DNA of 53,343 nt from the NCBI GenBank assembly GCA_947072665.1, contig CAMTIW010000002.1, forward strand, positions 1 through 53,343. Reading direction: 5' to 3'. Positions 1 through 53,343 of the stretch are shown here, in pieces. The notes beneath the pieces were generated by a model. That model was not told the origin of the DNA. It saw only the letters and a list, made by a program, of their open reading frames with translations, and did no database searches. The stretch is from an uncultured Fusobacteriaceae bacterium (GTDB lineage: Bacteria; Fusobacteriota; Fusobacteriia; Fusobacteriales; Fusobacteriaceae). A program made the position numbers and the translations under genes. Each line of letters begins with the position of its first letter. Positions within the stretch are counted from its first letter, which is position 1.

Positions 1-21
1 GTTTTAGGAGTGAAAATAAAA

Positions 22-1077
22 ATGAGAGATTATAGCACTAAAATGTATATAAATAAAAATAATTTAATAGGAAATATTAAATATTTAGAAAATCTAAGTA
101 ATAAAAAAATGTTACCTATTTTAAAAGCTAATGCCTATGGTCATGATATAAAATTAATAGCTAAAATTTTATATGAAAATAATTATAAAAATTTTGTTGT
201 AGCTAGAGAAAGTGAAGCTAAAGATATAATGGATATAATAAATCAAAAAGATATAAAAATTTTAATTTTAGAAACAATAGAGGAGTTGGAAATTATAAAA
301 AAAAATCCAACTTATATTATGGCAATAAATAATTTTGAAGAATTATTAAGGGCACTTAATTTCGGAATTTCATCACTTAAAATGAAATTAAAAATAGACT
401 TTAATTTTGGAAGAAATGGAATACCTAAAGATGAAATAGTTAGATTAAAAAAACTAATAATAGATAAAAATCTTATTTTTAATGGGATCTTTGCACATCT
501 TTTTTCTGTTGATTATGACGATGGAGTGAATATAATAAAAGAATTTGAAAATATTATAAATTATTTAGGAAAAGAGCGTTTTTCTATAATAGATATTCAG
601 AACAGTATGGGTTTCAAATTTTTTAAATCCTATATAGTAACACATACTAGGATAGGAACTTATAATTATGGTCTTTATGAAGATGGAAATATAGAGAAAA
701 ACATAAAAAGGGTTGCTACTATAAAATCCAGGATTTCTTCAATTAAAAATGTAGAAGAATTAAAATATATAGCTTATGAAAAAAAAGAAAAATTTCAAAA
801 TAATGAATCAATAAAATTAATAGGGAAAATAAATTTTGGTTATGGCGACGGTTTTTTGAAATTTAATGAAGGGAGTTATGCCTTAATAAATGGTATTGAG
901 TATAAAATAATTCAAATAAATATGGATAGTAGTTTTTTACAAATAGATGAAAATATTAATATATATGATGAAGTTGAGTTATATCACGATATTTATGAAG
1001 TTGAAAAACATACAAAATTAAAAGTTACTGAATTATTATCAATAATTAATGAAAGAATAGTTAGAAAAGAAATATAA
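22..1077 (+). CDS. alr: alanine racemase
   Basis: PLP-dependent interconversion of L- and D-alanine for peptidoglycan. Near the N-terminus lies the motif LKANAYGHD, whose Lys (residue 35 from this start) should hold PLP. Further landmarks of the family follow in order: TRIGTYNYG (Arg near the pyridine nitrogen), the IAYEKK segment in the place of the catalytic Tyr loop, FGYGDG, and INMDSS in the place of the usual CMD motif. The length of 351 aa is slightly below the usual 360-390. A GTG at position 10 is in frame, but the AGGAG at 6-10 overlaps it, whereas ATG 22 sits 11 bases downstream of that site, so ATG 22 is preferred. The sequence is divergent but every key region is present. It lies 18 bp ahead of a wall-glycosidase-like gene, probably in one operon. 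Confidence 0.88.
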   Translation: MRDYSTKMYINKNNLIGNIKYLENLSNKKMLPILKANAYGHDIKLIAKILYENNYKNFVVARESEAKDIMDIINQKDIKILILETIEELEIIKKNPTYIMAINNFEELLRALNFGISSLKMKLKIDFNFGRNGIPKDEIVRLKKLIIDKNLIFNGIFAHLFSVDYDDGVNIIKEFENIINYLGKERFSIIDIQNSMGFKFFKSYIVTHTRIGTYNYGLYEDGNIEKNIKRVATIKSRISSIKNVEELKYIAYEKKEKFQNNESIKLIGKINFGYGDGFLKFNEGSYALINGIEYKIIQINMDSSFLQIDENINIYDEVELYHDIYEVEKHTKLKVTELLSIINERIVRKEI

Positions 1078-1095
1078 AAATATGAGGAGAGAAAA

Positions 1096-2922
1096 ATGAA
1101 AAATATAAAAATATGGTTGATATTTTTTATAGTGATAGGAATTTCTTTAAATGCAAATTCTATAAAAGAAAAGGAACTCTATGAATTTAGTTTACTAAAT
1201 AAAAATGGGACCATTGTTTATTCCAAGGATAAAGTTACTAAAAATGCTTTAAATAACGGTGAAATAATTATGTTACCTTTGGTTTATAAAGAACCAAAAG
1301 AGATGTTTAGATCAACATGGGTAGCTAGTATTCAAAATTTACATTATCCTAAATTAAGAGATTCAAAAGACAGAAAAAAAGGGATTAGAAATAGTGTGAA
1401 AGAATTAAAAGAAGATTGGTTAGAAATATTGGATACGCATGAAAAATTAAATTTTAATGCAGTTATTTTTCAAGTAAGTCCAACTCTAGATGCAATTTAT
1501 AAATCTAAGAATAGACCTTGGGGGGAGATGATAACTGGAAAGCAAGGAGTTGCACCTACTTGGGCTAATGATTTTGACCTAGTGGCTTGGATGATAGAAG
1601 AAACTCATAAAAGAGGAATGGAATTTCATGCTTGGTTCAATCCTTATAGAGTTACACATATTTCTAGCTTAAAAACTACAAAAGAAAAAGAACTTTCAAA
1701 ATTAAGTAAGAATAATTTCGCCAAAAAAAATCCAGATTTAGTATATATATTTGACAATAAACTTTATTTGGACCCTGGACATGATAAGGTAATAAAACAT
1801 ATAACGGATACAGTGGGAGAATTTTTAGAAAAATATGATGTAGATGCAATTCATTTTGATGATTATTTCTATCCGTATAAGGTAGTAAGAGGAAATAAAA
1901 CACTATATTTTGGAGATAAACTTGAAGATAGAGAAACTTTTAGAAATAATAATAGAAACTTTAAGTTTATAGAAAATATAAAATCACAGTCAGAATTAGA
2001 AAAATATAATATTGAGGTAAAAAAATGGAGAAGTGATAATAATGATAGAATGATTTCAGCTGTAAAAAATACCATTGATAGTTTTAATAAAAAATATAGT
2101 CGTTCAGTTCAATGGGGAATAAGTCCATTTGGAATATGGGAACATAAAGAAGATAATGAGAACGGGAGTGATACCGCTGCAAAATCTACTGCTTCCAAGC
2201 GAGATATCTATGCAGATACAAGAAAATGGGTACAAGAAGAAAAAATAGATTATATAATTCCACAAATATATTGGGAATTCACTCAAAAAGCAGCACCTTA
2301 TGGGGAAATTGCTGAATGGTGGTCAAAACAAGTAAAGAATAAAAGAACTCAACTTTATATTGGACACGGAAGCTACAAACATGCTAATGCTGGTAGAGTT
2401 AAACCTTGGAAAAATTATGAAGAGATTCCTAATCAATTAAAATTTAATAGTAAATATCCTGAAATTCAAGGAAGTGTATTTTTTGGATATACTAATATAG
2501 TATATAATTCAAATGAAGGAAATAATTTAGGGATTATTATAACAAATAAGCATATAAGGGAACTAAAACAAAAATATTTTAAAAATAAAGTTTTAATTCC
2601 AGCTAAACCATGGTTAGATAAAAAAGTAACGGAAAATTTAAAAAATCTAAAAATAAAAAAACTAAAGAATAAAATTGAAATTACTTTTATAGACTCTTTA
2701 GACAATGATACTAGATTTTATGTTATATATGGATCTAATAAAAAAAATATTGATTTGAAAAATGGTAATAATATAATAAAAGTTGTGGGAAGAAATAGAA
2801 AATCAATACATCAAAAAATAATAATTGAGCTTGGTGATATAAAAAATAAAAATTATTTAGGAGTTTCTATTAAAGATAGAGCAGGGGTAGAATCTAAATT
2901 AATGGAATTAAAAATTAATTAA
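1096..2922 (+). CDS. GHL10/DUF187 family glycoside hydrolase-like protein, exported (DigH-like)
   Basis: An exported 608-aa protein with an N-terminal hydrophobic signal segment ending near NANS and no lipobox. The core starts at about residue 75 with RSTWVASI and shows the GHL10 (DUF187) signatures: FNAVIFQVSPT, EFHAWFNPYRV, IHFDDYFYP and IDYIIPQIYWE. E. coli YddW/DigH of this family cleaves peptidoglycan glycan strands stripped of peptides, so a wall-turnover role is inferred. The C-terminal 100 residues look like a beta-rich fibronectin-like extension. The start at ATG 1096 has a GAGGAGAG ribosome site. Its position next to alanine racemase supports a cell wall theme. The exact substrate is not known from sequence. 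Confidence 0.82.
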   Translation: MKNIKIWLIFFIVIGISLNANSIKEKELYEFSLLNKNGTIVYSKDKVTKNALNNGEIIMLPLVYKEPKEMFRSTWVASIQNLHYPKLRDSKDRKKGIRNSVKELKEDWLEILDTHEKLNFNAVIFQVSPTLDAIYKSKNRPWGEMITGKQGVAPTWANDFDLVAWMIEETHKRGMEFHAWFNPYRVTHISSLKTTKEKELSKLSKNNFAKKNPDLVYIFDNKLYLDPGHDKVIKHITDTVGEFLEKYDVDAIHFDDYFYPYKVVRGNKTLYFGDKLEDRETFRNNNRNFKFIENIKSQSELEKYNIEVKKWRSDNNDRMISAVKNTIDSFNKKYSRSVQWGISPFGIWEHKEDNENGSDTAAKSTASKRDIYADTRKWVQEEKIDYIIPQIYWEFTQKAAPYGEIAEWWSKQVKNKRTQLYIGHGSYKHANAGRVKPWKNYEEIPNQLKFNSKYPEIQGSVFFGYTNIVYNSNEGNNLGIIITNKHIRELKQKYFKNKVLIPAKPWLDKKVTENLKNLKIKKLKNKIEITFIDSLDNDTRFYVIYGSNKKNIDLKNGNNIIKVVGRNRKSIHQKIIIELGDIKNKNYLGVSIKDRAGVESKLMELKIN

Positions 2923-2945
2923 TAAAATAAAAAAGGGGGAGAAGA

Positions 2946-3737
2946 GTGGAGTATACATTTTTAACATTTATAAGTCTAGGGACAGCATGTTTTATAGCAG
3001 CTTTCATAGATTCCATAGCAGGAGGTGGTGGACTTATAAGTCTTCCTGCTTATATGGCAGTTGGTATTCCACCACATATAGCACTGGGAACAAATAAAGT
3101 TTCTGCTATGTTTTCATCATTATCAAGTAGTATTAAGTTTTGGAGAGCGGGAAAGATTAATATTAGTATTTTAAAAAAATTAGTTCCATTTTCTTTTTTA
3201 GGTGCCATTGTAGGAGTAAAAGTTGTTCTTATTTTAGAGCAAAAATATTTATATCCAATTGCTTTTATACTTTTAATTCTTACTATATTTTATACTATTT
3301 ACAATAAAAATTTAGGAGAAACTAATAGTTTTACAGGAGAAACCAAGGACAATATCCTTTCAGGAATAATTATGGCTTTTTTTCTAGGTTTTTATGATGG
3401 ATTTTTTGGTCCAGGAACAGGATCTTTTTTAATATTTCTTCTTATTAAAATTTTTAAATTTGATTTTATTAATGCCAGTGGAAATTCTAAAATATTAAAT
3501 CTAGGAAGTAATTTAGCCAGTGTAGGAATGTTTATTTATGCCGGAAAAGTAAATTATCTCTATGCTCTTTCCATGGCATTATTTATGGTTATAGGAGCAC
3601 AAGTGGGTTCTAAATTTGCTATAATGAAAGGAAGTAAATTTATAAAACCATTTTTTTTAGTAATAACAATAATTGTAGCGTTAAAAATGGCAACTCAATT
3701 TATTGATTTTTCATTTTTATCTAATCTAATAAAATAA
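2946..3737 (+). CDS. TauE/SafE family membrane permease
   Basis: A 263-aa polytopic membrane protein of the TauE/SafE (DUF81) family, which moves sulfite, sulfonates or other organic anions across the inner membrane. It shows the two internally repeated family motifs: DSIAGGGGLISLPAY near residues 22-36, with ALGTNK following, and the second-half counterpart GFYDGFFGPGTGSF followed by ASGNSK. About eight membrane segments are visible. It begins with GTG at 2946, preceded by a strong GGGGGAG ribosome site; no ATG is available near it. It follows the glycosidase by 23 bp and precedes a MATE exporter, so co-transcription is likely. The substrate cannot be told from sequence. Confidence 0.85.
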   Translation: MEYTFLTFISLGTACFIAAFIDSIAGGGGLISLPAYMAVGIPPHIALGTNKVSAMFSSLSSSIKFWRAGKINISILKKLVPFSFLGAIVGVKVVLILEQKYLYPIAFILLILTIFYTIYNKNLGETNSFTGETKDNILSGIIMAFFLGFYDGFFGPGTGSFLIFLLIKIFKFDFINASGNSKILNLGSNLASVGMFIYAGKVNYLYALSMALFMVIGAQVGSKFAIMKGSKFIKPFFLVITIIVALKMATQFIDFSFLSNLIK

Positions 3738-3764
3738 AAAATACTGATATCAGGGAAGGTTTAA

Positions 3765-5099
3765 ATGGAATTAAATGTAAAAAAAGGGGGGTTGTTCACT
3801 TTGGCAATTCCTATACTTTTAGAACTGCTACTTATGACAGTTGTGGGAAATGTAGATATTATTATGGTTTCTAAATATAGTGATAAAGCCGTTGGAGTAC
3901 TAGGTGGTATGAGCCAAGTAATGTATACACAAAATATACTTTTTAGTTTTATTTCCATAGGAACTGGAATTTTAATATCTCAATATATAGGTGCTAAAAA
4001 TAAAAATAAAATTCAAGAGGTTATAGCAGTTTCTTTGGTATTAAATATAATATTTGGATTAGTTTTAGGAATAATTTATTGGTGGGGAAGTGAGTTTATT
4101 TTAACTAAAATAAAATTTACCCCAGAGTTAATTAGTATTGGATTAAATTATTTTAAGATAGTTGGAGGTATTTGTGTTTTTCAAGCTGTTACTCTTACAG
4201 CCACTTCAGCTTTAAGAAGTCACGGGCACACGAAAGAGACGTTGTATATAAATATAATTATAAATTTATTAAATGTTGTGGGAAATGGAATGTTTATATT
4301 TGGTTGGTTTGGTGCACCTATTTTAGGAGTGACAGGAGTTGGTATTGCAACTGTTTTTTCAAGAGGGGTAGGAATGATAATAGCACTTATTATTCTTTTA
4401 AAACTTTGTGATTTTAAAATTAATACTCGTTATTTGGTTCCATTCCCAAAAGATGTATTGAGACACATTACAAAAATTGGAATTCCTAGTGGAATGGAGC
4501 ATTTGAGTTGGAGCATGGCACAAATAGTTATTTTAGCCATGGTAAATACCATGGGGACACCTACCATAGCAGCTAGAACATATTTAAATTTAATAGCTTC
4601 TTTTATGATGATGTTTTCCATAGCTTTGGGACAAGGAACAGCTATTGTCACAGGGAGATTAATAGGTGAAAAAAAAATTGATGAAGCTTATAATCAGTGT
4701 TTAAAAAGTGTAAAATTATCTCTTGGAGTAGCTTGTATTATTTCAATTTTTGTAATTATTTTTCAAAATACTATTATGGAGTTTTTCACAAAAGACCCAG
4801 AAATTATATCTATTGGAAAGAAAGTTTTTTGGACTTTTATTATTATAGAAACAGGGAGAACTTTTAATATAGTTATAATTAATTCACTCCATGCAGCAGG
4901 AGATGTTAAATTTCCAATGTTTGTAGGAATAGGTTGTATGTTTGGGGTTGCTGTTTCAATGTCATGGTTTCTAGGTGTTAAATTAGAATTAGCACTAGTT
5001 GGAATATGGCTTGCAAATTCTATGGATGAATGGATTAGAGCCATTATCATGTTGAAAAGATGGAAGAGTAAAAAATGGGAGAAAAAAGGTTTTATTTAA
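3765..5099 (+). CDS. MATE family multidrug/metabolite efflux transporter
   Basis: A 444-aa protein with about twelve hydrophobic segments in two homologous halves, as in the MATE family, which exports cationic drugs or metabolites in exchange for Na+ or H+. The N-terminal IPILLELLLMTVVGNVDIIM is the usual first-helix pattern (LxxxxVGxVDxxM). A MATE-like ALRSHGHTKE segment near residue 150 and its repeat, LHAAGDVKFPM, in the second half are also present. The start at ATG 3765 has an AGGGAAGG ribosome site. It is the last gene of the first plus-strand cluster and ends just before a hairpin shared with the convergent ugp operon. The substrate is unknown. Confidence 0.85.
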   Translation: MELNVKKGGLFTLAIPILLELLLMTVVGNVDIIMVSKYSDKAVGVLGGMSQVMYTQNILFSFISIGTGILISQYIGAKNKNKIQEVIAVSLVLNIIFGLVLGIIYWWGSEFILTKIKFTPELISIGLNYFKIVGGICVFQAVTLTATSALRSHGHTKETLYINIIINLLNVVGNGMFIFGWFGAPILGVTGVGIATVFSRGVGMIIALIILLKLCDFKINTRYLVPFPKDVLRHITKIGIPSGMEHLSWSMAQIVILAMVNTMGTPTIAARTYLNLIASFMMMFSIALGQGTAIVTGRLIGEKKIDEAYNQCLKSVKLSLGVACIISIFVIIFQNTIMEFFTKDPEIISIGKKVFWTFIIIETGRTFNIVIINSLHAAGDVKFPMFVGIGCMFGVAVSMSWFLGVKLELALVGIWLANSMDEWIRAIIMLKRWKSKKWEKKGFI

Positions 5100-5109
5100 A
5101 AAATAAATG

Positions 5110-5143
5110 CTCCTCTTGTAGTGATTAACTATTACAAGAGGAG
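5110..5143. terminator. terminator hairpin between convergent MATE and ugpB genes
   Basis: An 11-bp perfect stem (CTCCTCTTGTA with TACAAGAGGAG) around a 12-base loop. The T-rich flank (GCATTTATTTTTT) lies on the minus-strand side, so it best serves ugpB, but it may work in both directions. Confidence 0.75.
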
Positions 5144-5158
5144 TAACTTCATATTAAG

Positions 5159-6454
5159 TTATTTATTTACTCTATTATATCTTTCAATTATTTTATTTGA
5201 ATCAGAGATATTTTTATCAATAATTTTATCTATTGAAATTTTTCCTTCATAGTTTTTTTCCATAGCTTCAGTCATTTTATCTCTAAGTTCTGGAAAGACT
5301 CCTATAATTGCTCCTTGAGTTGCATAAGATGCTTTGGTTTCTTTTATCTCTGCAACAGCAGTCCCAAATTGTGGATATTTCTCTATATTTTTTATCATCT
5401 CTGGTGTATTATAAGAAGCTTTATTAACTGGATAATAACCTGTATTAATTGACCAATATGATTGAACATCTTTAGATATAGTATATTTTATGAAATCCCA
5501 AGCAGCTTTTTGAGTAGAATTAGCTGAAGAGTTTGTTATCCAAAGAGATGCACCTCCCACTACACTTCCATTGAAGTTACCAGTTTTATTTAAAATAAAT
5601 CCTGTTCCAACTTCAAAATTAGCATTATTTATAATCCCTTTAATTCCAGCAGAAGAATCAAAATACATAGCCATTTTTCCAGCGGAGAATGCTGCTCTTA
5701 TGGAGTCCCATTCTCTACCAAAGGATGTTGCAGAATCATCTTTGTACATTCCTCTTAAGAACTCAAAAATTTGTGATAATTCTTTTTGATATGAAACTGA
5801 TGTGGGATTTTCATGGGTTCTACCGTTATCTTTATTAACAAAGAGAGCGCCATCATTAGCTAAAAATTGTTCTATAAACCAACTATACATCAGTATGGCC
5901 GATCCATATCTATCAATAGAACCATTATTATTTTTTTTAGTTAGTTTTTTTGAGTATTCAGCAAATTCAGTATAATTTTTTGGAGGAATATTTGGGTCTA
6001 AACCAGCTTCTTTAAAAGCATCTTTATTGTATATCATTACAGCTGTTGAACTATTAAAGGGCATTGAGTATAATTTTCCATCTACTTTATAGTAGTTTAA
6101 AAGAGCATCCTCTAATTGATTAATATCAAAATTATCTTTTTCAATAAATTTTTGCATAGGGGTTATAGCATCGCTTTTGTACATAAATGCTGTTGAAATA
6201 TCATTCATCTGAATAAGAGTAGGAGCATCTTTTGTCCCAGAGATGGCTTTAAATTTGCTAATTGTTTCTTCATAAGAACCTTGATAAATCGCTTCAACTT
6301 CTACATTATTTTGAGAGTTATTGTAGTTTGTAACAATTTTATTTAGAGTAGTTTGAAGTTCCCCACTCATTGAGTGCCAAAATATTACTTTTTCTTTTGC
6401 TAAAAGAGTTGTAGATATAAATAAACATAATATTATTATTTTTTTTAAATTCAT
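5159..6454 (-). CDS. ugpB: ABC transporter substrate-binding protein, UgpB-type (sn-glycerol-3-phosphate/glycerophosphodiester)
   Basis: A periplasmic solute-binding protein of 431 aa. After a plain signal peptide (cut predicted near LLAKE) it follows E. coli UgpB closely: FWHSMSGEL at the mature start, QGSYEETISKF, PFNSSTAVMIYNKDAF with EAGLDPNIPPK, VGGASLWITN, and TGYYPVNKASY. These segments include ligand-contact regions in UgpB, so glycerol-3-phosphate or a glycerophosphodiester is the likely cargo. The lack of a lipobox implies a free periplasmic protein and therefore a diderm cell. It is the last gene of ugpA-ugpE-ugpB, 23 bp after ugpE. No ATPase or UgpQ phosphodiesterase lies nearby. 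Confidence 0.88.
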   Translation of the reverse strand: MNLKKIIILCLFISTTLLAKEKVIFWHSMSGELQTTLNKIVTNYNNSQNNVEVEAIYQGSYEETISKFKAISGTKDAPTLIQMNDISTAFMYKSDAITPMQKFIEKDNFDINQLEDALLNYYKVDGKLYSMPFNSSTAVMIYNKDAFKEAGLDPNIPPKNYTEFAEYSKKLTKKNNNGSIDRYGSAILMYSWFIEQFLANDGALFVNKDNGRTHENPTSVSYQKELSQIFEFLRGMYKDDSATSFGREWDSIRAAFSAGKMAMYFDSSAGIKGIINNANFEVGTGFILNKTGNFNGSVVGGASLWITNSSANSTQKAAWDFIKYTISKDVQSYWSINTGYYPVNKASYNTPEMIKNIEKYPQFGTAVAEIKETKASYATQGAIIGVFPELRDKMTEAMEKNYEGKISIDKIIDKNISDSNKIIERYNRVNK

Positions 6455-6477
6455 TATTTCTCCTTTTTTATATTAAA

Positions 6478-7281
6478 TTATTCTTTTATTGCACCAGAAA
6501 TCATTCCTTTTTCAAGTTGGCTTTGACCTAAAAATAAAACTAACAATGAAGGAATGATAACAATAACTACAGCTGCCATTAGTACTCCAAAATTTGTTCC
6601 TTCTTCTGATTTTATCATCTTTAATCCTATTTGAATTGTTCTAGATTCTGGTTTTGTTGAAATCATTAATGGCCATAGATACATATTCCAAATATTTAAG
6701 AATGAATAGATTCCCCAAGTACTAAGAATTCCCTTGGATAGTGGAAGAACAATTTTTAAATATATAAAACTATGATTACATCCATCAATTTTAGCTGCTT
6801 CTATCAGTGATTTATTTAAAGTTTTAAACTGTTGTATCATTAAAAATATTCCTAATCCATTAGCTAAAAATGGAAGTATTATTCCTAATTTTGTATTTAG
6901 TAGTCTCATCTTTAAAATTATAAAGTAATTTGGAATAAAAATTGCTTCCCAAGGGATAAATATGGAACACATTATGATTAAGAATATAATTTTTTTTTCT
7001 TTAAATTCTATGAAGACAAGAGCATAAGCTGTTAAGCTACATATAATAATTTGAACTATCATTGCTGTTAATGATGTAATTAGACTATTAAAAAAAAATT
7101 GAAACATAGGGACGTTTTTTAATAATTCTTTGTAATTCATTAGTTTTATTTCACTTGGTAATAATTTACCGCTTATAATATCTTTACTTGACATGAAACT
7201 AGATATAAAAGCATATATTATAGGAAAGAATACTATAATTGAGAAAACTATAAGTAAAGTATAAAGTATATATTTTTTCAT
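6478..7281 (-). CDS. ugpE: ABC transporter permease, UgpE-type
   Basis: A 267-aa inner-membrane permease of the carbohydrate-uptake type, with six membrane segments and the cytoplasmic EAA loop (LIEAAKIDGCNHSFIYLKI, with PL following) that docks on the ATPase. By order and length it is the UgpE/MalG-type partner of the preceding permease. The start at ATG 7281 overlaps no coding sequence but lies one base after the ugpA stop. The likely ribosome site (AAGGAAGG) lies about 15 bases upstream, inside ugpA, so translation is probably coupled. It acts with UgpA as the membrane pore for UgpB cargo. Confidence 0.86.
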   Translation of the reverse strand: MKKYILYTLLIVFSIIVFFPIIYAFISSFMSSKDIISGKLLPSEIKLMNYKELLKNVPMFQFFFNSLITSLTAMIVQIIICSLTAYALVFIEFKEKKIIFLIIMCSIFIPWEAIFIPNYFIILKMRLLNTKLGIILPFLANGLGIFLMIQQFKTLNKSLIEAAKIDGCNHSFIYLKIVLPLSKGILSTWGIYSFLNIWNMYLWPLMISTKPESRTIQIGLKMIKSEEGTNFGVLMAAVVIVIIPSLLVLFLGQSQLEKGMISGAIKE

Positions 7282-7282
7282 T

Positions 7283-8152
7283 TTATTGGTAATGCACCTT
7301 CCTTTCTAGTTTAAACTTAACAATCATTATTATTGTAATTAATGTAAGTAAAAATAATCCTTGAGTACTAGCATAATCAAATCTATAATTACTAAAAGCT
7401 GTTTTATAAATACTGTATACTATAAAATTTGTAGAATTTGATGGACCACCACCTGTTAAGATGTCTACTTGACCAAAACTCTGAAAAGCTTTTAATGTTG
7501 TTACAATTAATAAATAGAATAAACTGGGACTTAGTAATGGAATTGTTATATTGAATAATTTTGCGAAATAATTAACTCCATCTATTTCACAACTTTCTTC
7601 TATTTCTTGACTTATATTTTGTAGTCCTGCAGTTAAAACTAAAAATCCAAAACCAATATTCATCCAAATAGTAGCAAAGGATATTGCCCAAATAGCATAT
7701 GTGGAATTTGTAAACCAATTTATAGGTAAAATTCCAAAGAATTTTAAAATATCGTTTATTAAACCGATACTCGGATGAAATAAGAACAAGACTATACTTG
7801 AACTTGCAGATACAGATACTCCCATACTTGATGAGAATATTATTCTAAACAAATTTATACCTTTTAATTTTTCATTACATATTATAGCTAAAAATAAAGA
7901 TAGAGCTATACTTAATATAACTGTGATTACTGAAAATTTTAAAGTTGCAAAGATACTTTCATAAAAAGATGAATCTGTTAATAATTCATAAAAATTTTCA
8001 AAACCTGCAAAATCAACTATTTGTCCTTTTGAATTTGTAAAGGAAAGAGAGTAGACAATGGTTTTTAATAGTGGATAGATATAAAATATTATTAATATTA
8101 GTAATGATGGTATAGAAAATAAAATTCCTGCTAAATTTTCTTTTTTTTTCAT
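7283..8152 (-). CDS. ugpA: ABC transporter permease, UgpA-type
   Basis: A 289-aa permease with six membrane segments and an EAA loop (EIEESCEIDGVNYFAKLFNI) in which Cys takes the place of the usual second Ala. MalF/UgpA-type proteins have this length and lead such operons. The start at ATG 8152 has a GGGAGGA ribosome site. It is the first gene of the three-gene ugpAEB unit. The 146 bp upstream hold the oppA terminator and, at best, a weak promoter-like TTTACA/TAACAT pair (8185-8213, minus strand). The ATPase that would energise the pore (UgpC/MsmK type) is not in this window. Confidence 0.86.
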   Translation of the reverse strand: MKKKENLAGILFSIPSLLILIIFYIYPLLKTIVYSLSFTNSKGQIVDFAGFENFYELLTDSSFYESIFATLKFSVITVILSIALSLFLAIICNEKLKGINLFRIIFSSSMGVSVSASSSIVLFLFHPSIGLINDILKFFGILPINWFTNSTYAIWAISFATIWMNIGFGFLVLTAGLQNISQEIEESCEIDGVNYFAKLFNITIPLLSPSLFYLLIVTTLKAFQSFGQVDILTGGGPSNSTNFIVYSIYKTAFSNYRFDYASTQGLFLLTLITIIMIVKFKLERKVHYQ

Positions 8153-8236
8153 AAGTCCTCCCTATTAAACAGTTTATATTAATGATGTTAATTTTTTATA
8201 AAATTTATGTAAAAGTTGTGTAATTAAATGGGGAAT

Positions 8237-8283
8237 AAAATAAAGCGATAGAAAAATTTTTAATTTTTCTATCGCTTTATTTT
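8237..8283 (-). terminator. oppA operon terminator, 21-bp perfect stem
   Basis: A perfect 21-bp inverted repeat (8237-8257 and 8263-8283) with a 5-base loop and a core of AAGCGATAG/CTATCGCTT. Its outer part is A on one side and T on the other, giving a T-rich 3' end on the minus strand just after the oppA stop. The symmetry would also stop plus-strand transcripts. Confidence 0.85.
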
Positions 8284-8298
8284 ACTATTTATTATTAT

Positions 8299-9924
8299 TT
8301 AATCTTCCATGTAGGCATTTTTAAAATAAACACCACCTAAAGGGGACTTTACCCATCCTTTAGCCTTTGGATTAGAATATACTATATTAGTATAATAATA
8401 TAATGGAATAACTGGCATTTCATCCATTAAAATATTTTCTGCTTGGTGTAATAATGCTGTTCTTTTTTCTGGATTTTGTTCTTTTTGAGCTTCTTTAATA
8501 AATCTATCATAATCTGCATTTGTAAATCCAGCATCATTATTTCCACCACCAGTAACCCACATATCTAAGAAAGTCATAGGGTCGTTATAATCTGCAATCC
8601 AACCATGTCTGGCAATTTCATAATTTTTATTGGTTCTAGAAGTTTGGAAAACTGCCCATTCTTCATTTCTAAGTTCTATATTTAAACCTAAATTTTTCTT
8701 CCACATATCTTGAATAGCTTGAGCAATAATACCGTGGGATTCATTAGTATTATATGTAAATTTTATTGTAGGTAGAGAAGAAGGGTCAGAATAACCTGCT
8801 TCTGCTAGAAGTTTTTTAGCTTCATCTATCTGTGGTGAATCAGGAAAATAGGATTTTGTTGAAAATTCTTTTTCGTCAGTAGCTACAATACCTTTAGGTA
8901 CAAAACTAAGCGCAGGAAGTTGTCCACCTTTAGAAACTTTCTCAACTAGAGTTTTTCTATCAATAGCAAGAGCTAAAGCTTTTCTAACTCTTTTATCTCC
9001 TAAAAATTTAGAAACTTCAGGAGGTGTATTTCCACTAACGTTAACAACATAAAAATATGTTCCAAGGTAAGGGTATAATTTAGCAACACCATTATTTAAT
9101 AATGTTTCAATTTCACTTATTGGTGGAGCTTCTCCTATATCAAATTCTCCTGTTTGAAAAGCCCCAAGAGCAGTTTTTTCATCGATGATTTGATCAAATC
9201 TCAATTCATCAAGTTTAATAGCTGATAAATCCCAATAGTTATCATTTTTTACAAAAACTATATTTTCTTTAGGAGACCATGATTTAATTTTAAATGGTCC
9301 GTTTCCAATATATGTTTCTACTTTTGTAGCCCAAGCAGAATCTTTTTCAACAATATCTTCTCTAACAGGAAAATAAGCCGGAAAAGCAGTTAGAGCAAGG
9401 AAATAAGGAGTTGCTTGCTCCAAAGTAAGTTCAATAGTGTAATCATCTATTACTTTTATTCCTAAATCTTCAATTTTCGCTGTACCATTATAAAAATTTT
9501 CACCATTTTTAATATAGAAAAGTTGATATACATATTCCATAGCAGTTTCAGGTTTTAAACCTCTTCTCCAAGAGTATAAAAAATCATGGGCTGTTACGGA
9601 TTTACCATCTGACCATTTACCGTTTTTTCTAAGAGAAAAAGTATAGATAGTACCATCATTAGAGATTTTTACAGACTCTGCAGCAGCAGGTACAGTTTTG
9701 GAATTTTCATCCACATAGAATAATCCTTCAAAGACATTACTAGCAACAATACTACCATCAACAGAAGTATTTAAATGTGGATCTAGAGTTTTAGGGTCCG
9801 CTCCTAGATTGTAAGACATTTTTTGTATTTTTTCACTTGATTCTACCTCTTTTTTCTCTCCACAACTAGTTAAAATAAATGCTAGTGATAATAAAATAAA
9901 AATAAAACTTAAAAATTTTTTCAT
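8299..9924 (-). CDS. oppA: oligopeptide ABC transporter substrate-binding lipoprotein
   Basis: An SBP_bac_5 family peptide-binding protein. The start is placed at ATG 9924 (541 aa) because a GGGGGAG ribosome site lies six bases upstream; a longer in-frame reading has no such support. The N-terminus is a lipoprotein signal (LAFILTSCGEKK) with Cys as the lipid-anchored residue. Family signatures follow: LGADPKTLDPHLNTSVDG, WSDGKSVTAHDFLYSWRR, GNGPFKIKSW and RKALALAIDRK. It captures oligopeptides for OppBCDF. It is the last gene of the opp operon, 28 bp after oppF, and ends before a strong terminator. Confidence 0.92.
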   Translation of the reverse strand: MKKFLSFIFILLSLAFILTSCGEKKEVESSEKIQKMSYNLGADPKTLDPHLNTSVDGSIVASNVFEGLFYVDENSKTVPAAAESVKISNDGTIYTFSLRKNGKWSDGKSVTAHDFLYSWRRGLKPETAMEYVYQLFYIKNGENFYNGTAKIEDLGIKVIDDYTIELTLEQATPYFLALTAFPAYFPVREDIVEKDSAWATKVETYIGNGPFKIKSWSPKENIVFVKNDNYWDLSAIKLDELRFDQIIDEKTALGAFQTGEFDIGEAPPISEIETLLNNGVAKLYPYLGTYFYVVNVSGNTPPEVSKFLGDKRVRKALALAIDRKTLVEKVSKGGQLPALSFVPKGIVATDEKEFSTKSYFPDSPQIDEAKKLLAEAGYSDPSSLPTIKFTYNTNESHGIIAQAIQDMWKKNLGLNIELRNEEWAVFQTSRTNKNYEIARHGWIADYNDPMTFLDMWVTGGGNNDAGFTNADYDRFIKEAQKEQNPEKRTALLHQAENILMDEMPVIPLYYYTNIVYSNPKAKGWVKSPLGGVYFKNAYMED

Positions 9925-9952
9925 AAATATCTCCCCCCTTAAAATAATTTTA

Positions 9953-10927
9953 TTAATATAAGTGACATGCAACTTTATGATTTTTTTTAATTTCTTTTAA
10001 AATTGGTTCCTCTTGTTCACAAATTTCTTTAGCAAATTTACATCTGGATTTAAATCTGCAACCTGGTGGTGGATTTATTGGGGTTGGGATATCTCCTTCC
10101 AATATAATTCTTTCTTTTTTTTCAGTTAAATCAGGGTCAGGTATGGGGATTGCTGAAAGCAAAGCTCTAGTATATGGGTGATAAGGAGTTTCATAAATAG
10201 AATCACTGGTTGAGAGTTCAACTAATTTTCCTAGATACATAATGCCAACTCTATCTGAAATATGTTTTACCATGGATAAATCATGAGCAATGAAAAGATA
10301 GGTTAAGCCCAATTTCTTTTGTAAATCTTCTAACATATTCACAATTTGAGCTTGAATAGAAACATCTAGGGCTGAAATTGGTTCATCGCAAATAATAAAC
10401 TCAGGATTAACAGCAAGAGCACGGGCTATTCCTATTCTTTGTCTTTGACCACCTGAAAATTCATGGGGGTATCTACTCATATGTGATGAATTTAAACCAA
10501 CCATCTCTAAAATCTCTAATACTTTTTTATTTATTAAATTTGATGGATAAAGATTATGAATAATCATAGGTTCACCAACAATATCTCCCACTGTCTGTCT
10601 TGGATTAAGAGAGGCATAGGGGTCTTGAAAAATCATTTGAATTTTTTTTCTATAAGGTTGCATCTGCTCAAAGTTCAAATTAGTAATATCATTATTATTA
10701 TATTTAATTTCACCACTGGTAGGTTCATAGAGTTTCAAAATAGTTCTTCCAAGAGTTGTTTTTCCACAACCAGATTCACCTACAAGACCTAAAGTTTCAC
10801 CCTTTATTATTTCTAAACTAATATTATCCACAGCTTTTAAAATTTTTTTCTCTTTTTTAAATATGGATTTTTTTGGTTCAAAATATTTACAAATATTTTT
10901 TATTTCAACTAAAATTTTATTTTCCAT
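9953..10927 (-). CDS. oppF: oligopeptide ABC transporter ATP-binding protein OppF
   Basis: The second ATPase of the peptide importer. It carries Walker A GESGCGKT, Q-loop FQDPYASLNPRQ, signature FSGGQRQRIGIARAL, Walker B FIICDEPISALDVS and the H-loop AHDLSMVKH. The C-terminus has the oligopeptide-specific extension with Cys residues (PPGCRFKSRCKFAKEICEQ), known in this subfamily to hold an Fe-S cluster or metal. The start at ATG 10927 (324 aa) is chosen because the AAGGTG site lies nine bases upstream; GTG 10939 and ATG 10936 are alternatives. It overlaps the end of oppD by 11 bp, which suggests translational coupling. Confidence 0.93.
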   Translation of the reverse strand: MENKILVEIKNICKYFEPKKSIFKKEKKILKAVDNISLEIIKGETLGLVGESGCGKTTLGRTILKLYEPTSGEIKYNNNDITNLNFEQMQPYRKKIQMIFQDPYASLNPRQTVGDIVGEPMIIHNLYPSNLINKKVLEILEMVGLNSSHMSRYPHEFSGGQRQRIGIARALAVNPEFIICDEPISALDVSIQAQIVNMLEDLQKKLGLTYLFIAHDLSMVKHISDRVGIMYLGKLVELSTSDSIYETPYHPYTRALLSAIPIPDPDLTEKKERIILEGDIPTPINPPPGCRFKSRCKFAKEICEQEEPILKEIKKNHKVACHLY

Positions 10928-11933
10928 GGAATTCATCACCTTTTATTTTGAATTTAATTTCAGGAGCCATTGGATCATTTAGCCAACAAGCAGCAGAATG
11001 TCCCTTTGATATTTCATATAAGGGTGGTAGAGAGTCTTTACAGACTATCATTGAATATTTACATCTCTGAAAAAATGGACAACCTTTAGGAGGGTTTAAA
11101 AGATCAGGTGGCTGTCCATCAATAGGATTTAATCTTTCTTTTTCTGCTCTTACTAGGTTAGGGATACTTTCTAAAAGACCAAGGGTATAGGGATGTCTTG
11201 TTCTATAAAAAATATCTTTTTTATCTCCTTGTTCTATGATTATTCCACCATACATAACATTTACTCTATCACAGATATCAGCAATAACTCCTAGGTCATG
11301 AGTTATTAAAATAATAGAAGTTCCCAATCTTTTTTTTATATCTTTCATGAGTTCTAAAATTTGTGCTTGGATAGTAACATCTAAAGCCGTTGTAGGTTCG
11401 TCAGCAATTAGAAGTTTAGGTTCACAAGCGAGTGCCATGGCTATCATTGCTCTTTGTCGCATCCCACCAGAAAATTCATGTGGGTATTGCTTCATTCTAT
11501 CTTTAGGAGAAGGCATTCCAACTAATTCTAAAAGTTCAACTCCTCTTTGGAAAGCTTCTTTTCTAGTGTAGTTTCTATGCTCTATAAGAGGTTCCATTAT
11601 TTGTTCTCCAACGGTTAATAAAAGGTTTAAAGAAGTCATGGGATCTTGAAATATCATGGAGATTTCATTACCTCTTATTTTATTCATTTCATTTTCTTTT
11701 AAATTTTTTATATCTTTCCCATTAAAAATAATTTCACCATCTTTTATTTTTCCATTGTCATCTAAAAGTTTCATAATACTCATCATGGTTACACTTTTTC
11801 CACAACCTGACTCTCCTACAATACCTATGACTTCACTTTTTTCAAGATTAAATGAAACTCCTCTAACAGCTTGAACTTCACCAAAGTTACTTTTAAATGA
11901 AGTTTTTAGGTTTTTAACTTCTAATAATTTCAT
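10917..11933 (-). CDS. oppD: oligopeptide ABC transporter ATP-binding protein OppD
   Basis: The first ATPase of the peptide importer, 338 aa. Walker A is GESGCGKS, the Q-loop FQDPMTSLNLL, the signature FSGGMRQRAMIAMAL and Walker B LLIADEPTTALDVT, with the H-loop ITHDLGVIAD. The C-terminal oligopeptide extension includes PPKGCPFFQRCKYSMIVC, a Cys-rich motif shared with OppF. ATG 11933 has a GGGAGGA ribosome site at good spacing. It lies 14 bp after oppC and overlaps oppF. It forms a heterodimer with OppF on the cytoplasmic face of OppBC. Confidence 0.93.
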   Translation of the reverse strand: MKLLEVKNLKTSFKSNFGEVQAVRGVSFNLEKSEVIGIVGESGCGKSVTMMSIMKLLDDNGKIKDGEIIFNGKDIKNLKENEMNKIRGNEISMIFQDPMTSLNLLLTVGEQIMEPLIEHRNYTRKEAFQRGVELLELVGMPSPKDRMKQYPHEFSGGMRQRAMIAMALACEPKLLIADEPTTALDVTIQAQILELMKDIKKRLGTSIILITHDLGVIADICDRVNVMYGGIIIEQGDKKDIFYRTRHPYTLGLLESIPNLVRAEKERLNPIDGQPPDLLNPPKGCPFFQRCKYSMIVCKDSLPPLYEISKGHSAACWLNDPMAPEIKFKIKGDEFHGK

Positions 11934-11947
11934 AAAAATTTCCTCCC

Positions 11948-12871
11948 TTATTTTCTTATCTTAGGGTCTAATGCATCTCTTAAACCATCTCCTAACATAT
12001 TAAATGAAAGAATAGTTAGGCAGATGGCTAGTGTTGGGAATAGTAGTTGATAGGGATAAAGTCTAAAACCACCTAATGCATCATTGGCAAGAGTTCCCCA
12101 AGATGCTGCAGGAGGGCTAATTCCTAACCCAATAAAGCTAAGAAAAGCCTCTGTAAATATAGCAGACGGAATTTGAAGCGTCAGTGTAACTATAATAGAA
12201 CCCATGGTATTTGGAATTAGATGTTTAAAAAGAATTCTTTTATTTGAAGCACCTATTGTTTTTGCCGCTAAGATATATTCCTGTTGTTTTAAGGATAAAA
12301 TTTCTCCTCTAACTATTCTAGCCATGCCTATCCAGTATGAAATAGCAAGGGCTATAATCATATTAAAAAAACCACCTTTTTCAAAAATAACCATAATTAA
12401 AATCACATAAATAGTCATGGGAATTGAGTATATAATATCCACTATTCTCATCATTAACATATCTACTTTTCCACCTAAATAGCCAGATATTCCCCCATAA
12501 ACAATACCTATGAAAAGATTTAAAATAGAAGCAACAAAACCTATTGCCAGAGAGTATCTAGCGCCAAACATAACTCTAACAAAAAGGTCACGCCCTAGCT
12601 GGTCTGTTCCAAACCAATGAATTTTACTAGGTGGCATATTTGTCATACTTAGATTATTTGAAAATACATCAAATTGAGATACAATAGGTGTAAATATTGC
12701 AAATAAACAAATTAATAAAATAAAAACGAGTCCCATTAATGAGAGTTTATTTTGTTTTAACTTTCGCCAAGAATCTTGTTGGAAAGTTAATCCTTCTCTT
12801 AGAATGGTTTCTGTATTTTTTGAACTTGCAGGTACAAATGTAAAATCTAAATGTTTTTCATTAGCTATCAT
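11948..12871 (-). CDS. oppC: oligopeptide ABC transporter permease OppC
   Basis: A 307-aa permease with the DppC/OppC pattern: a cytoplasmic N-terminal stretch, a first membrane helix (LMGLVFILLICLFAIFTPI), then IHWFGTDQLGRDLFVRVMFG, a hallmark of the family, and five more helices. The EAA-type loop reads YILAAKTIGASNKRILFKHL, and the C-terminus ends with LGDGLRDALDPKIRK, as is usual. ATG 12871 has a GGGAG ribosome site. It lies 13 bp after oppB. With OppB it forms the peptide channel. Confidence 0.92.
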   Translation of the reverse strand: MIANEKHLDFTFVPASSKNTETILREGLTFQQDSWRKLKQNKLSLMGLVFILLICLFAIFTPIVSQFDVFSNNLSMTNMPPSKIHWFGTDQLGRDLFVRVMFGARYSLAIGFVASILNLFIGIVYGGISGYLGGKVDMLMMRIVDIIYSIPMTIYVILIMVIFEKGGFFNMIIALAISYWIGMARIVRGEILSLKQQEYILAAKTIGASNKRILFKHLIPNTMGSIIVTLTLQIPSAIFTEAFLSFIGLGISPPAASWGTLANDALGGFRLYPYQLLFPTLAICLTILSFNMLGDGLRDALDPKIRK

Positions 12872-12884
12872 AAAATTCTCCCTT

Positions 12885-13805
12885 TTAGTCTTCTAATTTT
12901 ATACGTGGGTCTATTACCACATATAGGATGTCAACAATTAAATTAGAAAGCATTAAAAATGCACTATAGAATATGGTAACACCCATAATCACAGTATAAT
13001 CTCTATTGGTAATAGTTGTTACAAACTCACTTCCAAGTCCGGGAATTGCAAAAATTTTTTCAATTACAAAACTTCCAGTTAAAATACCTGCTACCAATGG
13101 TCCAAGATATGTAACTACAGGAATTAAAGTATTTCTAAGAGCATGTTTAATCATTATTTTATTTTTATTAAGTCCCTTTGCCCTAGCAGTTCTAATATAG
13201 TCAGATTTCATAACTTCCACTAATTTTGATCTGGTTAAACGGGAAATAAATGCTATGGAGTAACCAGAAAGAGCAATGGAAGGTAGTATATAAGATTGCC
13301 AAGTTTTGAGTCCCGTAATGGGTAACAGTCTTAATTTAACTCCAAAAATATACATGAAAAATACTCCAATAACAAATCCAGGTATGGTTACTCCTAAAGT
13401 AGATAAGACCATACAGAGGGAGTCTGGCCACTTATTAAAATTCAGTGCAGAAAGAATACCTAAAAAAACTCCAACAACTAGAGAAAGAACAACAGCAACG
13501 GCACCTAATTTAGCAGAAGTAGGAAATGAATAACCAATTATCCAGTTAACAGTTCTACCTTCTCTTTTCATACTTGGACCTAAATCTCCTTTGGAGAGAT
13601 TAATAATATAATCTTTATATTGAATAATCATAGGTTTGTTTAGTCCAAATTTTTCTTCAATTTTAGCTTTAACTCTAGGTGGAAGATTTTTTTCTCCATC
13701 AAAAGGGCCACCAGGCATGAGTCTTAACAAAAAAAATGTTAAAGTAACAACAGTAAATAAGGTTAGTATACTAATCCATAATCTTTTCAAGATATAAAGA
13801 AACAT
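12885..13805 (-). CDS. oppB: oligopeptide ABC transporter permease OppB
   Basis: A 306-aa permease matching OppB from end to end: RLMPGGPFDGEKNLPP after the first helix, a periplasmic loop with KGDLGPSMK, the EAA loop YIRTARAKGLNKNKIMIKHA, and the C-terminal IVDILYVVIDPRIKLED. The start at ATG 13805 gives exactly the usual OppB length and has GGATGTGA upstream; ATG 13820 (five residues longer) has no ribosome site. It is the first gene of oppBCDFA and sits behind a clear promoter at 13866-13894. Confidence 0.92.
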   Translation of the reverse strand: MFLYILKRLWISILTLFTVVTLTFFLLRLMPGGPFDGEKNLPPRVKAKIEEKFGLNKPMIIQYKDYIINLSKGDLGPSMKREGRTVNWIIGYSFPTSAKLGAVAVVLSLVVGVFLGILSALNFNKWPDSLCMVLSTLGVTIPGFVIGVFFMYIFGVKLRLLPITGLKTWQSYILPSIALSGYSIAFISRLTRSKLVEVMKSDYIRTARAKGLNKNKIMIKHALRNTLIPVVTYLGPLVAGILTGSFVIEKIFAIPGLGSEFVTTITNRDYTVIMGVTIFYSAFLMLSNLIVDILYVVIDPRIKLED

Positions 13806-13865
13806 AATTATCACATCCAATTAATTATTTTTATTTATGAACTAAAACAGTAAGTTGTTTCTATA

Positions 13866-13894
13866 AATATACAACTTTTTTAATAAAAAGTCAA
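13866..13894 (-). promoter_or_regulatory. promoter of the opp operon
   Basis: On the minus strand: TTGACT (13894-13889), a 17-base spacer, and TATATT (13871-13866). Transcription should start near 13858, about 53 bases before oppB. Confidence 0.7.
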
Positions 13895-13959
13895 TAATAA
13901 ACAAAATATATGTTTTTTTTAATATTTATTTAAAGAATGCTTAGAATTAAATAACAAAA

Positions 13960-13993
13960 AAATAGGAGATTAAGTTTAACTTATCTCCTATTT
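13960..13993 (-). terminator. terminator of the TVP38/CCG/SNF2 operon
   Basis: An 11-bp stem (AAATAGGAGAT with ATCTCCTATTT) followed on the minus strand by TTTTTTGTTATT, ten bases after the SNF2 gene stop. Confidence 0.85.
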
Positions 13994-14003
13994 GTTATTG
14001 TTA

Positions 14004-17000
14004 TTAATTAAAAAGATTAAGAAGGTCATCTTTGGATAGTTTTAAAAGGTTACCTTGATTACCATCAAATAGTTCTGTTACTATTTTTTTCTTATCTATT
14101 TTTAATTTATTAATTTTTTCTTCTATTGTTCCACTAGTAATAAGTTTTACAACTTGTACTGTTTTTTCTTGCCCTATTCTATGAGCTCTATCTGTTGCTT
14201 GATCTTCCACAGCAGGATTCCACCAAGGATCAAAGTGAATAACCACATCTGCCCCTGTTAGATTTAAACCTGTACCACCAGCTTTTAATGAAATCAAGAA
14301 AACATCAGCAGTACCGTTATTAAAGTTATTAACCAGACTCATTCTTTCTTTAGCAGAAGTTTTTCCATCTAAATAAAGATAGTTGAATTTGTTTTTAAAT
14401 TCATTTTTTATGAGAGATAGCATCTCTGTAAATTGTGAAAATACTAAAACTCGATGACCAGAATCTTTATAATCAGCTAAAAGCTCCATGAGTAATTCTA
14501 ATTTTGAACTGCCACCTTTGTAATTATCTATAAAAAGTTTAGGATGTGCACAAATTTGTCTAAGTCTTGTTAAAATAGCCAAAATTTTAAATTGTTTTTG
14601 TCCTTCATTTAATTCATTTAGTTCTTCAGAAATATTTTCTTTAACCTTGCTTAAATAAGAAAGATAAAGTTTTTTTTGTTCTTTATCTAACTCCACCATG
14701 AAATCAGTTTCAATTTTTTCTGGTAGTTCTTGAAGTACATCTTTTTTCATTCTTCTCAAAATAAAAGGATGAGTTAATGTTTTTAATTCCTCCATTCCAT
14801 TAGTTTTAATATAGTGATTTTGAAAATTAGTATGAGTATTTAAATAACCTGGAAGAATAAAATCAAATAAGCTCCAAAGTTCCATAAGATTATTTTCAAT
14901 AGGTGTTCCTGTAAGTGCTAGCTTTGTTTCACCTTTTAATTTTTTAACACATTGACCATTCTTTGAAAGAGGATTTTTTATAGCTTGAGCTTCATCTATA
15001 ATAATATTTTTAAAAGATATATTTTCATATAATTCAATATCTCGTTGTAAAATACCATAAGAAGTTATTATTATACAGTTTTTATTAATATTATTTAAGA
15101 TATCTTTTCTTTCGTTTTGCGTTCCAATAAGAGTTATTACCTCTAGGTGTGGAGCAAATTTTTGAAATTCATTTTTCCAGTTATAAACCAATGATTTAGG
15201 AGCTATAATTATAGTGGGGAATAAAGCTTTGCTCTGATTAATATCTATATAGACAATAGTTTGTAAAGTTTTTCCCAGTCCCATATCATCAGCTAAAATT
15301 CCACCAATACTCAATTTATTAAGTTTTTCTAGCCATTCTACTCCATATTTTTGGTATTCTCTTAACATGGAGTAGTTTTGAGGTATTTCAATTTTTTCTA
15401 TATTATTTAAATTATTTGAAAAATCATTTAAATTTTCAGAAATCAATGCTCCCTTGATTTTGCTAAGACGCTCTTTGAAAAAATACGAATAATATTTCTC
15501 TCTTTTTATGAGACCTTGTTTAAGTTCACTCACATTGGGAGCTAAAACTGAAAATATATTATTAATTTCTTTTAAATTTGGCTCATCAATTTTTAGGATA
15601 CTTCCATCTTTTAATCTAAAAAATTTCTTTTTTTCTTTTATAGCTTTAATATATTCTGGAAGAATACTTTTATCTATTCCCTCCAAAGAAAATTCAAATT
15701 CTAGAATACCTGTTTCTCCAATAGAACTACTGAGAGATAAAGAGGTAGTATTATATTTCATATTTTTTAAATTATTAGAATAATATACTTCATAATTTTT
15801 TTGAATATCTTGAATATTTTTATTCATAAAATTATAGATATTTTCCTCCCCTTCTAGGACATAAATATCATCAATATTTTTAATAAAATTTAAATTTAAA
15901 AGTTCAGGTTCAAGATTATTTGTATCTTCTATATCGTTTATTATAATATTTTTAATTTCTTTTGCACTTTTGCCATCATATAATGTTTCCAGATTTAAAG
16001 ATATAGAATTTTTTTCATATTTATCTAAGTAAATTTTACGTTCAATATTTTTAGGAATATATACTTTTTTCTTTAACTTGTTACATAAGTTGACTTCCCC
16101 AAAATTTTTTATAACATTTATGACATCAGAAAGATTTTCATTACTTATTTCAAACTCATCAGTAGCTACACTATTTTTATGTTCACTAGTAATTAAATTC
16201 TTGAGTTGTTTTAATTTAATAATTTTATTTTTATCTGTAGGATAAATATCTACTGTTTCAGAACTAACATTAAAAATAACAACGGCAACATTATATAAGA
16301 ATTCTATTTTTTTTAATTGATTAAGTCCAACTTTTATTTTTTCTTCTGTTTCATAAAAATTAAACTCAAGTTTTAATTCTTCATCATGAATTTTATAATA
16401 CTTATTGGGTATAGTTTTAAAAATTTCAAAAATTTCATTTTCAAAAATCTCAGGAACAAAGAATCCATTACGAGTACTATATCTTTCAAGAAAAGAATAA
16501 TATCTGTATTCTAATAATTTTGTATTAAAAGCTATTTCAAGAATCCTAGAATCAACATCATTGAAAAAATTAATTTTAGGATTATATTCTAAAAGCTTTC
16601 CAAAAGAAAATGTAGAAATTTTATACGAAGATAAAAAACTATCAAGTTTACTTGATAATTTATATTTTTTATTGCCAGGCTCTGAAATAGAAAGATTTAT
16701 CTCTAAACTATTTTCAAAAGAATAAGCATTTTTTTTAGAAATAATAAAATTTTTATGTAGTAGTAAAAGTTTTTTGCTACTATCAGAAAATATTATATCA
16801 AAAAATTTATTTTTTTGTTCTATTATTCTTCGCTGTTCTTCTTTTATATAAATTGTTTTTTGATTTTTAGTAATCTCAACGGAATTAGTTAAGAAATTAT
16901 GAGCTTCAGAAAATAAAGCTAAAGCAACAATATGTTTACACGGTGCACCCGTTCCTTCAAAATATGGACAGTTACAAATAAAATCCAAATTTTCCTTTTC

Positions 17001-17255
17001 TAAATAGGGGTCTAAAAAATCAAATTCATTTTCTCCATTAGAGACAATAAGAGTAGGAGTATATAGATAAGTTCCTCTAACTTCACCTTTAATTCCTAAA
17101 ATATAGTCATTTATATTAGAAAAATATTTTAGGTCCTCTTCATTTAAGTATTCAGCATTCATAACATGTTTATCTTTAAAATATTGAACTCCTCTTTTCC
17201 AGACAGTTGAGTGTGTTCTATATTTTAAATTTTTGACAATATCTATTTTAATCAC
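14004..17255 (-). CDS. SNF2-family DEAD/DEAH-like ATPase with N-terminal SWIM zinc finger
   Basis: A 1083-aa Swi2/Snf2 (RapA-like) DNA translocase. Residues 94-108 form a SWIM zinc-binding motif (C94, C96, C106, H108). The N-terminal 600 residues otherwise look like the helicase-associated region seen in bacterial SNF2 proteins. The ATPase core has Walker A ADDMGLGKT near residue 657, the DEAQ box near 756, TGTPIENNLMELWSLF, and in the second lobe SLKAGGTGLNLTGAD, FDPWWNPAVEDQATDRAHR and IGQ. The start is a GTG at 17255, whose upstream AAAGGA is only one base away, so initiation probably depends on coupling to the preceding gene (stop 5 bp upstream). Its cellular role is unknown; bacterial relatives remodel protein-DNA or RNA polymerase complexes. 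Confidence 0.9.
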   Translation of the reverse strand: MIKIDIVKNLKYRTHSTVWKRGVQYFKDKHVMNAEYLNEEDLKYFSNINDYILGIKGEVRGTYLYTPTLIVSNGENEFDFLDPYLEKENLDFICNCPYFEGTGAPCKHIVALALFSEAHNFLTNSVEITKNQKTIYIKEEQRRIIEQKNKFFDIIFSDSSKKLLLLHKNFIISKKNAYSFENSLEINLSISEPGNKKYKLSSKLDSFLSSYKISTFSFGKLLEYNPKINFFNDVDSRILEIAFNTKLLEYRYYSFLERYSTRNGFFVPEIFENEIFEIFKTIPNKYYKIHDEELKLEFNFYETEEKIKVGLNQLKKIEFLYNVAVVIFNVSSETVDIYPTDKNKIIKLKQLKNLITSEHKNSVATDEFEISNENLSDVINVIKNFGEVNLCNKLKKKVYIPKNIERKIYLDKYEKNSISLNLETLYDGKSAKEIKNIIINDIEDTNNLEPELLNLNFIKNIDDIYVLEGEENIYNFMNKNIQDIQKNYEVYYSNNLKNMKYNTTSLSLSSSIGETGILEFEFSLEGIDKSILPEYIKAIKEKKKFFRLKDGSILKIDEPNLKEINNIFSVLAPNVSELKQGLIKREKYYSYFFKERLSKIKGALISENLNDFSNNLNNIEKIEIPQNYSMLREYQKYGVEWLEKLNKLSIGGILADDMGLGKTLQTIVYIDINQSKALFPTIIIAPKSLVYNWKNEFQKFAPHLEVITLIGTQNERKDILNNINKNCIIITSYGILQRDIELYENISFKNIIIDEAQAIKNPLSKNGQCVKKLKGETKLALTGTPIENNLMELWSLFDFILPGYLNTHTNFQNHYIKTNGMEELKTLTHPFILRRMKKDVLQELPEKIETDFMVELDKEQKKLYLSYLSKVKENISEELNELNEGQKQFKILAILTRLRQICAHPKLFIDNYKGGSSKLELLMELLADYKDSGHRVLVFSQFTEMLSLIKNEFKNKFNYLYLDGKTSAKERMSLVNNFNNGTADVFLISLKAGGTGLNLTGADVVIHFDPWWNPAVEDQATDRAHRIGQEKTVQVVKLITSGTIEEKINKLKIDKKKIVTELFDGNQGNLLKLSKDDLLNLFN

Positions 17256-17260
17256 ATCCT

Positions 17261-18052
17261 TTATCTTTTTAAATTTTTAATAAAAAACGAAATTTTAATT
17301 CTATTTAACCAAGATGATTTTTTTTTTAAATGTTTAGAAAAAATCAATTCCAAAATATGAAAACTTTCAATATTAATTATTTTAAAAGAGTCCACACAAG
17401 AAGCACAGTAACTAACTAGTTTTTTTGAAATAGCTTCTTTAGATGTTGAATTGAGAATTTTCATACCTATTTTATTATTAAGTACCATTAGCATATTTTT
17501 TTTTCCACAGCATTGAGATTTATTTTTATTATTTGTAAATTCAAGAATTTTTATACCCAATTGTTTTAGAATATTTCTAGTGGCAATATGGACTTCATTA
17601 TTATTTCTAGAAGCACAAGGGTCATGTAAAATAAATTCTTGATTTTTTAAAATATTTATTTTATTTTTAGGAAAAAATTTATCTATAATTGGCCAGATAG
17701 ATTTTATTTCATAATCAGTATATTTTTCTAGTGTATTGAAACAATTAGGGCAGGCAGTATATATAGTTTTTGTAGGATTTTTATTTAAAATTTTTGTTAT
17801 TTTATTTAATCTAGATTTAAAATTTATACCATTTTCTACATAGAGAGAAGGTTTTCCACAGCAAAAACTACTTATCCCCATATTTTTATCTTTTATTTTT
17901 AATATTTTATATGTTTCTTTAATTATATCTGGATCTAGGCTCATAAGGGAACAACCAGGCCAAAATAATGATGATGCCTTTGTAGTAGATGCAAAAATTT
18001 TATTAAAGCTTAGAAGTTGATGTATAATAACAGGAAGTTCTTTTATTTTCAT
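17261..18052 (-). CDS. two-CCG-motif (HdrB-like) Fe-S oxidoreductase
   Basis: A 263-aa soluble protein with two copies of the cysteine-rich CCG domain (PF02754 type). Repeat 1: C34, CC64-65, CxxC101-104. Repeat 2: C145, CC180-181, CxxC215-218. This spacing matches heterodisulfide reductase subunit B and glycolate oxidase GlcF, where such motifs bind unusual [4Fe-4S] clusters. Unlike GlcF or LutA/E-type proteins with ferredoxin domains, no N-terminal ferredoxin motif is visible, so an electron partner must be separate. ATG 18052 has an AGGAG ribosome site. It lies 25 bp after the TVP38 gene and 5 bp before the SNF2 gene. The substrate is unknown. Confidence 0.8.
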   Translation of the reverse strand: MKIKELPVIIHQLLSFNKIFASTTKASSLFWPGCSLMSLDPDIIKETYKILKIKDKNMGISSFCCGKPSLYVENGINFKSRLNKITKILNKNPTKTIYTACPNCFNTLEKYTDYEIKSIWPIIDKFFPKNKINILKNQEFILHDPCASRNNNEVHIATRNILKQLGIKILEFTNNKNKSQCCGKKNMLMVLNNKIGMKILNSTSKEAISKKLVSYCASCVDSFKIINIESFHILELIFSKHLKKKSSWLNRIKISFFIKNLKR

Positions 18053-18077
18053 AAATTTCTCCTATAATACTAAAAAA

Positions 18078-18761
18078 TTAAATATTTTTTTTATCACTAA
18101 ATATTTTCTTTAACATATATATAATTATAGTTAATGAAAAAAGAATAAAAAGCCCAGTGATCGCAGTCTTAGCTCCACCTGTTAGCATACCACCAACATA
18201 TGAATAAATTATTGTAGCTGGAAGCTGCCCAAGGCCTGTAGCTATGAAAAAAGATAAAAAGTTCAAAGAAGTGAGACCAGCTGCATAACTTACAATGTCA
18301 AAAGAAATAAAAGGTAGTAGTCTACAAACAAGGATAGTATAACTTCCATATTTTGAAAAAAATGTATCAATTTTTTTAATTGAAGATTTACCAGTAAGCT
18401 TTTCCACTGTATCTCGCCCTAAAATTCGCGAAATATAAAAACAAAGAGTAGCTCCTGTCATGGAACTAACCCAAGATAAAATAGCTCCTTGCCACCATCC
18501 AAATAAAGTAGCATTGGCAAAGGTAATTAAAAAGGCAGGAAGAGGAGCTACAATAGATTGAAAAATCATTAAAAGAAAAGAGATAAGTATTGCATATTTT
18601 CCATGACTATTAATAAATATTTTAATTTTCTCTGGATTAATAGTGAACATGAAAAAAATATTATTTATATATGAATATATAGTTTCATTCATAAAATAAA
18701 GAGCAAATAAAGTTAATAAAATACCTAATAAAAAATATTTTAAAGTTTTATTTTTTAACAT
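18078..18761 (-). CDS. TVP38/TMEM64 (DedA-like, VTT domain) membrane protein
   Basis: A 227-aa inner-membrane protein of the SNARE-associated/VTT superfamily. The core runs from VAPLPAFLITFANATLFGWW (the re-entrant loop region), through GATLCFYISRILGRD, to CRLLPFISFDIVSYAAGLT and GQLPATIIYSYVGG, the typical TVP38 signature. DedA/VTT proteins have been tied to lipid carrier recycling and envelope stress; no specific job can be assigned here. ATG 18761 lies 12 bases after AGGAG, a slightly long spacing. The start overlaps a possible 23-codon ORF by 14 bases. It is the first large gene of the operon with the CCG and SNF2 genes. Confidence 0.87.
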   Translation of the reverse strand: MLKNKTLKYFLLGILLTLFALYFMNETIYSYINNIFFMFTINPEKIKIFINSHGKYAILISFLLMIFQSIVAPLPAFLITFANATLFGWWQGAILSWVSSMTGATLCFYISRILGRDTVEKLTGKSSIKKIDTFFSKYGSYTILVCRLLPFISFDIVSYAAGLTSLNFLSFFIATGLGQLPATIIYSYVGGMLTGGAKTAITGLFILFSLTIIIYMLKKIFSDKKNI

Positions 18762-18819
18762 TTTTTATCAGAGCTCCTGATGTCTTACAATATTTTTTTA
18801 TTTTAAAAGTTTTTAACAT
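18748..18819 (-). CDS. possible 23-codon leader ORF
   Basis: ATG at 18819 is preceded by AAGGGAG at seven bases, a better ribosome site than that of the TVP38 gene it overlaps. The product would be 23 residues, Lys-rich, with one Cys in the segment KKYCKTSGA. It sits as the first ORF about 40 bases after a strong predicted transcription start and ends 14 bases inside the next gene in another frame. It could be a leader that couples translation to the membrane protein, or a real small peptide. I do not recognise it, and chance occurrence is not excluded. Confidence 0.4.
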   Translation of the reverse strand: MLKTFKIKKYCKTSGALIKNVKK

Positions 18820-18867
18820 GAATAAACTCCCTTAAATAGTTAATAGAATAATTTTAATAACAAATTT

Positions 18868-18897
18868 ATTGTACAAGATTTGATATATAAGTGTCAA
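18868..18897 (-). promoter_or_regulatory. promoter of the TVP38/CCG/SNF2 operon
   Basis: On the minus strand: TTGACA (18897-18892), an 18-base spacer and TACAAT (18873-18868). It predicts a start near 18861, about 42 bases before the small ORF. Confidence 0.75.
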
Positions 18898-18940
18898 TAT
18901 AAAACTAAATAAAGAATCAAGGATGAGAATTAATATTTTG

Positions 18941-18968
18941 TTGACATAATAAAAAAAAATGATAAACT
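18941..18968 (+). promoter_or_regulatory. promoter of the rbs operon
   Basis: A consensus TTGACA (18941-18946), a 16-base spacer and an extended -10 of TG-a-TAAACT (18960-18968). Transcription should start near 18975, at the left edge of the operator. Confidence 0.75.
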
Positions 18969-18974
18969 AGAAGA

Positions 18975-18986
18975 GTAAACGGTTAC
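18975..18986 (+). promoter_or_regulatory. LacI-family (RbsR) operator
   Basis: GTAAACGGTTAC is a near-palindrome with the central CG typical of LacI/PurR-family operators. It lies at the predicted transcription start and just ahead of the LacI-family gene rbsR, so autorepression of the whole rbs operon is inferred. Confidence 0.7.
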
Positions 18987-19006
18987 GCAAATTAAAAGGG
19001 GAATGT

Positions 19007-19957
19007 ATGACAATAAAAGATATCGCAAAAAATTTAGATGTATCCATTGCAACTGTATCAAGAGCTATTAATGGAACTGGAAGAATAAAAAAAGAAACAA
19101 AGGAAAAAATATTAAATTATATACAAGAAATAAGATATATTCCAAATACTATAGCAATAAATTTTTCAAAACAAGAAAGTAGAAATATAGCTATAATTAT
19201 TCCTGATATAGCTAATGTATTTTTTTCAAATTTAGTGAGCTGTATATGTAAGAGATATAAAGATAAAAATTATAATATTATATTATATAATACACTGAAT
19301 AATATAAAAATTGAAGAGGATACAATAAAAAATATAGTGGGTCAAAGGGTTAATACTGTGATTGTAGTTCCAGTTTTAAGTGACTATGATGAAAATCCAT
19401 TACTACCTATAATTGAAGCTAAAATTCCTTGTATTTTACTGGATAGAGATTTAGAAAACTTTAATATGAATGGAGTTTTTTTAGATAATTTTAAGGGTTC
19501 TTATGAGCTAACAAAACAACTTTTAAAGGAAGGACATAGAGAAATAGGGATTATAGTGGGAAAAGAGGAGATCACAAGTTCTGAAGAGAGATTAAAAGGC
19601 TATATAGAAGCTTTTAAGGAATTTCAAATAAAAGTTAAAGAGGAAAATATTTTTAGAGGTGAGTTTAATATAGAAACTGGAGAAAAAGGGATTCTTAATC
19701 TTTTAAAAAAAAATATAACAGCTCTTTATGCAATAAATAATCAAATATTTTTAGGAGCATTAAAAATATTAGTTAAAGAAAAAAAAGAGATAAGGCTAAG
19801 TTGTTTTGAAAATATTGAACTTTTAGATGTTTTAGATTTTGAGATTTTATCTTGTGAAATACCTTTAGAGAAAATTGTAGATGCATTGATTGGAATTTTT
19901 GAAAAAAAGATAAAAGAAAAAATTTATATAGAGCCGATATTAAAAATAAAAAAATAG
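19007..19957 (+). CDS. rbsR: LacI-family transcriptional regulator, ribose operon repressor
   Basis: A 316-aa LacI/GalR regulator. The N-terminal helix-turn-helix reads TIKDIAKNLDVSIATVSRAI (residues 2-21), followed by the hinge region (YIPNTIAINFSKQ) and a periplasmic-binding-like effector domain with IAIIIPDIANVFFSNLV. The C-terminal third is shorter and more divergent than in E. coli RbsR. ATG 19007 has an AAAGGGG ribosome site. As first gene of an rbs operon with an operator at the promoter, it should repress rbsRKDACB until ribose or a relative binds. Direct evidence for ribose is contextual. Confidence 0.85.
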   Translation: MTIKDIAKNLDVSIATVSRAINGTGRIKKETKEKILNYIQEIRYIPNTIAINFSKQESRNIAIIIPDIANVFFSNLVSCICKRYKDKNYNIILYNTLNNIKIEEDTIKNIVGQRVNTVIVVPVLSDYDENPLLPIIEAKIPCILLDRDLENFNMNGVFLDNFKGSYELTKQLLKEGHREIGIIVGKEEITSSEERLKGYIEAFKEFQIKVKEENIFRGEFNIETGEKGILNLLKKNITALYAINNQIFLGALKILVKEKKEIRLSCFENIELLDVLDFEILSCEIPLEKIVDALIGIFEKKIKEKIYIEPILKIKK

Positions 19958-19966
19958 GAGATTATA

Positions 19967-20884
19967 ATGAAAAAAATTATTGTAATTGGAAGTATTAACA
20001 TGGATTTAGTAACATTATGTGAAAGAGCGCCAAGAGGTGGAGAAACTCTTTTTGGAAAAGAATTTTTTCAAATTCCAGGAGGAAAGGGTGCTAATCAAGC
20101 AGTTGCTATGGGAAAACTAGAATCACAAGTAATAATGCTTGGAAAAGTTGGAAATGATAGTATGGGTGAAGAATTATTGAAGAGTATGAAACAAAATGGT
20201 GTTAATACCAACTATATTGAAAAAACTCAAGATTCTTCGGGAATTGCAAAAATTATTGTGGAACAAAATGGTGAAAATAGAATATTAGTTGTGCCAGGAG
20301 CTAATGGAGAGGTTGACATAGAGTATGTAAATAGATATATTGAATTATTAAAAGAAGCTGATTATATAGTAGCACAATTGGAAATCCCTATTGAAACTGT
20401 TAAATATGTTTTTAAAAAGGCACATGAATTAAAAAAAATAACTATACTAAATCCAGCTCCTGCAATAGAATTAGATGATGAAATAATAAAATATTCAGAT
20501 TATATTATACCGAATGAAACAGAATTAGAAATATTAACAGGAGTTAAAATAGTAGACAGTGAGTCTACAAAAATAGCGGCTAATATTTTAATTGAAAAAG
20601 GTGTAAAAAATCTTATAGTTACATTGGGAAGTAAAGGGTGTAGGGTTATAAATAAAAAATTAGATATATTTATTTCCGCATTTAAAGTAAATGCTATTGA
20701 TACGACAGCAGCTGGAGATAGTTTTATAGGTGGTTTTTTAAATGCAATATCACAGGGCTTAAAAATTGAAGAAGCTGTTGAGAGAGGAACTACAGTAGCT
20801 GCAATTTCTGTAACAAGAAGGGGAGCACAAACATCTCTCCCGACATTAAAAGAAGTTTTAGAGTATAAAGGAGAAAAAAAATGA
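19967..20884 (+). CDS. rbsK: ribokinase
   Basis: A PfkB-family sugar kinase of 305 aa that phosphorylates D-ribose to ribose 5-phosphate. The N-terminal signature is IGSINMDLVTLCERAPRGGE, with the substrate motif PGGKGANQAVAMGKL. Near residue 250 is DTTAAGDSFIGGFL, whose Asp in AAGD is the catalytic base. Ribokinase-type NPAPA is present near residue 163. ATG 19967 has a TAGGAG ribosome site. The stop overlaps the start of rbsD by four bases (ATGA), so the two are translationally coupled. Confidence 0.95.
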   Translation: MKKIIVIGSINMDLVTLCERAPRGGETLFGKEFFQIPGGKGANQAVAMGKLESQVIMLGKVGNDSMGEELLKSMKQNGVNTNYIEKTQDSSGIAKIIVEQNGENRILVVPGANGEVDIEYVNRYIELLKEADYIVAQLEIPIETVKYVFKKAHELKKITILNPAPAIELDDEIIKYSDYIIPNETELEILTGVKIVDSESTKIAANILIEKGVKNLIVTLGSKGCRVINKKLDIFISAFKVNAIDTTAAGDSFIGGFLNAISQGLKIEEAVERGTTVAAISVTRRGAQTSLPTLKEVLEYKGEKK

Positions 20885-21288
20885 AAAAAATAGGAATGCT
20901 AAATAGTGAACTTAGTTATGAAATTTCAAAACTGGGGCATACACAACATATTACTCTTTGTGATGCAGGACTTCCTATTCCCAAAACAGTAAAAAGAATA
21001 GATTTAGCAGTAACCAAAGGATTACCTAGCTTTATTCAAGTTTTAGAGCCAATTTTATTTGAAATGAAAGTTGAAGAAATTATTTTAGCCAGTGAGATAG
21101 AAGAAATTAATCCTGATATGTTAAAAGGTATTAAAGATATTTTTAAATTAAATAATATAGAAGTAAAAATTACAATGGTATCACATGAAGAATTAAAAGA
21201 ATTAACTTATAGCAGTGAAGCAATTGTAAGAACAGGAGAATGTTCTCCCTATGCAAATGTAATATTAAAATCAGGTGTTGTATTTTAA
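20881..21288 (+). CDS. rbsD: D-ribose pyranase
   Basis: RbsD/FucU-family mutarotase, 135 aa, which converts beta-pyranose to beta-furanose ribose so that RbsK can use it. The catalytic His20 lies in LGHTQHITLCDAGLPIP, the family signature, and the C-terminal ECSPYANVILKSGVVF gives the conserved Tyr-Ala-Asn. The length is typical (131-139 aa). It overlaps rbsK by four bases and precedes rbsA by 21 bp. RbsD proteins assemble as ring-shaped decamers in the cytoplasm. Confidence 0.95.
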   Translation: MKKIGMLNSELSYEISKLGHTQHITLCDAGLPIPKTVKRIDLAVTKGLPSFIQVLEPILFEMKVEEIILASEIEEINPDMLKGIKDIFKLNNIEVKITMVSHEELKELTYSSEAIVRTGECSPYANVILKSGVVF

Positions 21289-21309
21289 AAGATTAGGGAG
21301 TGCTTAAAA

Positions 21310-22800
21310 ATGAATAAAGAATTAGTTTTAGAAATGAAAAATATAGTGAAAACATTTCCAGGAGTTAAGGCTTTAGATGGTGCAAATCTCAATGCCTATC
21401 GGGGAAGAGCAATGGCTCTTATGGGAGAAAATGGAGCTGGGAAATCAACTTTAATGAAAATAATGACAGGAATTTATGAGAAAGATTCAGGTGAAGTTAT
21501 CTATAATAAAGAGAGTGTTGTTTTTAAAGATTCCAAAGATTCACAAAATTCAGGGATAGCAATAATACATCAAGAATTAAATTTAATTTCTGAGCTAAGT
21601 ATAACAGAGAATATTTTTTTAGGAAGAGAATTAACTAATTCATGGGGGAAAATAGATTGGAACCTTATGCATAAAGAAGCTAGAGAAATGTTAGATATGA
21701 TAAACATTGGAGACAGTGAAAAAAAACTAATAAAAGAATTAACAATAGGAACAATGCAAATGGTGGAGATAGCAAAAGCTCTTTCTCAAAATGCTAAACT
21801 TATTGTTATGGATGAACCAACAGATGCGTTAACAGATAAGGAAACAGAAAGTTTATTTAAAGTTATAAGAAACTTAAAAAAAGAGGGAAAAAGTATAATT
21901 TATATTTCTCATAGACTAAAAGAAATCCCAGAGATTTGTGAAGATATAACAATATTAAGAGATGGAAAATTTGTTTGTGAAGCAGAAGTAAAAGATATTG
22001 ACGAAAATTTTATAATAGAAAAAATGGTAGGAAGAACTTTAACAGAACAGTTTCCACATGTAAAAGTTAAATTAGGGAAAGAAGTTTTAAGAGTTGAAAA
22101 TTTAAATGGTAAAAAAGTAAAGAATAGTAGTTTCTCAATTAGAGAGGGAGAAGTATTAGGCTTTGCAGGTCTCATGGGTTCTGGTAGAACAGAACTGGCA
22201 AGAACAGTGTATGGTTATACCAAAAGCAGTTCTGGAAAAATATTTATAGATAATAAAGAGATAAAAATAAATTCAGCCAAAGATGGAGTAAAAAATGGAA
22301 TTGCCTATGTTTCTGAAGATAGAAAAGGAGACGGGTTAATATTGGACTTAAGTGTTATGGAGAATATGACGCTTTCATCTTTAAATAAAATTTCATCAAC
22401 ATTTAAAATAAATAAAAAAAATGAAATTATAGAAGTTGAAGACTATATAAAAAAATTTAATATAAAGACACCTCATATATATCAAATTATAAAAAATTTA
22501 AGTGGAGGAAATCAGCAGAAAGTTGCTATCGCAAAAGCTCTTTTGACTAATCCTAAAGTACTTATATTAGATGAACCAACTAGAGGGGTAGATGTAGGGG
22601 CTAAAAAAGAGATTTATGATGTTATTAATAAATTAAAAAAAGAAGGATTAAGTATAATAATAATATCTTCTGAAATGCCAGAAATATTAGGATTAAGTGA
22701 CAGAATATTAGTACTTCATGAACAGAAAATAATGAATGATTTTCCAATAGAAGAAGCTACTCAAGAAAAAATAATGAGAAATGCTGTAGGAGTGAAATAA
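21310..22800 (+). CDS. rbsA: ribose ABC transporter ATP-binding protein
   Basis: A 496-aa double ATPase. The first cassette has Walker A GENGAGKS (residues 39-46) and Walker B VMDEPTDALTD. Its signature, LTIGTMQMVEIAKAL, is degenerate, as usual in RbsA. The second cassette has a degenerate Walker A, GLMGSGRTELART, a full LSGGNQQKVAIAKAL and DEPTRGVDVGAKKEI. This asymmetry is typical of RbsA/MglA. ATG 21310 has a TAGGGAG ribosome site. The stop codon overlaps the rbsC start by one base (TAATG), so coupling is expected. It powers ribose uptake through RbsC. Confidence 0.95.
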   Translation: MNKELVLEMKNIVKTFPGVKALDGANLNAYRGRAMALMGENGAGKSTLMKIMTGIYEKDSGEVIYNKESVVFKDSKDSQNSGIAIIHQELNLISELSITENIFLGRELTNSWGKIDWNLMHKEAREMLDMINIGDSEKKLIKELTIGTMQMVEIAKALSQNAKLIVMDEPTDALTDKETESLFKVIRNLKKEGKSIIYISHRLKEIPEICEDITILRDGKFVCEAEVKDIDENFIIEKMVGRTLTEQFPHVKVKLGKEVLRVENLNGKKVKNSSFSIREGEVLGFAGLMGSGRTELARTVYGYTKSSSGKIFIDNKEIKINSAKDGVKNGIAYVSEDRKGDGLILDLSVMENMTLSSLNKISSTFKINKKNEIIEVEDYIKKFNIKTPHIYQIIKNLSGGNQQKVAIAKALLTNPKVLILDEPTRGVDVGAKKEIYDVINKLKKEGLSIIIISSEMPEILGLSDRILVLHEQKIMNDFPIEEATQEKIMRNAVGVK

Positions 22801-23726
22801 TGATAAAAAAAATATGGAATAACAAACCACTAATAGGATTAATTGTATTTTCAATAATAGTTTCAATAATAAATCCAAGATTTTTAAGTATACCAAATAT
22901 AATGAATGTTTTGAGACAAACTTCTGTAAATTCAGTAATTGCAATTGGAATGACATTAATTATTTTAACTGGTGGAATAGACCTTTCAGTAGGTTCTATA
23001 TTAGCATTTTGCGGTGCTATTATGGCTAGTTTAATAGGAAGTGGTTTAAATTCAGTTATAGCAATTATTTTATCACTTATTCTAGGTGGAGTTTTTGGTC
23101 TTGCAAATGGGGTTTTGGTCTCTAAATATAAATTACAACCATTTATAGTAACATTAGTAACAATGACATTACTTAGAGGGGCTACACTTGTCTTTACCAA
23201 TGGGAAACCTATTTCTATTCCTAATGGTGGTGATTTATTTGATAATATAGGAGGAGGATATATTTTTGGTATCCCAGTTCCTATATATATAATGTTAGTT
23301 CTTTTTGTGATTGTTAACTATATTTTAAATAATACTAAATTTGGACGTTATATATATGCAGTAGGTGGAAATGAAGAAGCTACAAAATTATCAGGAATAA
23401 ATACAGATAAAGTTAAAGTTTATGTCTATGCCTTAGGTGGTTTTTTTGCCGCATTAGCAGGAGTTATAGTTACTTCACGTCTGGGGTCAGCTCAACCAAC
23501 AGCAGGATCAGGTTATGAATTAGATGCAATAGCTGCGGTTGTTTTAGGAGGGACATCTCTTTCTGGAGGGTATGGAAAAATTGCAGGGACAGCACTAGGA
23601 GCAGTTATAATTGGAGTTTTAGCTAATGCTTTAAATTTATTGGATGTTTCTTCTTATTATCAAATGATGGTGAAAGCCTTAGTAATATTAATTGCAGTTT
23701 CTATAGATAAAAAATCTAAGAAATAA
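22800..23726 (+). CDS. rbsC: ribose ABC transporter permease
   Basis: A 308-aa BPD_transp_2 family permease with about ten membrane helices. Signatures include [57 protein letters not shown] (the loop contacting RbsA), [18 protein letters not shown] and the C-terminal [15 protein letters not shown]. All are standard RbsC landmarks. It begins at the last base of the rbsA stop codon. It forms the homodimeric pore that receives ribose from RbsB. Confidence 0.95.
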
Positions 23727-23748
23727 CTATAAAAAAGGGGTGGTATTT

Positions 23749-24621
23749 ATGAAAAAAATATTTATTATGTCGGCATTAATATTTGGTTTGTTTACAGTTT
23801 CACAAGGAGCAGGAAAGATAGGATTAGTTGTATCTACTCAAGATAATCCATTTTTTGTAACATTAAAAGAAGGAGCAGAGGAAAAAGCTAAAGAATTAGG
23901 TTATGATTTAGTTGTTTTAGATTCTCAAAATGATCCTTCAAAAGAACTTGGAAATGTTGAGGATTTATTAGTAAAAGGAATAGATGTTTTATTAATTAAT
24001 CCAACTGATTCAGATGCAGTGGGAGCTGCAATTAAAGCTGCTAATAGAGCTAAAGTTCCAGTGGTAACATTGGATAGAGGAGCTAATAGTGGAAAGATAA
24101 CTTCTCATGTAGCTTCTGATAATATTGCAGGAGGTTTTTTAGCAGGAGAATTTTTAGAAAAAGAATTAAATGGAAAAGGAAAAATTGTTGAATTAGAAGG
24201 GATACCAGGAACAACTGCAGCAAGAGATAGAGGAAAAGGTTTTAATGATGCTATATCTGGAAAATTAGATGTAGTAGCCAGACAAACAGCAGATTTTGAT
24301 AGAACTAAAGGACTTACAGTAATGGAGAATATTCTTCAAGCTCAACCAGAAGTGAATGGAATTTTTGCTCATAATGATGAAATGGCATTGGGAGCTTTAA
24401 AAGCTGTAGAATCTTCAGGAAGAAAAAATATTATTATTATTGGATTTGATGCAACATCTGATGCTATAAAATCGGTAAAAGATGGAGGAATTACTGGTAC
24501 AGTAGCACAAAAACCTTTAAAAATAGGTTCTATGGGTGTGGAAATTGCAGATAAAATAATGAAAAAAGAAAAAGTAGATGCTAATATACCAGTTGAATTA
24601 GAATTAATAATTAAAAACTAA
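23749..24621 (+). CDS. rbsB: ribose ABC transporter periplasmic binding protein
   Basis: A periplasmic sugar-binding protein of 290 aa. The signal peptide ([15 protein letters not shown], cut near SQGA) lacks a lipobox, so the protein should be free in the periplasm. The mature part starts [20 protein letters not shown] and contains [38 protein letters not shown] and [13 protein letters not shown], all closely matching RbsB ligand-site segments. ATG 23749 is chosen over GTG 23740 because the AAGGGG ribosome site overlaps the GTG and stands eight bases before the ATG. It is the last gene of the operon and is followed by a terminator. Confidence 0.95.
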
Positions 24622-24645
24622 AAAATATTATTTCAATATAAACTG

Positions 24646-24684
24646 AAAAATATTATAAATTTAATTTTATAATATTTTTTTTTT
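24646..24684 (+). terminator. rbs operon terminator
   Basis: A 14-bp all-A/T stem (24646-24659 with 24666-24679) and a run of T to about 24684, 24 bases after the rbsB stop. The stem is long but weak in GC. Confidence 0.65.
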
Positions 24685-24894
24685 AAAATTAAAAAAATAA
24701 AATCAAAATATAGATATTTGAAAATAAAATTTGATAATTAATGCTTATATTTAATAGGAAATATAGATAATATACAATATATATATATAAATGAAAAAAA
24801 TCTAAAAATGGAATAAAACTGTTTGTTTTTATTAAGAAATTTATGTATACTAAAAGATATAAAAGAATTAAAAAAAATATTGGGGGTATTTAAA

Positions 24895-26085
24895 ATGGAA
24901 TTATCGAATAGAATAAAAAGATTGAGAACTTCTCCTGTTAGAAAACTTGTTACTTATAGTGAAGCAGCAACTAAAGCAGGAAAAAAATTATATTATTTAA
25001 ATATAGGTCAACCAGATATAGAAACACCTAAAGTATTTTTTGAAGCAATAGCAAATTATAGAGAACCCGTTTTAAAGTATGCTCATTCAGCAGGATTAAA
25101 AGAATTGAGAGAAGGAATCCAAAAATATTATGAGAGAAAAGATATGAATTATTTATTGGATGAAATATTAATAGTAAATGGAGGTAGTGAAGCTCTTCAA
25201 TTTGTATTGATGTCTGTTTGTGATGAAGATGATGAAATTTTAATAGCTGAACCTTACTATGCAAATTATAATAGTTTTTTTGATACTCTTAAAATTAAAT
25301 TAAATGCAGTAAGAACATATGCTGAAAGTGGATTTCATTTACCTTCTTTAGAAGAAATGGAAGCTAAAATAACAAAAAAAACTAAAGCAATAATGCTATC
25401 AAATCCAGGAAATCCAACTGGAGTTGTTTACACAAAAGATGAAATGGAAAGAATTGCAATTTTAGCTAAAAAATATAATTTATATATAATTAGTGATGAA
25501 GTTTACAGAGAGTTTGTTTATGGAGATAATAAAGCAATAAGTTTTGGAACATATAAAGATCTTGAGCAAAATGTTATAATTATTGACTCTATTTCTAAAA
25601 GATATTCAGCTTGTGGAGCAAGAGTAGGTTGTGTAATAAGTAAGAATAAAGAGTTTATGAAAGTAATATATAAACTTTGTCAATCTAGATTATCTGTTCC
25701 AACTCTAGAAATGGTGGGTGCTACTGCATTGTACGCGCTTCCAGATGACTATTTAGAAAAAGCAAAATTTGAATATGGAAAGAGAAGAAATGTGATATTT
25801 CAAGAATTATCTAAAATGGAGGGAGTAACAACAAGAGAACCAGAGGGAGCTTTTTATGCAGTTGTAAAACTACCTATAAAAAGTGCTGAAGAGTTTGTTA
25901 TATGGTTACTTACAGATTTTGATATAGATGGAGAATCAATAACATTGACTCCAGTAGAAGGCTTCTATTCAACTCCTGGTGTAGGATTAGACGAAGTAAG
26001 AATATCTTATGCTATAAAAGAAGAAGATTTAATAAAAGCTATGAAAATATTAAGAGAAGGATTAATTAAATATAGAAATAGATAA
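24895..26085 (+). CDS. class I PLP aminotransferase, aspartate aminotransferase-like
   Basis: A fold-type I aminotransferase of 396 aa. Motifs: YYLNIGQPDIETPKVFF near the N-terminus, LIVNGGSEALQFVL, SNPGNPTGVVYTKDEME, ISDEVYREFVYG, and DSISKRYSACGARVGC, whose Lys (K235) should bind PLP, with Arg in RISYAI near the C-terminus. It resembles the aspartate aminotransferase Igamma group. The start at ATG 24895 is fixed by GGGGG eight bases upstream; a longer in-frame reading to 24823 has no ribosome site. It lies 23 bp ahead of a GntR regulator and just before the oxaloacetate decarboxylase operon, so making oxaloacetate from aspartate is a reasonable inference. Substrate specificity is not proven by sequence. 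Confidence 0.85.
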   Translation: MELSNRIKRLRTSPVRKLVTYSEAATKAGKKLYYLNIGQPDIETPKVFFEAIANYREPVLKYAHSAGLKELREGIQKYYERKDMNYLLDEILIVNGGSEALQFVLMSVCDEDDEILIAEPYYANYNSFFDTLKIKLNAVRTYAESGFHLPSLEEMEAKITKKTKAIMLSNPGNPTGVVYTKDEMERIAILAKKYNLYIISDEVYREFVYGDNKAISFGTYKDLEQNVIIIDSISKRYSACGARVGCVISKNKEFMKVIYKLCQSRLSVPTLEMVGATALYALPDDYLEKAKFEYGKRRNVIFQELSKMEGVTTREPEGAFYAVVKLPIKSAEEFVIWLLTDFDIDGESITLTPVEGFYSTPGVGLDEVRISYAIKEEDLIKAMKILREGLIKYRNR

Positions 26086-26108
26086 AAATAAGTAAAAAAA
26101 GGTGAGAG

Positions 26109-26768
26109 ATGAAAGTAATAAAAGCAAAATCTGCAAGAGAACAAGTTTATGAAAAATTAAAAGAAATGATAAGTGAAGGAAAAATATCTCAAGGTCAAAG
26201 AATAGTTGAATTAGAATATGCAGATTATTTTAAAACTAGTAGAACTCCCATAAGAGAAGCTATAAGAATGTTGGAATTAGAAGGATTATTAGAAGAGAAT
26301 TCAAATGGTGGAATGTCTGTAAAAAAAATAACAGAAAAAGATATTTTAGAAATTTTTCAAATAAGAATAGCTTTGGAAAGTATTATTTTAAAAGAAATAA
26401 TTGATAAGAATAATAAAAATAATATTAAAAAATTAGAGAAAATAATAAATAAAACAAAAGAAAGTATAGATAAGAATTATAGTGCGAGCAATATTTTTAA
26501 ACTATTTTCTGAGTTTAACGAAACTCTTTATAGTATTTCTGAATATTCTAGAGTTGTAAATTTAATAAAAAATATAAATATGTATCTAAAAATATTTAGA
26601 CGTTATTCAGTTGAAGATTTAGAGAGAAGATTATTTGCATATGGTGAGCATTGTGCAATTGTAGAGGCACTAAAAAATAATGATATAGAGACAGCTTTAG
26701 CATTAAATGAGAAACATCTTAAGAGTTCAAGAGATTTTTTGATTAAAAATTTAGACGAAAAAAAATAA
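26109..26768 (+). CDS. GntR-family regulator (FCD domain), likely controls the oad-cit operon
   Basis: A 219-aa FadR-type GntR protein. The N-terminal winged helix-turn-helix covers residues 5-70, with FKTSRTPIREAIRMLELEGL as the recognition part. The C-terminal FCD ligand domain is all-helical, with IFQIRIALESIILKE and a His-containing C-terminal GEHCAIVEAL that fits the metal/ligand-binding pattern. ATG 26109 has an AAGGTGAGAG ribosome site. It shares a transcript with the aminotransferase and is separated from oadA by a terminator and a promoter with a GTATACaGTATAC palindrome, its most likely target. The effector is probably an organic acid (citrate or oxaloacetate); this is inference. 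Confidence 0.87.
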   Translation: MKVIKAKSAREQVYEKLKEMISEGKISQGQRIVELEYADYFKTSRTPIREAIRMLELEGLLEENSNGGMSVKKITEKDILEIFQIRIALESIILKEIIDKNNKNNIKKLEKIINKTKESIDKNYSASNIFKLFSEFNETLYSISEYSRVVNLIKNINMYLKIFRRYSVEDLERRLFAYGEHCAIVEALKNNDIETALALNEKHLKSSRDFLIKNLDEKK

Positions 26769-26775
26769 AAAAACA

Positions 26776-26815
26776 AAAATAAACTTTAACATTTTCTATG
26801 GTTAAAGTTTATTTT
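26776..26815 (+). terminator. terminator after the gntR gene upstream of oadA
   Basis: A perfect 15-bp stem (26776-26790 with 26801-26815; core AAACTTTAAC/GTTAAAGTTT), a 10-base loop and a T-rich 3' arm followed by TTTTGTATAATTT. It separates the aminotransferase-gntR transcript from the oad-cit operon. Confidence 0.8.
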
Positions 26816-26836
26816 GTATAATTTGTGAAAGAATTG

Positions 26837-26866
26837 TTGACAAAATAGAGGTATTAGTAATATAAT
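26837..26866 (+). promoter_or_regulatory. promoter of the oad-cit operon
   Basis: Consensus TTGACA (26837-26842), an 18-base spacer and consensus TATAAT (26861-26866). Both hexamers are perfect, so the promoter should be strong unless repressed. Confidence 0.85.
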
Positions 26867-26871
26867 TTACG

Positions 26872-26884
26872 GTATACAGTATAC
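26872..26884 (+). promoter_or_regulatory. putative GntR operator at the oad-cit transcription start
   Basis: GTATACAGTATAC is a perfect 13-bp palindrome (two GTATAC units around one base) that begins five bases after the -10 box and so covers the start site. FadR-type regulators recognise t.GT-(0-1)-AC.a palindromes, and a FadR-type gntR ends about 100 bp upstream. Binding here would block initiation. Confidence 0.7.
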
Positions 26885-26942
26885 AATGAAAATTAGAAAA
26901 ATTAGTAATTTATAATTAAGATAAAATTAGGAGGATGATTTT

Positions 26943-28334
26943 TTGGATAAGTTAAAAATAACGGAAACAGTATTAAGAGATGGACACCAATCTCTTATAG
27001 CAACTAGATTAAGAACGGATGAAATATTACCAATATTAGAAAAAATGGATCAAGTTGGTTATTATGCTTTAGAAGTTTGGGGAGGAGCTACATTTGATGC
27101 TTGTATAAGATTTTTAGATGAAGACCCATGGGAAAGATTAAGAGAAATAAAAAAAAGAGTTAAAAATACAAAACTTCAAATGCTATTAAGAGGTCAAAAT
27201 TTATTAGGATACAGACATTATGGTGATGATATAGTTGAAAAATTTGTAGAAAAATCAATAACAAATGGAATAGATATTATAAGAATATTTGATGCTTTAA
27301 ATGATTTAAGAAATATAAAAGTAGCAGCAGCAGCAACTAAAAAATTTGGTGGACATTGTCAAATTGCTATTTCTTATACGATAAGTCCGGTTCATACTAC
27401 TGAATACTATAAAAAATTAGCCAAAGATATAGATGAAATGGGAGCAGATTCCATTGCAATAAAAGATATGGCAGGAATATTACTTCCAGAATACGGCTAT
27501 GAATTAATAAAAGCTATAAAAACTGTTACCAATCTTCCATTAGAACTTCATACTCATGCTACTAGTGGAATATCAGAGATGCTTTATCAAAAAGCTATAG
27601 AAGCAGGAATAGATATTATAGACACAGCAATTTCAACTTTTGCAGGGGGAACATCTCAACCAGCAACAGAATCAATAGTGAGAGCTCTAAAAGGAACAGA
27701 AAGAGATCCTGGACTTAATTTGACTTTATTAAAAGAGATTGCAGAATATTTTAAACCTATAAGAAAAAAATATATAGATGATGGTACTTTAAATCCTCAA
27801 GCCTTATTTACGGAACCAAGTATTTTAGAGTATCAACTTCCTGGAGGAATGTTATCAAATTTAGTATCTCAACTTACAGCTCAAAAAGCGGCTAATAGAT
27901 ATGAGGAAGTTTTAAGAGAGATTCCAAAGGTTCGAGAGGATTTAGGTTTTCCACCTTTAGTAACTCCTTTGAGTCAAATGGTAGGAACACAGGCTGTATT
28001 TAATGTATTATCAGGTGAAAGATATAAAATGGTTCCAAAAGAAATAAAAGATTTTGTAAAAGGATTATATGGAAAATCTCCAGCACCTATGAATGCAGAG
28101 ATTGTACATAAAATAATAGGAGATGAAGTTCCTTATACAGGGAGACCAGCTGATTTATTAGGACCTGAGTTAGAAACTTTAAAATTAGAAATAGGAACAC
28201 TAGCTAAAACTGATGAAGATGTACTTATTTATGCAATGTTCCCTCAAATAGGAAAAGGATATCTTGAGAATAGAGAAAAACCTAAAAATATTATTCAAGA
28301 AACAAAAGTACAACATATAAATATTGTATTTTAA
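26943..28334 (+). CDS. oadA: oxaloacetate decarboxylase carboxyltransferase subunit (alpha, without biotin domain)
   Basis: A 463-aa carboxyltransferase of the OadA/pyruvate carboxylase 5S type that moves CO2 from oxaloacetate to biotin, leaving pyruvate. Active-site residues are visible: D13 in TVLRDGHQS, K174 in IAIKDMAG (the carbamylated Lys) and the metal-binding H203 and H205 in LHTHATSG. RGQNLLGYRHY is another hallmark. The biotin-carrier tail of Klebsiella OadA is missing; a separate carrier is encoded 395 bp downstream. The start is a TTG at 26943 with AGGAGG eight bases upstream, and no in-frame ATG is close. It is the first gene of an eight-gene operon. Confidence 0.93.
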   Translation: MDKLKITETVLRDGHQSLIATRLRTDEILPILEKMDQVGYYALEVWGGATFDACIRFLDEDPWERLREIKKRVKNTKLQMLLRGQNLLGYRHYGDDIVEKFVEKSITNGIDIIRIFDALNDLRNIKVAAAATKKFGGHCQIAISYTISPVHTTEYYKKLAKDIDEMGADSIAIKDMAGILLPEYGYELIKAIKTVTNLPLELHTHATSGISEMLYQKAIEAGIDIIDTAISTFAGGTSQPATESIVRALKGTERDPGLNLTLLKEIAEYFKPIRKKYIDDGTLNPQALFTEPSILEYQLPGGMLSNLVSQLTAQKAANRYEEVLREIPKVREDLGFPPLVTPLSQMVGTQAVFNVLSGERYKMVPKEIKDFVKGLYGKSPAPMNAEIVHKIIGDEVPYTGRPADLLGPELETLKLEIGTLAKTDEDVLIYAMFPQIGKGYLENREKPKNIIQETKVQHINIVF

Positions 28335-28375
28335 TAAAAAATAAGTGAGATAAATTCTCAGAAAGGAAGGAAAAT

Positions 28376-28699
28376 ATGAATAGTTTATTCGGAGCAGAAA
28401 TATCTGTGTATGAATCTCTTATAGTAACTGCTATATGCATGGGGATAGTTTTTAGTGTTTTAATTATAATTTCAGGAGTTTTAACATTGTTTAAATTTAT
28501 TCCCGCAGAAGTTATTGTGAAAAAAAATATTTCCAAAACTACTAAAATAGAATCTACTTTAGTAAAGGAAAATAAAAAATTTGATGTAAATGAAATAAAA
28601 GATGAAAAAATGGTTGTAGCTATGTTAGTTGCATCTATGGAAGCAGCAGCAGAAAACGAAAATGCCTATGTTAGAGTAAAATCAATAAGAGAACTATAA
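28376..28699 (+). CDS. oadG: oxaloacetate decarboxylase gamma-like subunit
   Basis: A small membrane anchor of 107 aa: one N-terminal membrane helix (SLIVTAICMGIVFSVLIII) followed by a charged cytoplasmic tail ending in VAMLVASMEAAAENENAYVR, similar to the C-terminal region of OadG and MmdD-type delta subunits. It should tie the carboxyltransferase and biotin carrier to the beta subunit; in Klebsiella OadG also carries a Zn site, and no His-rich tail is seen here. ATG 28376 has an AGGAAGGA ribosome site. It lies 41 bp after oadA and 29 bp before the carrier gene. Confidence 0.85.
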   Translation: MNSLFGAEISVYESLIVTAICMGIVFSVLIIISGVLTLFKFIPAEVIVKKNISKTTKIESTLVKENKKFDVNEIKDEKMVVAMLVASMEAAAENENAYVRVKSIREL

Positions 28700-28728
28700 A
28701 ATAAAATACTAAAAAAGGAGATATTAGA

Positions 28729-29079
28729 ATGATAAAAGTATATAAAATTAAGGTTGCAGATAAAGTTTATGAGGTAGAAGTAGAATCTATAACTGAAAAA
28801 GAAGGGACAGTAGTTTCTCAAGAGAAAAAAGAAACAATAGCTCCAAAAGTAGCAGTACAAGCTGGAGGAATAAAAATAGAATCTCCAATGCAAGGATTAA
28901 TAATTGAAATATTAGTAAAAGTAGGAGATACCGTAAAAGCTGGTGATACAGTTGCAACACTTGAGGCTATGAAAATGGAAAATCCTATAGTAGCACCTCA
29001 AGATGGAACGATAACTTCAATTACAGCATCTAAAGGAGATACTGTAGACGGTGGAGATTTACTAATAACTTTAGCATAA
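28729..29079 (+). CDS. biotin carboxyl carrier protein of the Na+-pumping decarboxylase
   Basis: A 116-aa biotinyl carrier. The C-terminal 70 residues form a biotinyl domain with EAMKMENP, whose Lys82 is the biotinylation site, preceded by ESPMQGLIIEILVKVGDTV and followed by APQDGTITSI. The N-terminal 40 residues form a short strand-rich segment and linker (Pro/Ala-poor compared with MmdC or GcdC). It shuttles CO2 from OadA to the membrane beta subunit. ATG 28729 has an AAGGAG ribosome site. This replaces the fused biotin domain of the Klebsiella enzyme. Confidence 0.93.
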   Translation: MIKVYKIKVADKVYEVEVESITEKEGTVVSQEKKETIAPKVAVQAGGIKIESPMQGLIIEILVKVGDTVKAGDTVATLEAMKMENPIVAPQDGTITSITASKGDTVDGGDLLITLA

Positions 29080-29104
29080 TAATAAAAGAAAAAAGGAGTA
29101 TATA

Positions 29105-30223
29105 ATGGAGTTGTTGAAAAACTTATATTCTACTACAGGTCTTGCTCTTATGACAATAGAACAAGCAATTATGATAGTAGTAGCATTATTTTTAATATAT
29201 TTAGCAGTAAAAAAACAGTATGAACCTTATCTATTACTTCCAATATCTTTTGGAATGTTTTTAGTTAACTTTCCTTCACCAATAAATGAAGGACTTATGG
29301 AACCAGGTGGACTTTTATATATTTTATATCAAGGTGTAAAAATGGGAGTTTATCCTCCTCTAATTTTCTTAGCAATAGGAGCAAGTACAGATTTTGGACC
29401 ACTTATTGCTAACCCTAAAAGTTTACTTTTAGGAGCAGCAGCTCAATTTGGAATTTTTGGAGCTTTTATTGGAGCAACTTTACTTGGAATGACAGGAGCA
29501 GAAGCGGCGTCTGTAGGAATAATCGGTGGAGCAGATGGTCCAACAGCTATTTATTTAACATCTAAATTAGCACCACATATGTTGGGACCAATAGCAGTTG
29601 CTGCTTATTCATATATGGCTTTGGTACCAGTTATTCAGCCACCAATTATAAAGCTTTTTACAACCAAAGAGGAAAGACAAATAAAAATGACACAGCTTAG
29701 AACTGTTTCAAAAAGAGAGAAAATTGTATTTCCAGTTATTGTGTCAGGAGTTGTAATTTTAATGATTCCATCTTCAGCACCTCTTATTGGGATGTTAATG
29801 TTTGGAAACTTAGCTAAAGAATGTGGACTTGTTCCTAATTTAGTTGAACATATGAAAGGTTCTTTAATGTATATAATAACTATTTTTATTGGAATAACAG
29901 TTGGAGCGACTACAAGTGCAGAAGCATTTTTAAATATAGCAACAATAAAAATAATTATACTTGGACTTTTTGCTTTCTGTTTTGGAACTTCAGCAGGAGT
30001 AATTTCAGGGAAAATTATGTGTAAATTAAGTGGTGGAAAAATTAATCCTATGATAGGAGCAGCAGGAGTAAGTGCAGTGCCCATGGCAGCGAGAGTTGTT
30101 CAAAAAATAGGTCAAGAAGAGAATCCTAGTAATTTTTTACTTATGCATGCAATGGGACCAAATGTTGCAGGTGTTATTGGTTCAGCAGTAGCAGCAGGAG
30201 TTCTTTTAGCAATATTTAAATAA
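29105..30223 (+). CDS. oadB: Na+-pumping decarboxylase beta subunit
   Basis: A polytopic membrane protein of 372 aa that decarboxylates carboxybiotin and drives Na+ export. The signature IIGGADGPTAIYLTSKLAPH holds the essential Asp of helix IV. Further conserved parts are FLAIGASTDFGPL, AYSYMALVPVIQPPI and a C-terminal MGPNVAGVIGSAVAAG. At 372 aa it is closer to the short beta subunits of glutaconyl- and methylmalonyl-CoA decarboxylases than to the 433-aa OadB of Klebsiella. ATG 29105 has an AAGGAG ribosome site. It lies 25 bp after the carrier gene. Confidence 0.93.
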   Translation: MELLKNLYSTTGLALMTIEQAIMIVVALFLIYLAVKKQYEPYLLLPISFGMFLVNFPSPINEGLMEPGGLLYILYQGVKMGVYPPLIFLAIGASTDFGPLIANPKSLLLGAAAQFGIFGAFIGATLLGMTGAEAASVGIIGGADGPTAIYLTSKLAPHMLGPIAVAAYSYMALVPVIQPPIIKLFTTKEERQIKMTQLRTVSKREKIVFPVIVSGVVILMIPSSAPLIGMLMFGNLAKECGLVPNLVEHMKGSLMYIITIFIGITVGATTSAEAFLNIATIKIIILGLFAFCFGTSAGVISGKIMCKLSGGKINPMIGAAGVSAVPMAARVVQKIGQEENPSNFLLMHAMGPNVAGVIGSAVAAGVLLAIFK

Positions 30224-30267
30224 TTTTTTTATATTAATAATCAAAAAATTAAAAAAGGAGTTGAAAC

Positions 30268-30570
30268 ATGAAGTTGAAAGTAAAATCAATTGCTGGAACT
30301 TTAGAATCTAGTGATATTCAAATTATGGTAGAACCAATTACTGAATTAGGAATATTAATAAATTTAGAAAGTGTAGTTATGGGACAGTACGAAGAGGATA
30401 TTAGAAATGTAATTTTAGAAACTGCTGAGGAAATGGGTATTACATCAGCAAAAATTTATGCTAATGATAAAGGGGCTATATCAGCTGTTATTAAAAGTAG
30501 AGTTCAAACGGCTCTTCATAGATCATCACAGCAGGAGAAATTTATATGGGCAAAAGGAGGGAATAAATAA
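30268..30570 (+). CDS. citD: citrate lyase acyl carrier protein (gamma subunit)
   Basis: A 100-aa acyl carrier of citrate lyase. Ser14 in GTLESSDIQI is the expected attachment site for the phosphoribosyl-dephospho-CoA arm, and the C-terminal ISAVIKSRVQTALHRSS follows the family pattern. ATG 30268 has an AAAGGAG ribosome site. The stop codon overlaps the citE start by one base. The ligase (citC) and prosthetic-group genes (citX, citG), which activate this protein, are not in the window. Confidence 0.93.
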   Translation: MKLKVKSIAGTLESSDIQIMVEPITELGILINLESVVMGQYEEDIRNVILETAEEMGITSAKIYANDKGAISAVIKSRVQTALHRSSQQEKFIWAKGGNK

Positions 30571-31469
30571 TGAAATTAAGACGTTCAATGCTTTTTGTTC
30601 CTGGAAATAATCCTGCAATAATAAAAGATGTTCATATTTATAAACCTGATGCTATAATGTTCGATTTAGAAGATGCCATTGCAGTGACTGAAAAAGATTC
30701 AGCAAGATTTTTAGTATATAATATGATTAATAAATTTAGAGATTACTATAAGAAATTTAATATAGAAACTGTAGTTAGAATAAATGCTTTAGATACTGCT
30801 TATGGAGTAGAAGATTTAGAGTTTATAGTGAGAGCTCAACCAGATGTAATAAGACTTCCAAAGACAGAAACAGCCCAAGATATTTTAGATGTAGAAGCAC
30901 ATATAGCAAGAATTGAAGCAGAGATTGGAATTCCAGTTGGAACAACAAAAATGATGGCAGCAATAGAAAGTCCATTAGGGGCATTTAATGCTCGTGAAAT
31001 ATCTGTATCAACAAAAAGATTAATAGGAATAGCTATTGGTGGAGAAGACTATGTAACTAGTATGAAAACTAATAGATCTCCTGAGGGAATAGAATTATTA
31101 GCAGCTAGAAGTATGATAGTTATGGCTGCAAGAGTAGCAGGAATAGCAGCTCTTGACACAGTTTATTCAGATGTTAATAATGATGAAGGATTTTTAAGAG
31201 AAGCTAATTTAATTAAGCAGATGGGATTTGATGGAAAATCTTTAATTCATCCAAGACAAGTTGAACTTGTTCATGGTGTTTATACTCCAAAAGAAATAGA
31301 TATAAGAAAAGCTAATAAAATAATAACTGCTACAGCAGAAGCGGAAGCAGCAGGATTAGGAGTATTCACTGTGGATGGAAAAATGGTTGATAGACCTATA
31401 ATTGAAAGAGCTAAGCATGTATTAGCACTGGCTAAAGCAGCTGGAGTAAATGTAGGAGGTAGTAACTAA
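30570..31469 (+). CDS. citE: citrate lyase beta subunit (citryl-ACP lyase)
   Basis: A 299-aa HpcH/HpaI-type TIM-barrel lyase that splits citryl-ACP into acetyl-ACP and oxaloacetate. The N-terminus RRSMLFVPGNNPAIIKDV is diagnostic. FDLEDAIAVTEKD holds metal-binding acids, and ETVVRINALDTAYG, MMAAIESPLGAFNAREI and GIAIGGEDYVTSM give the CoA and metal sites. The length matches E. coli CitE (about 302 aa). It starts at the last base of citD (TAATGA) and ends two bases before citF, so the three genes should be tightly coupled. Confidence 0.94.
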   Translation: MKLRRSMLFVPGNNPAIIKDVHIYKPDAIMFDLEDAIAVTEKDSARFLVYNMINKFRDYYKKFNIETVVRINALDTAYGVEDLEFIVRAQPDVIRLPKTETAQDILDVEAHIARIEAEIGIPVGTTKMMAAIESPLGAFNAREISVSTKRLIGIAIGGEDYVTSMKTNRSPEGIELLAARSMIVMAARVAGIAALDTVYSDVNNDEGFLREANLIKQMGFDGKSLIHPRQVELVHGVYTPKEIDIRKANKIITATAEAEAAGLGVFTVDGKMVDRPIIERAKHVLALAKAAGVNVGGSN

Positions 31470-31470
31470 T

Positions 31471-33018
31471 ATGGAAAATAAAAGAATAACCAATGAATTA
31501 TTAAAAACTATAAAAGGATATGCAAATAGAGAAGCATATGTTTCACCCTTTGCATTTCAGCCAGAAGGAACAGTTATAGAAGCTTTAGAGCTTAAAGATC
31601 AAGTTAAAAGAACTAAAATTATAGATACTTTGGAAGAGGCTATAAAACTTTCTGGATTAAAAGATGGTATGACTATATCTTTCCATCATCATTTTAGAAA
31701 TGGTGATAAAGTATTACCTATGGTTATGAAAAAACTAGCTGAAATGGGCTTTAAAAATCTTAGAGTAGCATCAAGTTCTTTAACAGCAGCTCATGTTTGT
31801 TTAGTAGATTATATAAAAGATGGTGTAGTAAATAGAATAGAGTCTAGTGGTGTTAGAGGGAAGCTTGCAATAGCGATTTCTGATGGGATTTTAGGAGATT
31901 ATCCAGCTGTTATTCGTTCACATGGTGGAAGAGCAAGAGCAGTAGTGTCTGGAGATTTAAAAATAGATGTAGCATTTTTAGGGGCTCCATCTTCAGATTG
32001 TATGGGAAATTCAAATGGAGTATTAGGAAAATCTATTTGTGGTTCTCTAGGTTATGCAAAAGTAGATGCAGCACATGCAGAAAAAGTTGTTATTATAACA
32101 GATACTTTAGTTGACTATCCAAATCATCCAATTAGTATTCCACAAACAGATGTTGATTATGTAGTAGTAGTAGATGAAATTGGAGATTCTTCAGGAATTA
32201 TGTCTGGTGCAACTAGATTTACATCTAATCCAAAAGAGTTATTAATGGCTAAAAAAGTATTGGAAACAATGTTAGCGTCTGGATTATTTCAAGATGGATT
32301 TTCTATGCAAACAGGTTCAGGTGGAGCTTCTTTAGCAGTTACAAGATTTATAAGAGAAGAATTGATAAAAAGAGATATGAAATGTAGTTATGCACTGGGT
32401 GGAATAACAAAAGCTTTCGTGGATCTATTAGAAGAAGGATTAGTTGGAAAACTGTTTGATACTCAAAGTTTTGATTTAGGTGCAGCAGAATCAGTGGGTA
32501 GAAATGCAAGACATGAAGAAGTTAGTGCAGATTTTTATGCAAATCCATTCAATGCTTCTCCAGCAGTGAATAAATTAGATTTTGTTGTTTTAAGTGCTTT
32601 AGAAGTGGATAAAGATTTTAATGTAAATGTAATATCTGGTTCTGATGGAGTAATAAGAGAAGCATCTGGTGGACATTCAGATACAGCAGCAGCAGCAAAA
32701 ATGTCTATAATAGTAGTTCCATTGGTAAGAGGAAGAATGGCTACTCTTATGGATAGAGTTACAACAATAGTTACACCAGGAAGTACTGTAGATGTAGTAG
32801 TAACTGACTATGGTGTAGTAGTAAATCCTAGAAGAATAGATTTAATAGAAAAGTTTAAAGAATCTGGAATAGACTTGAAAACTATGGAAGAATTGAGAGA
32901 AATTGCTGAATTTATCGTTGGAAAACCTAAGGCAATAGAGTTTACAGATAAAGTTGTAGCAGTGGTTGAATATAGAGATGGAACTATTATTGATGTGGTA
33001 AGACAAATCAAAAGGTAG
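31471..33018 (+). CDS. citF: citrate lyase alpha subunit (citrate:acetyl-ACP transferase)
   Basis: A 515-aa CoA-transferase-fold protein that exchanges acetyl-ACP for citryl-ACP. Typical CitF segments: ISFHHHFRNGDKVLPMVM near residue 70, LGAPSSDCMGNSNGVLGKS, FQDGFSMQTGSGGASLAVTR and SGGHSDTAAAAKMSIIVVPL. The length agrees with known CitF proteins (about 505-520 aa). It starts one base after citE, using a ribosome site within citE (GGAGGT at 31456-31461). Together with CitD and CitE it completes the citrate lyase complex whose product oxaloacetate feeds the decarboxylase encoded upstream. Confidence 0.94.
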   Translation: MENKRITNELLKTIKGYANREAYVSPFAFQPEGTVIEALELKDQVKRTKIIDTLEEAIKLSGLKDGMTISFHHHFRNGDKVLPMVMKKLAEMGFKNLRVASSSLTAAHVCLVDYIKDGVVNRIESSGVRGKLAIAISDGILGDYPAVIRSHGGRARAVVSGDLKIDVAFLGAPSSDCMGNSNGVLGKSICGSLGYAKVDAAHAEKVVIITDTLVDYPNHPISIPQTDVDYVVVVDEIGDSSGIMSGATRFTSNPKELLMAKKVLETMLASGLFQDGFSMQTGSGGASLAVTRFIREELIKRDMKCSYALGGITKAFVDLLEEGLVGKLFDTQSFDLGAAESVGRNARHEEVSADFYANPFNASPAVNKLDFVVLSALEVDKDFNVNVISGSDGVIREASGGHSDTAAAAKMSIIVVPLVRGRMATLMDRVTTIVTPGSTVDVVVTDYGVVVNPRRIDLIEKFKESGIDLKTMEELREIAEFIVGKPKAIEFTDKVVAVVEYRDGTIIDVVRQIKR

Positions 33019-33055
33019 ATAAAAAAAACAAAAAATATAGGGGGAAAAAAGAAAA

Positions 33056-34405
33056 ATGGCTAAAAATTTTAAAGAACTTTTTGATAACAAAGAGTTTAAA
33101 TGGGGAGGATTAAATCCTACTTTATTTGCTATTATGTTAGTGGTAGTGGGGATTATAGTATATATGCCTTTTGGTGGGAAACCAGCAGGAGCATTTTTAA
33201 GACCTAACTTTTTAATAATGTTATCTATATTGGCTGTTTACGGTTTACTATTTGGAGAAATTGGAGATAGAATTCCTATTTGGAATGAATATGTAGGTGG
33301 AGGAACGGTACTGGTGTTCTTTGCATCAGCAGTTATGGGAACTTATGAATTAGTTCCAGCAAAAACATTAAAAGCAATAGAGGTTTTTTATAATGGTTCT
33401 TCTGTAAACTTCTTGGAATTATTTATTCCAGCATTGATAGTAGGTTCAGTTTTAACAGTTAATAGAAAGTCACTAATTAAATCTATAGCTGGTTATATCC
33501 CTTTGATACTTATTGGTGTAGCAGGAGCAATGACAGGGGGAATTTTAGTAGGATTATTATTTGGAAAAGAGCCATTAGATGTAGTTATGAACTATGTATT
33601 ACCTATAATGGGTGGTGGAACAGGTGCAGGAGCTATACCAATGTCAGAAATGTGGGCTCAAAAAACTGGTAAAGATGCAAAACAATGGTTTGCATTTGCA
33701 ATTTCAATACTTACAATAGCAAACGTTATCGCTATTTTCTGTGGAGCATTTTTAAAGAAAATGGGAGATAAATATCCAAGTTTGACAGGACATGGAGAAT
33801 TAGTTATAGCTAATTCAAGAGATATAGAAGAGGAAAAAGAGTTAAAAGTTGAATCTGGACCAAGAGAATTTGCTGCAGCTTTATTCTTTACAGGAGTTTT
33901 AGCAGCAGTAGCTCATATGTTAGGAATGTTATGGTCATCAATGAATATGCCTTTTGAAGTTCATAGACTTGCATTTTTAGTTCTTTTAGCAATTTTACTA
34001 AATGTAATTAATATTGTTCCTCCAGTAATAAAAGAAGGAGCAAAAAAAATGCAATCATTCTTTTCTAAGTATACTATTTGGATATTAATGGCAGCAGTAG
34101 GATTTGGAACGGATGTTCAAGAAATAATAAATTCATTTACATTTGGAAATGTAGCTATTGCTTTGGCAATAGTAGGTGGAGCAGTTATTGCTATTATGTT
34201 ATGTGCTAAGAAAATGAAGTTCTATGCTGTAGAAGCAGCAATAACGGCAGGACTTTGTATGGCAAATAGAGGTGGATCAGGAGATATCGCAGTTTTAGGA
34301 GCAGCAGATAGAATGGCACTTATATCTTATGCACAAATATCTTCAAGAATAGGTGGAGCTATGATGCTTATTATTGGTTCAGTAATATTTGGATTCTTTG
34401 CATAA
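33056..34405 (+). CDS. citS: 2-hydroxycarboxylate transporter family citrate:Na+ symporter (CitS-like)
   Basis: A 449-aa membrane transporter of the 2-HCT family. The two re-entrant loop motifs of this family are present: MGGGTGAGAIPMSEM near residue 190, and MANRGGSGDIAVLGAADRM near residue 405. IPIWNEYVGGGTVLVFF and a long cytoplasmic loop between halves also fit CitS. Family members carry citrate or malate with Na+; its position at the end of a citrate lyase operon points to citrate. The ribosome site is AGGGGGA. A strong terminator follows at once, so this is the last gene of the operon. Confidence 0.91.
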   Translation: MAKNFKELFDNKEFKWGGLNPTLFAIMLVVVGIIVYMPFGGKPAGAFLRPNFLIMLSILAVYGLLFGEIGDRIPIWNEYVGGGTVLVFFASAVMGTYELVPAKTLKAIEVFYNGSSVNFLELFIPALIVGSVLTVNRKSLIKSIAGYIPLILIGVAGAMTGGILVGLLFGKEPLDVVMNYVLPIMGGGTGAGAIPMSEMWAQKTGKDAKQWFAFAISILTIANVIAIFCGAFLKKMGDKYPSLTGHGELVIANSRDIEEEKELKVESGPREFAAALFFTGVLAAVAHMLGMLWSSMNMPFEVHRLAFLVLLAILLNVINIVPPVIKEGAKKMQSFFSKYTIWILMAAVGFGTDVQEIINSFTFGNVAIALAIVGGAVIAIMLCAKKMKFYAVEAAITAGLCMANRGGSGDIAVLGAADRMALISYAQISSRIGGAMMLIIGSVIFGFFA

Positions 34406-34412
34406 AACAAAT

Positions 34413-34457
34413 AAAAATCGTAGAAATTGAAAATAAATTTTCATTTCTACGATTTTT
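34413..34457 (+). terminator. oad-cit operon terminator
   Basis: A 14-bp stem (AAAAATCGTAGAAA with TTTCTACGATTTTT), extended inward by further A/T pairs, and a T-run to 34459. It begins eight bases after the citS stop. Confidence 0.9.
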
Positions 34458-34510
34458 TTATAAAACTTTTTAAAAAAAATTTAATAAGTAATAAATAAAA
34501 CTTTATTTCA

Positions 34511-34539
34511 TTGCAAACTAAACTACTATAGTTTATAAT
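34511..34539 (+). promoter_or_regulatory. promoter of the NagE-like PTS gene
   Basis: TTGCAA (34511-34516), a 17-base spacer and consensus TATAAT (34534-34539). Confidence 0.75.
34519..34535 (+). promoter_or_regulatory. putative operator in the PTS promoter spacer
   Basis: TAAACTA-CTA-TAGTTTA is a perfect 7-bp inverted repeat with a 3-base centre, lying between the -35 and -10 boxes. A repressor bound here would compete with RNA polymerase. The regulator is not encoded next to it. Confidence 0.5.
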
Positions 34540-34593
34540 GGTATAAAATAGAACAGTTATATTTTACAGTATATTTTGATTAGGAGGCATATT

Positions 34594-36027
34594 ATGTTTA
34601 GTTATTTGCAAAAAATAGGGAAAGCACTTATGGTGCCAGTGGCAGTATTACCGGCAGCTGCAGTATTAATGGGGATTGGATATTGGATAGATCCTAGTGG
34701 ATGGGGTGGTGACAATGCATTAGCAGCATTTCTAATAAAAGCTGGAGCAGCAATTATTGATAATATGGGGATGCTATTTGCAGTTGGTATAGCCTATGGA
34801 ATGTCTAGAGATAAAGATGGTTCAGCTGCTCTTGCAGGTTTAGTTGCATGGTTAGTTGTAACTACACTTTTAGCTCCAGGATCAGTTGCTATGTTAAAAG
34901 GGATGCCAATAGATGAAGTATCACCATCTTTTGGGAAAATAGAAAATCAGTTTGTTGGAATTTTATGTGGAGTAGTTTCTGCAGAGATTTATAATAAGTT
35001 TAGTAAGACTGAATTACCTGCTGCACTGGCATTTTTTTCAGGAAGAAGATTGGTTCCAATTCTAACATCTGTAGTAATGATGGGGATTTCTTTTATTTTA
35101 ATGATAATTTGGCCTATAATATTTTCGGGCTTGGTATCTTTTGGAATAACGATTTCTAAATTAGGAGCTATAGGAGCTGGAATTTATGGATTCTTAAATA
35201 GATTATTAATTCCAGTAGGATTACACCATGCACTAAACTCAGTATTTTGGTTTGATGTAGCTGGAATAAATGATATTGGTAATTTTTGGGCTGGAAAAGG
35301 AACTAGGGGCGTTGTTGGAATGTATCAGGCAGGATTTTTTCCAATAATGATGTTTGGTTTATTAGGAGCAGCTTTGGCTTTTGTAAAAACAGCCAGACCA
35401 GAAAATAAGACAAAAATAAAATCTATAATGATAGCAGCAGGTTTTGCAACTTTCTTCACAGGTGTAACTGAACCAATAGAGTTTGCTTTTATGTTTGTAG
35501 CACCTGGACTATATTTAGTTCATGCAATATTAACTGGAATCTCTTTATTTATATCTGCTTCTATGCCATGGATAGCAGGATTTGGATTTTCAGCAGGATT
35601 GGTAGACTTAGTTTTATCTTCAAAATTACCACTGGCAGTAAAACCATTTATGCTAGTTGTTCAGGGGTTAGTTTTCTTTGCAATATATTATTTTGTATTT
35701 ACCTATGCAATAAATAAATTTAATTTATTGACTCCAGGAAGAGAAGAAAATTTAGAGGATGAATTTATAGAAGATACAAAAGGAGATAATAAACATTCTA
35801 TTATAGCTAATACTTTAATTAAAGCATTAGGTGGAAAAGAGAATATTACTTCACTTGACTATTGTGCAACTAGACTTAGATTAGAGATTAAAGATAGTAG
35901 TTTAATTGATGAAAAAAGAGTAAAATCAGGAAGTTCTGGTATGTTAAAGCCCAGTAAAACATCAGTTCAAATTATAATAGGACCAACTGTTGAATTTGTA
36001 GCAAATGAACTAAAAACGCTTATGTAG
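34594..36027 (+). CDS. PTS transporter EIICB, N-acetylglucosamine/glucose family (NagE-like)
   Basis: A 477-aa PTS permease. The IIC domain (to about residue 390) reads like NagE: KIGKALMVPVAVLPAAAVLM, LNRLLIPVGLHHALNSVFWF, FFTGVTEPIEFAFMFVAP and GFGFSAGLVDLVL, followed by FNLLTPGRE. The IIB domain starts near residue 400, with the phosphorylated Cys in LDYCATRLRLEI. No IIA domain is fused, unlike E. coli NagE, so EIIA must be supplied by another protein. ATG 34594 has AGGAGG six bases upstream; an upstream in-frame TTG is less likely. GlcNAc is the best guess; glucosamine or glucose remain possible. It is monocistronic, with its own promoter and terminator. Confidence 0.87.
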   Translation: MFSYLQKIGKALMVPVAVLPAAAVLMGIGYWIDPSGWGGDNALAAFLIKAGAAIIDNMGMLFAVGIAYGMSRDKDGSAALAGLVAWLVVTTLLAPGSVAMLKGMPIDEVSPSFGKIENQFVGILCGVVSAEIYNKFSKTELPAALAFFSGRRLVPILTSVVMMGISFILMIIWPIIFSGLVSFGITISKLGAIGAGIYGFLNRLLIPVGLHHALNSVFWFDVAGINDIGNFWAGKGTRGVVGMYQAGFFPIMMFGLLGAALAFVKTARPENKTKIKSIMIAAGFATFFTGVTEPIEFAFMFVAPGLYLVHAILTGISLFISASMPWIAGFGFSAGLVDLVLSSKLPLAVKPFMLVVQGLVFFAIYYFVFTYAINKFNLLTPGREENLEDEFIEDTKGDNKHSIIANTLIKALGGKENITSLDYCATRLRLEIKDSSLIDEKRVKSGSSGMLKPSKTSVQIIIGPTVEFVANELKTLM

Positions 36028-36036
36028 AGATATGAG

Positions 36037-36069
36037 AAAAAATTGATTTTAATTTAAAATCAATTTTTT
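36037..36069 (+). terminator. terminator of the PTS gene
   Basis: A 14-bp stem (36037-36050 with 36056-36069; core AATTGATTTT/AAAATCAATT) with a 5-base loop and a T-rich 3' arm, ten bases after the stop. Confidence 0.82.
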
Positions 36070-36152
36070 TTATTTGAAAATAAAATTATATGCTTAAATA
36101 GTATTTTTATGCCTATAATAAAACGTTATATTTATAAAATGTGCGTAATTGC

Positions 36153-36181
36153 TTGAAAAAAAATATTGGTTATGTTATAAT
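36153..36181 (+). promoter_or_regulatory. promoter of gltS
   Basis: TTGAAA (36153-36158), a 17-base spacer and TATAAT (36176-36181) with an extended -10 TG one base before it. It predicts strong constitutive-type expression and a leader of about 38 bases. Confidence 0.8.
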
Positions 36182-36225
36182 TTTTTATACTAAATATTTA
36201 TTATATTTCAAGGGGGGCTTTGTAA

Positions 36226-37413
36226 ATGTTAATTAAATTAGATATGTATCAAACAGTAGCAATAGGCGCTGTTGTTCTTTATGCAGGAATGTTTTTAAGA
36301 AGAAAAATAACTTTTCTCGCAAAATTTTGTATACCTGCACCAGTTATAGGCGGTGTTATTTTTTCTCTTTTAATCTTATTATCAAGAATTTTAGGTTTTA
36401 AAGAAATATTTTTTGATACAACTCTTCAAGGAATATTTATGATGATTTTTTTTACAACTGTTGGTTTTACAGCAAGTATAAAAGTATTGAAAAAAGGTGG
36501 TTATCAAGTAATATTATTTTTGATAATAAGTATAGTATTAGTTATCCTTCAAAATATAGTTGGGGTAAGCTTAAGTAAAATATTTGGGATTAATCCATTG
36601 ATAGGACTTGCAGCTTCATCTATTCCAATGGTTGGAGGACATGGAACTTCAGGGGCATTTGGACCAGAGCTCGAAGCTGTGGGAGCATTGGGAGCAACAG
36701 CTGTCGCTCTAGCTTCAGCAACATTTGGATTGGTAGTGGGAAGTTTAATTGGTGGTCCTATTGGAAGAAGACTTGTTTTAAAAAATAATCTTTCAGGGGG
36801 AGAATTATCTGAAGAAGAAAAAAATGGACTTGAAGAAAAAATTATAATAGATAAAAATAATTTTTTAGCTGGTATAGCACAAATATTTATCTGTGTAGGG
36901 ATAGGAACTATTTTAGGAAAAATATTGACAGAAGTAACAGGGTTAACTTTTCCAGCATATATAGGTTCTATGTTCGCAGCAGCTATAATGAGAAATATAT
37001 CAGAATATACAGGTCACTATAGAATGAGAGAGTATGAAATTGGATTTATGGGTGATATTGCATTGACATTTTTTCTAGTAATGGCTCTAATGAATTTAAA
37101 ATTATGGCAACTAGCTGATTTAGCAATTCCTTTAATTGTAATATTATTAGTTCATACATTTGTAATGGCAATATTCTCATATTTTGTAGTTTTTAATGTA
37201 ATGGGTAGAGATTATGAAGCTGCGGTAATGAGTAGTGGTATGTGTGGTTTTGGAATGGGAGCAACACCTAATGCCATGGCAAATATGAATGCATTAACAT
37301 CTAAATTTGGTGCAGCACCAAGAGCATTTTTTATTTTACCAATAGTGGGAAGCTTATTTATTGATTTTTTCAATGCAGGGATTATAACATTTTTTATGAA
37401 TATGTTTAAATAA
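36226..37413 (+). CDS. gltS: sodium/glutamate symporter
   Basis: A 395-aa ESS-family carrier that imports glutamate with Na+. The two re-entrant loop regions are seen: SSIPMVGGHGTSGAFGPELE near residue 135, and SGMCGFGMGATPNAMANM near 338. The N-terminal CIPAPVIGGVIFSLL is another GltS signature. About ten to twelve hydrophobic segments are present, and the length is close to E. coli GltS (401 aa). ATG 36226 has an AAGGGGGG ribosome site. It stands alone between its own promoter and terminator. Glutamate uptake suits an amino-acid-fermenting organism with a Na+ economy. Confidence 0.93.
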   Translation: MLIKLDMYQTVAIGAVVLYAGMFLRRKITFLAKFCIPAPVIGGVIFSLLILLSRILGFKEIFFDTTLQGIFMMIFFTTVGFTASIKVLKKGGYQVILFLIISIVLVILQNIVGVSLSKIFGINPLIGLAASSIPMVGGHGTSGAFGPELEAVGALGATAVALASATFGLVVGSLIGGPIGRRLVLKNNLSGGELSEEEKNGLEEKIIIDKNNFLAGIAQIFICVGIGTILGKILTEVTGLTFPAYIGSMFAAAIMRNISEYTGHYRMREYEIGFMGDIALTFFLVMALMNLKLWQLADLAIPLIVILLVHTFVMAIFSYFVVFNVMGRDYEAAVMSSGMCGFGMGATPNAMANMNALTSKFGAAPRAFFILPIVGSLFIDFFNAGIITFFMNMFK

Positions 37414-37447
37414 AAAAATTAAATAAAAAATATATTGAAAATATTTT

Positions 37448-37478
37448 AGGTGAATTAGAAATAATTCATCTTTTTTTA
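37448..37478 (+). terminator. gltS terminator
   Basis: A 10-bp stem (AGGTGAATTA with TAATTCATCT, one G-T pair) with a GAAA tetraloop and a T-run at 37471-37477. Confidence 0.85.
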
Positions 37479-37487
37479 TTAAAAAAT

Positions 37488-37516
37488 TTGCATTATATGA
37501 AAAATAATGGTATTAT
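37488..37516 (+). promoter_or_regulatory. promoter of the glycerate kinase operon
   Basis: TTGCAT (37488-37493), a 17-base spacer and TATTAT (37511-37516) with an extended TG-g before it. Start predicted near 37523. Confidence 0.72.
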
Positions 37517-37528
37517 TTTTTATATAAG

Positions 37529-37539
37529 TTGTCTGACAA
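37529..37539 (+). promoter_or_regulatory. putative FadR-type GntR operator of the glycerate operon
   Basis: TTGTCTGACAA is a perfect 11-bp palindrome that fits TNGTNNNACNA, the site type bound by FadR-like GntR proteins. It lies just after the predicted start site and before the glycerate kinase gene; the third gene of the operon encodes such a regulator. Confidence 0.68.
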
Positions 37540-37558
37540 GTTTAAATATGGAGGTATT

Positions 37559-38704
37559 ATGAAAGTTTTGATAGCAATTGACTCATTTAAGGGGAGTTTA
37601 ACATCATTAGAAGCGGCAGAATCATTTGAATATGGAGTAAAAAAAATATATCCAGATGCAGAAGTTATAAAAGTTTCTTTAGCTGATGGAGGGGAAGGAA
37701 CTGTTGAAGCTCTTGTAACGGATAGTTGTGGAGAAATAGTGGAACTAGAAGTAAATGACCCTCTTATGAGAAAAATAAAATCTTTTTATGGTATATTAGG
37801 AGATAAAAAAACTGCAATAATAGAAATGGCTGCTGCAAGTGGGTTACCTTTACTCGCAGTGGGAGAAAGAAATCCCATGGAAACTAGTACATTTGGAACT
37901 GGAGAATTAATTAAAGATGCAATAAAAAAAGGTTGTAGGGAATTTATTATTGGTATTGGAGGAAGTGCCACAAATGATTGTGGAATTGGGATGTTAAATG
38001 CTTTAGGATATAGATTTTTAGATAAAGATAATAAAGAATTGAAACCCATTGGAAAAAATTTAATAGAAATAAAAAAAATAGATGATAGTAAAAAAATAAT
38101 AGAGTTAGAAGAATGTAATTTTCTTATTGCTTGTGATGTAGATAATCCCTTGTATGGTCCAAGAGGAGCAGCGGAAGTTTATTCACGTCAAAAGGGAGCT
38201 TCAGAAGAGATGGTTAAAGAATTAGAATTAGGAATAAAATCGTTTTCAAATATTATGAAAGATATTTTAGAAAAAGATGTGACAATGATAGCTGGTTCAG
38301 GAGCAGCAGGAGGTCTAGGGGGAGGGTTTTTAGGGTTTTTAAATGCAGAACTAAAATCGGGAATAGAAATTATAGTTGAATCAATTAAATTAAAAGAGAA
38401 GATGACAGGTGTAGATTTAGTAATAACTGGAGAAGGAAGAATCGATTTTCAAACAATAATGGGCAAAACTCCTGTTGGTGTTTCTAAAATTGCAAAATCT
38501 TTAGGAATTCCAGTAATAGCAGTGGCAGGTTCGGTTGGAGAAGATTCTGAAGAGGTTCATAAATATGGTATAGATGCAGTTTTTTCAATAATGAACTCAC
38601 CGATATCTTTAAAAGAAGCAATGATAAAAGAAAATGCTAAAAAAATGATGGAAAAAAGTGCAATGGAAATAATGAGAGTTATAAAAGTTTTTAAGGGAGA
38701 ATAG
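37559..38704 (+). CDS. glycerate kinase (GarK/GlxK family)
   Basis: A 381-aa glycerate kinase that phosphorylates D-glycerate, giving 2-phosphoglycerate (as GarK) or 3-phosphoglycerate. Family landmarks: KVLIAIDSFKGSLTSLEAAE at the N-terminus, SLADGGEGTVEAL, GIGGSATNDCGIGML near residue 138, AGSGAAGGLGGGFLGFL near 245, and TGEGRIDFQTIMGKTPVGVS near 290. ATG 37559 follows GGAGG closely; a ten-residue longer in-frame reading lacks a ribosome site and would put coding sequence over the operator. It is the first gene of a three-gene unit with a GntP permease and GntR regulator. Confidence 0.92.
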   Translation: MKVLIAIDSFKGSLTSLEAAESFEYGVKKIYPDAEVIKVSLADGGEGTVEALVTDSCGEIVELEVNDPLMRKIKSFYGILGDKKTAIIEMAAASGLPLLAVGERNPMETSTFGTGELIKDAIKKGCREFIIGIGGSATNDCGIGMLNALGYRFLDKDNKELKPIGKNLIEIKKIDDSKKIIELEECNFLIACDVDNPLYGPRGAAEVYSRQKGASEEMVKELELGIKSFSNIMKDILEKDVTMIAGSGAAGGLGGGFLGFLNAELKSGIEIIVESIKLKEKMTGVDLVITGEGRIDFQTIMGKTPVGVSKIAKSLGIPVIAVAGSVGEDSEEVHKYGIDAVFSIMNSPISLKEAMIKENAKKMMEKSAMEIMRVIKVFKGE

Positions 38705-38707
38705 TTA

Positions 38708-39958
38708 ATGATAGAGATTACAGCATTGGGAGCTTTGTTTGGTTTAGGAATAGCTATATTTTTAATTATAAAAAAAGTACAACCTGTTTATAGTTTACTT
38801 ATAGGTGCTACTTTAGGTGGTCTTATTGGAGGTGCTAATTTAAGCAGCACTGTTGGCTTTATGATAGGAGGTGTAAAAGATATTATGCCTTCGGTTGTGA
38901 GAATTATAACAGCTGGAATTTTAGCAGGTGTATTAATAAAAAGTGGTGCAGCTAATAAAATAGCAGAAACTATTATTGAAAAATTAGGGACTAAAAGAGC
39001 TATACTGGCTTTAGCTATATCCACAATGCTACTTACAAGTGTAGGAGTATTTATAGATGTTGCAGTTATAACTGTTTCCTCCATAGCTCTTATAATGGGA
39101 AAAAAAGCAAATTTATCTAGAGGAGCTGTATTATTAGCAATGGTAGGAGGGGGAAAAGCAGGAAATATAATTTCTCCCAATCCAAATACAATAGCAGCAG
39201 CAGGGATATTTAAAGTAGAACTTTCTTCTCTTATGTTAGCCAATCTAATCCCTGCAATATTTGGACTTATAGCAACTGTGATATTAGCTTCTTATATTTC
39301 TAAAAAAGGAGAAATGATAGATTTTGCTGAAGAAGAAATCAATGTAGAGCGACCAAGTTTTTTCACTTCTATATTAGGACCAATAGTAACAATTTCTTTA
39401 TTGTCATTAAGACCTCTAGTAGGGATAAGTATTGATCCATTAATAGCTCTTCCCATGGGTGGAATTGTGGGAACTATAGCTATGGGAAAAACTAAAAAAT
39501 TAAATGCATATATGAATTATGGGCTTGGAAAAATGACAGGGGTTGCAGTTCTTTTAATTGGAACAGGTGCTGTAGCGGGAATAATAAAAGCATCTTCTTT
39601 AAAAGATGTAACAGTGAGTTTATTAGAAAAATCAGGACTACCAGCATATTTACTTGCACCTATTTCAGGAATTGTAATGTCAGCTGCAACAGCTTCAACA
39701 ACAGCAGGAACAAGTGTAGCAAGTGAAACATTTGCCCCTACATTATTAGCTCTAGGAATAAAAGCCCTATATGGAGCAGCAATGGTTCATGCAGGAGCAA
39801 CAGTTTTAGACCATTTACCTCATGGTTCATTTTTCCATGCCACAGCAGGAGCCACAGAAATTAAAGTGGGAGATAGATTGAAACTTATACCTTATGAAAC
39901 TATGATTGGTCTTGTATTAGCTGTTGTTTCCACAATAATATATGGTGTTATTTTATAA
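38708..39958 (+). CDS. GntP-family permease, probably for glycerate
   Basis: A 416-aa transporter of the gluconate:H+ symporter (GntP) family with about twelve membrane segments. Visible family parts: LLIGATLGGLIGG, GKAGNIISPNPNTIAAAG and ATASTTAGTSVASETFAP, with a C-terminal HAGATVLDHLPHGSFFH. It starts three bases after the glycerate kinase stop. GntP members carry gluconate, fructuronate, serine or glycerate. With a glycerate kinase directly upstream and no gluconate kinase, glycerate is the most likely substrate; this rests on context. Confidence 0.85.
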   Translation: MIEITALGALFGLGIAIFLIIKKVQPVYSLLIGATLGGLIGGANLSSTVGFMIGGVKDIMPSVVRIITAGILAGVLIKSGAANKIAETIIEKLGTKRAILALAISTMLLTSVGVFIDVAVITVSSIALIMGKKANLSRGAVLLAMVGGGKAGNIISPNPNTIAAAGIFKVELSSLMLANLIPAIFGLIATVILASYISKKGEMIDFAEEEINVERPSFFTSILGPIVTISLLSLRPLVGISIDPLIALPMGGIVGTIAMGKTKKLNAYMNYGLGKMTGVAVLLIGTGAVAGIIKASSLKDVTVSLLEKSGLPAYLLAPISGIVMSAATASTTAGTSVASETFAPTLLALGIKALYGAAMVHAGATVLDHLPHGSFFHATAGATEIKVGDRLKLIPYETMIGLVLAVVSTIIYGVIL

Positions 39959-39959
39959 T

Positions 39960-40616
39960 ATGACTAAAAAAGAATTGGTAGTTAAATATATAGAGGAAAA
40001 AATAAAAAATAATGAATGGAGTGTGTGGGAGAAACTGCCATCTGAGCCTAAACTAGCTTTAGAATTAGGTGTTAGTAGAATGTCTATAAGGGAAGCAATA
40101 GAAAAACTTTCCAATGAAGGAGTGTTATTAAAAAAAAGAGGAAGTGGGACCTATATTCAGGAGATAATTCCCAAAGTGACATTTAGTAATATTTTTCCCA
40201 ATGTGGAATTAACAATGAAAGGTTACATTGAAATGTTAGAGGTTAGAATAGTATTAGAACCTTTTGCACTTAAGGCTTCCATGGAAAATAATTTTTTAGA
40301 ATTAAAAAAAGAATTGTGGGGAAATATAGAAAAAATGAAAGATATTAAGAATAAATTTATTGATGTTGATATGGAGTTTCATTGTATAATATCAAAATAT
40401 TCCAATAATAGTCTTTTATATAATCTAATGAAAACTATAACATTAATATTAAAAATTCATAAAAAAAAAGAAGAATATTTTTATATAGATAATTCTATTA
40501 GAATTATAGAACATGAAGAAATTTATGAATATATAGAAAAAAATGATATAGAAGGTGCTGCAAATTCCTTAAAAATCCATCTGGAAAAAGCACTATTAAA
40601 AATCAAAAACATATAA
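39960..40616 (+). CDS. GntR-family regulator (FadR type), likely controls the glycerate operon
   Basis: A 218-aa FadR-subfamily regulator. The winged helix part includes WEKLPSEPKLALELGVSRMS and IREAIEKLSNEGVLLKKRGS (residues 21-61), and the FCD-type helical domain starts near residue 80 with MLEVRIVLEPFALKASME. ATG 39960 begins one base after the gntP stop with no clear ribosome site, so it likely depends on coupled translation; ATG 39942 inside gntP is an alternative. Ending the operon it regulates, it should bind the TTGTCTGACAA site at 37529-37539. Glycerate or a phosphorylated product is the probable effector (inference). Confidence 0.83.
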   Translation: MTKKELVVKYIEEKIKNNEWSVWEKLPSEPKLALELGVSRMSIREAIEKLSNEGVLLKKRGSGTYIQEIIPKVTFSNIFPNVELTMKGYIEMLEVRIVLEPFALKASMENNFLELKKELWGNIEKMKDIKNKFIDVDMEFHCIISKYSNNSLLYNLMKTITLILKIHKKKEEYFYIDNSIRIIEHEEIYEYIEKNDIEGAANSLKIHLEKALLKIKNI

Positions 40617-40657
40617 AAAAAAGGTAAATGGAAAATTTCTTTCTATTTACCTTTTTT
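40616..40657. terminator. bidirectional terminator between gntR and cutC
   Basis: A long stem, AAAAAAGGTAAATGGAAA paired with TTTCTATTTACCTTTTTT with one G-T pair. With A on one arm and T on the other it serves both convergent transcripts. Confidence 0.87.
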
Positions 40658-40660
40658 CTT

Positions 40661-41269
40661 TTAAACTATTTTTTTTCCATGAAACTCAGAACTTTTTATT
40701 ATTCTAGAAACTTCATCTATATTTTCATTAGTTACTTTTCCTGCTACGACAACAGTAAGTTTATTATCAGCTAATTCAATCATTTTATTGAGAAGTTTGG
40801 ATCCTTTAAGTGCTGTATCTTCTTTTCCAGAACTTAGTACTCTTTGGATATCTAAATCAATTAACTTAGATATTTCAAGTTCAGGAGAAATAACTTCGTC
40901 AATAGCTTTGTGAAAAGTTATTTCCATGGGTTTAGAAAGTTCTACCAAAGATTTTAAAATTGTATAATCAATTTTTTTATTTTTATCTAATACTCCTAGT
41001 ACAATCCCTTTAACTCCCAATTTTTTACATTGAATAATATCTTCTTTCATAATATCTAACTCTGGGCTGGAGTAGCAAAAATCGCCACCACGAGGTCTAA
41101 TCATAATAAAAACAGGAACTGATAAGTTATTAATACTTTGTTTAATTGTTCCATATGAAGGAGTGGTTCCTCCAACTGCTAAATTTTCGCAAAGTTCAAT
41201 TCTAGAAGCACCTTTTTCCACTGCTTTTTTTGCTTCTAAAAAGGATTCTACACAGGCTTCTTTAATCAT
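40661..41269 (-). CDS. cutC: CutC family protein
   Basis: A 202-aa TIM-barrel protein of the CutC family, once linked to copper tolerance; its true reaction is not established. N-terminal KEACVESFLEAKKAVEKGAS with RIELCENLAVGGTTPSYG is diagnostic, followed by FIMIRPRGGDFCYSS, ITFHKAID, RVLSSGKEDTAL and a C-terminal EFHGKKIV. At 202 aa it is shorter than E. coli CutC (248 aa), mainly at the C-terminus, as in many Firmicutes copies, and both ends look complete. It is the last gene of gntR-kduI-kduD-cutC, 14 bp after kduD, so a role in sugar acid metabolism is worth considering. Confidence 0.88.
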   Translation of the reverse strand: MIKEACVESFLEAKKAVEKGASRIELCENLAVGGTTPSYGTIKQSINNLSVPVFIMIRPRGGDFCYSSPELDIMKEDIIQCKKLGVKGIVLGVLDKNKKIDYTILKSLVELSKPMEITFHKAIDEVISPELEISKLIDLDIQRVLSSGKEDTALKGSKLLNKMIELADNKLTVVVAGKVTNENIDEVSRIIKSSEFHGKKIV

Positions 41270-41283
41270 TTTAACTCCTATAT

Positions 41284-42045
41284 TTATCTAACTAACCATC
41301 CACCATCTATGGCTAAAATATGTCCATTTAAATAATTAGCAGCTTTAGAGGCAAGGAAAATAGCTCCACCAACTAAATCTTCCGTTTGTCCCCATCTATT
41401 AGCAGGAATTCTTGATAGAATTTCGGCATTTCTTTTTTCATCTGCTCTTATAGGAGCAGTATTAGCTGTCTCAATATACCCTGGTGCTATTGCATTTACT
41501 TGAATATTTTCACATGCTAGTTCGTTGGCAAAAGCCTTTGTAAGACCAGCAACACCATGTTTACTAGCAGTATATGAAGGAACAAATTTTCCACCTTGAA
41601 AAGAAAGCATAGAAGCAATATTAATTATTTTTCCTCCACCTTGTTTCTTCATATGAATTCCAGCCACTTTGCTTAAATAATAAATAGAAGATAAATTTAA
41701 ATCGATAACTGATTGCCAATCTGAATTGCTACCTTCTAAAATAGGTGCTCTTTTTATTGTTCCTGCATTATTTACTAAAATATCTATTTTTCCAAATACT
41801 TCTACACACTTATTCACAGCAGACATAGCGATATCTTCTTTGGATAGGTCACCAGTAGCAAAATGAATTTTTCTTCCAAGTGCTTCAACTTCTTTGGTCA
41901 TATTTACCATATTTTCATCATTATATGAAAATATGAAAAGGTCAGCTCCAGAACGAGCAAGTCCCATAGCTATTGCATTTCCAATACCAATAGCTCCACC
42001 AGTTACCATTGCAACTTTTCCTTCTAAGCTAAATATATTTGTCAT
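41284..42045 (-). CDS. kduD: 2-deoxy-D-gluconate 3-dehydrogenase / KduD-type SDR
   Basis: A 253-aa classical short-chain dehydrogenase. The NAD-binding motif is TGGAIGIG (residues 15-22), then NNAG in DILVNNAGTIKRAPI, and the catalytic Tyr and Lys in PSYTASKHGVAGLTKA near residues 157-161. SIYYLSKVAG and the C-terminal YLNGHILAIDGGWLVR closely follow KduD. The enzyme reduces 2,5-diketo-3-deoxygluconate to 2-keto-3-deoxygluconate in pectin or hyaluronate degradation. It follows kduI by 21 bp, has an AAAGGAG ribosome site and fits as the next step in the path. Confidence 0.91.
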   Translation of the reverse strand: MTNIFSLEGKVAMVTGGAIGIGNAIAMGLARSGADLFIFSYNDENMVNMTKEVEALGRKIHFATGDLSKEDIAMSAVNKCVEVFGKIDILVNNAGTIKRAPILEGSNSDWQSVIDLNLSSIYYLSKVAGIHMKKQGGGKIINIASMLSFQGGKFVPSYTASKHGVAGLTKAFANELACENIQVNAIAPGYIETANTAPIRADEKRNAEILSRIPANRWGQTEDLVGGAIFLASKAANYLNGHILAIDGGWLVR

Positions 42046-42066
42046 TTTATTTCTCCTTTTATTAAA

Positions 42067-42903
42067 TTATTTTAAATCCTTCATAGCAATATGGTCCATG
42101 TCTGTAAAAGTTTGATTTTCTCCTGCCATCCCCCATATAAAAGTATAGTTTCTAGTACCTACACCTGAGTGGATAGACCAAGAAGGTGAAATTACAGCTT
42201 GTTCATTATCCATAACTATATGTCTTGTTTCATTAGCTTCTCCCATCATATGGAAAACTTTACTTTCGTTTTTCATATCAAAATATAGATAAACTTCCAT
42301 TCTTCTTTCATGTGTATGACAAGGCATAGTATTCCACATATTATTAGGCTCTAAAACTGTCATTCCCATAACTAATTGACATGATTTACAAACAGCTGGA
42401 TGAACATATTGATAGATTGTTCTTTTATTTGAATTTTTTAAATCTCCAAGAGTAACTGCATTAGCATTAGCAATCTCTATTTTAACTATAGGGTATGCTG
42501 CATGTGCAGGAGCTGAATTTATATAAAATTTTGCAGGATTTTCTTTACATTCAGAAGAAAACGTTAATTCTTTTGAACCCATTCCAACATATAATCCATC
42601 TTTTGTATTAAGAGAAAACTCTACACCATCGATAACTACTTTACCATTTCCACCTATGTTTATTATTCCAAGTTCTCTTCTTTCTAAGAAAAAGTTAGAA
42701 CCTAATTCTTTACAACCTTCTAAGCTAACACAAGAATCTACTGGCATAATTCCACCAGCAATAACTCTATCCACGTGAGAGTATACTAAATTAACCTCAT
42801 CTTTTACAAATACTGTTTCAATAAGGTAATGTTTTCTTAATTCTTCTGTTGTATAATGTTTTGAATCTTCAGGATGATTTGCATATCTTATGTCTAATTT
42901 CAT
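42067..42903 (-). CDS. kduI: 5-dehydro-4-deoxy-D-glucuronate isomerase
   Basis: A cupin-fold isomerase that converts 5-keto-4-deoxyuronate, the product of pectin or glycosaminoglycan lyases, to 2,5-diketo-3-deoxygluconate. The length, 278 aa, equals E. coli KduI, and the zinc ligands H196, H198 and E203 fall at the same numbers in MPCHTHERRMEVYLYFD; the fourth His lies in SWSIHSGVG. EGCKELGSNFFLERRELGI is another signature. ATG 42903 has an AAAGGAG ribosome site. It lies 45 bp after its regulator gene and 21 bp before kduD. Confidence 0.95.
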   Translation of the reverse strand: MKLDIRYANHPEDSKHYTTEELRKHYLIETVFVKDEVNLVYSHVDRVIAGGIMPVDSCVSLEGCKELGSNFFLERRELGIINIGGNGKVVIDGVEFSLNTKDGLYVGMGSKELTFSSECKENPAKFYINSAPAHAAYPIVKIEIANANAVTLGDLKNSNKRTIYQYVHPAVCKSCQLVMGMTVLEPNNMWNTMPCHTHERRMEVYLYFDMKNESKVFHMMGEANETRHIVMDNEQAVISPSWSIHSGVGTRNYTFIWGMAGENQTFTDMDHIAMKDLK

Positions 42904-42948
42904 TTTATTTCTCCTTTTATTTTTTATTTTATTTTAATTAAATTTTAT

Positions 42949-43617
42949 TTATTTTTTAAAATATTTAACTAAATCTTTATCTATGAGATTTTTTAATCTA
43001 TTTATACCACTATTTAAATGTGAGGTTATGATTTTTTCAATGGAATCAAAATCTTTATTTTTTATAACTTCAAATATTATTTTATGATCTTCATAAATAG
43101 CATTAAAATTTTTAACTTCTACAATATCAAGCATTCTAAATCTTCTATAATCAGTTTGTGCTTTTTCTATTTGTTCCCAAATAAAAAGATTATCAGTAAT
43201 ATTGAACCAAAGCTTATGGAAAGAACAGTCTAACTTATAAAAATCTTCAACTTCAAAATCACTTTTAAGAAGAAGTTCTTGCAATTTTAAATTATGCTCT
43301 AATTCTGCAATTAATTTCTCATCAGATTTTTTTATTGTGTCTCTTAGTATCATAGTTTCTATGGCTATTCTCATATAAATACTTTGTTTGATAATATTTA
43401 AATCAAGTAATGAGACATAATTTGATTTAAAAGGGATACAAGATATTAGACCGCACATCTTGAGTTTTTGTAAGATATCTCTACATGGAGTTCTTGAGAT
43501 ATTATATTTATTAGAAATTTCTTGTTCTGTTATAATTTCGCCGGGTTTATATACTAGATTTAAAATAGATTTTTTCAAATCTAAGTAGATAAGCTCTGTA
43601 TTTGTTAACTTATTCAT
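42949..43617 (-). CDS. GntR-family regulator (FCD domain), likely controls the kdu operon
   Basis: A 222-aa FadR-type GntR protein. The helix-turn-helix lies in residues 12-62 (EQEISNKYNISRTPCRDILQ) and the FCD domain starts near residue 72 (SIYMRIAIETMILRDTI) with a C-terminal EDHKIIFEVI His region. ATG 43617 with GAGG eight bases upstream is preferred over a start 14 codons earlier, which would overlap the operator ATTGTATACAAT. As first gene of gntR-kduI-kduD-cutC it should be autoregulated. The effector is probably a keto sugar acid of the pathway (inference). Confidence 0.85.
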   Translation of the reverse strand: MNKLTNTELIYLDLKKSILNLVYKPGEIITEQEISNKYNISRTPCRDILQKLKMCGLISCIPFKSNYVSLLDLNIIKQSIYMRIAIETMILRDTIKKSDEKLIAELEHNLKLQELLLKSDFEVEDFYKLDCSFHKLWFNITDNLFIWEQIEKAQTDYRRFRMLDIVEVKNFNAIYEDHKIIFEVIKNKDFDSIEKIITSHLNSGINRLKNLIDKDLVKYFKK

Positions 43618-43648
43618 AGGACCTACCTCTAATTGAATAATTATATAC

Positions 43649-43660
43649 ATTGTATACAAT
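43649..43660 (-). promoter_or_regulatory. putative GntR operator of the kdu operon
   Basis: ATTGTATACAAT is a perfect 12-bp palindrome fitting t.GT-AC.a. It lies about 20 bases after the -10 box, inside the 5' leader, where a bound repressor would act as a block to early elongation. Confidence 0.68.
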
Positions 43661-43677
43661 ATGATTTTATATATTTA

Positions 43678-43706
43678 TTTATACTCTTTTTTTTTATAAA
43701 TGTCAA
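43678..43706 (-). promoter_or_regulatory. promoter of the gntR-kdu operon
   Basis: On the minus strand: TTGACA (43706-43701), a 17-base spacer and TATAAA (43683-43678). Confidence 0.78.
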
Positions 43707-43744
43707 GTTTTTTAGAAAAATATGTATCAAAAAAGAAAATAAAG

Positions 43745-43773
43745 TTGAAATTATATGGTAAATAGATTAAAAT
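43745..43773 (+). promoter_or_regulatory. promoter of the 5'-nucleotidase/FMN-binding operon
   Basis: TTGAAA (43745-43750), a 17-base spacer and TAAAAT (43768-43773), divergent from the kdu promoter with about 40 bp between the two -35 boxes. Confidence 0.6.
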
Positions 43774-43845
43774 AGAGGTGTATAGAATATTTAAAAAAAA
43801 GATTGTATATAATATATTTATTTTAAATTTATCCACGGGGGAAAA

Positions 43846-45399
43846 ATGAAAAAAACAGCAAAGATATTAGGAATATTAGGAATAATTTTAGCTTTTCAGG
43901 CTTGTTCAAAAATTGAAGTAGCAAAGGAAAAAACAAAGGATTTTGAATTGGTTGTAGTTCATTTAAATGATGTACATGGAAGAGCAGAAGAGGGAAAATA
44001 TGACGGAGTTGGTTATGCCAAAGTAGCGACTATAATAGAAAATCTAAAAAAAGATCCAGTTAATAAAAATATTATGTTTTTAGATGCAGGAGATACAATG
44101 CATGGGACAACATTTGCAACCCTTGAAAGAGGAGCCTCAATTGCCAAAGTATTAGATAAAATGAACCTAGAAGCAATGGCAGTAGGAAATCATGATTTTA
44201 ATTATGGAAAGAATAGAACTTTAGAATTAAATAAAATGAGTAAGTTTGAAATGTTATCAGCAAATACAATAAATGCAGATGGAAGTAATTTTATAACACC
44301 TTATATAATAAGAGAAATAGATGGAGTTAAGGTTGGTATTTTTGGATTGACTACACCTGAAACACATTATAAAACTAACCCTAAAAACGTAGAAGGATTA
44401 ACATTTGAAAGTCCTGTTCCCATAGCTAAAAAAATGGTTAAAGAGTTAAAAGAGCAGGGTGCTGAGTTTATAATAGCTTTAACTCATTTGGGAATTGATG
44501 AATCAACAAAGCCTGAATTTAGAAGTACAGCTTTAGCAGAGGCTATACCAGAGATCAATCTTATTGTAGATGGACACAGTCATACTGCTTTAAAAGAAAA
44601 AATGGTAGTAAATGGTGTTACATTGATACAAACAGGAGAATATAGTAAAAATTTAGGAATAGCAAAAATTGATTTTGATGAATTATCAAAAGGAACAGAT
44701 GCTATTGATTATAGATTAATGTCTAAAAAAGAAATTCTAGATAACGGAATAGAACCTAATAAAGAAATTGCTAACTTCATATCTGATATAAAAAAAGAAC
44801 AAAATAAAATAACCGAAGTAAAGATAGGGAAAACAGAGGTTAAACTTGTTGGAGAAAGAGAGTTTGTAAGAGCAGGAGAAACAAATTTATCAAATTTAAT
44901 AGCAGATGCAATGATGTGGAAAAGTGGAGCAGACATATCAATTACAAATGGAGGTGGGATAAGAGCTTCCATTAATCAAGGAGATATAACTGTTGGAGAT
45001 GTAATAAGTGTTTTACCTTTTGGAAATTATGTTATAACGAAAGAACTGACAGGAAAAGATATAAAAGATGCCTTAGAACATGGTTTTAGAGATCTTCCTA
45101 ATGTAGCAGGTTCTTTAGCTCAAATTGGTGGTATGACTGTAAATGTAGACATAACTCAACCTGCAGGAAATAGAGTATCAAATATTAAACTTAAAAATGG
45201 GAAAAAATTTAATTTAAACTCTAAATATCTAGTAGCTACAAATGATTTTATGGCAATTGGTGGAGATGATTATTTAATGTTTAAAGGTAGAAAAGAGGTT
45301 GCAAATTTCCCAGGATTAGATGAGATTTTAATTGATTATATAAAAGTAAAAGGAATAACTGCTAAAAAAGCAGATGGAAGAGTAAAGATAAAGAGATAA
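43846..45399 (+). CDS. 5'-nucleotidase/UshA-family lipoprotein
   Basis: A 517-aa secreted nucleotidase. The N-terminus (GIILAFQACSK) is a likely lipoprotein signal with Cys20. The metallophosphatase domain carries VVHLNDVHGRAEEG, LDAGDTMHGT, VGNHDFNYG, ALTHLGIDES and VDGHSHTAL, the dimetal ligands in order. The C-terminal substrate domain has ETNLSNLIADAMMW, SITNGGGIRASINQGDIT and LPFGNYV. It should hydrolyse 5'-nucleotides or nucleotide sugars outside the inner membrane to feed nucleoside uptake. ATG 43846 has a GGGGG ribosome site. It is the first of two genes; the second encodes an FMN-binding domain. Confidence 0.9.
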   Translation: MKKTAKILGILGIILAFQACSKIEVAKEKTKDFELVVVHLNDVHGRAEEGKYDGVGYAKVATIIENLKKDPVNKNIMFLDAGDTMHGTTFATLERGASIAKVLDKMNLEAMAVGNHDFNYGKNRTLELNKMSKFEMLSANTINADGSNFITPYIIREIDGVKVGIFGLTTPETHYKTNPKNVEGLTFESPVPIAKKMVKELKEQGAEFIIALTHLGIDESTKPEFRSTALAEAIPEINLIVDGHSHTALKEKMVVNGVTLIQTGEYSKNLGIAKIDFDELSKGTDAIDYRLMSKKEILDNGIEPNKEIANFISDIKKEQNKITEVKIGKTEVKLVGEREFVRAGETNLSNLIADAMMWKSGADISITNGGGIRASINQGDITVGDVISVLPFGNYVITKELTGKDIKDALEHGFRDLPNVAGSLAQIGGMTVNVDITQPAGNRVSNIKLKNGKKFNLNSKYLVATNDFMAIGGDDYLMFKGRKEVANFPGLDEILIDYIKVKGITAKKADGRVKIKR

Positions 45400-45417
45400 T
45401 ATTTTAGGAGGAAAGTT

Positions 45418-45783
45418 TTGAATAATTGTGATAAAATCAGAAAGATTTGTGTTTTAATATTTATATTTACTGGAATAGTTCTTTTAGGAGCAGAGAAATT
45501 AAAAAAAGAAGTAGTTTACACTGGAGTAGGAGAAGGATTCTATGAAGATGTGAACGTTAGTTTAACTGTTAATAAAAATAGAAAAGGGGAGCTAAGAATA
45601 GAAAAACTAAATATAGAGACAAAAGATACTCCAGCTATCGGAGGAACAGCAGCAGAAAAAATGAGAGAAGAAATTCTATCTAAACAAAATATAGATGAAG
45701 TGGATATTATTTCAGGAGCTACAATTACCTCAGAAGGAGTAATTGAGGCTGTAAAAGATGCATTGTCTAAAATAAGTGAATAA
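45418..45783 (+). CDS. exported FMN-binding domain protein
   Basis: A 121-aa protein with an N-terminal membrane or signal segment (KICVLIFIFTGIVLLGAE) and an FMN-binding domain (PF04205 type) as in NqrC/RnfG-type and extracellular electron-transfer flavoproteins. The motif DIISGATITSEGV gives the SGAT sequence whose Thr is the usual covalent FMN site added by ApbE; VVYTGVGEGFYEDVNVSLTV starts the domain. The start is TTG 45418 with AGGAGG six bases upstream. It follows the nucleotidase by 18 bp and precedes a strong terminator. The redox partner is unknown. Confidence 0.83.
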   Translation: MNNCDKIRKICVLIFIFTGIVLLGAEKLKKEVVYTGVGEGFYEDVNVSLTVNKNRKGELRIEKLNIETKDTPAIGGTAAEKMREEILSKQNIDEVDIISGATITSEGVIEAVKDALSKISE

Positions 45784-45792
45784 ATTTAATAA

Positions 45793-45830
45793 AAAATCCT
45801 CTTTGAGATATTACTCTCAAAGAGGATTTT
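45793..45830. terminator. bidirectional terminator, 16-bp perfect stem
   Basis: AAAATCCTCTTTGAGA paired perfectly with TCTCAAAGAGGATTTT around a six-base loop, between two convergent genes. It ends the FMN-binding gene and the second nucleotidase gene. Confidence 0.92.
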
Positions 45831-45834
45831 AATA

Positions 45835-47616
45835 TTATTTTATTTTTTTTAAATCTTCAACAGTGATTGATTTTACATTATTTGTTCTTTGATCACTAGA
45901 TTTTGGGATAGTTATTTTCCCTTCAGCAACTAATTTTGCTACTTGTTCATGAAGTTCAGGATTCCATTTATAACCAGTAATTTTCCAATTATTAGAGGTT
46001 TCAGGAGTTATAACTCCCCCTTTAACTGTTTGAATATATTCTTTTATAAGTTCTCTAATTCTTCCATTATCTCCCATAGTCTCACCTAGATCAACAACAA
46101 GTTCAATTTCGTTAGGTTTAAAAAGACCACCATTTTCAGCTAAGAAAGTTGTTTTTCCTCTGTAATCATTGATTGCAACAACGAATGAATCACTATCTTT
46201 AACAGGAGTCCCATCTATTTTTTTCAAATTTTCAATTCTTTGTCCTGCAGGTTTTGAAATATTTATATCATAAGTAACTCCAGAAAACATATCATAGTTA
46301 TATCCTCTAATATTTTCATTGAAAGAGATAGTTAAATCTCCAGGTTTAAATTGATTATAAAAAGTTGCTGACCACTCCATATATTTTTTTAATTGAGCTC
46401 CTGTTAATCTATATGCTCTTAAAGTATTATCATATTTATAAATTAATGCAACATCAGATTTTTTGATAGGACCTTCATGCATATTTGCATCACTTCTAAA
46501 TGCAGCAACAGTAGAAACATCAGCTTTGGTATAATACGTTTGTACTTCGTTAATAAAATCAATCATAGGAGTAGGCTCTATTTGAGTTGTAGGAATACCT
46601 TCTATTTCATCATTTTTAACAAAATTTCCACCAGTTAATTCTCCTATAACTATCATAGAATCAGAAATAGCTTCTTTATGGAAAGGAGTAAGTTTTTTTA
46701 CTAATTCCTTGTTAGGCTCAATATTCTTAAGTGGAAGATTTTCAGCTACAACATCTTTATCTCTATTTAAAACTACCCATTTATTATTAACTCGAGTTAG
46801 AGTAACATCAACTTTTGCTATATATTCACTCCATTTTCCTGGCTCTATAAGAACAGCTCCTGTTTTAGCACGTTCATTTTTAAGAGCATGTTCATGGCCT
46901 GAAAAGGCAACTAAAACATCAGGATTAGTCTCTACGATTTCTCTTGTAGAATCACCATTTCCATATTCAGGATCCAGTGGCATGTGAGCAGCAACTACTA
47001 TAATATCAGCTTGTTTTTTTAATTCTGGAATTAATTTTTTAACTTCTTCCACAGGATTCGTAGCTATATATCCTTTTAAATTCTCAGAATCCCATTTCAT
47101 TATATGAGGAGTAACAACTCCTATAACAGCTATTTTAACTCCTTGTTTTTCATAAATTTTATAAGGGGTAAATACTCTTTTGTTATCTTTATAAAGATTT
47201 GCTAAAAGAACATCACCTTTAAAACTTTTTATAATATGATCTAAAGTTTTCATTCCAAAATTAAATTCATGGTTTCCTAAAATAAAAGCATCATATTTAA
47301 TTTCGTTCATAGCTAAAATAATAGGAGAAACTTCTTTTTTTAAAAAAAGTTCATGTGAATTATCTTGAATTGTATCTCCCGTATCCAAAAGTAATGTATT
47401 AGGATTTTCTTTTCTAAGTTGTTCAACTATTGTAGCTACTTGAACAGTAGAACCCTTTTTGTTTTCTGATGCAGTAGAATATTCATATGGCATAAACTTA
47501 CCATGCATATCACTAGTTTGAAGCAATTGTATCTTAATTGTTTCTACTCCTAAAAGAATAGTATTGATAGTAATTAAAAAAATAAAAAGTAAAATTTTGT
47601 TTAAATATTTTTTCAT
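45835..47616 (-). CDS. bifunctional 2',3'-cyclic-nucleotide phosphodiesterase/3'-nucleotidase-like (CpdB/YfkN-type)
   Basis: A 593-aa secreted metallophosphatase with a plain signal peptide (ending near LLGVE). Metal-site motifs: LLQTSDMHGKFMPYEY, LLLDTGDTIQDN, ILGNHEFNFGM, VAAHMPLDPEYGNGD and SGHEHALK. The C-terminal 5'-nucleotidase domain has FRSDANMHEGPIKKSD and a Tyr pair region YKYDNTLRAYRLTG, typical of CpdB rather than UshA. It should act on 2',3'-cyclic or 3'-nucleotides in the periplasm. ATG 47616 has a GGGGAGGA ribosome site. It faces the UshA-like operon across a shared terminator. Confidence 0.88.
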   Translation of the reverse strand: MKKYLNKILLFIFLITINTILLGVETIKIQLLQTSDMHGKFMPYEYSTASENKKGSTVQVATIVEQLRKENPNTLLLDTGDTIQDNSHELFLKKEVSPIILAMNEIKYDAFILGNHEFNFGMKTLDHIIKSFKGDVLLANLYKDNKRVFTPYKIYEKQGVKIAVIGVVTPHIMKWDSENLKGYIATNPVEEVKKLIPELKKQADIIVVAAHMPLDPEYGNGDSTREIVETNPDVLVAFSGHEHALKNERAKTGAVLIEPGKWSEYIAKVDVTLTRVNNKWVVLNRDKDVVAENLPLKNIEPNKELVKKLTPFHKEAISDSMIVIGELTGGNFVKNDEIEGIPTTQIEPTPMIDFINEVQTYYTKADVSTVAAFRSDANMHEGPIKKSDVALIYKYDNTLRAYRLTGAQLKKYMEWSATFYNQFKPGDLTISFNENIRGYNYDMFSGVTYDINISKPAGQRIENLKKIDGTPVKDSDSFVVAINDYRGKTTFLAENGGLFKPNEIELVVDLGETMGDNGRIRELIKEYIQTVKGGVITPETSNNWKITGYKWNPELHEQVAKLVAEGKITIPKSSDQRTNNVKSITVEDLKKIK

Positions 47617-47676
47617 TAAAAATCCTCCCCAAAGATTTAATTTATATTTAGTCTAAAAAACTTGACTATTAGAACA

Positions 47677-47705
47677 ATTATTACATAAAAAGAAAAAAAA
47701 GTCAA
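47677..47705 (-). promoter_or_regulatory. promoter of the CpdB-like gene
   Basis: On the minus strand: TTGACT (47705-47700), a 17-base spacer and AATAAT (47682-47677) with a TG just upstream. The assignment is plausible but the region is A/T-rich. Confidence 0.5.
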
Positions 47706-47742
47706 AAATTAAGATATGTATAAATTATAAAAATAAATTATA

Positions 47743-47771
47743 TTGTTTTTTTTTTAATAAAATGTGATAAT
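47743..47771 (+). promoter_or_regulatory. promoter upstream of the mfd leader hairpin
   Basis: TTGTTT (47743-47748), a 17-base spacer and GATAAT (47766-47771) with an extended -10 TG-t (47763-47765). Transcription would start near 47778. Confidence 0.55.
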
Positions 47772-47813
47772 AGCAGTAAGAAAATCATTGTGTTGTAAAA
47801 AAATAATTATTAA

Positions 47814-47850
47814 CTCTCTAAAATATTTTTTAGGGAGAATTTTTATTTTT
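47814..47850 (+). terminator. terminator-like hairpin ahead of mfd
   Basis: A 10-bp stem (CTCTCTAAAA with TTTTAGGGAG, one G-T pair), a 4-base loop and a T-rich tail AATTTTTATTTTT. No plus-strand gene reads into it, so it either ends a short RNA begun near 47778 or attenuates mfd. Confidence 0.7.
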
Positions 47851-47856
47851 AAATAT

Positions 47857-47865
47857 TGCTAGAAT
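47857..47865 (+). promoter_or_regulatory. possible mfd extended -10 promoter
   Basis: TGCTAGAAT (extended TG-c-TAGAAT) just after the hairpin, with only a weak -35. It would give mfd its own short leader of about 20 bases. Confidence 0.4.
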
Positions 47866-47891
47866 ATGTTTGTTGGGAGGGAGAATAAAAG

Positions 47892-50873
47892 ATGTTTGAA
47901 AGAGTAAAAATAGAAAGCAATATTTTATATAGAGGTGAAGTACCTTTTTTACTAAATAAATCTGAAAAAAATATAGTTTATCTATGCTCATCAAAAAAAA
48001 ATATGAATGATTATTATTGGGTATTAAAAGATTTCTATAAGGGCAAAATTATAAAATCTCATGATGGAACAGATGAGGACTATATAAATTTTAATTATTC
48101 CATAATGGAATCTTTAAATAAAAATGAAAAGTTTATAGTTCTTGTAACTTTGGAATTTTTTTTAAAGGAGTTTAAATATTCTGGTAATAGAGTTGTATTG
48201 GAAAAAGGGAAGCAAATAGATTTAAAAAATTTAATAATTAAATTTCAAGAAAATGGTTATAAAAAAAATTACCTTATAGAGAAAAGAATGGATTTTTCTT
48301 TGCGAGGAAATATTTTAGATTTTTTTCCAATAAATGGTGAATTTCCAATTAGAGTAGAACTCTATGACAATGTAGTAGAGAGATTGGTTTATTTTGATAT
48401 TGAAACTCAAAGAACAGTTGAAAAAAAAGATAAAATAGATATGTATATGGACAATAATAAAAAAGAAATTTCAAATTTTATGGAAATTTTTAAAGATGTA
48501 AAAAAAGATAAATTTCCTATTTGTTATCTAGAAAATAAAGAGATTTTAGAATATAAATTAGAAAAATTAATATTTGATAATTATAAAAATCAAGATACTG
48601 TTAAAAATCAATTTCGAATAGGAATCCAAAGTTTTATTGAAATAAATAATAAAAGATTTTTAGAAGAAGAGATAAGTAAATATAAAAATTATGAAAATTT
48701 AAAAGAACTATCCCAAAAAAAAGAAATAATAATTTTTAGTGATGAAGAGAAGAGATATACGGAAATATTTAAAAATTATTCAAATATACAAGTAAATAAA
48801 TATCCTCTTTATGAAGGTTTTGAAAATAATTCTATTTTATATTTAAGTGATAGAGAATTAAAGGGAGTAAGAGTTAGAAGAGAGAAAAAGCAGAAAATAG
48901 AAATAAAACATCATGATATATCTCAAATAAAAGAAGGGGATTATATAATTCATGAAAATTTTGGGGTAGGAATATACATAGGATTGAAGCTTATAAACAA
49001 TAATGAGTATTTAATTATTAAATATGCTGATGAAGATAGACTATATGTTCCCATGGGAAATTTAGATAGAATAGAACGTTTTCAAGTAGAACCGGGAAAT
49101 GAACCAGAGGTTTATAGGCTAGGAAGAAAAGGATTTAGAAAAAAAAGAGAAAAATTAAAAGATGAAATGCTAAAATTTGCTAAAGAAATTGTAGAAATAC
49201 AAGCTAAACGACTTTTAAATAGAGGTTTTTCCTTTGAAAGAGACAGTCTTTGGCAAGAAGAGTTTGAAGATGGGTTTCCTTATACTTTAACAAAAGATCA
49301 GAGTAAAGCAGTAGATGATGTAAAAAGAGATATGGAAAATAATAAAGTTATGGATAGAATTATTTGTGGAGATGTAGGATGTGGGAAAACAGAAGTGGCA
49401 ATAAGAGCTGCATTTAAAGCTGTACAAGACGGGAAACAAGTGGTACTTATGGTTCCTACTACAATATTAGCTCAACAACATTATGAACGTTTTAAAGAAA
49501 GATTGAAAAATTTTCCTTTTGTTGTAGACTTATTAAGTAGACTAAAAAATGATAGAGAGCAGAAAGAATGTATAAAGAATATAGAAAAAGGTGGAATCGA
49601 TATTATTATTGGAACACATAAAATACTGTCTAAAGACATTAAATTTAAAGATTTAGGATTAGTTATTATAGATGAAGAACAAAAATTTGGAGTAAAAGCT
49701 AAAGAAAAATTGAAGTACCTGAAAAATAATGTGGATATGCTAACTCTTACAGCGACTCCAATTCCTAGAACTTTAAATTTAGCTCTACTAGGAATAAGGG
49801 ATATATCTATAATAGAAAGTTTACCAGAGAATAGAGTTCCTATTCAAGATTTTTTCATAGAAAATAATAAGGAAGAAATAAGAATTGCTATTATGAAGGA
49901 GTTTGCAAGGGAAGGGCAAACTTTTTATATATATAATTCTGTAAAAAGTATGGAAAGAAAATTGAAAGAGTTAAGAGATATTGTTCCATCATTTATAAAA
50001 ATATCTTCGATTCATGGACAAATGTTACCACACGATATAAGAAATACACTGCATGAATTTGAAAATGGTGAAATAGATGTTCTTTTAGCCACAACAATTA
50101 TTGAAAATGGAATAGATGTGGAGAATGCTAATACTATGCTAATAGAAGGAATAGATAAATTGGGACTTTCTCAAATGTATCAGTTAAGAGGTAGGATAGG
50201 ACGTGGTTCTGAGAGAGGATATTGTTATATTTTAGTTGATAAGGAAAAAGATTTAAAAGCTAAATCTAAAATGAGAGAAGAGTCAATGAGACAACTTTCA
50301 GATTTAGGAAAAGGAACTGGATTCCATCTTTCTTTAGAAGATATGAGAATAAGAGGTGCTGGAGAAGTTTTAGGAGATAAGCAACATGGAGCTTTAGAGG
50401 TTTTAGGATACGGTCTATATTTAAAACTTATTCAAGAAGAAGTAAGTAAATTAAAGGGTGAATATGTTGAAAAAATAGAGGGGTTTGAATTAGAACTATT
50501 AGTACCTAGATATATACCTGATTCTTATATTGAAAAAGAAGAGAAGATAGTAATTTATAAAAGAACTTCAGAAATATCAAAAATTCAAGATATTTTAGAT
50601 TTAAAAGAAGAGTTAATAGATAGATTTGGAGAGTTACCTCTAGAAACTATTTCTTATCTAAGAGGTGAAAAAATAAAAATATTAGCTATGTCAAAAAGAA
50701 TAGTCTCAATAATAGAAAAAGAAACTTGCTCATATTTTAAATTTTATAAAGATGAAGTTAATTTTGAAAAAATAGTAGAGTTAATAAAAACTGAAAAAGC
50801 TAAATATTTAAGCAATGAAAATACATTGTGTTTCAATGGAACAATAGAAGAATTTTTAACTTATTATTTATAA
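47892..50873 (+). CDS. mfd: transcription-repair coupling factor
   Basis: A 993-aa Mfd translocase that removes stalled RNA polymerase and recruits UvrA. In order: a UvrB-homologous N-terminal part with LRGNILDFFPINGEFPIRVE; an RNA polymerase interaction domain at residues 350-400 (GDYIIHENFGVGIYIGLK); the RecG-like motor with Walker A GDVGCGKTEVAIRAAF near residue 495, the DEEQ box near 593, TLTATPIPRTLNLALLGIRD and QMYQLRGRIGRGSERGY; and a TRCF C-terminal domain. It is about 150-180 residues shorter than E. coli or Bacillus Mfd, with the loss mostly in the N-terminal modules. ATG 47892 has a GGGAGGGAG ribosome site. It is followed by mazG at 23 bp. Confidence 0.95.
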   Translation: MFERVKIESNILYRGEVPFLLNKSEKNIVYLCSSKKNMNDYYWVLKDFYKGKIIKSHDGTDEDYINFNYSIMESLNKNEKFIVLVTLEFFLKEFKYSGNRVVLEKGKQIDLKNLIIKFQENGYKKNYLIEKRMDFSLRGNILDFFPINGEFPIRVELYDNVVERLVYFDIETQRTVEKKDKIDMYMDNNKKEISNFMEIFKDVKKDKFPICYLENKEILEYKLEKLIFDNYKNQDTVKNQFRIGIQSFIEINNKRFLEEEISKYKNYENLKELSQKKEIIIFSDEEKRYTEIFKNYSNIQVNKYPLYEGFENNSILYLSDRELKGVRVRREKKQKIEIKHHDISQIKEGDYIIHENFGVGIYIGLKLINNNEYLIIKYADEDRLYVPMGNLDRIERFQVEPGNEPEVYRLGRKGFRKKREKLKDEMLKFAKEIVEIQAKRLLNRGFSFERDSLWQEEFEDGFPYTLTKDQSKAVDDVKRDMENNKVMDRIICGDVGCGKTEVAIRAAFKAVQDGKQVVLMVPTTILAQQHYERFKERLKNFPFVVDLLSRLKNDREQKECIKNIEKGGIDIIIGTHKILSKDIKFKDLGLVIIDEEQKFGVKAKEKLKYLKNNVDMLTLTATPIPRTLNLALLGIRDISIIESLPENRVPIQDFFIENNKEEIRIAIMKEFAREGQTFYIYNSVKSMERKLKELRDIVPSFIKISSIHGQMLPHDIRNTLHEFENGEIDVLLATTIIENGIDVENANTMLIEGIDKLGLSQMYQLRGRIGRGSERGYCYILVDKEKDLKAKSKMREESMRQLSDLGKGTGFHLSLEDMRIRGAGEVLGDKQHGALEVLGYGLYLKLIQEEVSKLKGEYVEKIEGFELELLVPRYIPDSYIEKEEKIVIYKRTSEISKIQDILDLKEELIDRFGELPLETISYLRGEKIKILAMSKRIVSIIEKETCSYFKFYKDEVNFEKIVELIKTEKAKYLSNENTLCFNGTIEEFLTYYL

Positions 50874-50896
50874 AAATAAATAAATTAGGAGGGAGA

Positions 50897-51658
50897 ATGA
50901 AAGAATTTGATAATTTAATAAGTATAATGAAGGAATTGCGTGGTGAAAATGGTTGTCCTTGGGATAAAAAACAAACTTTAAATAGTTTAAAGGAATATCT
51001 TTTAGAAGAAACATATGAAACTTTAGAAGTTATGGATGAAGGTGGAGATAAACTTAAAGGTGAATTAGGCGATTTGCTTTTAAATATAGTATTCCAATCT
51101 CAAATTTGTGAGGAAAAAAAAGAGTTTAACATAAAAAATGTAATTGAAACTCTCACTGAAAAATTAATAAGAAGACATCCACATATTTTCCTTAATAAAA
51201 TAGAGGGGCTGAGTGCAGAAGAAGTGAAAACTCAATGGGACAAAATTAAAAGTGAAGAAAAAGAACATGAAGATAGAAAATCTATATTGGATGGAATTCC
51301 CAAAACATTTTCACCTATGATGAGAGCCGAAAAAATTATAAAAAAAGTTTCAAAAGTTGGATTTGATTGGGAAGATATAAATGATGTGTTGGATAAAATA
51401 CAAGAAGAAATAGAAGAATTAAGAGTAGAATTGAAGAAAGGAAAAGATAAAGAAATTAAAGATGAATTAGGAGATTTAATTTTTTCACTTATTAATTTAT
51501 CCAGATATTTAGGGTATAATAGTTCAGATGTTTTAGAAAATACTAATAAAAAATTTGAAAGAAGATTTAGATATGTTGAAAATAATTGTGAAATAAAAAA
51601 AGAAAATATTGTGGAAATGAAAAAAAAATGGCAAGAATCCAAAAAAATAGTAGGCTAA
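50897..51658 (+). CDS. mazG: nucleoside triphosphate pyrophosphohydrolase
   Basis: A 253-aa MazG with two all-helical pyrophosphohydrolase domains. Domain 1 has GENGCPWDKKQTLNSLKEYL, EETYE and GELGDLLLNIVFQ; domain 2 has EEIEELRVEL and KDELGDLIFSLINLSRYL, the E-x-x-E and E-x-x-D metal motifs. It hydrolyses NTPs or dNTPs to NMP and PPi and can clear damaged nucleotides. ATG 50897 follows AGGAGGG; a longer in-frame reading back into mfd has no support. In Bacillus the MazG gene (yabN) is also beside the RqcP gene (yabO), as here. Confidence 0.93.
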   Translation: MKEFDNLISIMKELRGENGCPWDKKQTLNSLKEYLLEETYETLEVMDEGGDKLKGELGDLLLNIVFQSQICEEKKEFNIKNVIETLTEKLIRRHPHIFLNKIEGLSAEEVKTQWDKIKSEEKEHEDRKSILDGIPKTFSPMMRAEKIIKKVSKVGFDWEDINDVLDKIQEEIEELRVELKKGKDKEIKDELGDLIFSLINLSRYLGYNSSDVLENTNKKFERRFRYVENNCEIKKENIVEMKKKWQESKKIVG

Positions 51659-51673
51659 AAATAGGAGGGATTT

Positions 51674-51973
51674 ATGAGAGTGGACAAGTTTTTAAAAGTG
51701 AGTAGAATTATAAAAAGAAGACCTATTGCAAAAATGGTTGTAGACGGTGGAAAAGCAAAAATTAATGGAAAAGTTGTTAAAGCTGGAACTGAAATTAAAA
51801 TAGGAAATATTTTAGAATTAGAATATTATGATAAATATTTTAAAGTAGAAATTTTAGAAGTACCTGTTGGAAATGTTCCAAAGGGAAAAACGGCTGACTT
51901 AATTAAAGTTTTAGAAGTGAAGGGAATAGAAAAAGAGATAGAGTTAGAAAGTGAAGAGGAACTTTTTTTATGA
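51674..51973 (+). CDS. rqcP: S4-domain RNA-binding protein RqcP (YabO-like)
   Basis: A 99-aa protein that is mainly an S4 domain: MRVDKFLKVSRIIKRRPIAK, then VDGGKAKINGKVVKAGTEIK and IGNILELEY. It matches the small Bacillus protein RqcP/YabO, which works with RqcH in ribosome quality control by helping add Ala tails to stalled nascent chains; Hsp15/HslR is the more distant relative. ATG 51674 has an AGGAGG ribosome site. It lies 15 bp after mazG and overlaps ispE by four bases (ATGA). RqcH is not in this window. Confidence 0.88.
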   Translation: MRVDKFLKVSRIIKRRPIAKMVVDGGKAKINGKVVKAGTEIKIGNILELEYYDKYFKVEILEVPVGNVPKGKTADLIKVLEVKGIEKEIELESEEELFL

Positions 51974-52839
51974 AAGTTTGTGTGAGAAGTAATAGTAAAA
52001 TAAACGTAGGATTGAATATAGAAGGGGTTTTGAAAAATGGTTATCATTCTTTAGATATGGTAATGTTACCTATAAGTTTATCTGATTATCTATATATTGA
52101 TTTTAAGGAAAAAAAAGGAGATTTGAAAATTTTAACAAATAATCCTCTAGTTCCAGTAGGGGAAAAAAATATTTTAAGTAAAATATATAAATTATTCTAT
52201 GAAATTACAAAATATGAAAAAGAAGATATAGAAGTTTATTTAGAAAAAAAAATACCATCTCAAGCAGGTTTGGGTGGTGGAAGTTCCAATGGAGCATTCT
52301 TCTTAAAGGAATTAAATAAATTTCATGGAAATATATTATCAGAAAAACAAATGATAGAGCTATCTAAAGGAATAGGTGCGGATATACCATTTTTTATTAT
52401 AAATAAACCATGTAGAGCTCGAGGTATTGGAGATAAAATAGATATTTTTAAAAATAATTTAAAAGTTAAAGTGATAATAATAAAACCTAGATTTGGAATT
52501 TCTACACCTATCGCTTTTAGAAATTTCGACTCACTGGAAAATAAAAATTATTTAAAAAAAGCTAAGATAGAAAAAATAATTAAAGGAATTTCTAATAATA
52601 GTTTGTATAACATAATATCTACTATAGAAAATCAATTGGAAGAAAGTCTCATAATAACAGAGAAAAGTATTGTTAAATTTAGAAAGAGATTAAATATATT
52701 TTTAGAATTAAAATTTTTTATGTCTGGAAGTGGAAGTGCCTACTATTGTTTTGTAGAAGAGGGAGAAAGTGAAAAGAGACTAGTTCAATTAAAAAAATGT
52801 TTTCAAGATTGTAAGGTATATCTTTGTGAATTTTTATAG
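51970..52839 (+). CDS. ispE: 4-diphosphocytidyl-2-C-methyl-D-erythritol kinase
   Basis: A GHMP-family kinase of 289 aa in the MEP isoprenoid pathway. RSNSKINVGLNIEGVLKNGY is the N-terminal signature with the conserved K and N. The ATP motif IPSQAGLGGGSSNGAFFL lies at residues 96-113, and GADIPFFI gives the catalytic Asp. The C-terminal MSGSGSAYYCFVEE supplies the third GHMP motif. It overlaps rqcP by four bases, so translation is coupled, and ends 33 bp before spoVG. Its presence shows that the organism makes isoprenoids by the MEP route. Confidence 0.94.
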   Translation: MKVCVRSNSKINVGLNIEGVLKNGYHSLDMVMLPISLSDYLYIDFKEKKGDLKILTNNPLVPVGEKNILSKIYKLFYEITKYEKEDIEVYLEKKIPSQAGLGGGSSNGAFFLKELNKFHGNILSEKQMIELSKGIGADIPFFIINKPCRARGIGDKIDIFKNNLKVKVIIIKPRFGISTPIAFRNFDSLENKNYLKKAKIEKIIKGISNNSLYNIISTIENQLEESLIITEKSIVKFRKRLNIFLELKFFMSGSGSAYYCFVEEGESEKRLVQLKKCFQDCKVYLCEFL

Positions 52840-52872
52840 CAAAAATAATTACATGGGGAAGGTGTATTAATA

Positions 52873-53187
52873 ATGAAAATTACGGACATTAGAGTAAGAG
52901 TTATAAAATCTTCTGAAAAAGAATTTGAGACTGAATTAAAATTAAAAGCTTATGCTGATATTACTTTTGAAGAAAGCTTTGTAGTTCATGGATTGAAGAT
53001 AATTGATGGACAAAAAGGTATGTTTGTGGCTATGCCTTCAAGAAAAATGCCCAATGGGGAGTTTAAAGATGTAGCACACCCAATTAAGTTAGAATTAAGA
53101 GGAGAAATAACAAGAACTGTAATTGAAAAATATTATGAAATTCAAGATGTAAAAGAAATTAAAAAAGAAGAATATATAACAGAATAA
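52873..53187 (+). CDS. spoVG: SpoVG family regulator
   Basis: A 104-aa SpoVG protein. MKITDIRVRVIKSSEKEFET, then VVHGLKIIDGQKGMFVAMPS, RKMPNGEFKDVAHPI and a helical C-terminus make up the conserved 85-residue core. SpoVG proteins bind DNA or RNA and act as global regulators in non-sporulating bacteria as well as in Bacillus septation. No sporulation gene accompanies it here. ATG 52873 has a GGGGAAGG ribosome site. It follows ispE by 33 bp and ends in a strong terminator, so it may share the mfd-mazG-rqcP-ispE transcript. Confidence 0.95.
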   Translation: MKITDIRVRVIKSSEKEFETELKLKAYADITFEESFVVHGLKIIDGQKGMFVAMPSRKMPNGEFKDVAHPIKLELRGEITRTVIEKYYEIQDVKEIKKEEYITE

Positions 53188-53219
53188 AATAATCCCACCT
53201 AAATAGGTGGGATTATTTT
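53186..53219 (+). terminator. terminator after spoVG
   Basis: A perfect 15-bp stem (AAAATAATCCCACCT with AGGTGGGATTATTTT) with a four-base loop, beginning inside the spoVG stop codon. Confidence 0.92.
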
Positions 53220-53249
53220 ATAAAATTTTTATAATATTAAGAAAAAAAA

Positions 53250-53278
53250 TTGACATAATATCATTAATATGGTATTAT
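53250..53278 (+). promoter_or_regulatory. tRNA-Gln promoter
   Basis: TTGACA (53250-53255), a 17-base spacer and TATTAT (53273-53278). The start would be about five bases before the tRNA. Confidence 0.82.
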
Positions 53279-53289
53279 ATTTGAGTTGT

Positions 53290-53343
53290 TGGGCTGTCGC
53301 CAAGCGGTAAGGCATCAGACTTTGACTCTGACATGCGTTGGTT
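53290..53343 (+). tRNA. tRNA-Gln (anticodon TTG), cut by the window end
   Basis: Begins with TGGGCTGTCGCCAAGCGGTA (acceptor 5' strand and D-arm), followed by an anticodon arm with loop CTTTGAC, giving anticodon TTG for CAA/CAG. GCGTTGGTT is the start of the T-arm. The remaining 20 or so bases lie beyond the window. The pattern matches bacterial tRNA-Gln closely. Confidence 0.92.

Follow-up and report, generated by a model that had tools for sequence, protein, structure and literature searches.

Tandem GTATAC units in a 7-bp register form a candidate GntR operator at the oad-cit promoters of Fusobacteriaceae

The oad-cit operon of an uncultured Fusobacteriaceae bacterium carries a pair of GTATAC units over its predicted start site, and in related genomes such units form longer arrays with an exact 7-bp period. 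The arrays are conserved at the first gene of the operon, related ones occur at unlinked genes, and the gntR gene that lies upstream co-occurs with oadA across the family. We infer, with good confidence, that the adjacent FCD-type GntR protein binds this 7-bp tandem operator and represses the oad-cit operon, with citrate or a related acid as inducer. The 13-bp palindrome formed by the pair would be the minimal two-unit form of an operator in which GTATAC is repeated at exactly 7 bp, to which the GntR protein encoded just upstream would bind, presumably cooperatively. Spanning the region from the -10 hexamer to the start site, the bound units would hinder the polymerase or initiation and so repress the operon, and the likely signal for release of the regulator would be citrate or a di- or tricarboxylate made from it. 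The same type of regulator would control genes for citrate entry (citS, tct), citrate lyase and the decarboxylase and, in some relatives, also biotin synthesis (bioB) or biotin attachment (birA), which the biotin-dependent decarboxylase needs.

The window, i.e., the whole stretch of 53,343 nucleotides that was analysed, contains the palindrome GTATACaGTATAC at 26872-26884, where it covers the start predicted for the oadA-citS operon. The original prediction had placed it five bases past a consensus -10 in a near-perfect promoter; its letters and coordinates are as claimed (GTATACAGTATAC is the exact reading of the interval), and so is its position. TATAAT ends five bases before the palindrome, the predicted transcription start falls inside it, and the two hexamers, with a spacer of 18, are the sole 12/12 promoter match in the kilobase examined. 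Units 1 and 2 (Table 1) together make the palindrome, a weak third unit lies in phase with them, and a three-unit pattern fits 26865-26884 with two mismatches. As a description the palindrome was right in sequence and incomplete in extent, being a two-unit sample of an array with a 7-bp period; we dropped the reading of the site as an isolated palindrome, as relatives carry arrays in 7-bp phase. Between gntR and the promoter lies an A/T-rich hairpin that may end the gntR transcript and separate gntR from the operon; a G+C-based terminator scan found none. The oadA start codon is TTG at 26943.

Table 1. Features of the gntR-oad-cit region, in window coordinates
Feature	Position	Strand	Basis
gntR, FCD-subfamily GntR regulator, 219 aa, presumed binder	26109..26768	+	Pfam GntR 54 bits, FCD 55 bits
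A/T-rich hairpin after gntR, possible terminator	26776..26815	+	Fold z-score -3.5, 0/200 shuffles equally stable
-35 hexamer TTGACA	26837..26842	+	Promoter scan, 12/12 hexamer match with -10
-10 hexamer TATAAT	26861..26866	+	Promoter scan, spacer 18
Weak in-phase third unit AATTTAC	26864..26870	+	Array scan; overlaps end of -10
Operator unit 1 (putative), gGTATAC	26871..26877	+	Sequence, array scan
Operator unit 2 (putative), aGTATAC	26878..26884	+	Sequence, array scan
oadA ribosome-binding site AGGAGG	26929..26934	+	Read from sequence
oadA, oxaloacetate decarboxylase alpha (carboxyltransferase), first gene of presumed controlled operon	26943..28334	+	NCBIfam NF008985 798 bits, cut-off 718
oadG	28376..28699	+	Pfam/NCBIfam searches
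Biotin carrier protein	28729..29079	+	Pfam/NCBIfam searches
oadB	29105..30223	+	Pfam/NCBIfam searches
citD, citE, citF: citrate lyase	30268..33018	+	Pfam/NCBIfam searches
2HCT-family citrate transporter (CitS-like)	33056..34405	+	PF03390 439 bits

The operon runs in the order oadA, oadG, biotin carrier, oadB, citD, citE, citF and a 2HCT/CitS-type transporter (33056-34405), which obtains 449.9 bits with the NCBIfam CitS model, under its cut-off of 600. Elsewhere in the window, upstream of an aminotransferase gene, the stretch 19967-24621 reads like a ribose-type operon (kinase, RbsD-like protein, ABC ATPase, permease and binding protein), as judged from translations only.

The gene directly upstream of the operon does encode a FadR-type regulator, as had been proposed, with both the GntR (PF00392) and the FCD (PF07729) domain above gathering scores. 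Its predicted fold (pLDDT 89.8) has a first helix that begins at residue 9 and matches the FCD structures 7u5q, PmiR, Atu1419 and TM0439; DhdR was also found as an FCD-fold relative by structure. The nearest PDB sequences are 7xp0 (PmiR), 3c7j and TM0439, with NanR weaker, and PmiR is a methylisocitrate sensor. NanR and PhnR were considered as identities of the protein and rejected, the former scoring 64.9 bits with the NCBIfam NanR model against a cut-off of 260 and the latter far under its cut-off. The recognition segment SRTPxREAxRMLELEG is conserved in all 23 aligned GntR sequences, in which Arg45, Arg86 and Asn137 are invariant. By phmmer, residues 14-95 of the protein and of Atu1419 align at identical numbers; the numbering of Arg45 and Arg86 agrees with Atu1419, and Asn137 presumably corresponds as well. 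The pocket of Atu1419, which includes Arg86 and Asn137, is reported to hold citrate in crystals, with DNA binding unaffected by citrate (PMC7797058). A tricarboxylate ligand is plausible for the protein of the window. The usual FCD metal site is made up of Asp or Asn and three His; here N137, H181 and H203 are invariant and Tyr141 aligns with a His of TM0439; since one usual metal-site His is thus a Tyr, a metal-citrate pocket like that of CitO is not assured.

To follow the site in relatives we used a family set of 61 genomes, taking 184 bits or more to mark a close gntR copy. There are 38 further copies, all of which were taken (in 37 regions) and which bring the total with the window to 39 copies in 35 of the 61 genomes. 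In 24 of the 37 regions the next tested same-strand gene downstream of gntR is oadA, citS or citD. At the promoter of the first oad or cit gene, the relatives carry two to six GTATAC-like units with an exact 7-bp period: GTATAC is repeated in tandem in the gap between gntR and the operon, three times in L036, L058 and L069 and six times in L047, and several loci of genus g3 read GTATACA GAATACG GGACACC GGATACC. Among 32 hand-listed promoters, 24 have at least three units in phase, not all of them strong, and one of the promoters has six. Using a unit matrix, trained on the same promoters that it then scored, we found an array of at least 18 bits in all 24 relative gaps where gntR adjoins the operon, whether oadA, citS or citD comes first, and one of 20.3 bits in the window; 1 Mb of random chains, scanned on one strand, gave no array of at least 18 bits. 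The site is thus kept, as an array, in all 24 loci where gntR adjoins oad or cit genes, rather than being absent from relatives that keep the gene pair. With arrays in 24 of 24 loci, linked to gntR, the proposal of GntR control of citrate/oxaloacetate fermentation is supported and probably right.

The register is also evident in counts that do not use the matrix. In 16 gaps, those of 15 related loci (one to three per genus) and of the window, we counted same-strand ATAC-ATAC pairs on both strands, so that perfect units count twice. There were 35 pairs at 7 bp, 16 at 14, 7 at 21, 3 at 28 and 3 at 35, where about 0.15-0.2 are expected per distance, and none of 1000 shuffles reached any of these five counts. 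The only other distance that no shuffle reached was 26 bp (5 pairs), which corresponds, as we read the sequences, to the distance that separates the -10 box from the array in genus g3. Across 38 sequences (537 kb), unit pairs numbered 54 at 7 bp versus 2, 2, 2 and 0 at 6, 8, 9 and 10 bp, and 23 at 14 bp, as an array predicts, versus 5, 10 and 4 at 11, 12 and 13 bp. The step scan of these 38 sequences placed 6 of its 34 merged places within called reading frames; three of the six are the candidate g3 operator in over-long or spurious frames, and the remaining three (L040, L043 and the window at 7408) resemble chance matches. The genomes are related, so that counts of loci and promoters are not independent. 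Two loci, L167 (3012-3060) and L170 (2919-2967), have two arrays per oadA promoter, 35 bp (5 x 7) apart and in one shared 7-bp register, one of the arrays being a 22-bp perfect palindrome.

Rarity, by comparison, says little. A scan for further GTATAC pairs, as the original prediction suggested, found none: the palindrome is the only match with at most one mismatch in the 2.38-Mb assembly (85% complete). The reversed control pattern, at the same tolerance and in the same assembly, gives 10 matches; a one-mismatch pair is therefore expected by chance in such a genome, and rarity in the genome was dropped as evidence. Within the window there are five palindrome matches with at most two mismatches versus 1.04 expected, a count reached by one of 100 shuffles of the window (largest shuffle count, 6). 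Single GTATAC words are also found within genes. The pair might then be a chance occurrence or the site of another factor, with the proximity of gntR incidental, and both the reversed control and the words within genes agree with this; but register, position, conservation, similar sites at related genes and the co-occurrence of gntR with oadA all speak against it, and we hardly credit it. The significance of the pair comes from its position and conservation, not from its rarity.

The position relative to the promoter is shared by the relatives. In the 35 listed promoters the array begins 3-25 bp past the -10 in 30 and overlaps the -10 in four, and in one it lies 42 bp after a poor -10. This geometry is partly built in, as the first promoter search was confined to the stretch ahead of the array and to the array itself. 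A control search was run on both sides of the array, in which anchors that could be read on either strand were given the orientation with the better upstream promoter. In all 35 promoters the higher-scoring sigma-70-like pair is the one ahead of the array rather than the one behind it, with at most 2 penalty points in 27 promoters ahead and in none behind. The promoter assignments are weak for the first citS of G052, gntR of G015, tctC of G013 and bioB of G001. At L052 and other g3 loci the -10 box of oadA, TATACT, lies inside TGTATAC, so that the operator and promoter cores share letters.

Two known types of control bear on the sense of regulation. CitA-CitB two-component control acts on the same pathway, and the original prediction proposed GntR control in its place. 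A search of the genome (85% complete) for the CitA-type sCache_3_2 domain found none over the curated cut-off (one match, 25 versus 28.4 bits), and CitA-CitB control was rejected as a candidate on this ground; this agrees with that part of the claim, but as a contrast it is not new, because GntR/FCD control of citrate fermentation is already known from CitO. As described, CitO of Enterococcus faecalis controls citrate fermentation as a citrate-dependent activator (PMC4746285, PMC3198936), and it binds at -41 to -65 and -51 to -74, upstream of the -35 (PMC4746285). It resembles the regulator of the window in being an FCD GntR protein encoded with, and here putatively controlling, genes of citrate lyase and oxaloacetate decarboxylase. 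The difference is one of position: CitO activates from sites ahead of the -35, and the sites here, past the -10 and across the predicted start, imply repression. Could the GntR protein nevertheless be a CitO-like activator, with the array used the other way round? CitO belongs to the same FCD family, acts on the same pathway and activates with citrate, yet the arrays lie past the -10, or overlap it, where the CitO sites lie far upstream, and in every listed promoter the better-fitting promoter-like pair is ahead of the array. We consider an activator decidedly improbable and retain repression as the preferred reading.

How the protein would sit on the array is less clear, and three modes fit by analogy: one dimer per GTATAC, as for Atu1419, one per 13-bp repeat, as for DhdR, or dimers stacked on direct repeats, as for NanR. 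GTATAC itself matches the reported FCD operator consensus GTM-N0-1-KAC in sequence (PMC4494728). Atu1419, a VanR-type FCD protein of Agrobacterium fabrum, is described as binding ATGTATACAT, with Arg45 reading the G (PMC7797058). It shares with the system here the GTATAC core, which lies in its 10-bp palindrome, and Arg45, which is invariant in the aligned GntR sequences and is predicted to make the same contact. At atu1418-1419, according to the same report (PMC7797058), 190 bp separate the two palindromes of Atu1419 and a tetramer loops the DNA, unlike the 7-bp tandem units here.

One dimer could instead occupy the whole 13-bp inverted repeat, in which case the longer arrays would be extra or overlapping copies and 7 bp the half-site step. 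The model is DhdR of Achromobacter denitrificans, reported as a repressor released by a hydroxy-dicarboxylate; its site, the 13-bp repeat GTTATCAGATAAC, shares the GT-N9-AC layout and the single-base centre (PMC8651671). The window, moreover, has only two good units. The likeness is limited to the 13-bp inverted repeat with its 1-bp centre, as the DhdR site has other letters, is single, overlaps the -35 and serves another pathway. The many hand-listed promoters with three or more in-phase units speak against this mode, as does the report that Atu1419 needs no more than one GTATAC-core palindrome for binding (PMC7797058). We give it an appreciable chance, short of even.

A rather unlikely third mode is that of NanR-like direct repeats, in which the half-site would be asymmetric, ATAC as read on the coding strand, each repeat would take one dimer and the palindrome would be a by-product of the self-complementary GTATAC. 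NanR of Escherichia coli is reported to have a (GGTATA)3 operator on which three dimers are set on three GGTATA repeats; two or more units are needed for tight cooperative binding, and the cooperativity uses a 32-residue N-terminal extension (PMC8012715). It is a GntR-type repressor, as the regulator here would be, with detectable sequence similarity and closely spaced repeats after the polymerase site. However, the units of the K-12 nan operator are 9 and 8 bp apart, as we measured, versus 7 bp for the GTATAC units, the NanR unit is GGTATA rather than GTATAC, and the 32-residue extension is absent from the GntR protein of the window; an N-terminal extension of the NanR type is absent from all 23 aligned sequences. 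We compared the half-sites in 100 hand-listed units from 32 promoters, a count that depends on descent and was not used to choose a binding mode. On the coding strand, changes fall at 55 positions in left halves versus 28 in right halves, with 36 units changed on the left only, 12 on the right only and 10 on both, and four interior units of G056 retain ATAC and lose the G. This excess of changes on the left favours direct repeats, with the reservation that the unit boundaries were chosen by hand and the promoters are related. Retention of both end bases, G and C, in 72 of the 100 units (28 of the 36 interior ones) favours the symmetric reading.

The presence of the regulator follows that of the decarboxylase. 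With thresholds of 184 bits or more for gntR and 60% identity or more for oadA, 35 of the 61 genomes have both genes, none has gntR alone, one has oadA alone (G016) and 25 have neither (Fisher p 3e-16, ignoring descent). The pattern varies inside several genera and hence does not reflect a single split. An array of at least 18 bits is found at an oad or cit promoter in 30 of the 36 genomes with oadA. No array was found at oadA in G016, nor in G030, G032 and G033, which have both genes, and G020 and G021 have weak two-unit sites only, of about 13-16 bits (scanned in G020). The second oadA of G036 has no array; this and the bare oadA promoters of G030, G032 and G033 speak against the proposed control. 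Most of the other oadA copies (L162, L163, L165, L166, L168, L169 and L171 to L178), among them the second oadA of the window's own genome (C99, L162), have no array of at least 14 bits. In L162 (G000:C99) and L163 (G047:C43) the second oadA follows an apparent paralogue of the window's aminotransferase gene, with neither gntR nor an array between the two, as though a duplication of the cassette had left its control behind.

Arrays are also found away from the operon. Exact GTATACNGTATAC has 12 matches at nine separate places in eight of the 61 family genomes, versus four for the reversed control. Eight of the nine places adjoin gntR, ahead of an oad or cit gene; the ninth precedes bioB in G001, which is followed by bioD and a class-III aminotransferase gene reading as bioA. 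Counts of three-unit matches with up to three mismatches were dropped as evidence, with about 81 matches versus 72 for the reversed control (summed columns) in the 61 genomes. Because this total is barely above the control, looser unlinked matches rest on position and gene function rather than on their number. Among the matches listed, those with at most two mismatches occupy 12 separate places, 11 at oad, cit or tct promoters and one in a gene (L116). We inspected 14 looser matches, picked by eye and not at random: eight are at promoters of related genes (L117, L118, L119, L120, L121, L122, L128, L129) and six are not, three being in genes (L116, L125, L126), two between unrelated genes (L123, L124) and one weak and unassigned (L127).

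The genes at these arrays point to a common theme of citrate entry, cleavage and decarboxylation, together with the biotin needed for decarboxylation. Arrays are present at tctC-tctA clusters, in L117 and, beside a second gntR copy, in L051, L054 and L066; at the biotin ligase gene birA in L118, L120 and L129 (three g3 genomes examined), where a sodium:solute symporter gene follows birA (family-tested in L120); away from gntR at bioB in L128 and at a flavocytochrome c gene in L119; and at oadA without an adjacent gntR in L121, L122, where birA precedes oadA, L161, L167 and L170. In the g3 loci L051 and L054, a tandem of two distinct gntR genes, which share about 52% and 37% identity with that of the window, stands ahead of the tct genes, and a flavocytochrome-like gene lies just upstream in L051. 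In genus g9 (L038, L043 and L045; three genomes) a gntR orthologue directly precedes bioB (family-tested in L038) and a methyltransferase gene (family-tested in L045). No GTATAC array was found in the flanks of these g9 gntR genes, their own promoter included, which counts against the proposed operator; that promoter carries the inverted repeat AAATTACAA...TTGTAATTT.

The arrays shared by birA in the three g3 genomes and bioB in G001, together with gntR adjoining bioB in the g9 genomes, also raise the possibility that the regulator senses biotin or the status of the carboxylase instead of citrate. Most targets are, however, genes of citrate transport, lyase and decarboxylase, the second g3 gntR copy stands ahead of tct genes with an array, and BirA has its own HTH; biotin sensing seems to us improbable, and citrate or a related acid remains the preferred inducer.

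The operator type may extend beyond one family. In G098 (contig CALHLF010000010.1), which encodes an FCD regulator 30% identical to that of the window, two- to three-unit 7-bp arrays are found at the promoters of the regulator itself and of 2-hydroxyacid dehydrogenase, transketolase and tctC genes (4920-4933, 5641-5654 and 8075-8095 in L032, and further in L180). This genome has six one-mismatch matches at five separate places, four of the places no farther than about 11 kb from the regulator gene; across the entire genome the reversed control has five matches. Three-unit matches also occur sporadically in the phylum to which G099, a Clostridium, belongs: eight, at seven places in seven of 398 genomes, with none for the control. 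Among these matches (including L190 and L192), one stands ahead of an aspartase-like gene and another ahead of a gene for an ABC ATPase; the others are unassigned, and none of the eight enters the claim.

Each ingredient has a precedent: CitO for citrate fermentation under GntR control, Atu1419 for a GTATAC site and NanR for a repeat operator, with steps of 8-9 bp. The 7-bp register, the regulon, the organismal setting and the link to biotin supply appear new within the literature searched, which was mostly without subscription papers: it described no regulator of citrate fermentation in this lineage, although an earlier description is possible, and held nothing relevant on 7-bp tandem GntR operators. 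Tentatively, and with considerable doubt, we suggest a new class of FCD-GntR operator, in which two to six dimers would be stacked each 7 bp (about 240 degrees), winding round the start site, the number of units would set the induction threshold of each target, and one regulon would tie the uptake and cleavage of citrate to biotin synthesis and attachment. The arrays offer a testable operator and a candidate regulon for citrate/oxaloacetate fermentation in a lineage without a described regulator in the literature searched, and the shared operator would tie the citrate pathway to biotin supply. The natural series of two- to six-unit operators may also reveal how packed GntR dimers cooperate without an N-terminal extension of the NanR type.

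What the first reader, a model, noticed from the sequence alone, without database searches (positions are those of the whole stretch)
47743..47850. Possible ~70-nt small RNA or attenuator upstream of mfd
A promoter (TTGTTT-17-TG-t-GATAAT) is followed about 70 bases later by a terminator-type hairpin with a T-rich tail, although no plus-strand gene lies between. A separate extended -10 for mfd follows the hairpin. The unit could be a stand-alone sRNA or an attenuated mfd leader.
Basis: seen in the sequence. Interest (0 to 1): 0.5.

Follow-up and report, generated by a model that had tools for sequence, protein, structure and literature searches.

The report
Early terminator upstream of mfd
In an uncultured relative of Fusobacterium, the DNA just before the repair gene mfd carries a genuine-looking stop signal for RNA synthesis behind a plausible promoter, so it probably makes a tiny RNA, but the signal was not seen in the related genomes examined and no function is shown.

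Summary
The 275-bp gap between a minus-strand 5'-nucleotidase gene and plus-strand mfd holds an extended -10 (P1, TGTGATAAT), a plus-strand terminator-type hairpin about 36 nt after P1's predicted start, and a second extended -10 (P2, TGCTAGAAT) close to mfd. The hairpin is not chance: 1 of 1000 shuffles of the gap gives one as stable. It folds well only as plus-strand RNA (-15.1 against -7.9 kcal/mol). In 1.17 Mb of this genome only 4 such hairpins lie in 84 divergent gaps; one follows a tRNA gene, one is a SAM riboswitch terminator. P1 is weaker: its -35 matches 3 of 6, 461 of 2000 shuffles hold such a -10, and the same bases read as an extended -10 on the other strand.

Most likely P1 starts a transcript of about 70 nt that mostly stops at the hairpin, mfd being made from P2 or by read-through. 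No antiterminator, aptamer, leader peptide or Rfam match was found, so a self-contained attenuator is unlikely. The hairpin is not conserved: 43 of 43 other mfd upstream regions lack it, including a same-genus genome with the same neighbour. The arrangement resembles FoxJ of F. nucleatum. Ordinary kind; modest interest.

The parts
47743..47748 (+). -35-like hexamer of P1 (TTGTTT, 3 of 6)
   Evidence: weak by itself, inside a T-run
47763..47771 (+). extended -10 of P1 (TGTGATAAT, 1 mismatch); its reverse reads TGCTATTAT (47775-47767, minus strand), also an extended -10 with 1 mismatch
47778..47848 (+). predicted short RNA of about 70 nt (ends inferred from P1 spacing and the T-tail)
   Evidence: inference; no transcript data
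47814..47837 (+). terminator-type hairpin, 10 pairs, loop 4, -9.8 kcal/mol
47799..47850 (+). extended hairpin in which the upstream A-tract pairs with the downstream T-tail, -15.1 kcal/mol on the plus strand
47857..47865 (+). extended -10 of P2 (TGCTAGAAT), probable mfd promoter; would give a 5' UTR of only about 20 nt
47875..47883 (+). Shine-Dalgarno-like GGGAGGGAG of mfd
   Evidence: read from the sequence
47892..50873 (+). mfd, transcription-repair coupling factor (TRCF, CarD_TRCF_RID, UvrB_inter, DEAD domains)
47677..47705 (-). divergent promoter of the 5'-nucleotidase gene: TTGACT-17-AATAAT with TG; equivalent bases kept in same-genus genome G002
45835..47616 (-). divergent neighbour, 5'-nucleotidase family protein (Metallophos and 5_nucleotid_C)

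Best explanation
A short early-terminated transcription unit in front of mfd. RNA polymerase starts at P1 (about 47778), makes roughly 36 nt of unstructured leader and then the hairpin, and mostly stops in the T-tail near 47848, leaving an RNA of about 70 nt. mfd is transcribed mainly from P2 downstream of the hairpin, with P1 adding only read-through. Shown: the hairpin, its strand preference and its excess over chance, and the presence of both -10 elements. Inferred: that P1 is active, that termination occurs, and how mfd is supplied. Whether the short RNA does anything is open; a by-product that keeps P1 transcription out of mfd is enough to explain it.
For: Hairpin beyond chance (1 of 1000 shuffles) and plus-strand specific, because a G-U pair on the plus strand becomes an A-C mismatch on the minus strand. 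In this genome such hairpins concentrate at gene ends: in 453 kb, of 105 with -8 kcal/mol or better, 29 lie in convergent gaps and 26 after co-directional genes, 2 in divergent gaps. In 1.17 Mb, 4 lie in 84 divergent gaps (threshold -7): this one, one behind a tRNA gene, one SAM riboswitch terminator of a metK-like gene, and one in front of a purine permease. So terminators inside divergent gaps here tend to end real short transcripts. A plus-strand start within the gap is the simplest source: the convergent junction upstream (45783/45835) has a strong two-way terminator of -21.3 kcal/mol. Extended -10s are 3.3 times enriched in divergent gaps. P2-like -10s lie 30-70 nt before mfd in several relatives (L004, L012, L013, L017, L025). 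FoxJ precedent in the same phylum.
Against: P1 has a 3 of 6 -35 and could be a minus-strand -10 instead. The core hairpin is weak for this genome (5 of 56 gene-end terminators are weaker than -9.8) and its T-run begins after two A. No conservation: 43 of 43 other mfd upstream regions scanned lack this hairpin (18 of them have a different terminator, that of a co-directional upstream gene), and P1, hairpin and P2 find no counterpart in the alignment with the two same-genus genomes. No Rfam match. No RNA data.
Confidence: 0.47

Rival explanations
1. The hairpin is a working or leftover terminator that has nothing to do with P1: a relic of an earlier co-directional gene, or a barrier that stops stray plus-strand (antisense) transcription from entering mfd. 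P1 is then a chance match or a minus-strand element.
For: In relatives with a co-directional upstream gene, 18 of 33 have a terminator in the gap before mfd; in L013 the order terminator then TGGTATAAT then mfd has nearly the same spacing. 461 of 2000 shuffles have a P1-like -10 by chance. The hairpin is isolated to this genome.
Against: G001 and G002, the two same-genus genomes, already have a divergent neighbour. The pth-mscS pair, next block upstream of mfd in G001, sits elsewhere in this genome with its own terminator. The junction before the 5'-nucleotidase is already closed by a strong terminator.
Confidence: 0.28
2. A true attenuator: mfd is made mainly from P1 through the hairpin, and a signal (protein, trans RNA, or ribosome) decides read-through.
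For: P2 would leave a 5' UTR of only about 20 nt with the Shine-Dalgarno about 3 nt from the start (read), shorter than the 39-nt median reported for F. nucleatum, so P2 may not be the main promoter. One of the other three divergent-gap terminators is a SAM riboswitch. Trans-RNA control of terminators is proposed in F. nucleatum.
Against: No competing fold: with either hairpin arm kept free the best fold is -2.3 or -2.7 against -15.1 kcal/mol. Only about 36 nt precede the hairpin. No Rfam match. The only plus-strand ORF across it is a 32-codon frame whose GTG lies inside P1, with no ribosome site seen.
Confidence: 0.12
3. A trans-acting sRNA with its own targets, like FoxJ.
For: Same order of start, stop, second start as foxJ-ylmH; short U-tailed RNA.
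Against: No sequence relative in 60 other family genomes beyond scattered AT-rich pieces; FoxJ is reported as strongly conserved in sequence. Targets not tested.
Confidence: 0.08
4. A DNA palindrome bound by a regulator of mfd or of the 5'-nucleotidase.
For: An inverted repeat lies between divergent promoters and just upstream of P2.
Against: The repeat is complete only with a G-U pair, which helps RNA but breaks DNA symmetry; a T-tail follows; no second copy in the genome with up to 3 mismatches.
Confidence: 0.05

Closest known systems
FoxJ sRNA upstream of ylmH, Fusobacterium nucleatum (PMC11005410)
   Same: Same phylum; short RNA once taken for a 5' UTR; promoter, internal terminator, then a second promoter for the following gene
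   Different: FoxJ is about 156 nt, driven by sigma-E, conserved in sequence across species and seen on Northern blots; here about 70 nt, housekeeping-type -10, not conserved, no RNA data; different gene
5' UTR-derived short RNAs made by early termination, such as IspZ of E. coli (PMC7815308)
   Same: Short RNA (60 and 81 nt for IspZ) likely ending at an intrinsic terminator in a leader
   Different: Function as sRNA sponge shown there; none known here; mfd is not mentioned in that main text
Rli51-mpl of Listeria monocytogenes (PMC11394854)
   Same: Leader that ends early and releases an sRNA
   Different: Rli51 has a predicted antiterminator and a trans RNA partner; no antiterminator found here
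SAM riboswitch terminator of the metK-like gene in the same genome (L039:18769-18900)
   Same: Terminator hairpin with T-tail in a divergent gap just before a gene
   Different: Has a full aptamer (Rfam RF00162, 64.5 bits); the mfd leader has room for none after P1

Membership tests
Intrinsic transcription terminator | G+C-bearing hairpin followed at once by a T-tract | tested here: met
   weak core and two A before the T-run
Intrinsic transcription terminator | RNA 3' ends map to the T-tract | not testable with these tools
   no RNA data
Independent bacterial sRNA gene | own promoter and own terminator, no coding frame | tested here: inconclusive
   terminator firm, promoter P1 weak and ambiguous; no credible ORF
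Independent bacterial sRNA gene | conservation of sequence or structure in relatives | tested here: not met
Independent bacterial sRNA gene | discrete RNA and targets | not testable with these tools
   needs Northern blot and target assays
Riboswitch or self-contained attenuator | mutually exclusive antiterminator fold | tested here: not met
   alternatives -2.3 and -2.7 against -15.1 kcal/mol
Riboswitch or self-contained attenuator | match to a described aptamer family | tested here: not met
   no Rfam match in the gap at gathering score; the below-threshold hits have E of 1.2 and above
FoxJ | synteny between der and ylmH and sequence conservation | tested here: not met
   the locus is mfd with a divergent 5'-nucleotidase; a direct sequence comparison with FoxJ was not made

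The most novel reading that the evidence does not exclude
mfd senses its own product: RNA polymerase that pauses or stalls at the weak hairpin just upstream of P2 is a substrate for Mfd, so the amount of Mfd would set how often that polymerase is pushed on or removed, and hence mfd expression. That Mfd acts preferentially at structured RNA is recalled from the literature (a 2021 B. subtilis study, not seen here); no call tests the loop.
Probability: 0.03. Interest if true: 0.6.

Novelty: new member of a known kind. Interest (0 to 1): 0.2.

Why it matters
If a short RNA is really made here, it adds one more early-terminated leader to a phylum in which few regulatory RNAs are mapped, and it would link termination to a gene whose product acts on stalled RNA polymerase. 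As the evidence stands it is a single-genome feature without shown function.

Tried and rejected
Rfam at gathering score over the window and at E up to 10 over the gap: only a tRNA at the window end and chance hits. Unsupervised motif search on divergent gaps converged on the reverse complement of the Shine-Dalgarno sequence, not on a promoter, and was dropped; a fixed extended -10 count replaced it. DNA similarity in the own genome gave one AT-rich chance hit (L002, read); in the family genomes only scattered AT-rich pieces. The first print of relatives' upstream regions ignored strand and was redone. Relic of the pth-mscS terminator was tested and rejected; a relic of some other gene is not excluded. 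Leader peptide: only a 32-codon frame starting inside P1. The scan of genome contigs with Mfd returned 2 loci, one on a contig of the same length as that of G001, so it added only a name. Papers: two searches naming mfd with leader or small-RNA terms showed no paper on an mfd leader RNA; one search found 0 papers holding Fusobacterium, mfd, small RNA and terminator together; one search's 12 listed papers all show 0 occurrences of 'mfd gene'. sRNA target prediction was not tried.

Full report
What is there. The window lies in contig C2 of an unnamed draft genome of 2,382,696 bases in 228 contigs; the closest named relative found is an uncultured Fusobacteriaceae bacterium (L034, 63% identity in Mfd). 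Between a minus-strand 5'-nucleotidase gene (45835-47616) and mfd (47892-50873, plus strand) is a 275-bp gap.

Is it more than chance? The hairpin is. It is the only terminator-like site in 47000-48500. Shuffling the gap 1000 times with dinucleotide content kept gave one plus-strand hairpin of the same or better stability. The stretch 47793-47851 folds at -15.1 kcal/mol as plus-strand RNA (z -4.45) but at -7.9 as minus-strand RNA (z -2.35), since the G-U pair of the plus strand is an A-C mismatch on the other. P1 is less sure. Its -35 matches 3 of 6 and sits in a T-run, 461 of 2000 shuffles hold a comparable -10, and the same bases read backwards as TGCTATTAT, another extended -10. As a class extended -10s are enriched in this genome's divergent gaps, 43 against 13.1 expected in 32 gaps, so by that ratio about two in three are real (inference).

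Setting in the genome. In 453,343 bases, 157 terminator-like hairpins were found, 105 with -8 kcal/mol or better; of these 29 lay in convergent gaps, 26 after a co-directional gene, 18 antisense in co-directional gaps, 25 in coding frames (either strand), 5 at edges and 2 in divergent gaps. Extending to 1,168,053 bases (about half the genome), 84 divergent gaps of 18,919 bases held 4 hairpins of -7 or better. L091:4251 follows a tRNA gene, which my ORF-only gene calls had missed; L039:18876 is the terminator of a SAM riboswitch (RF00162, 64.5 bits) before a gene that I read as metK; L117:1643 lies before a purine permease (Xan_ur_permease) with no Rfam match. The mfd hairpin is the fourth. Its core is weak by local standards: 5 of 56 gene-end terminators are weaker than -9.8.

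What feeds it? The upstream convergent junction at 45783/45835 is closed by a two-way hairpin of -21.3 kcal/mol, so regular plus-strand read-through from there is unlikely; a start within the gap is the simplest source. P1 is the best placed candidate. P2 lies 32 nt before mfd; several relatives have an extended -10 at a similar place (L012 and L013 at -40, L025 at -37, L017 at -34, L004 at -68; in all 10 of 30 regions including the window have one within 90 nt). Start positions in relatives were set from alignment ends and can be off by some codons. With P2 the mfd leader would be only about 20 nt, so a share of mfd transcription through the hairpin from P1 is not excluded.

Conservation. Of 61 genomes I looked at 44 mfd upstream regions including the window; 17 genomes were not examined. 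By rough ORF calls the neighbour is co-directional in 33 (18 with a terminator in the gap, presumably that of the upstream gene), divergent in 10 (one with a terminator: the window), and undetermined in 1 (short contig end). The same-genus genome G002 has a divergent 5'-nucleotidase too (48% identity to the window's over 390 residues), and the minus-strand promoter of that gene is recognisable in the alignment (TTGACT, spacer, TG..ATAAT), whereas P1, the hairpin and P2 are not. The corresponding leaders of G002 and G001 fold no better than shuffles (z 1.02 and 0.04). The hairpin occurs once in the own genome with up to 3 mismatches. In the family genomes (61 including the own) the 133-base stretch matched only in scattered AT-rich pieces outside its own place.

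Mechanism. With either arm of the hairpin held unpaired, the best alternative fold is -2.3 or -2.7 kcal/mol against -15.1, and the nascent RNA before the right arm folds at -0.4: there is no built-in switch. About 36 nt precede the hairpin, no Rfam family matches, and the only plus-strand frame across it begins inside P1. Constitutive or externally modulated early termination is therefore favoured over a riboswitch. The relic reading was tested in one form: in G001 pth and mscS lie just upstream of mfd beyond an inverted antiporter gene, but in this genome pth-mscS is on another contig and keeps its own terminator-like hairpin.

Known relatives in kind. In F. nucleatum the ylmH 5' UTR was found to hold a strong internal stop followed by a weak second start, defining the sRNA FoxJ (PMC11005410; I read the outline with abstract, sections 5 and 6, and search passages). 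The same paper reports a pronounced -10 box with a weaker -35 box and a 39-nt median 5' UTR, and its main text does not mention mfd. E. coli and Listeria give further examples of early-terminated leaders (PMC7815308, passages; PMC11394854, outline and abstract). So the kind is known; this would be one more, unproven, member.

Verdict. Real hairpin, plausible short transcription unit, not conserved, no shown function. Interest 0.2.

Noticed in passing
L117:1630-1740 (minus strand; own genome contig C42): Leader of a purine permease gene (Xan_ur_permease) with a terminator hairpin and a second stem upstream, fold z -2.72, no Rfam match at gathering score; DNA matches in family genomes are short pieces only. 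Possible undescribed attenuator.
   Followed up: partly
L039:18769-18900: SAM riboswitch (RF00162) with terminator before a gene read as metK, in a divergent gap.
   Followed up: yes
L056:5260-5400 (minus strand, G002): Tandem duplication of nearly 60 bases over the mfd ribosome site and start, so that a four-codon frame precedes the real start.
   Followed up: no
window 45793-45830: Strong two-way terminator (-21.3 kcal/mol) shared by convergent genes; similar two-way hairpins at 8239-8281 and 53184-53221.
   Followed up: no
window 43846-45399 and 45835-47616: Two 5'-nucleotidase-like genes close together facing each other across a small gene of 121 codons (the first was named by eye from its sequence; only the second was searched).
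   Followed up: no
G045:C1:2304070-2308914 and G050:C1:2028450-2031025: mfd appears broken into two frames in two genomes of another family of the order.
   Followed up: no
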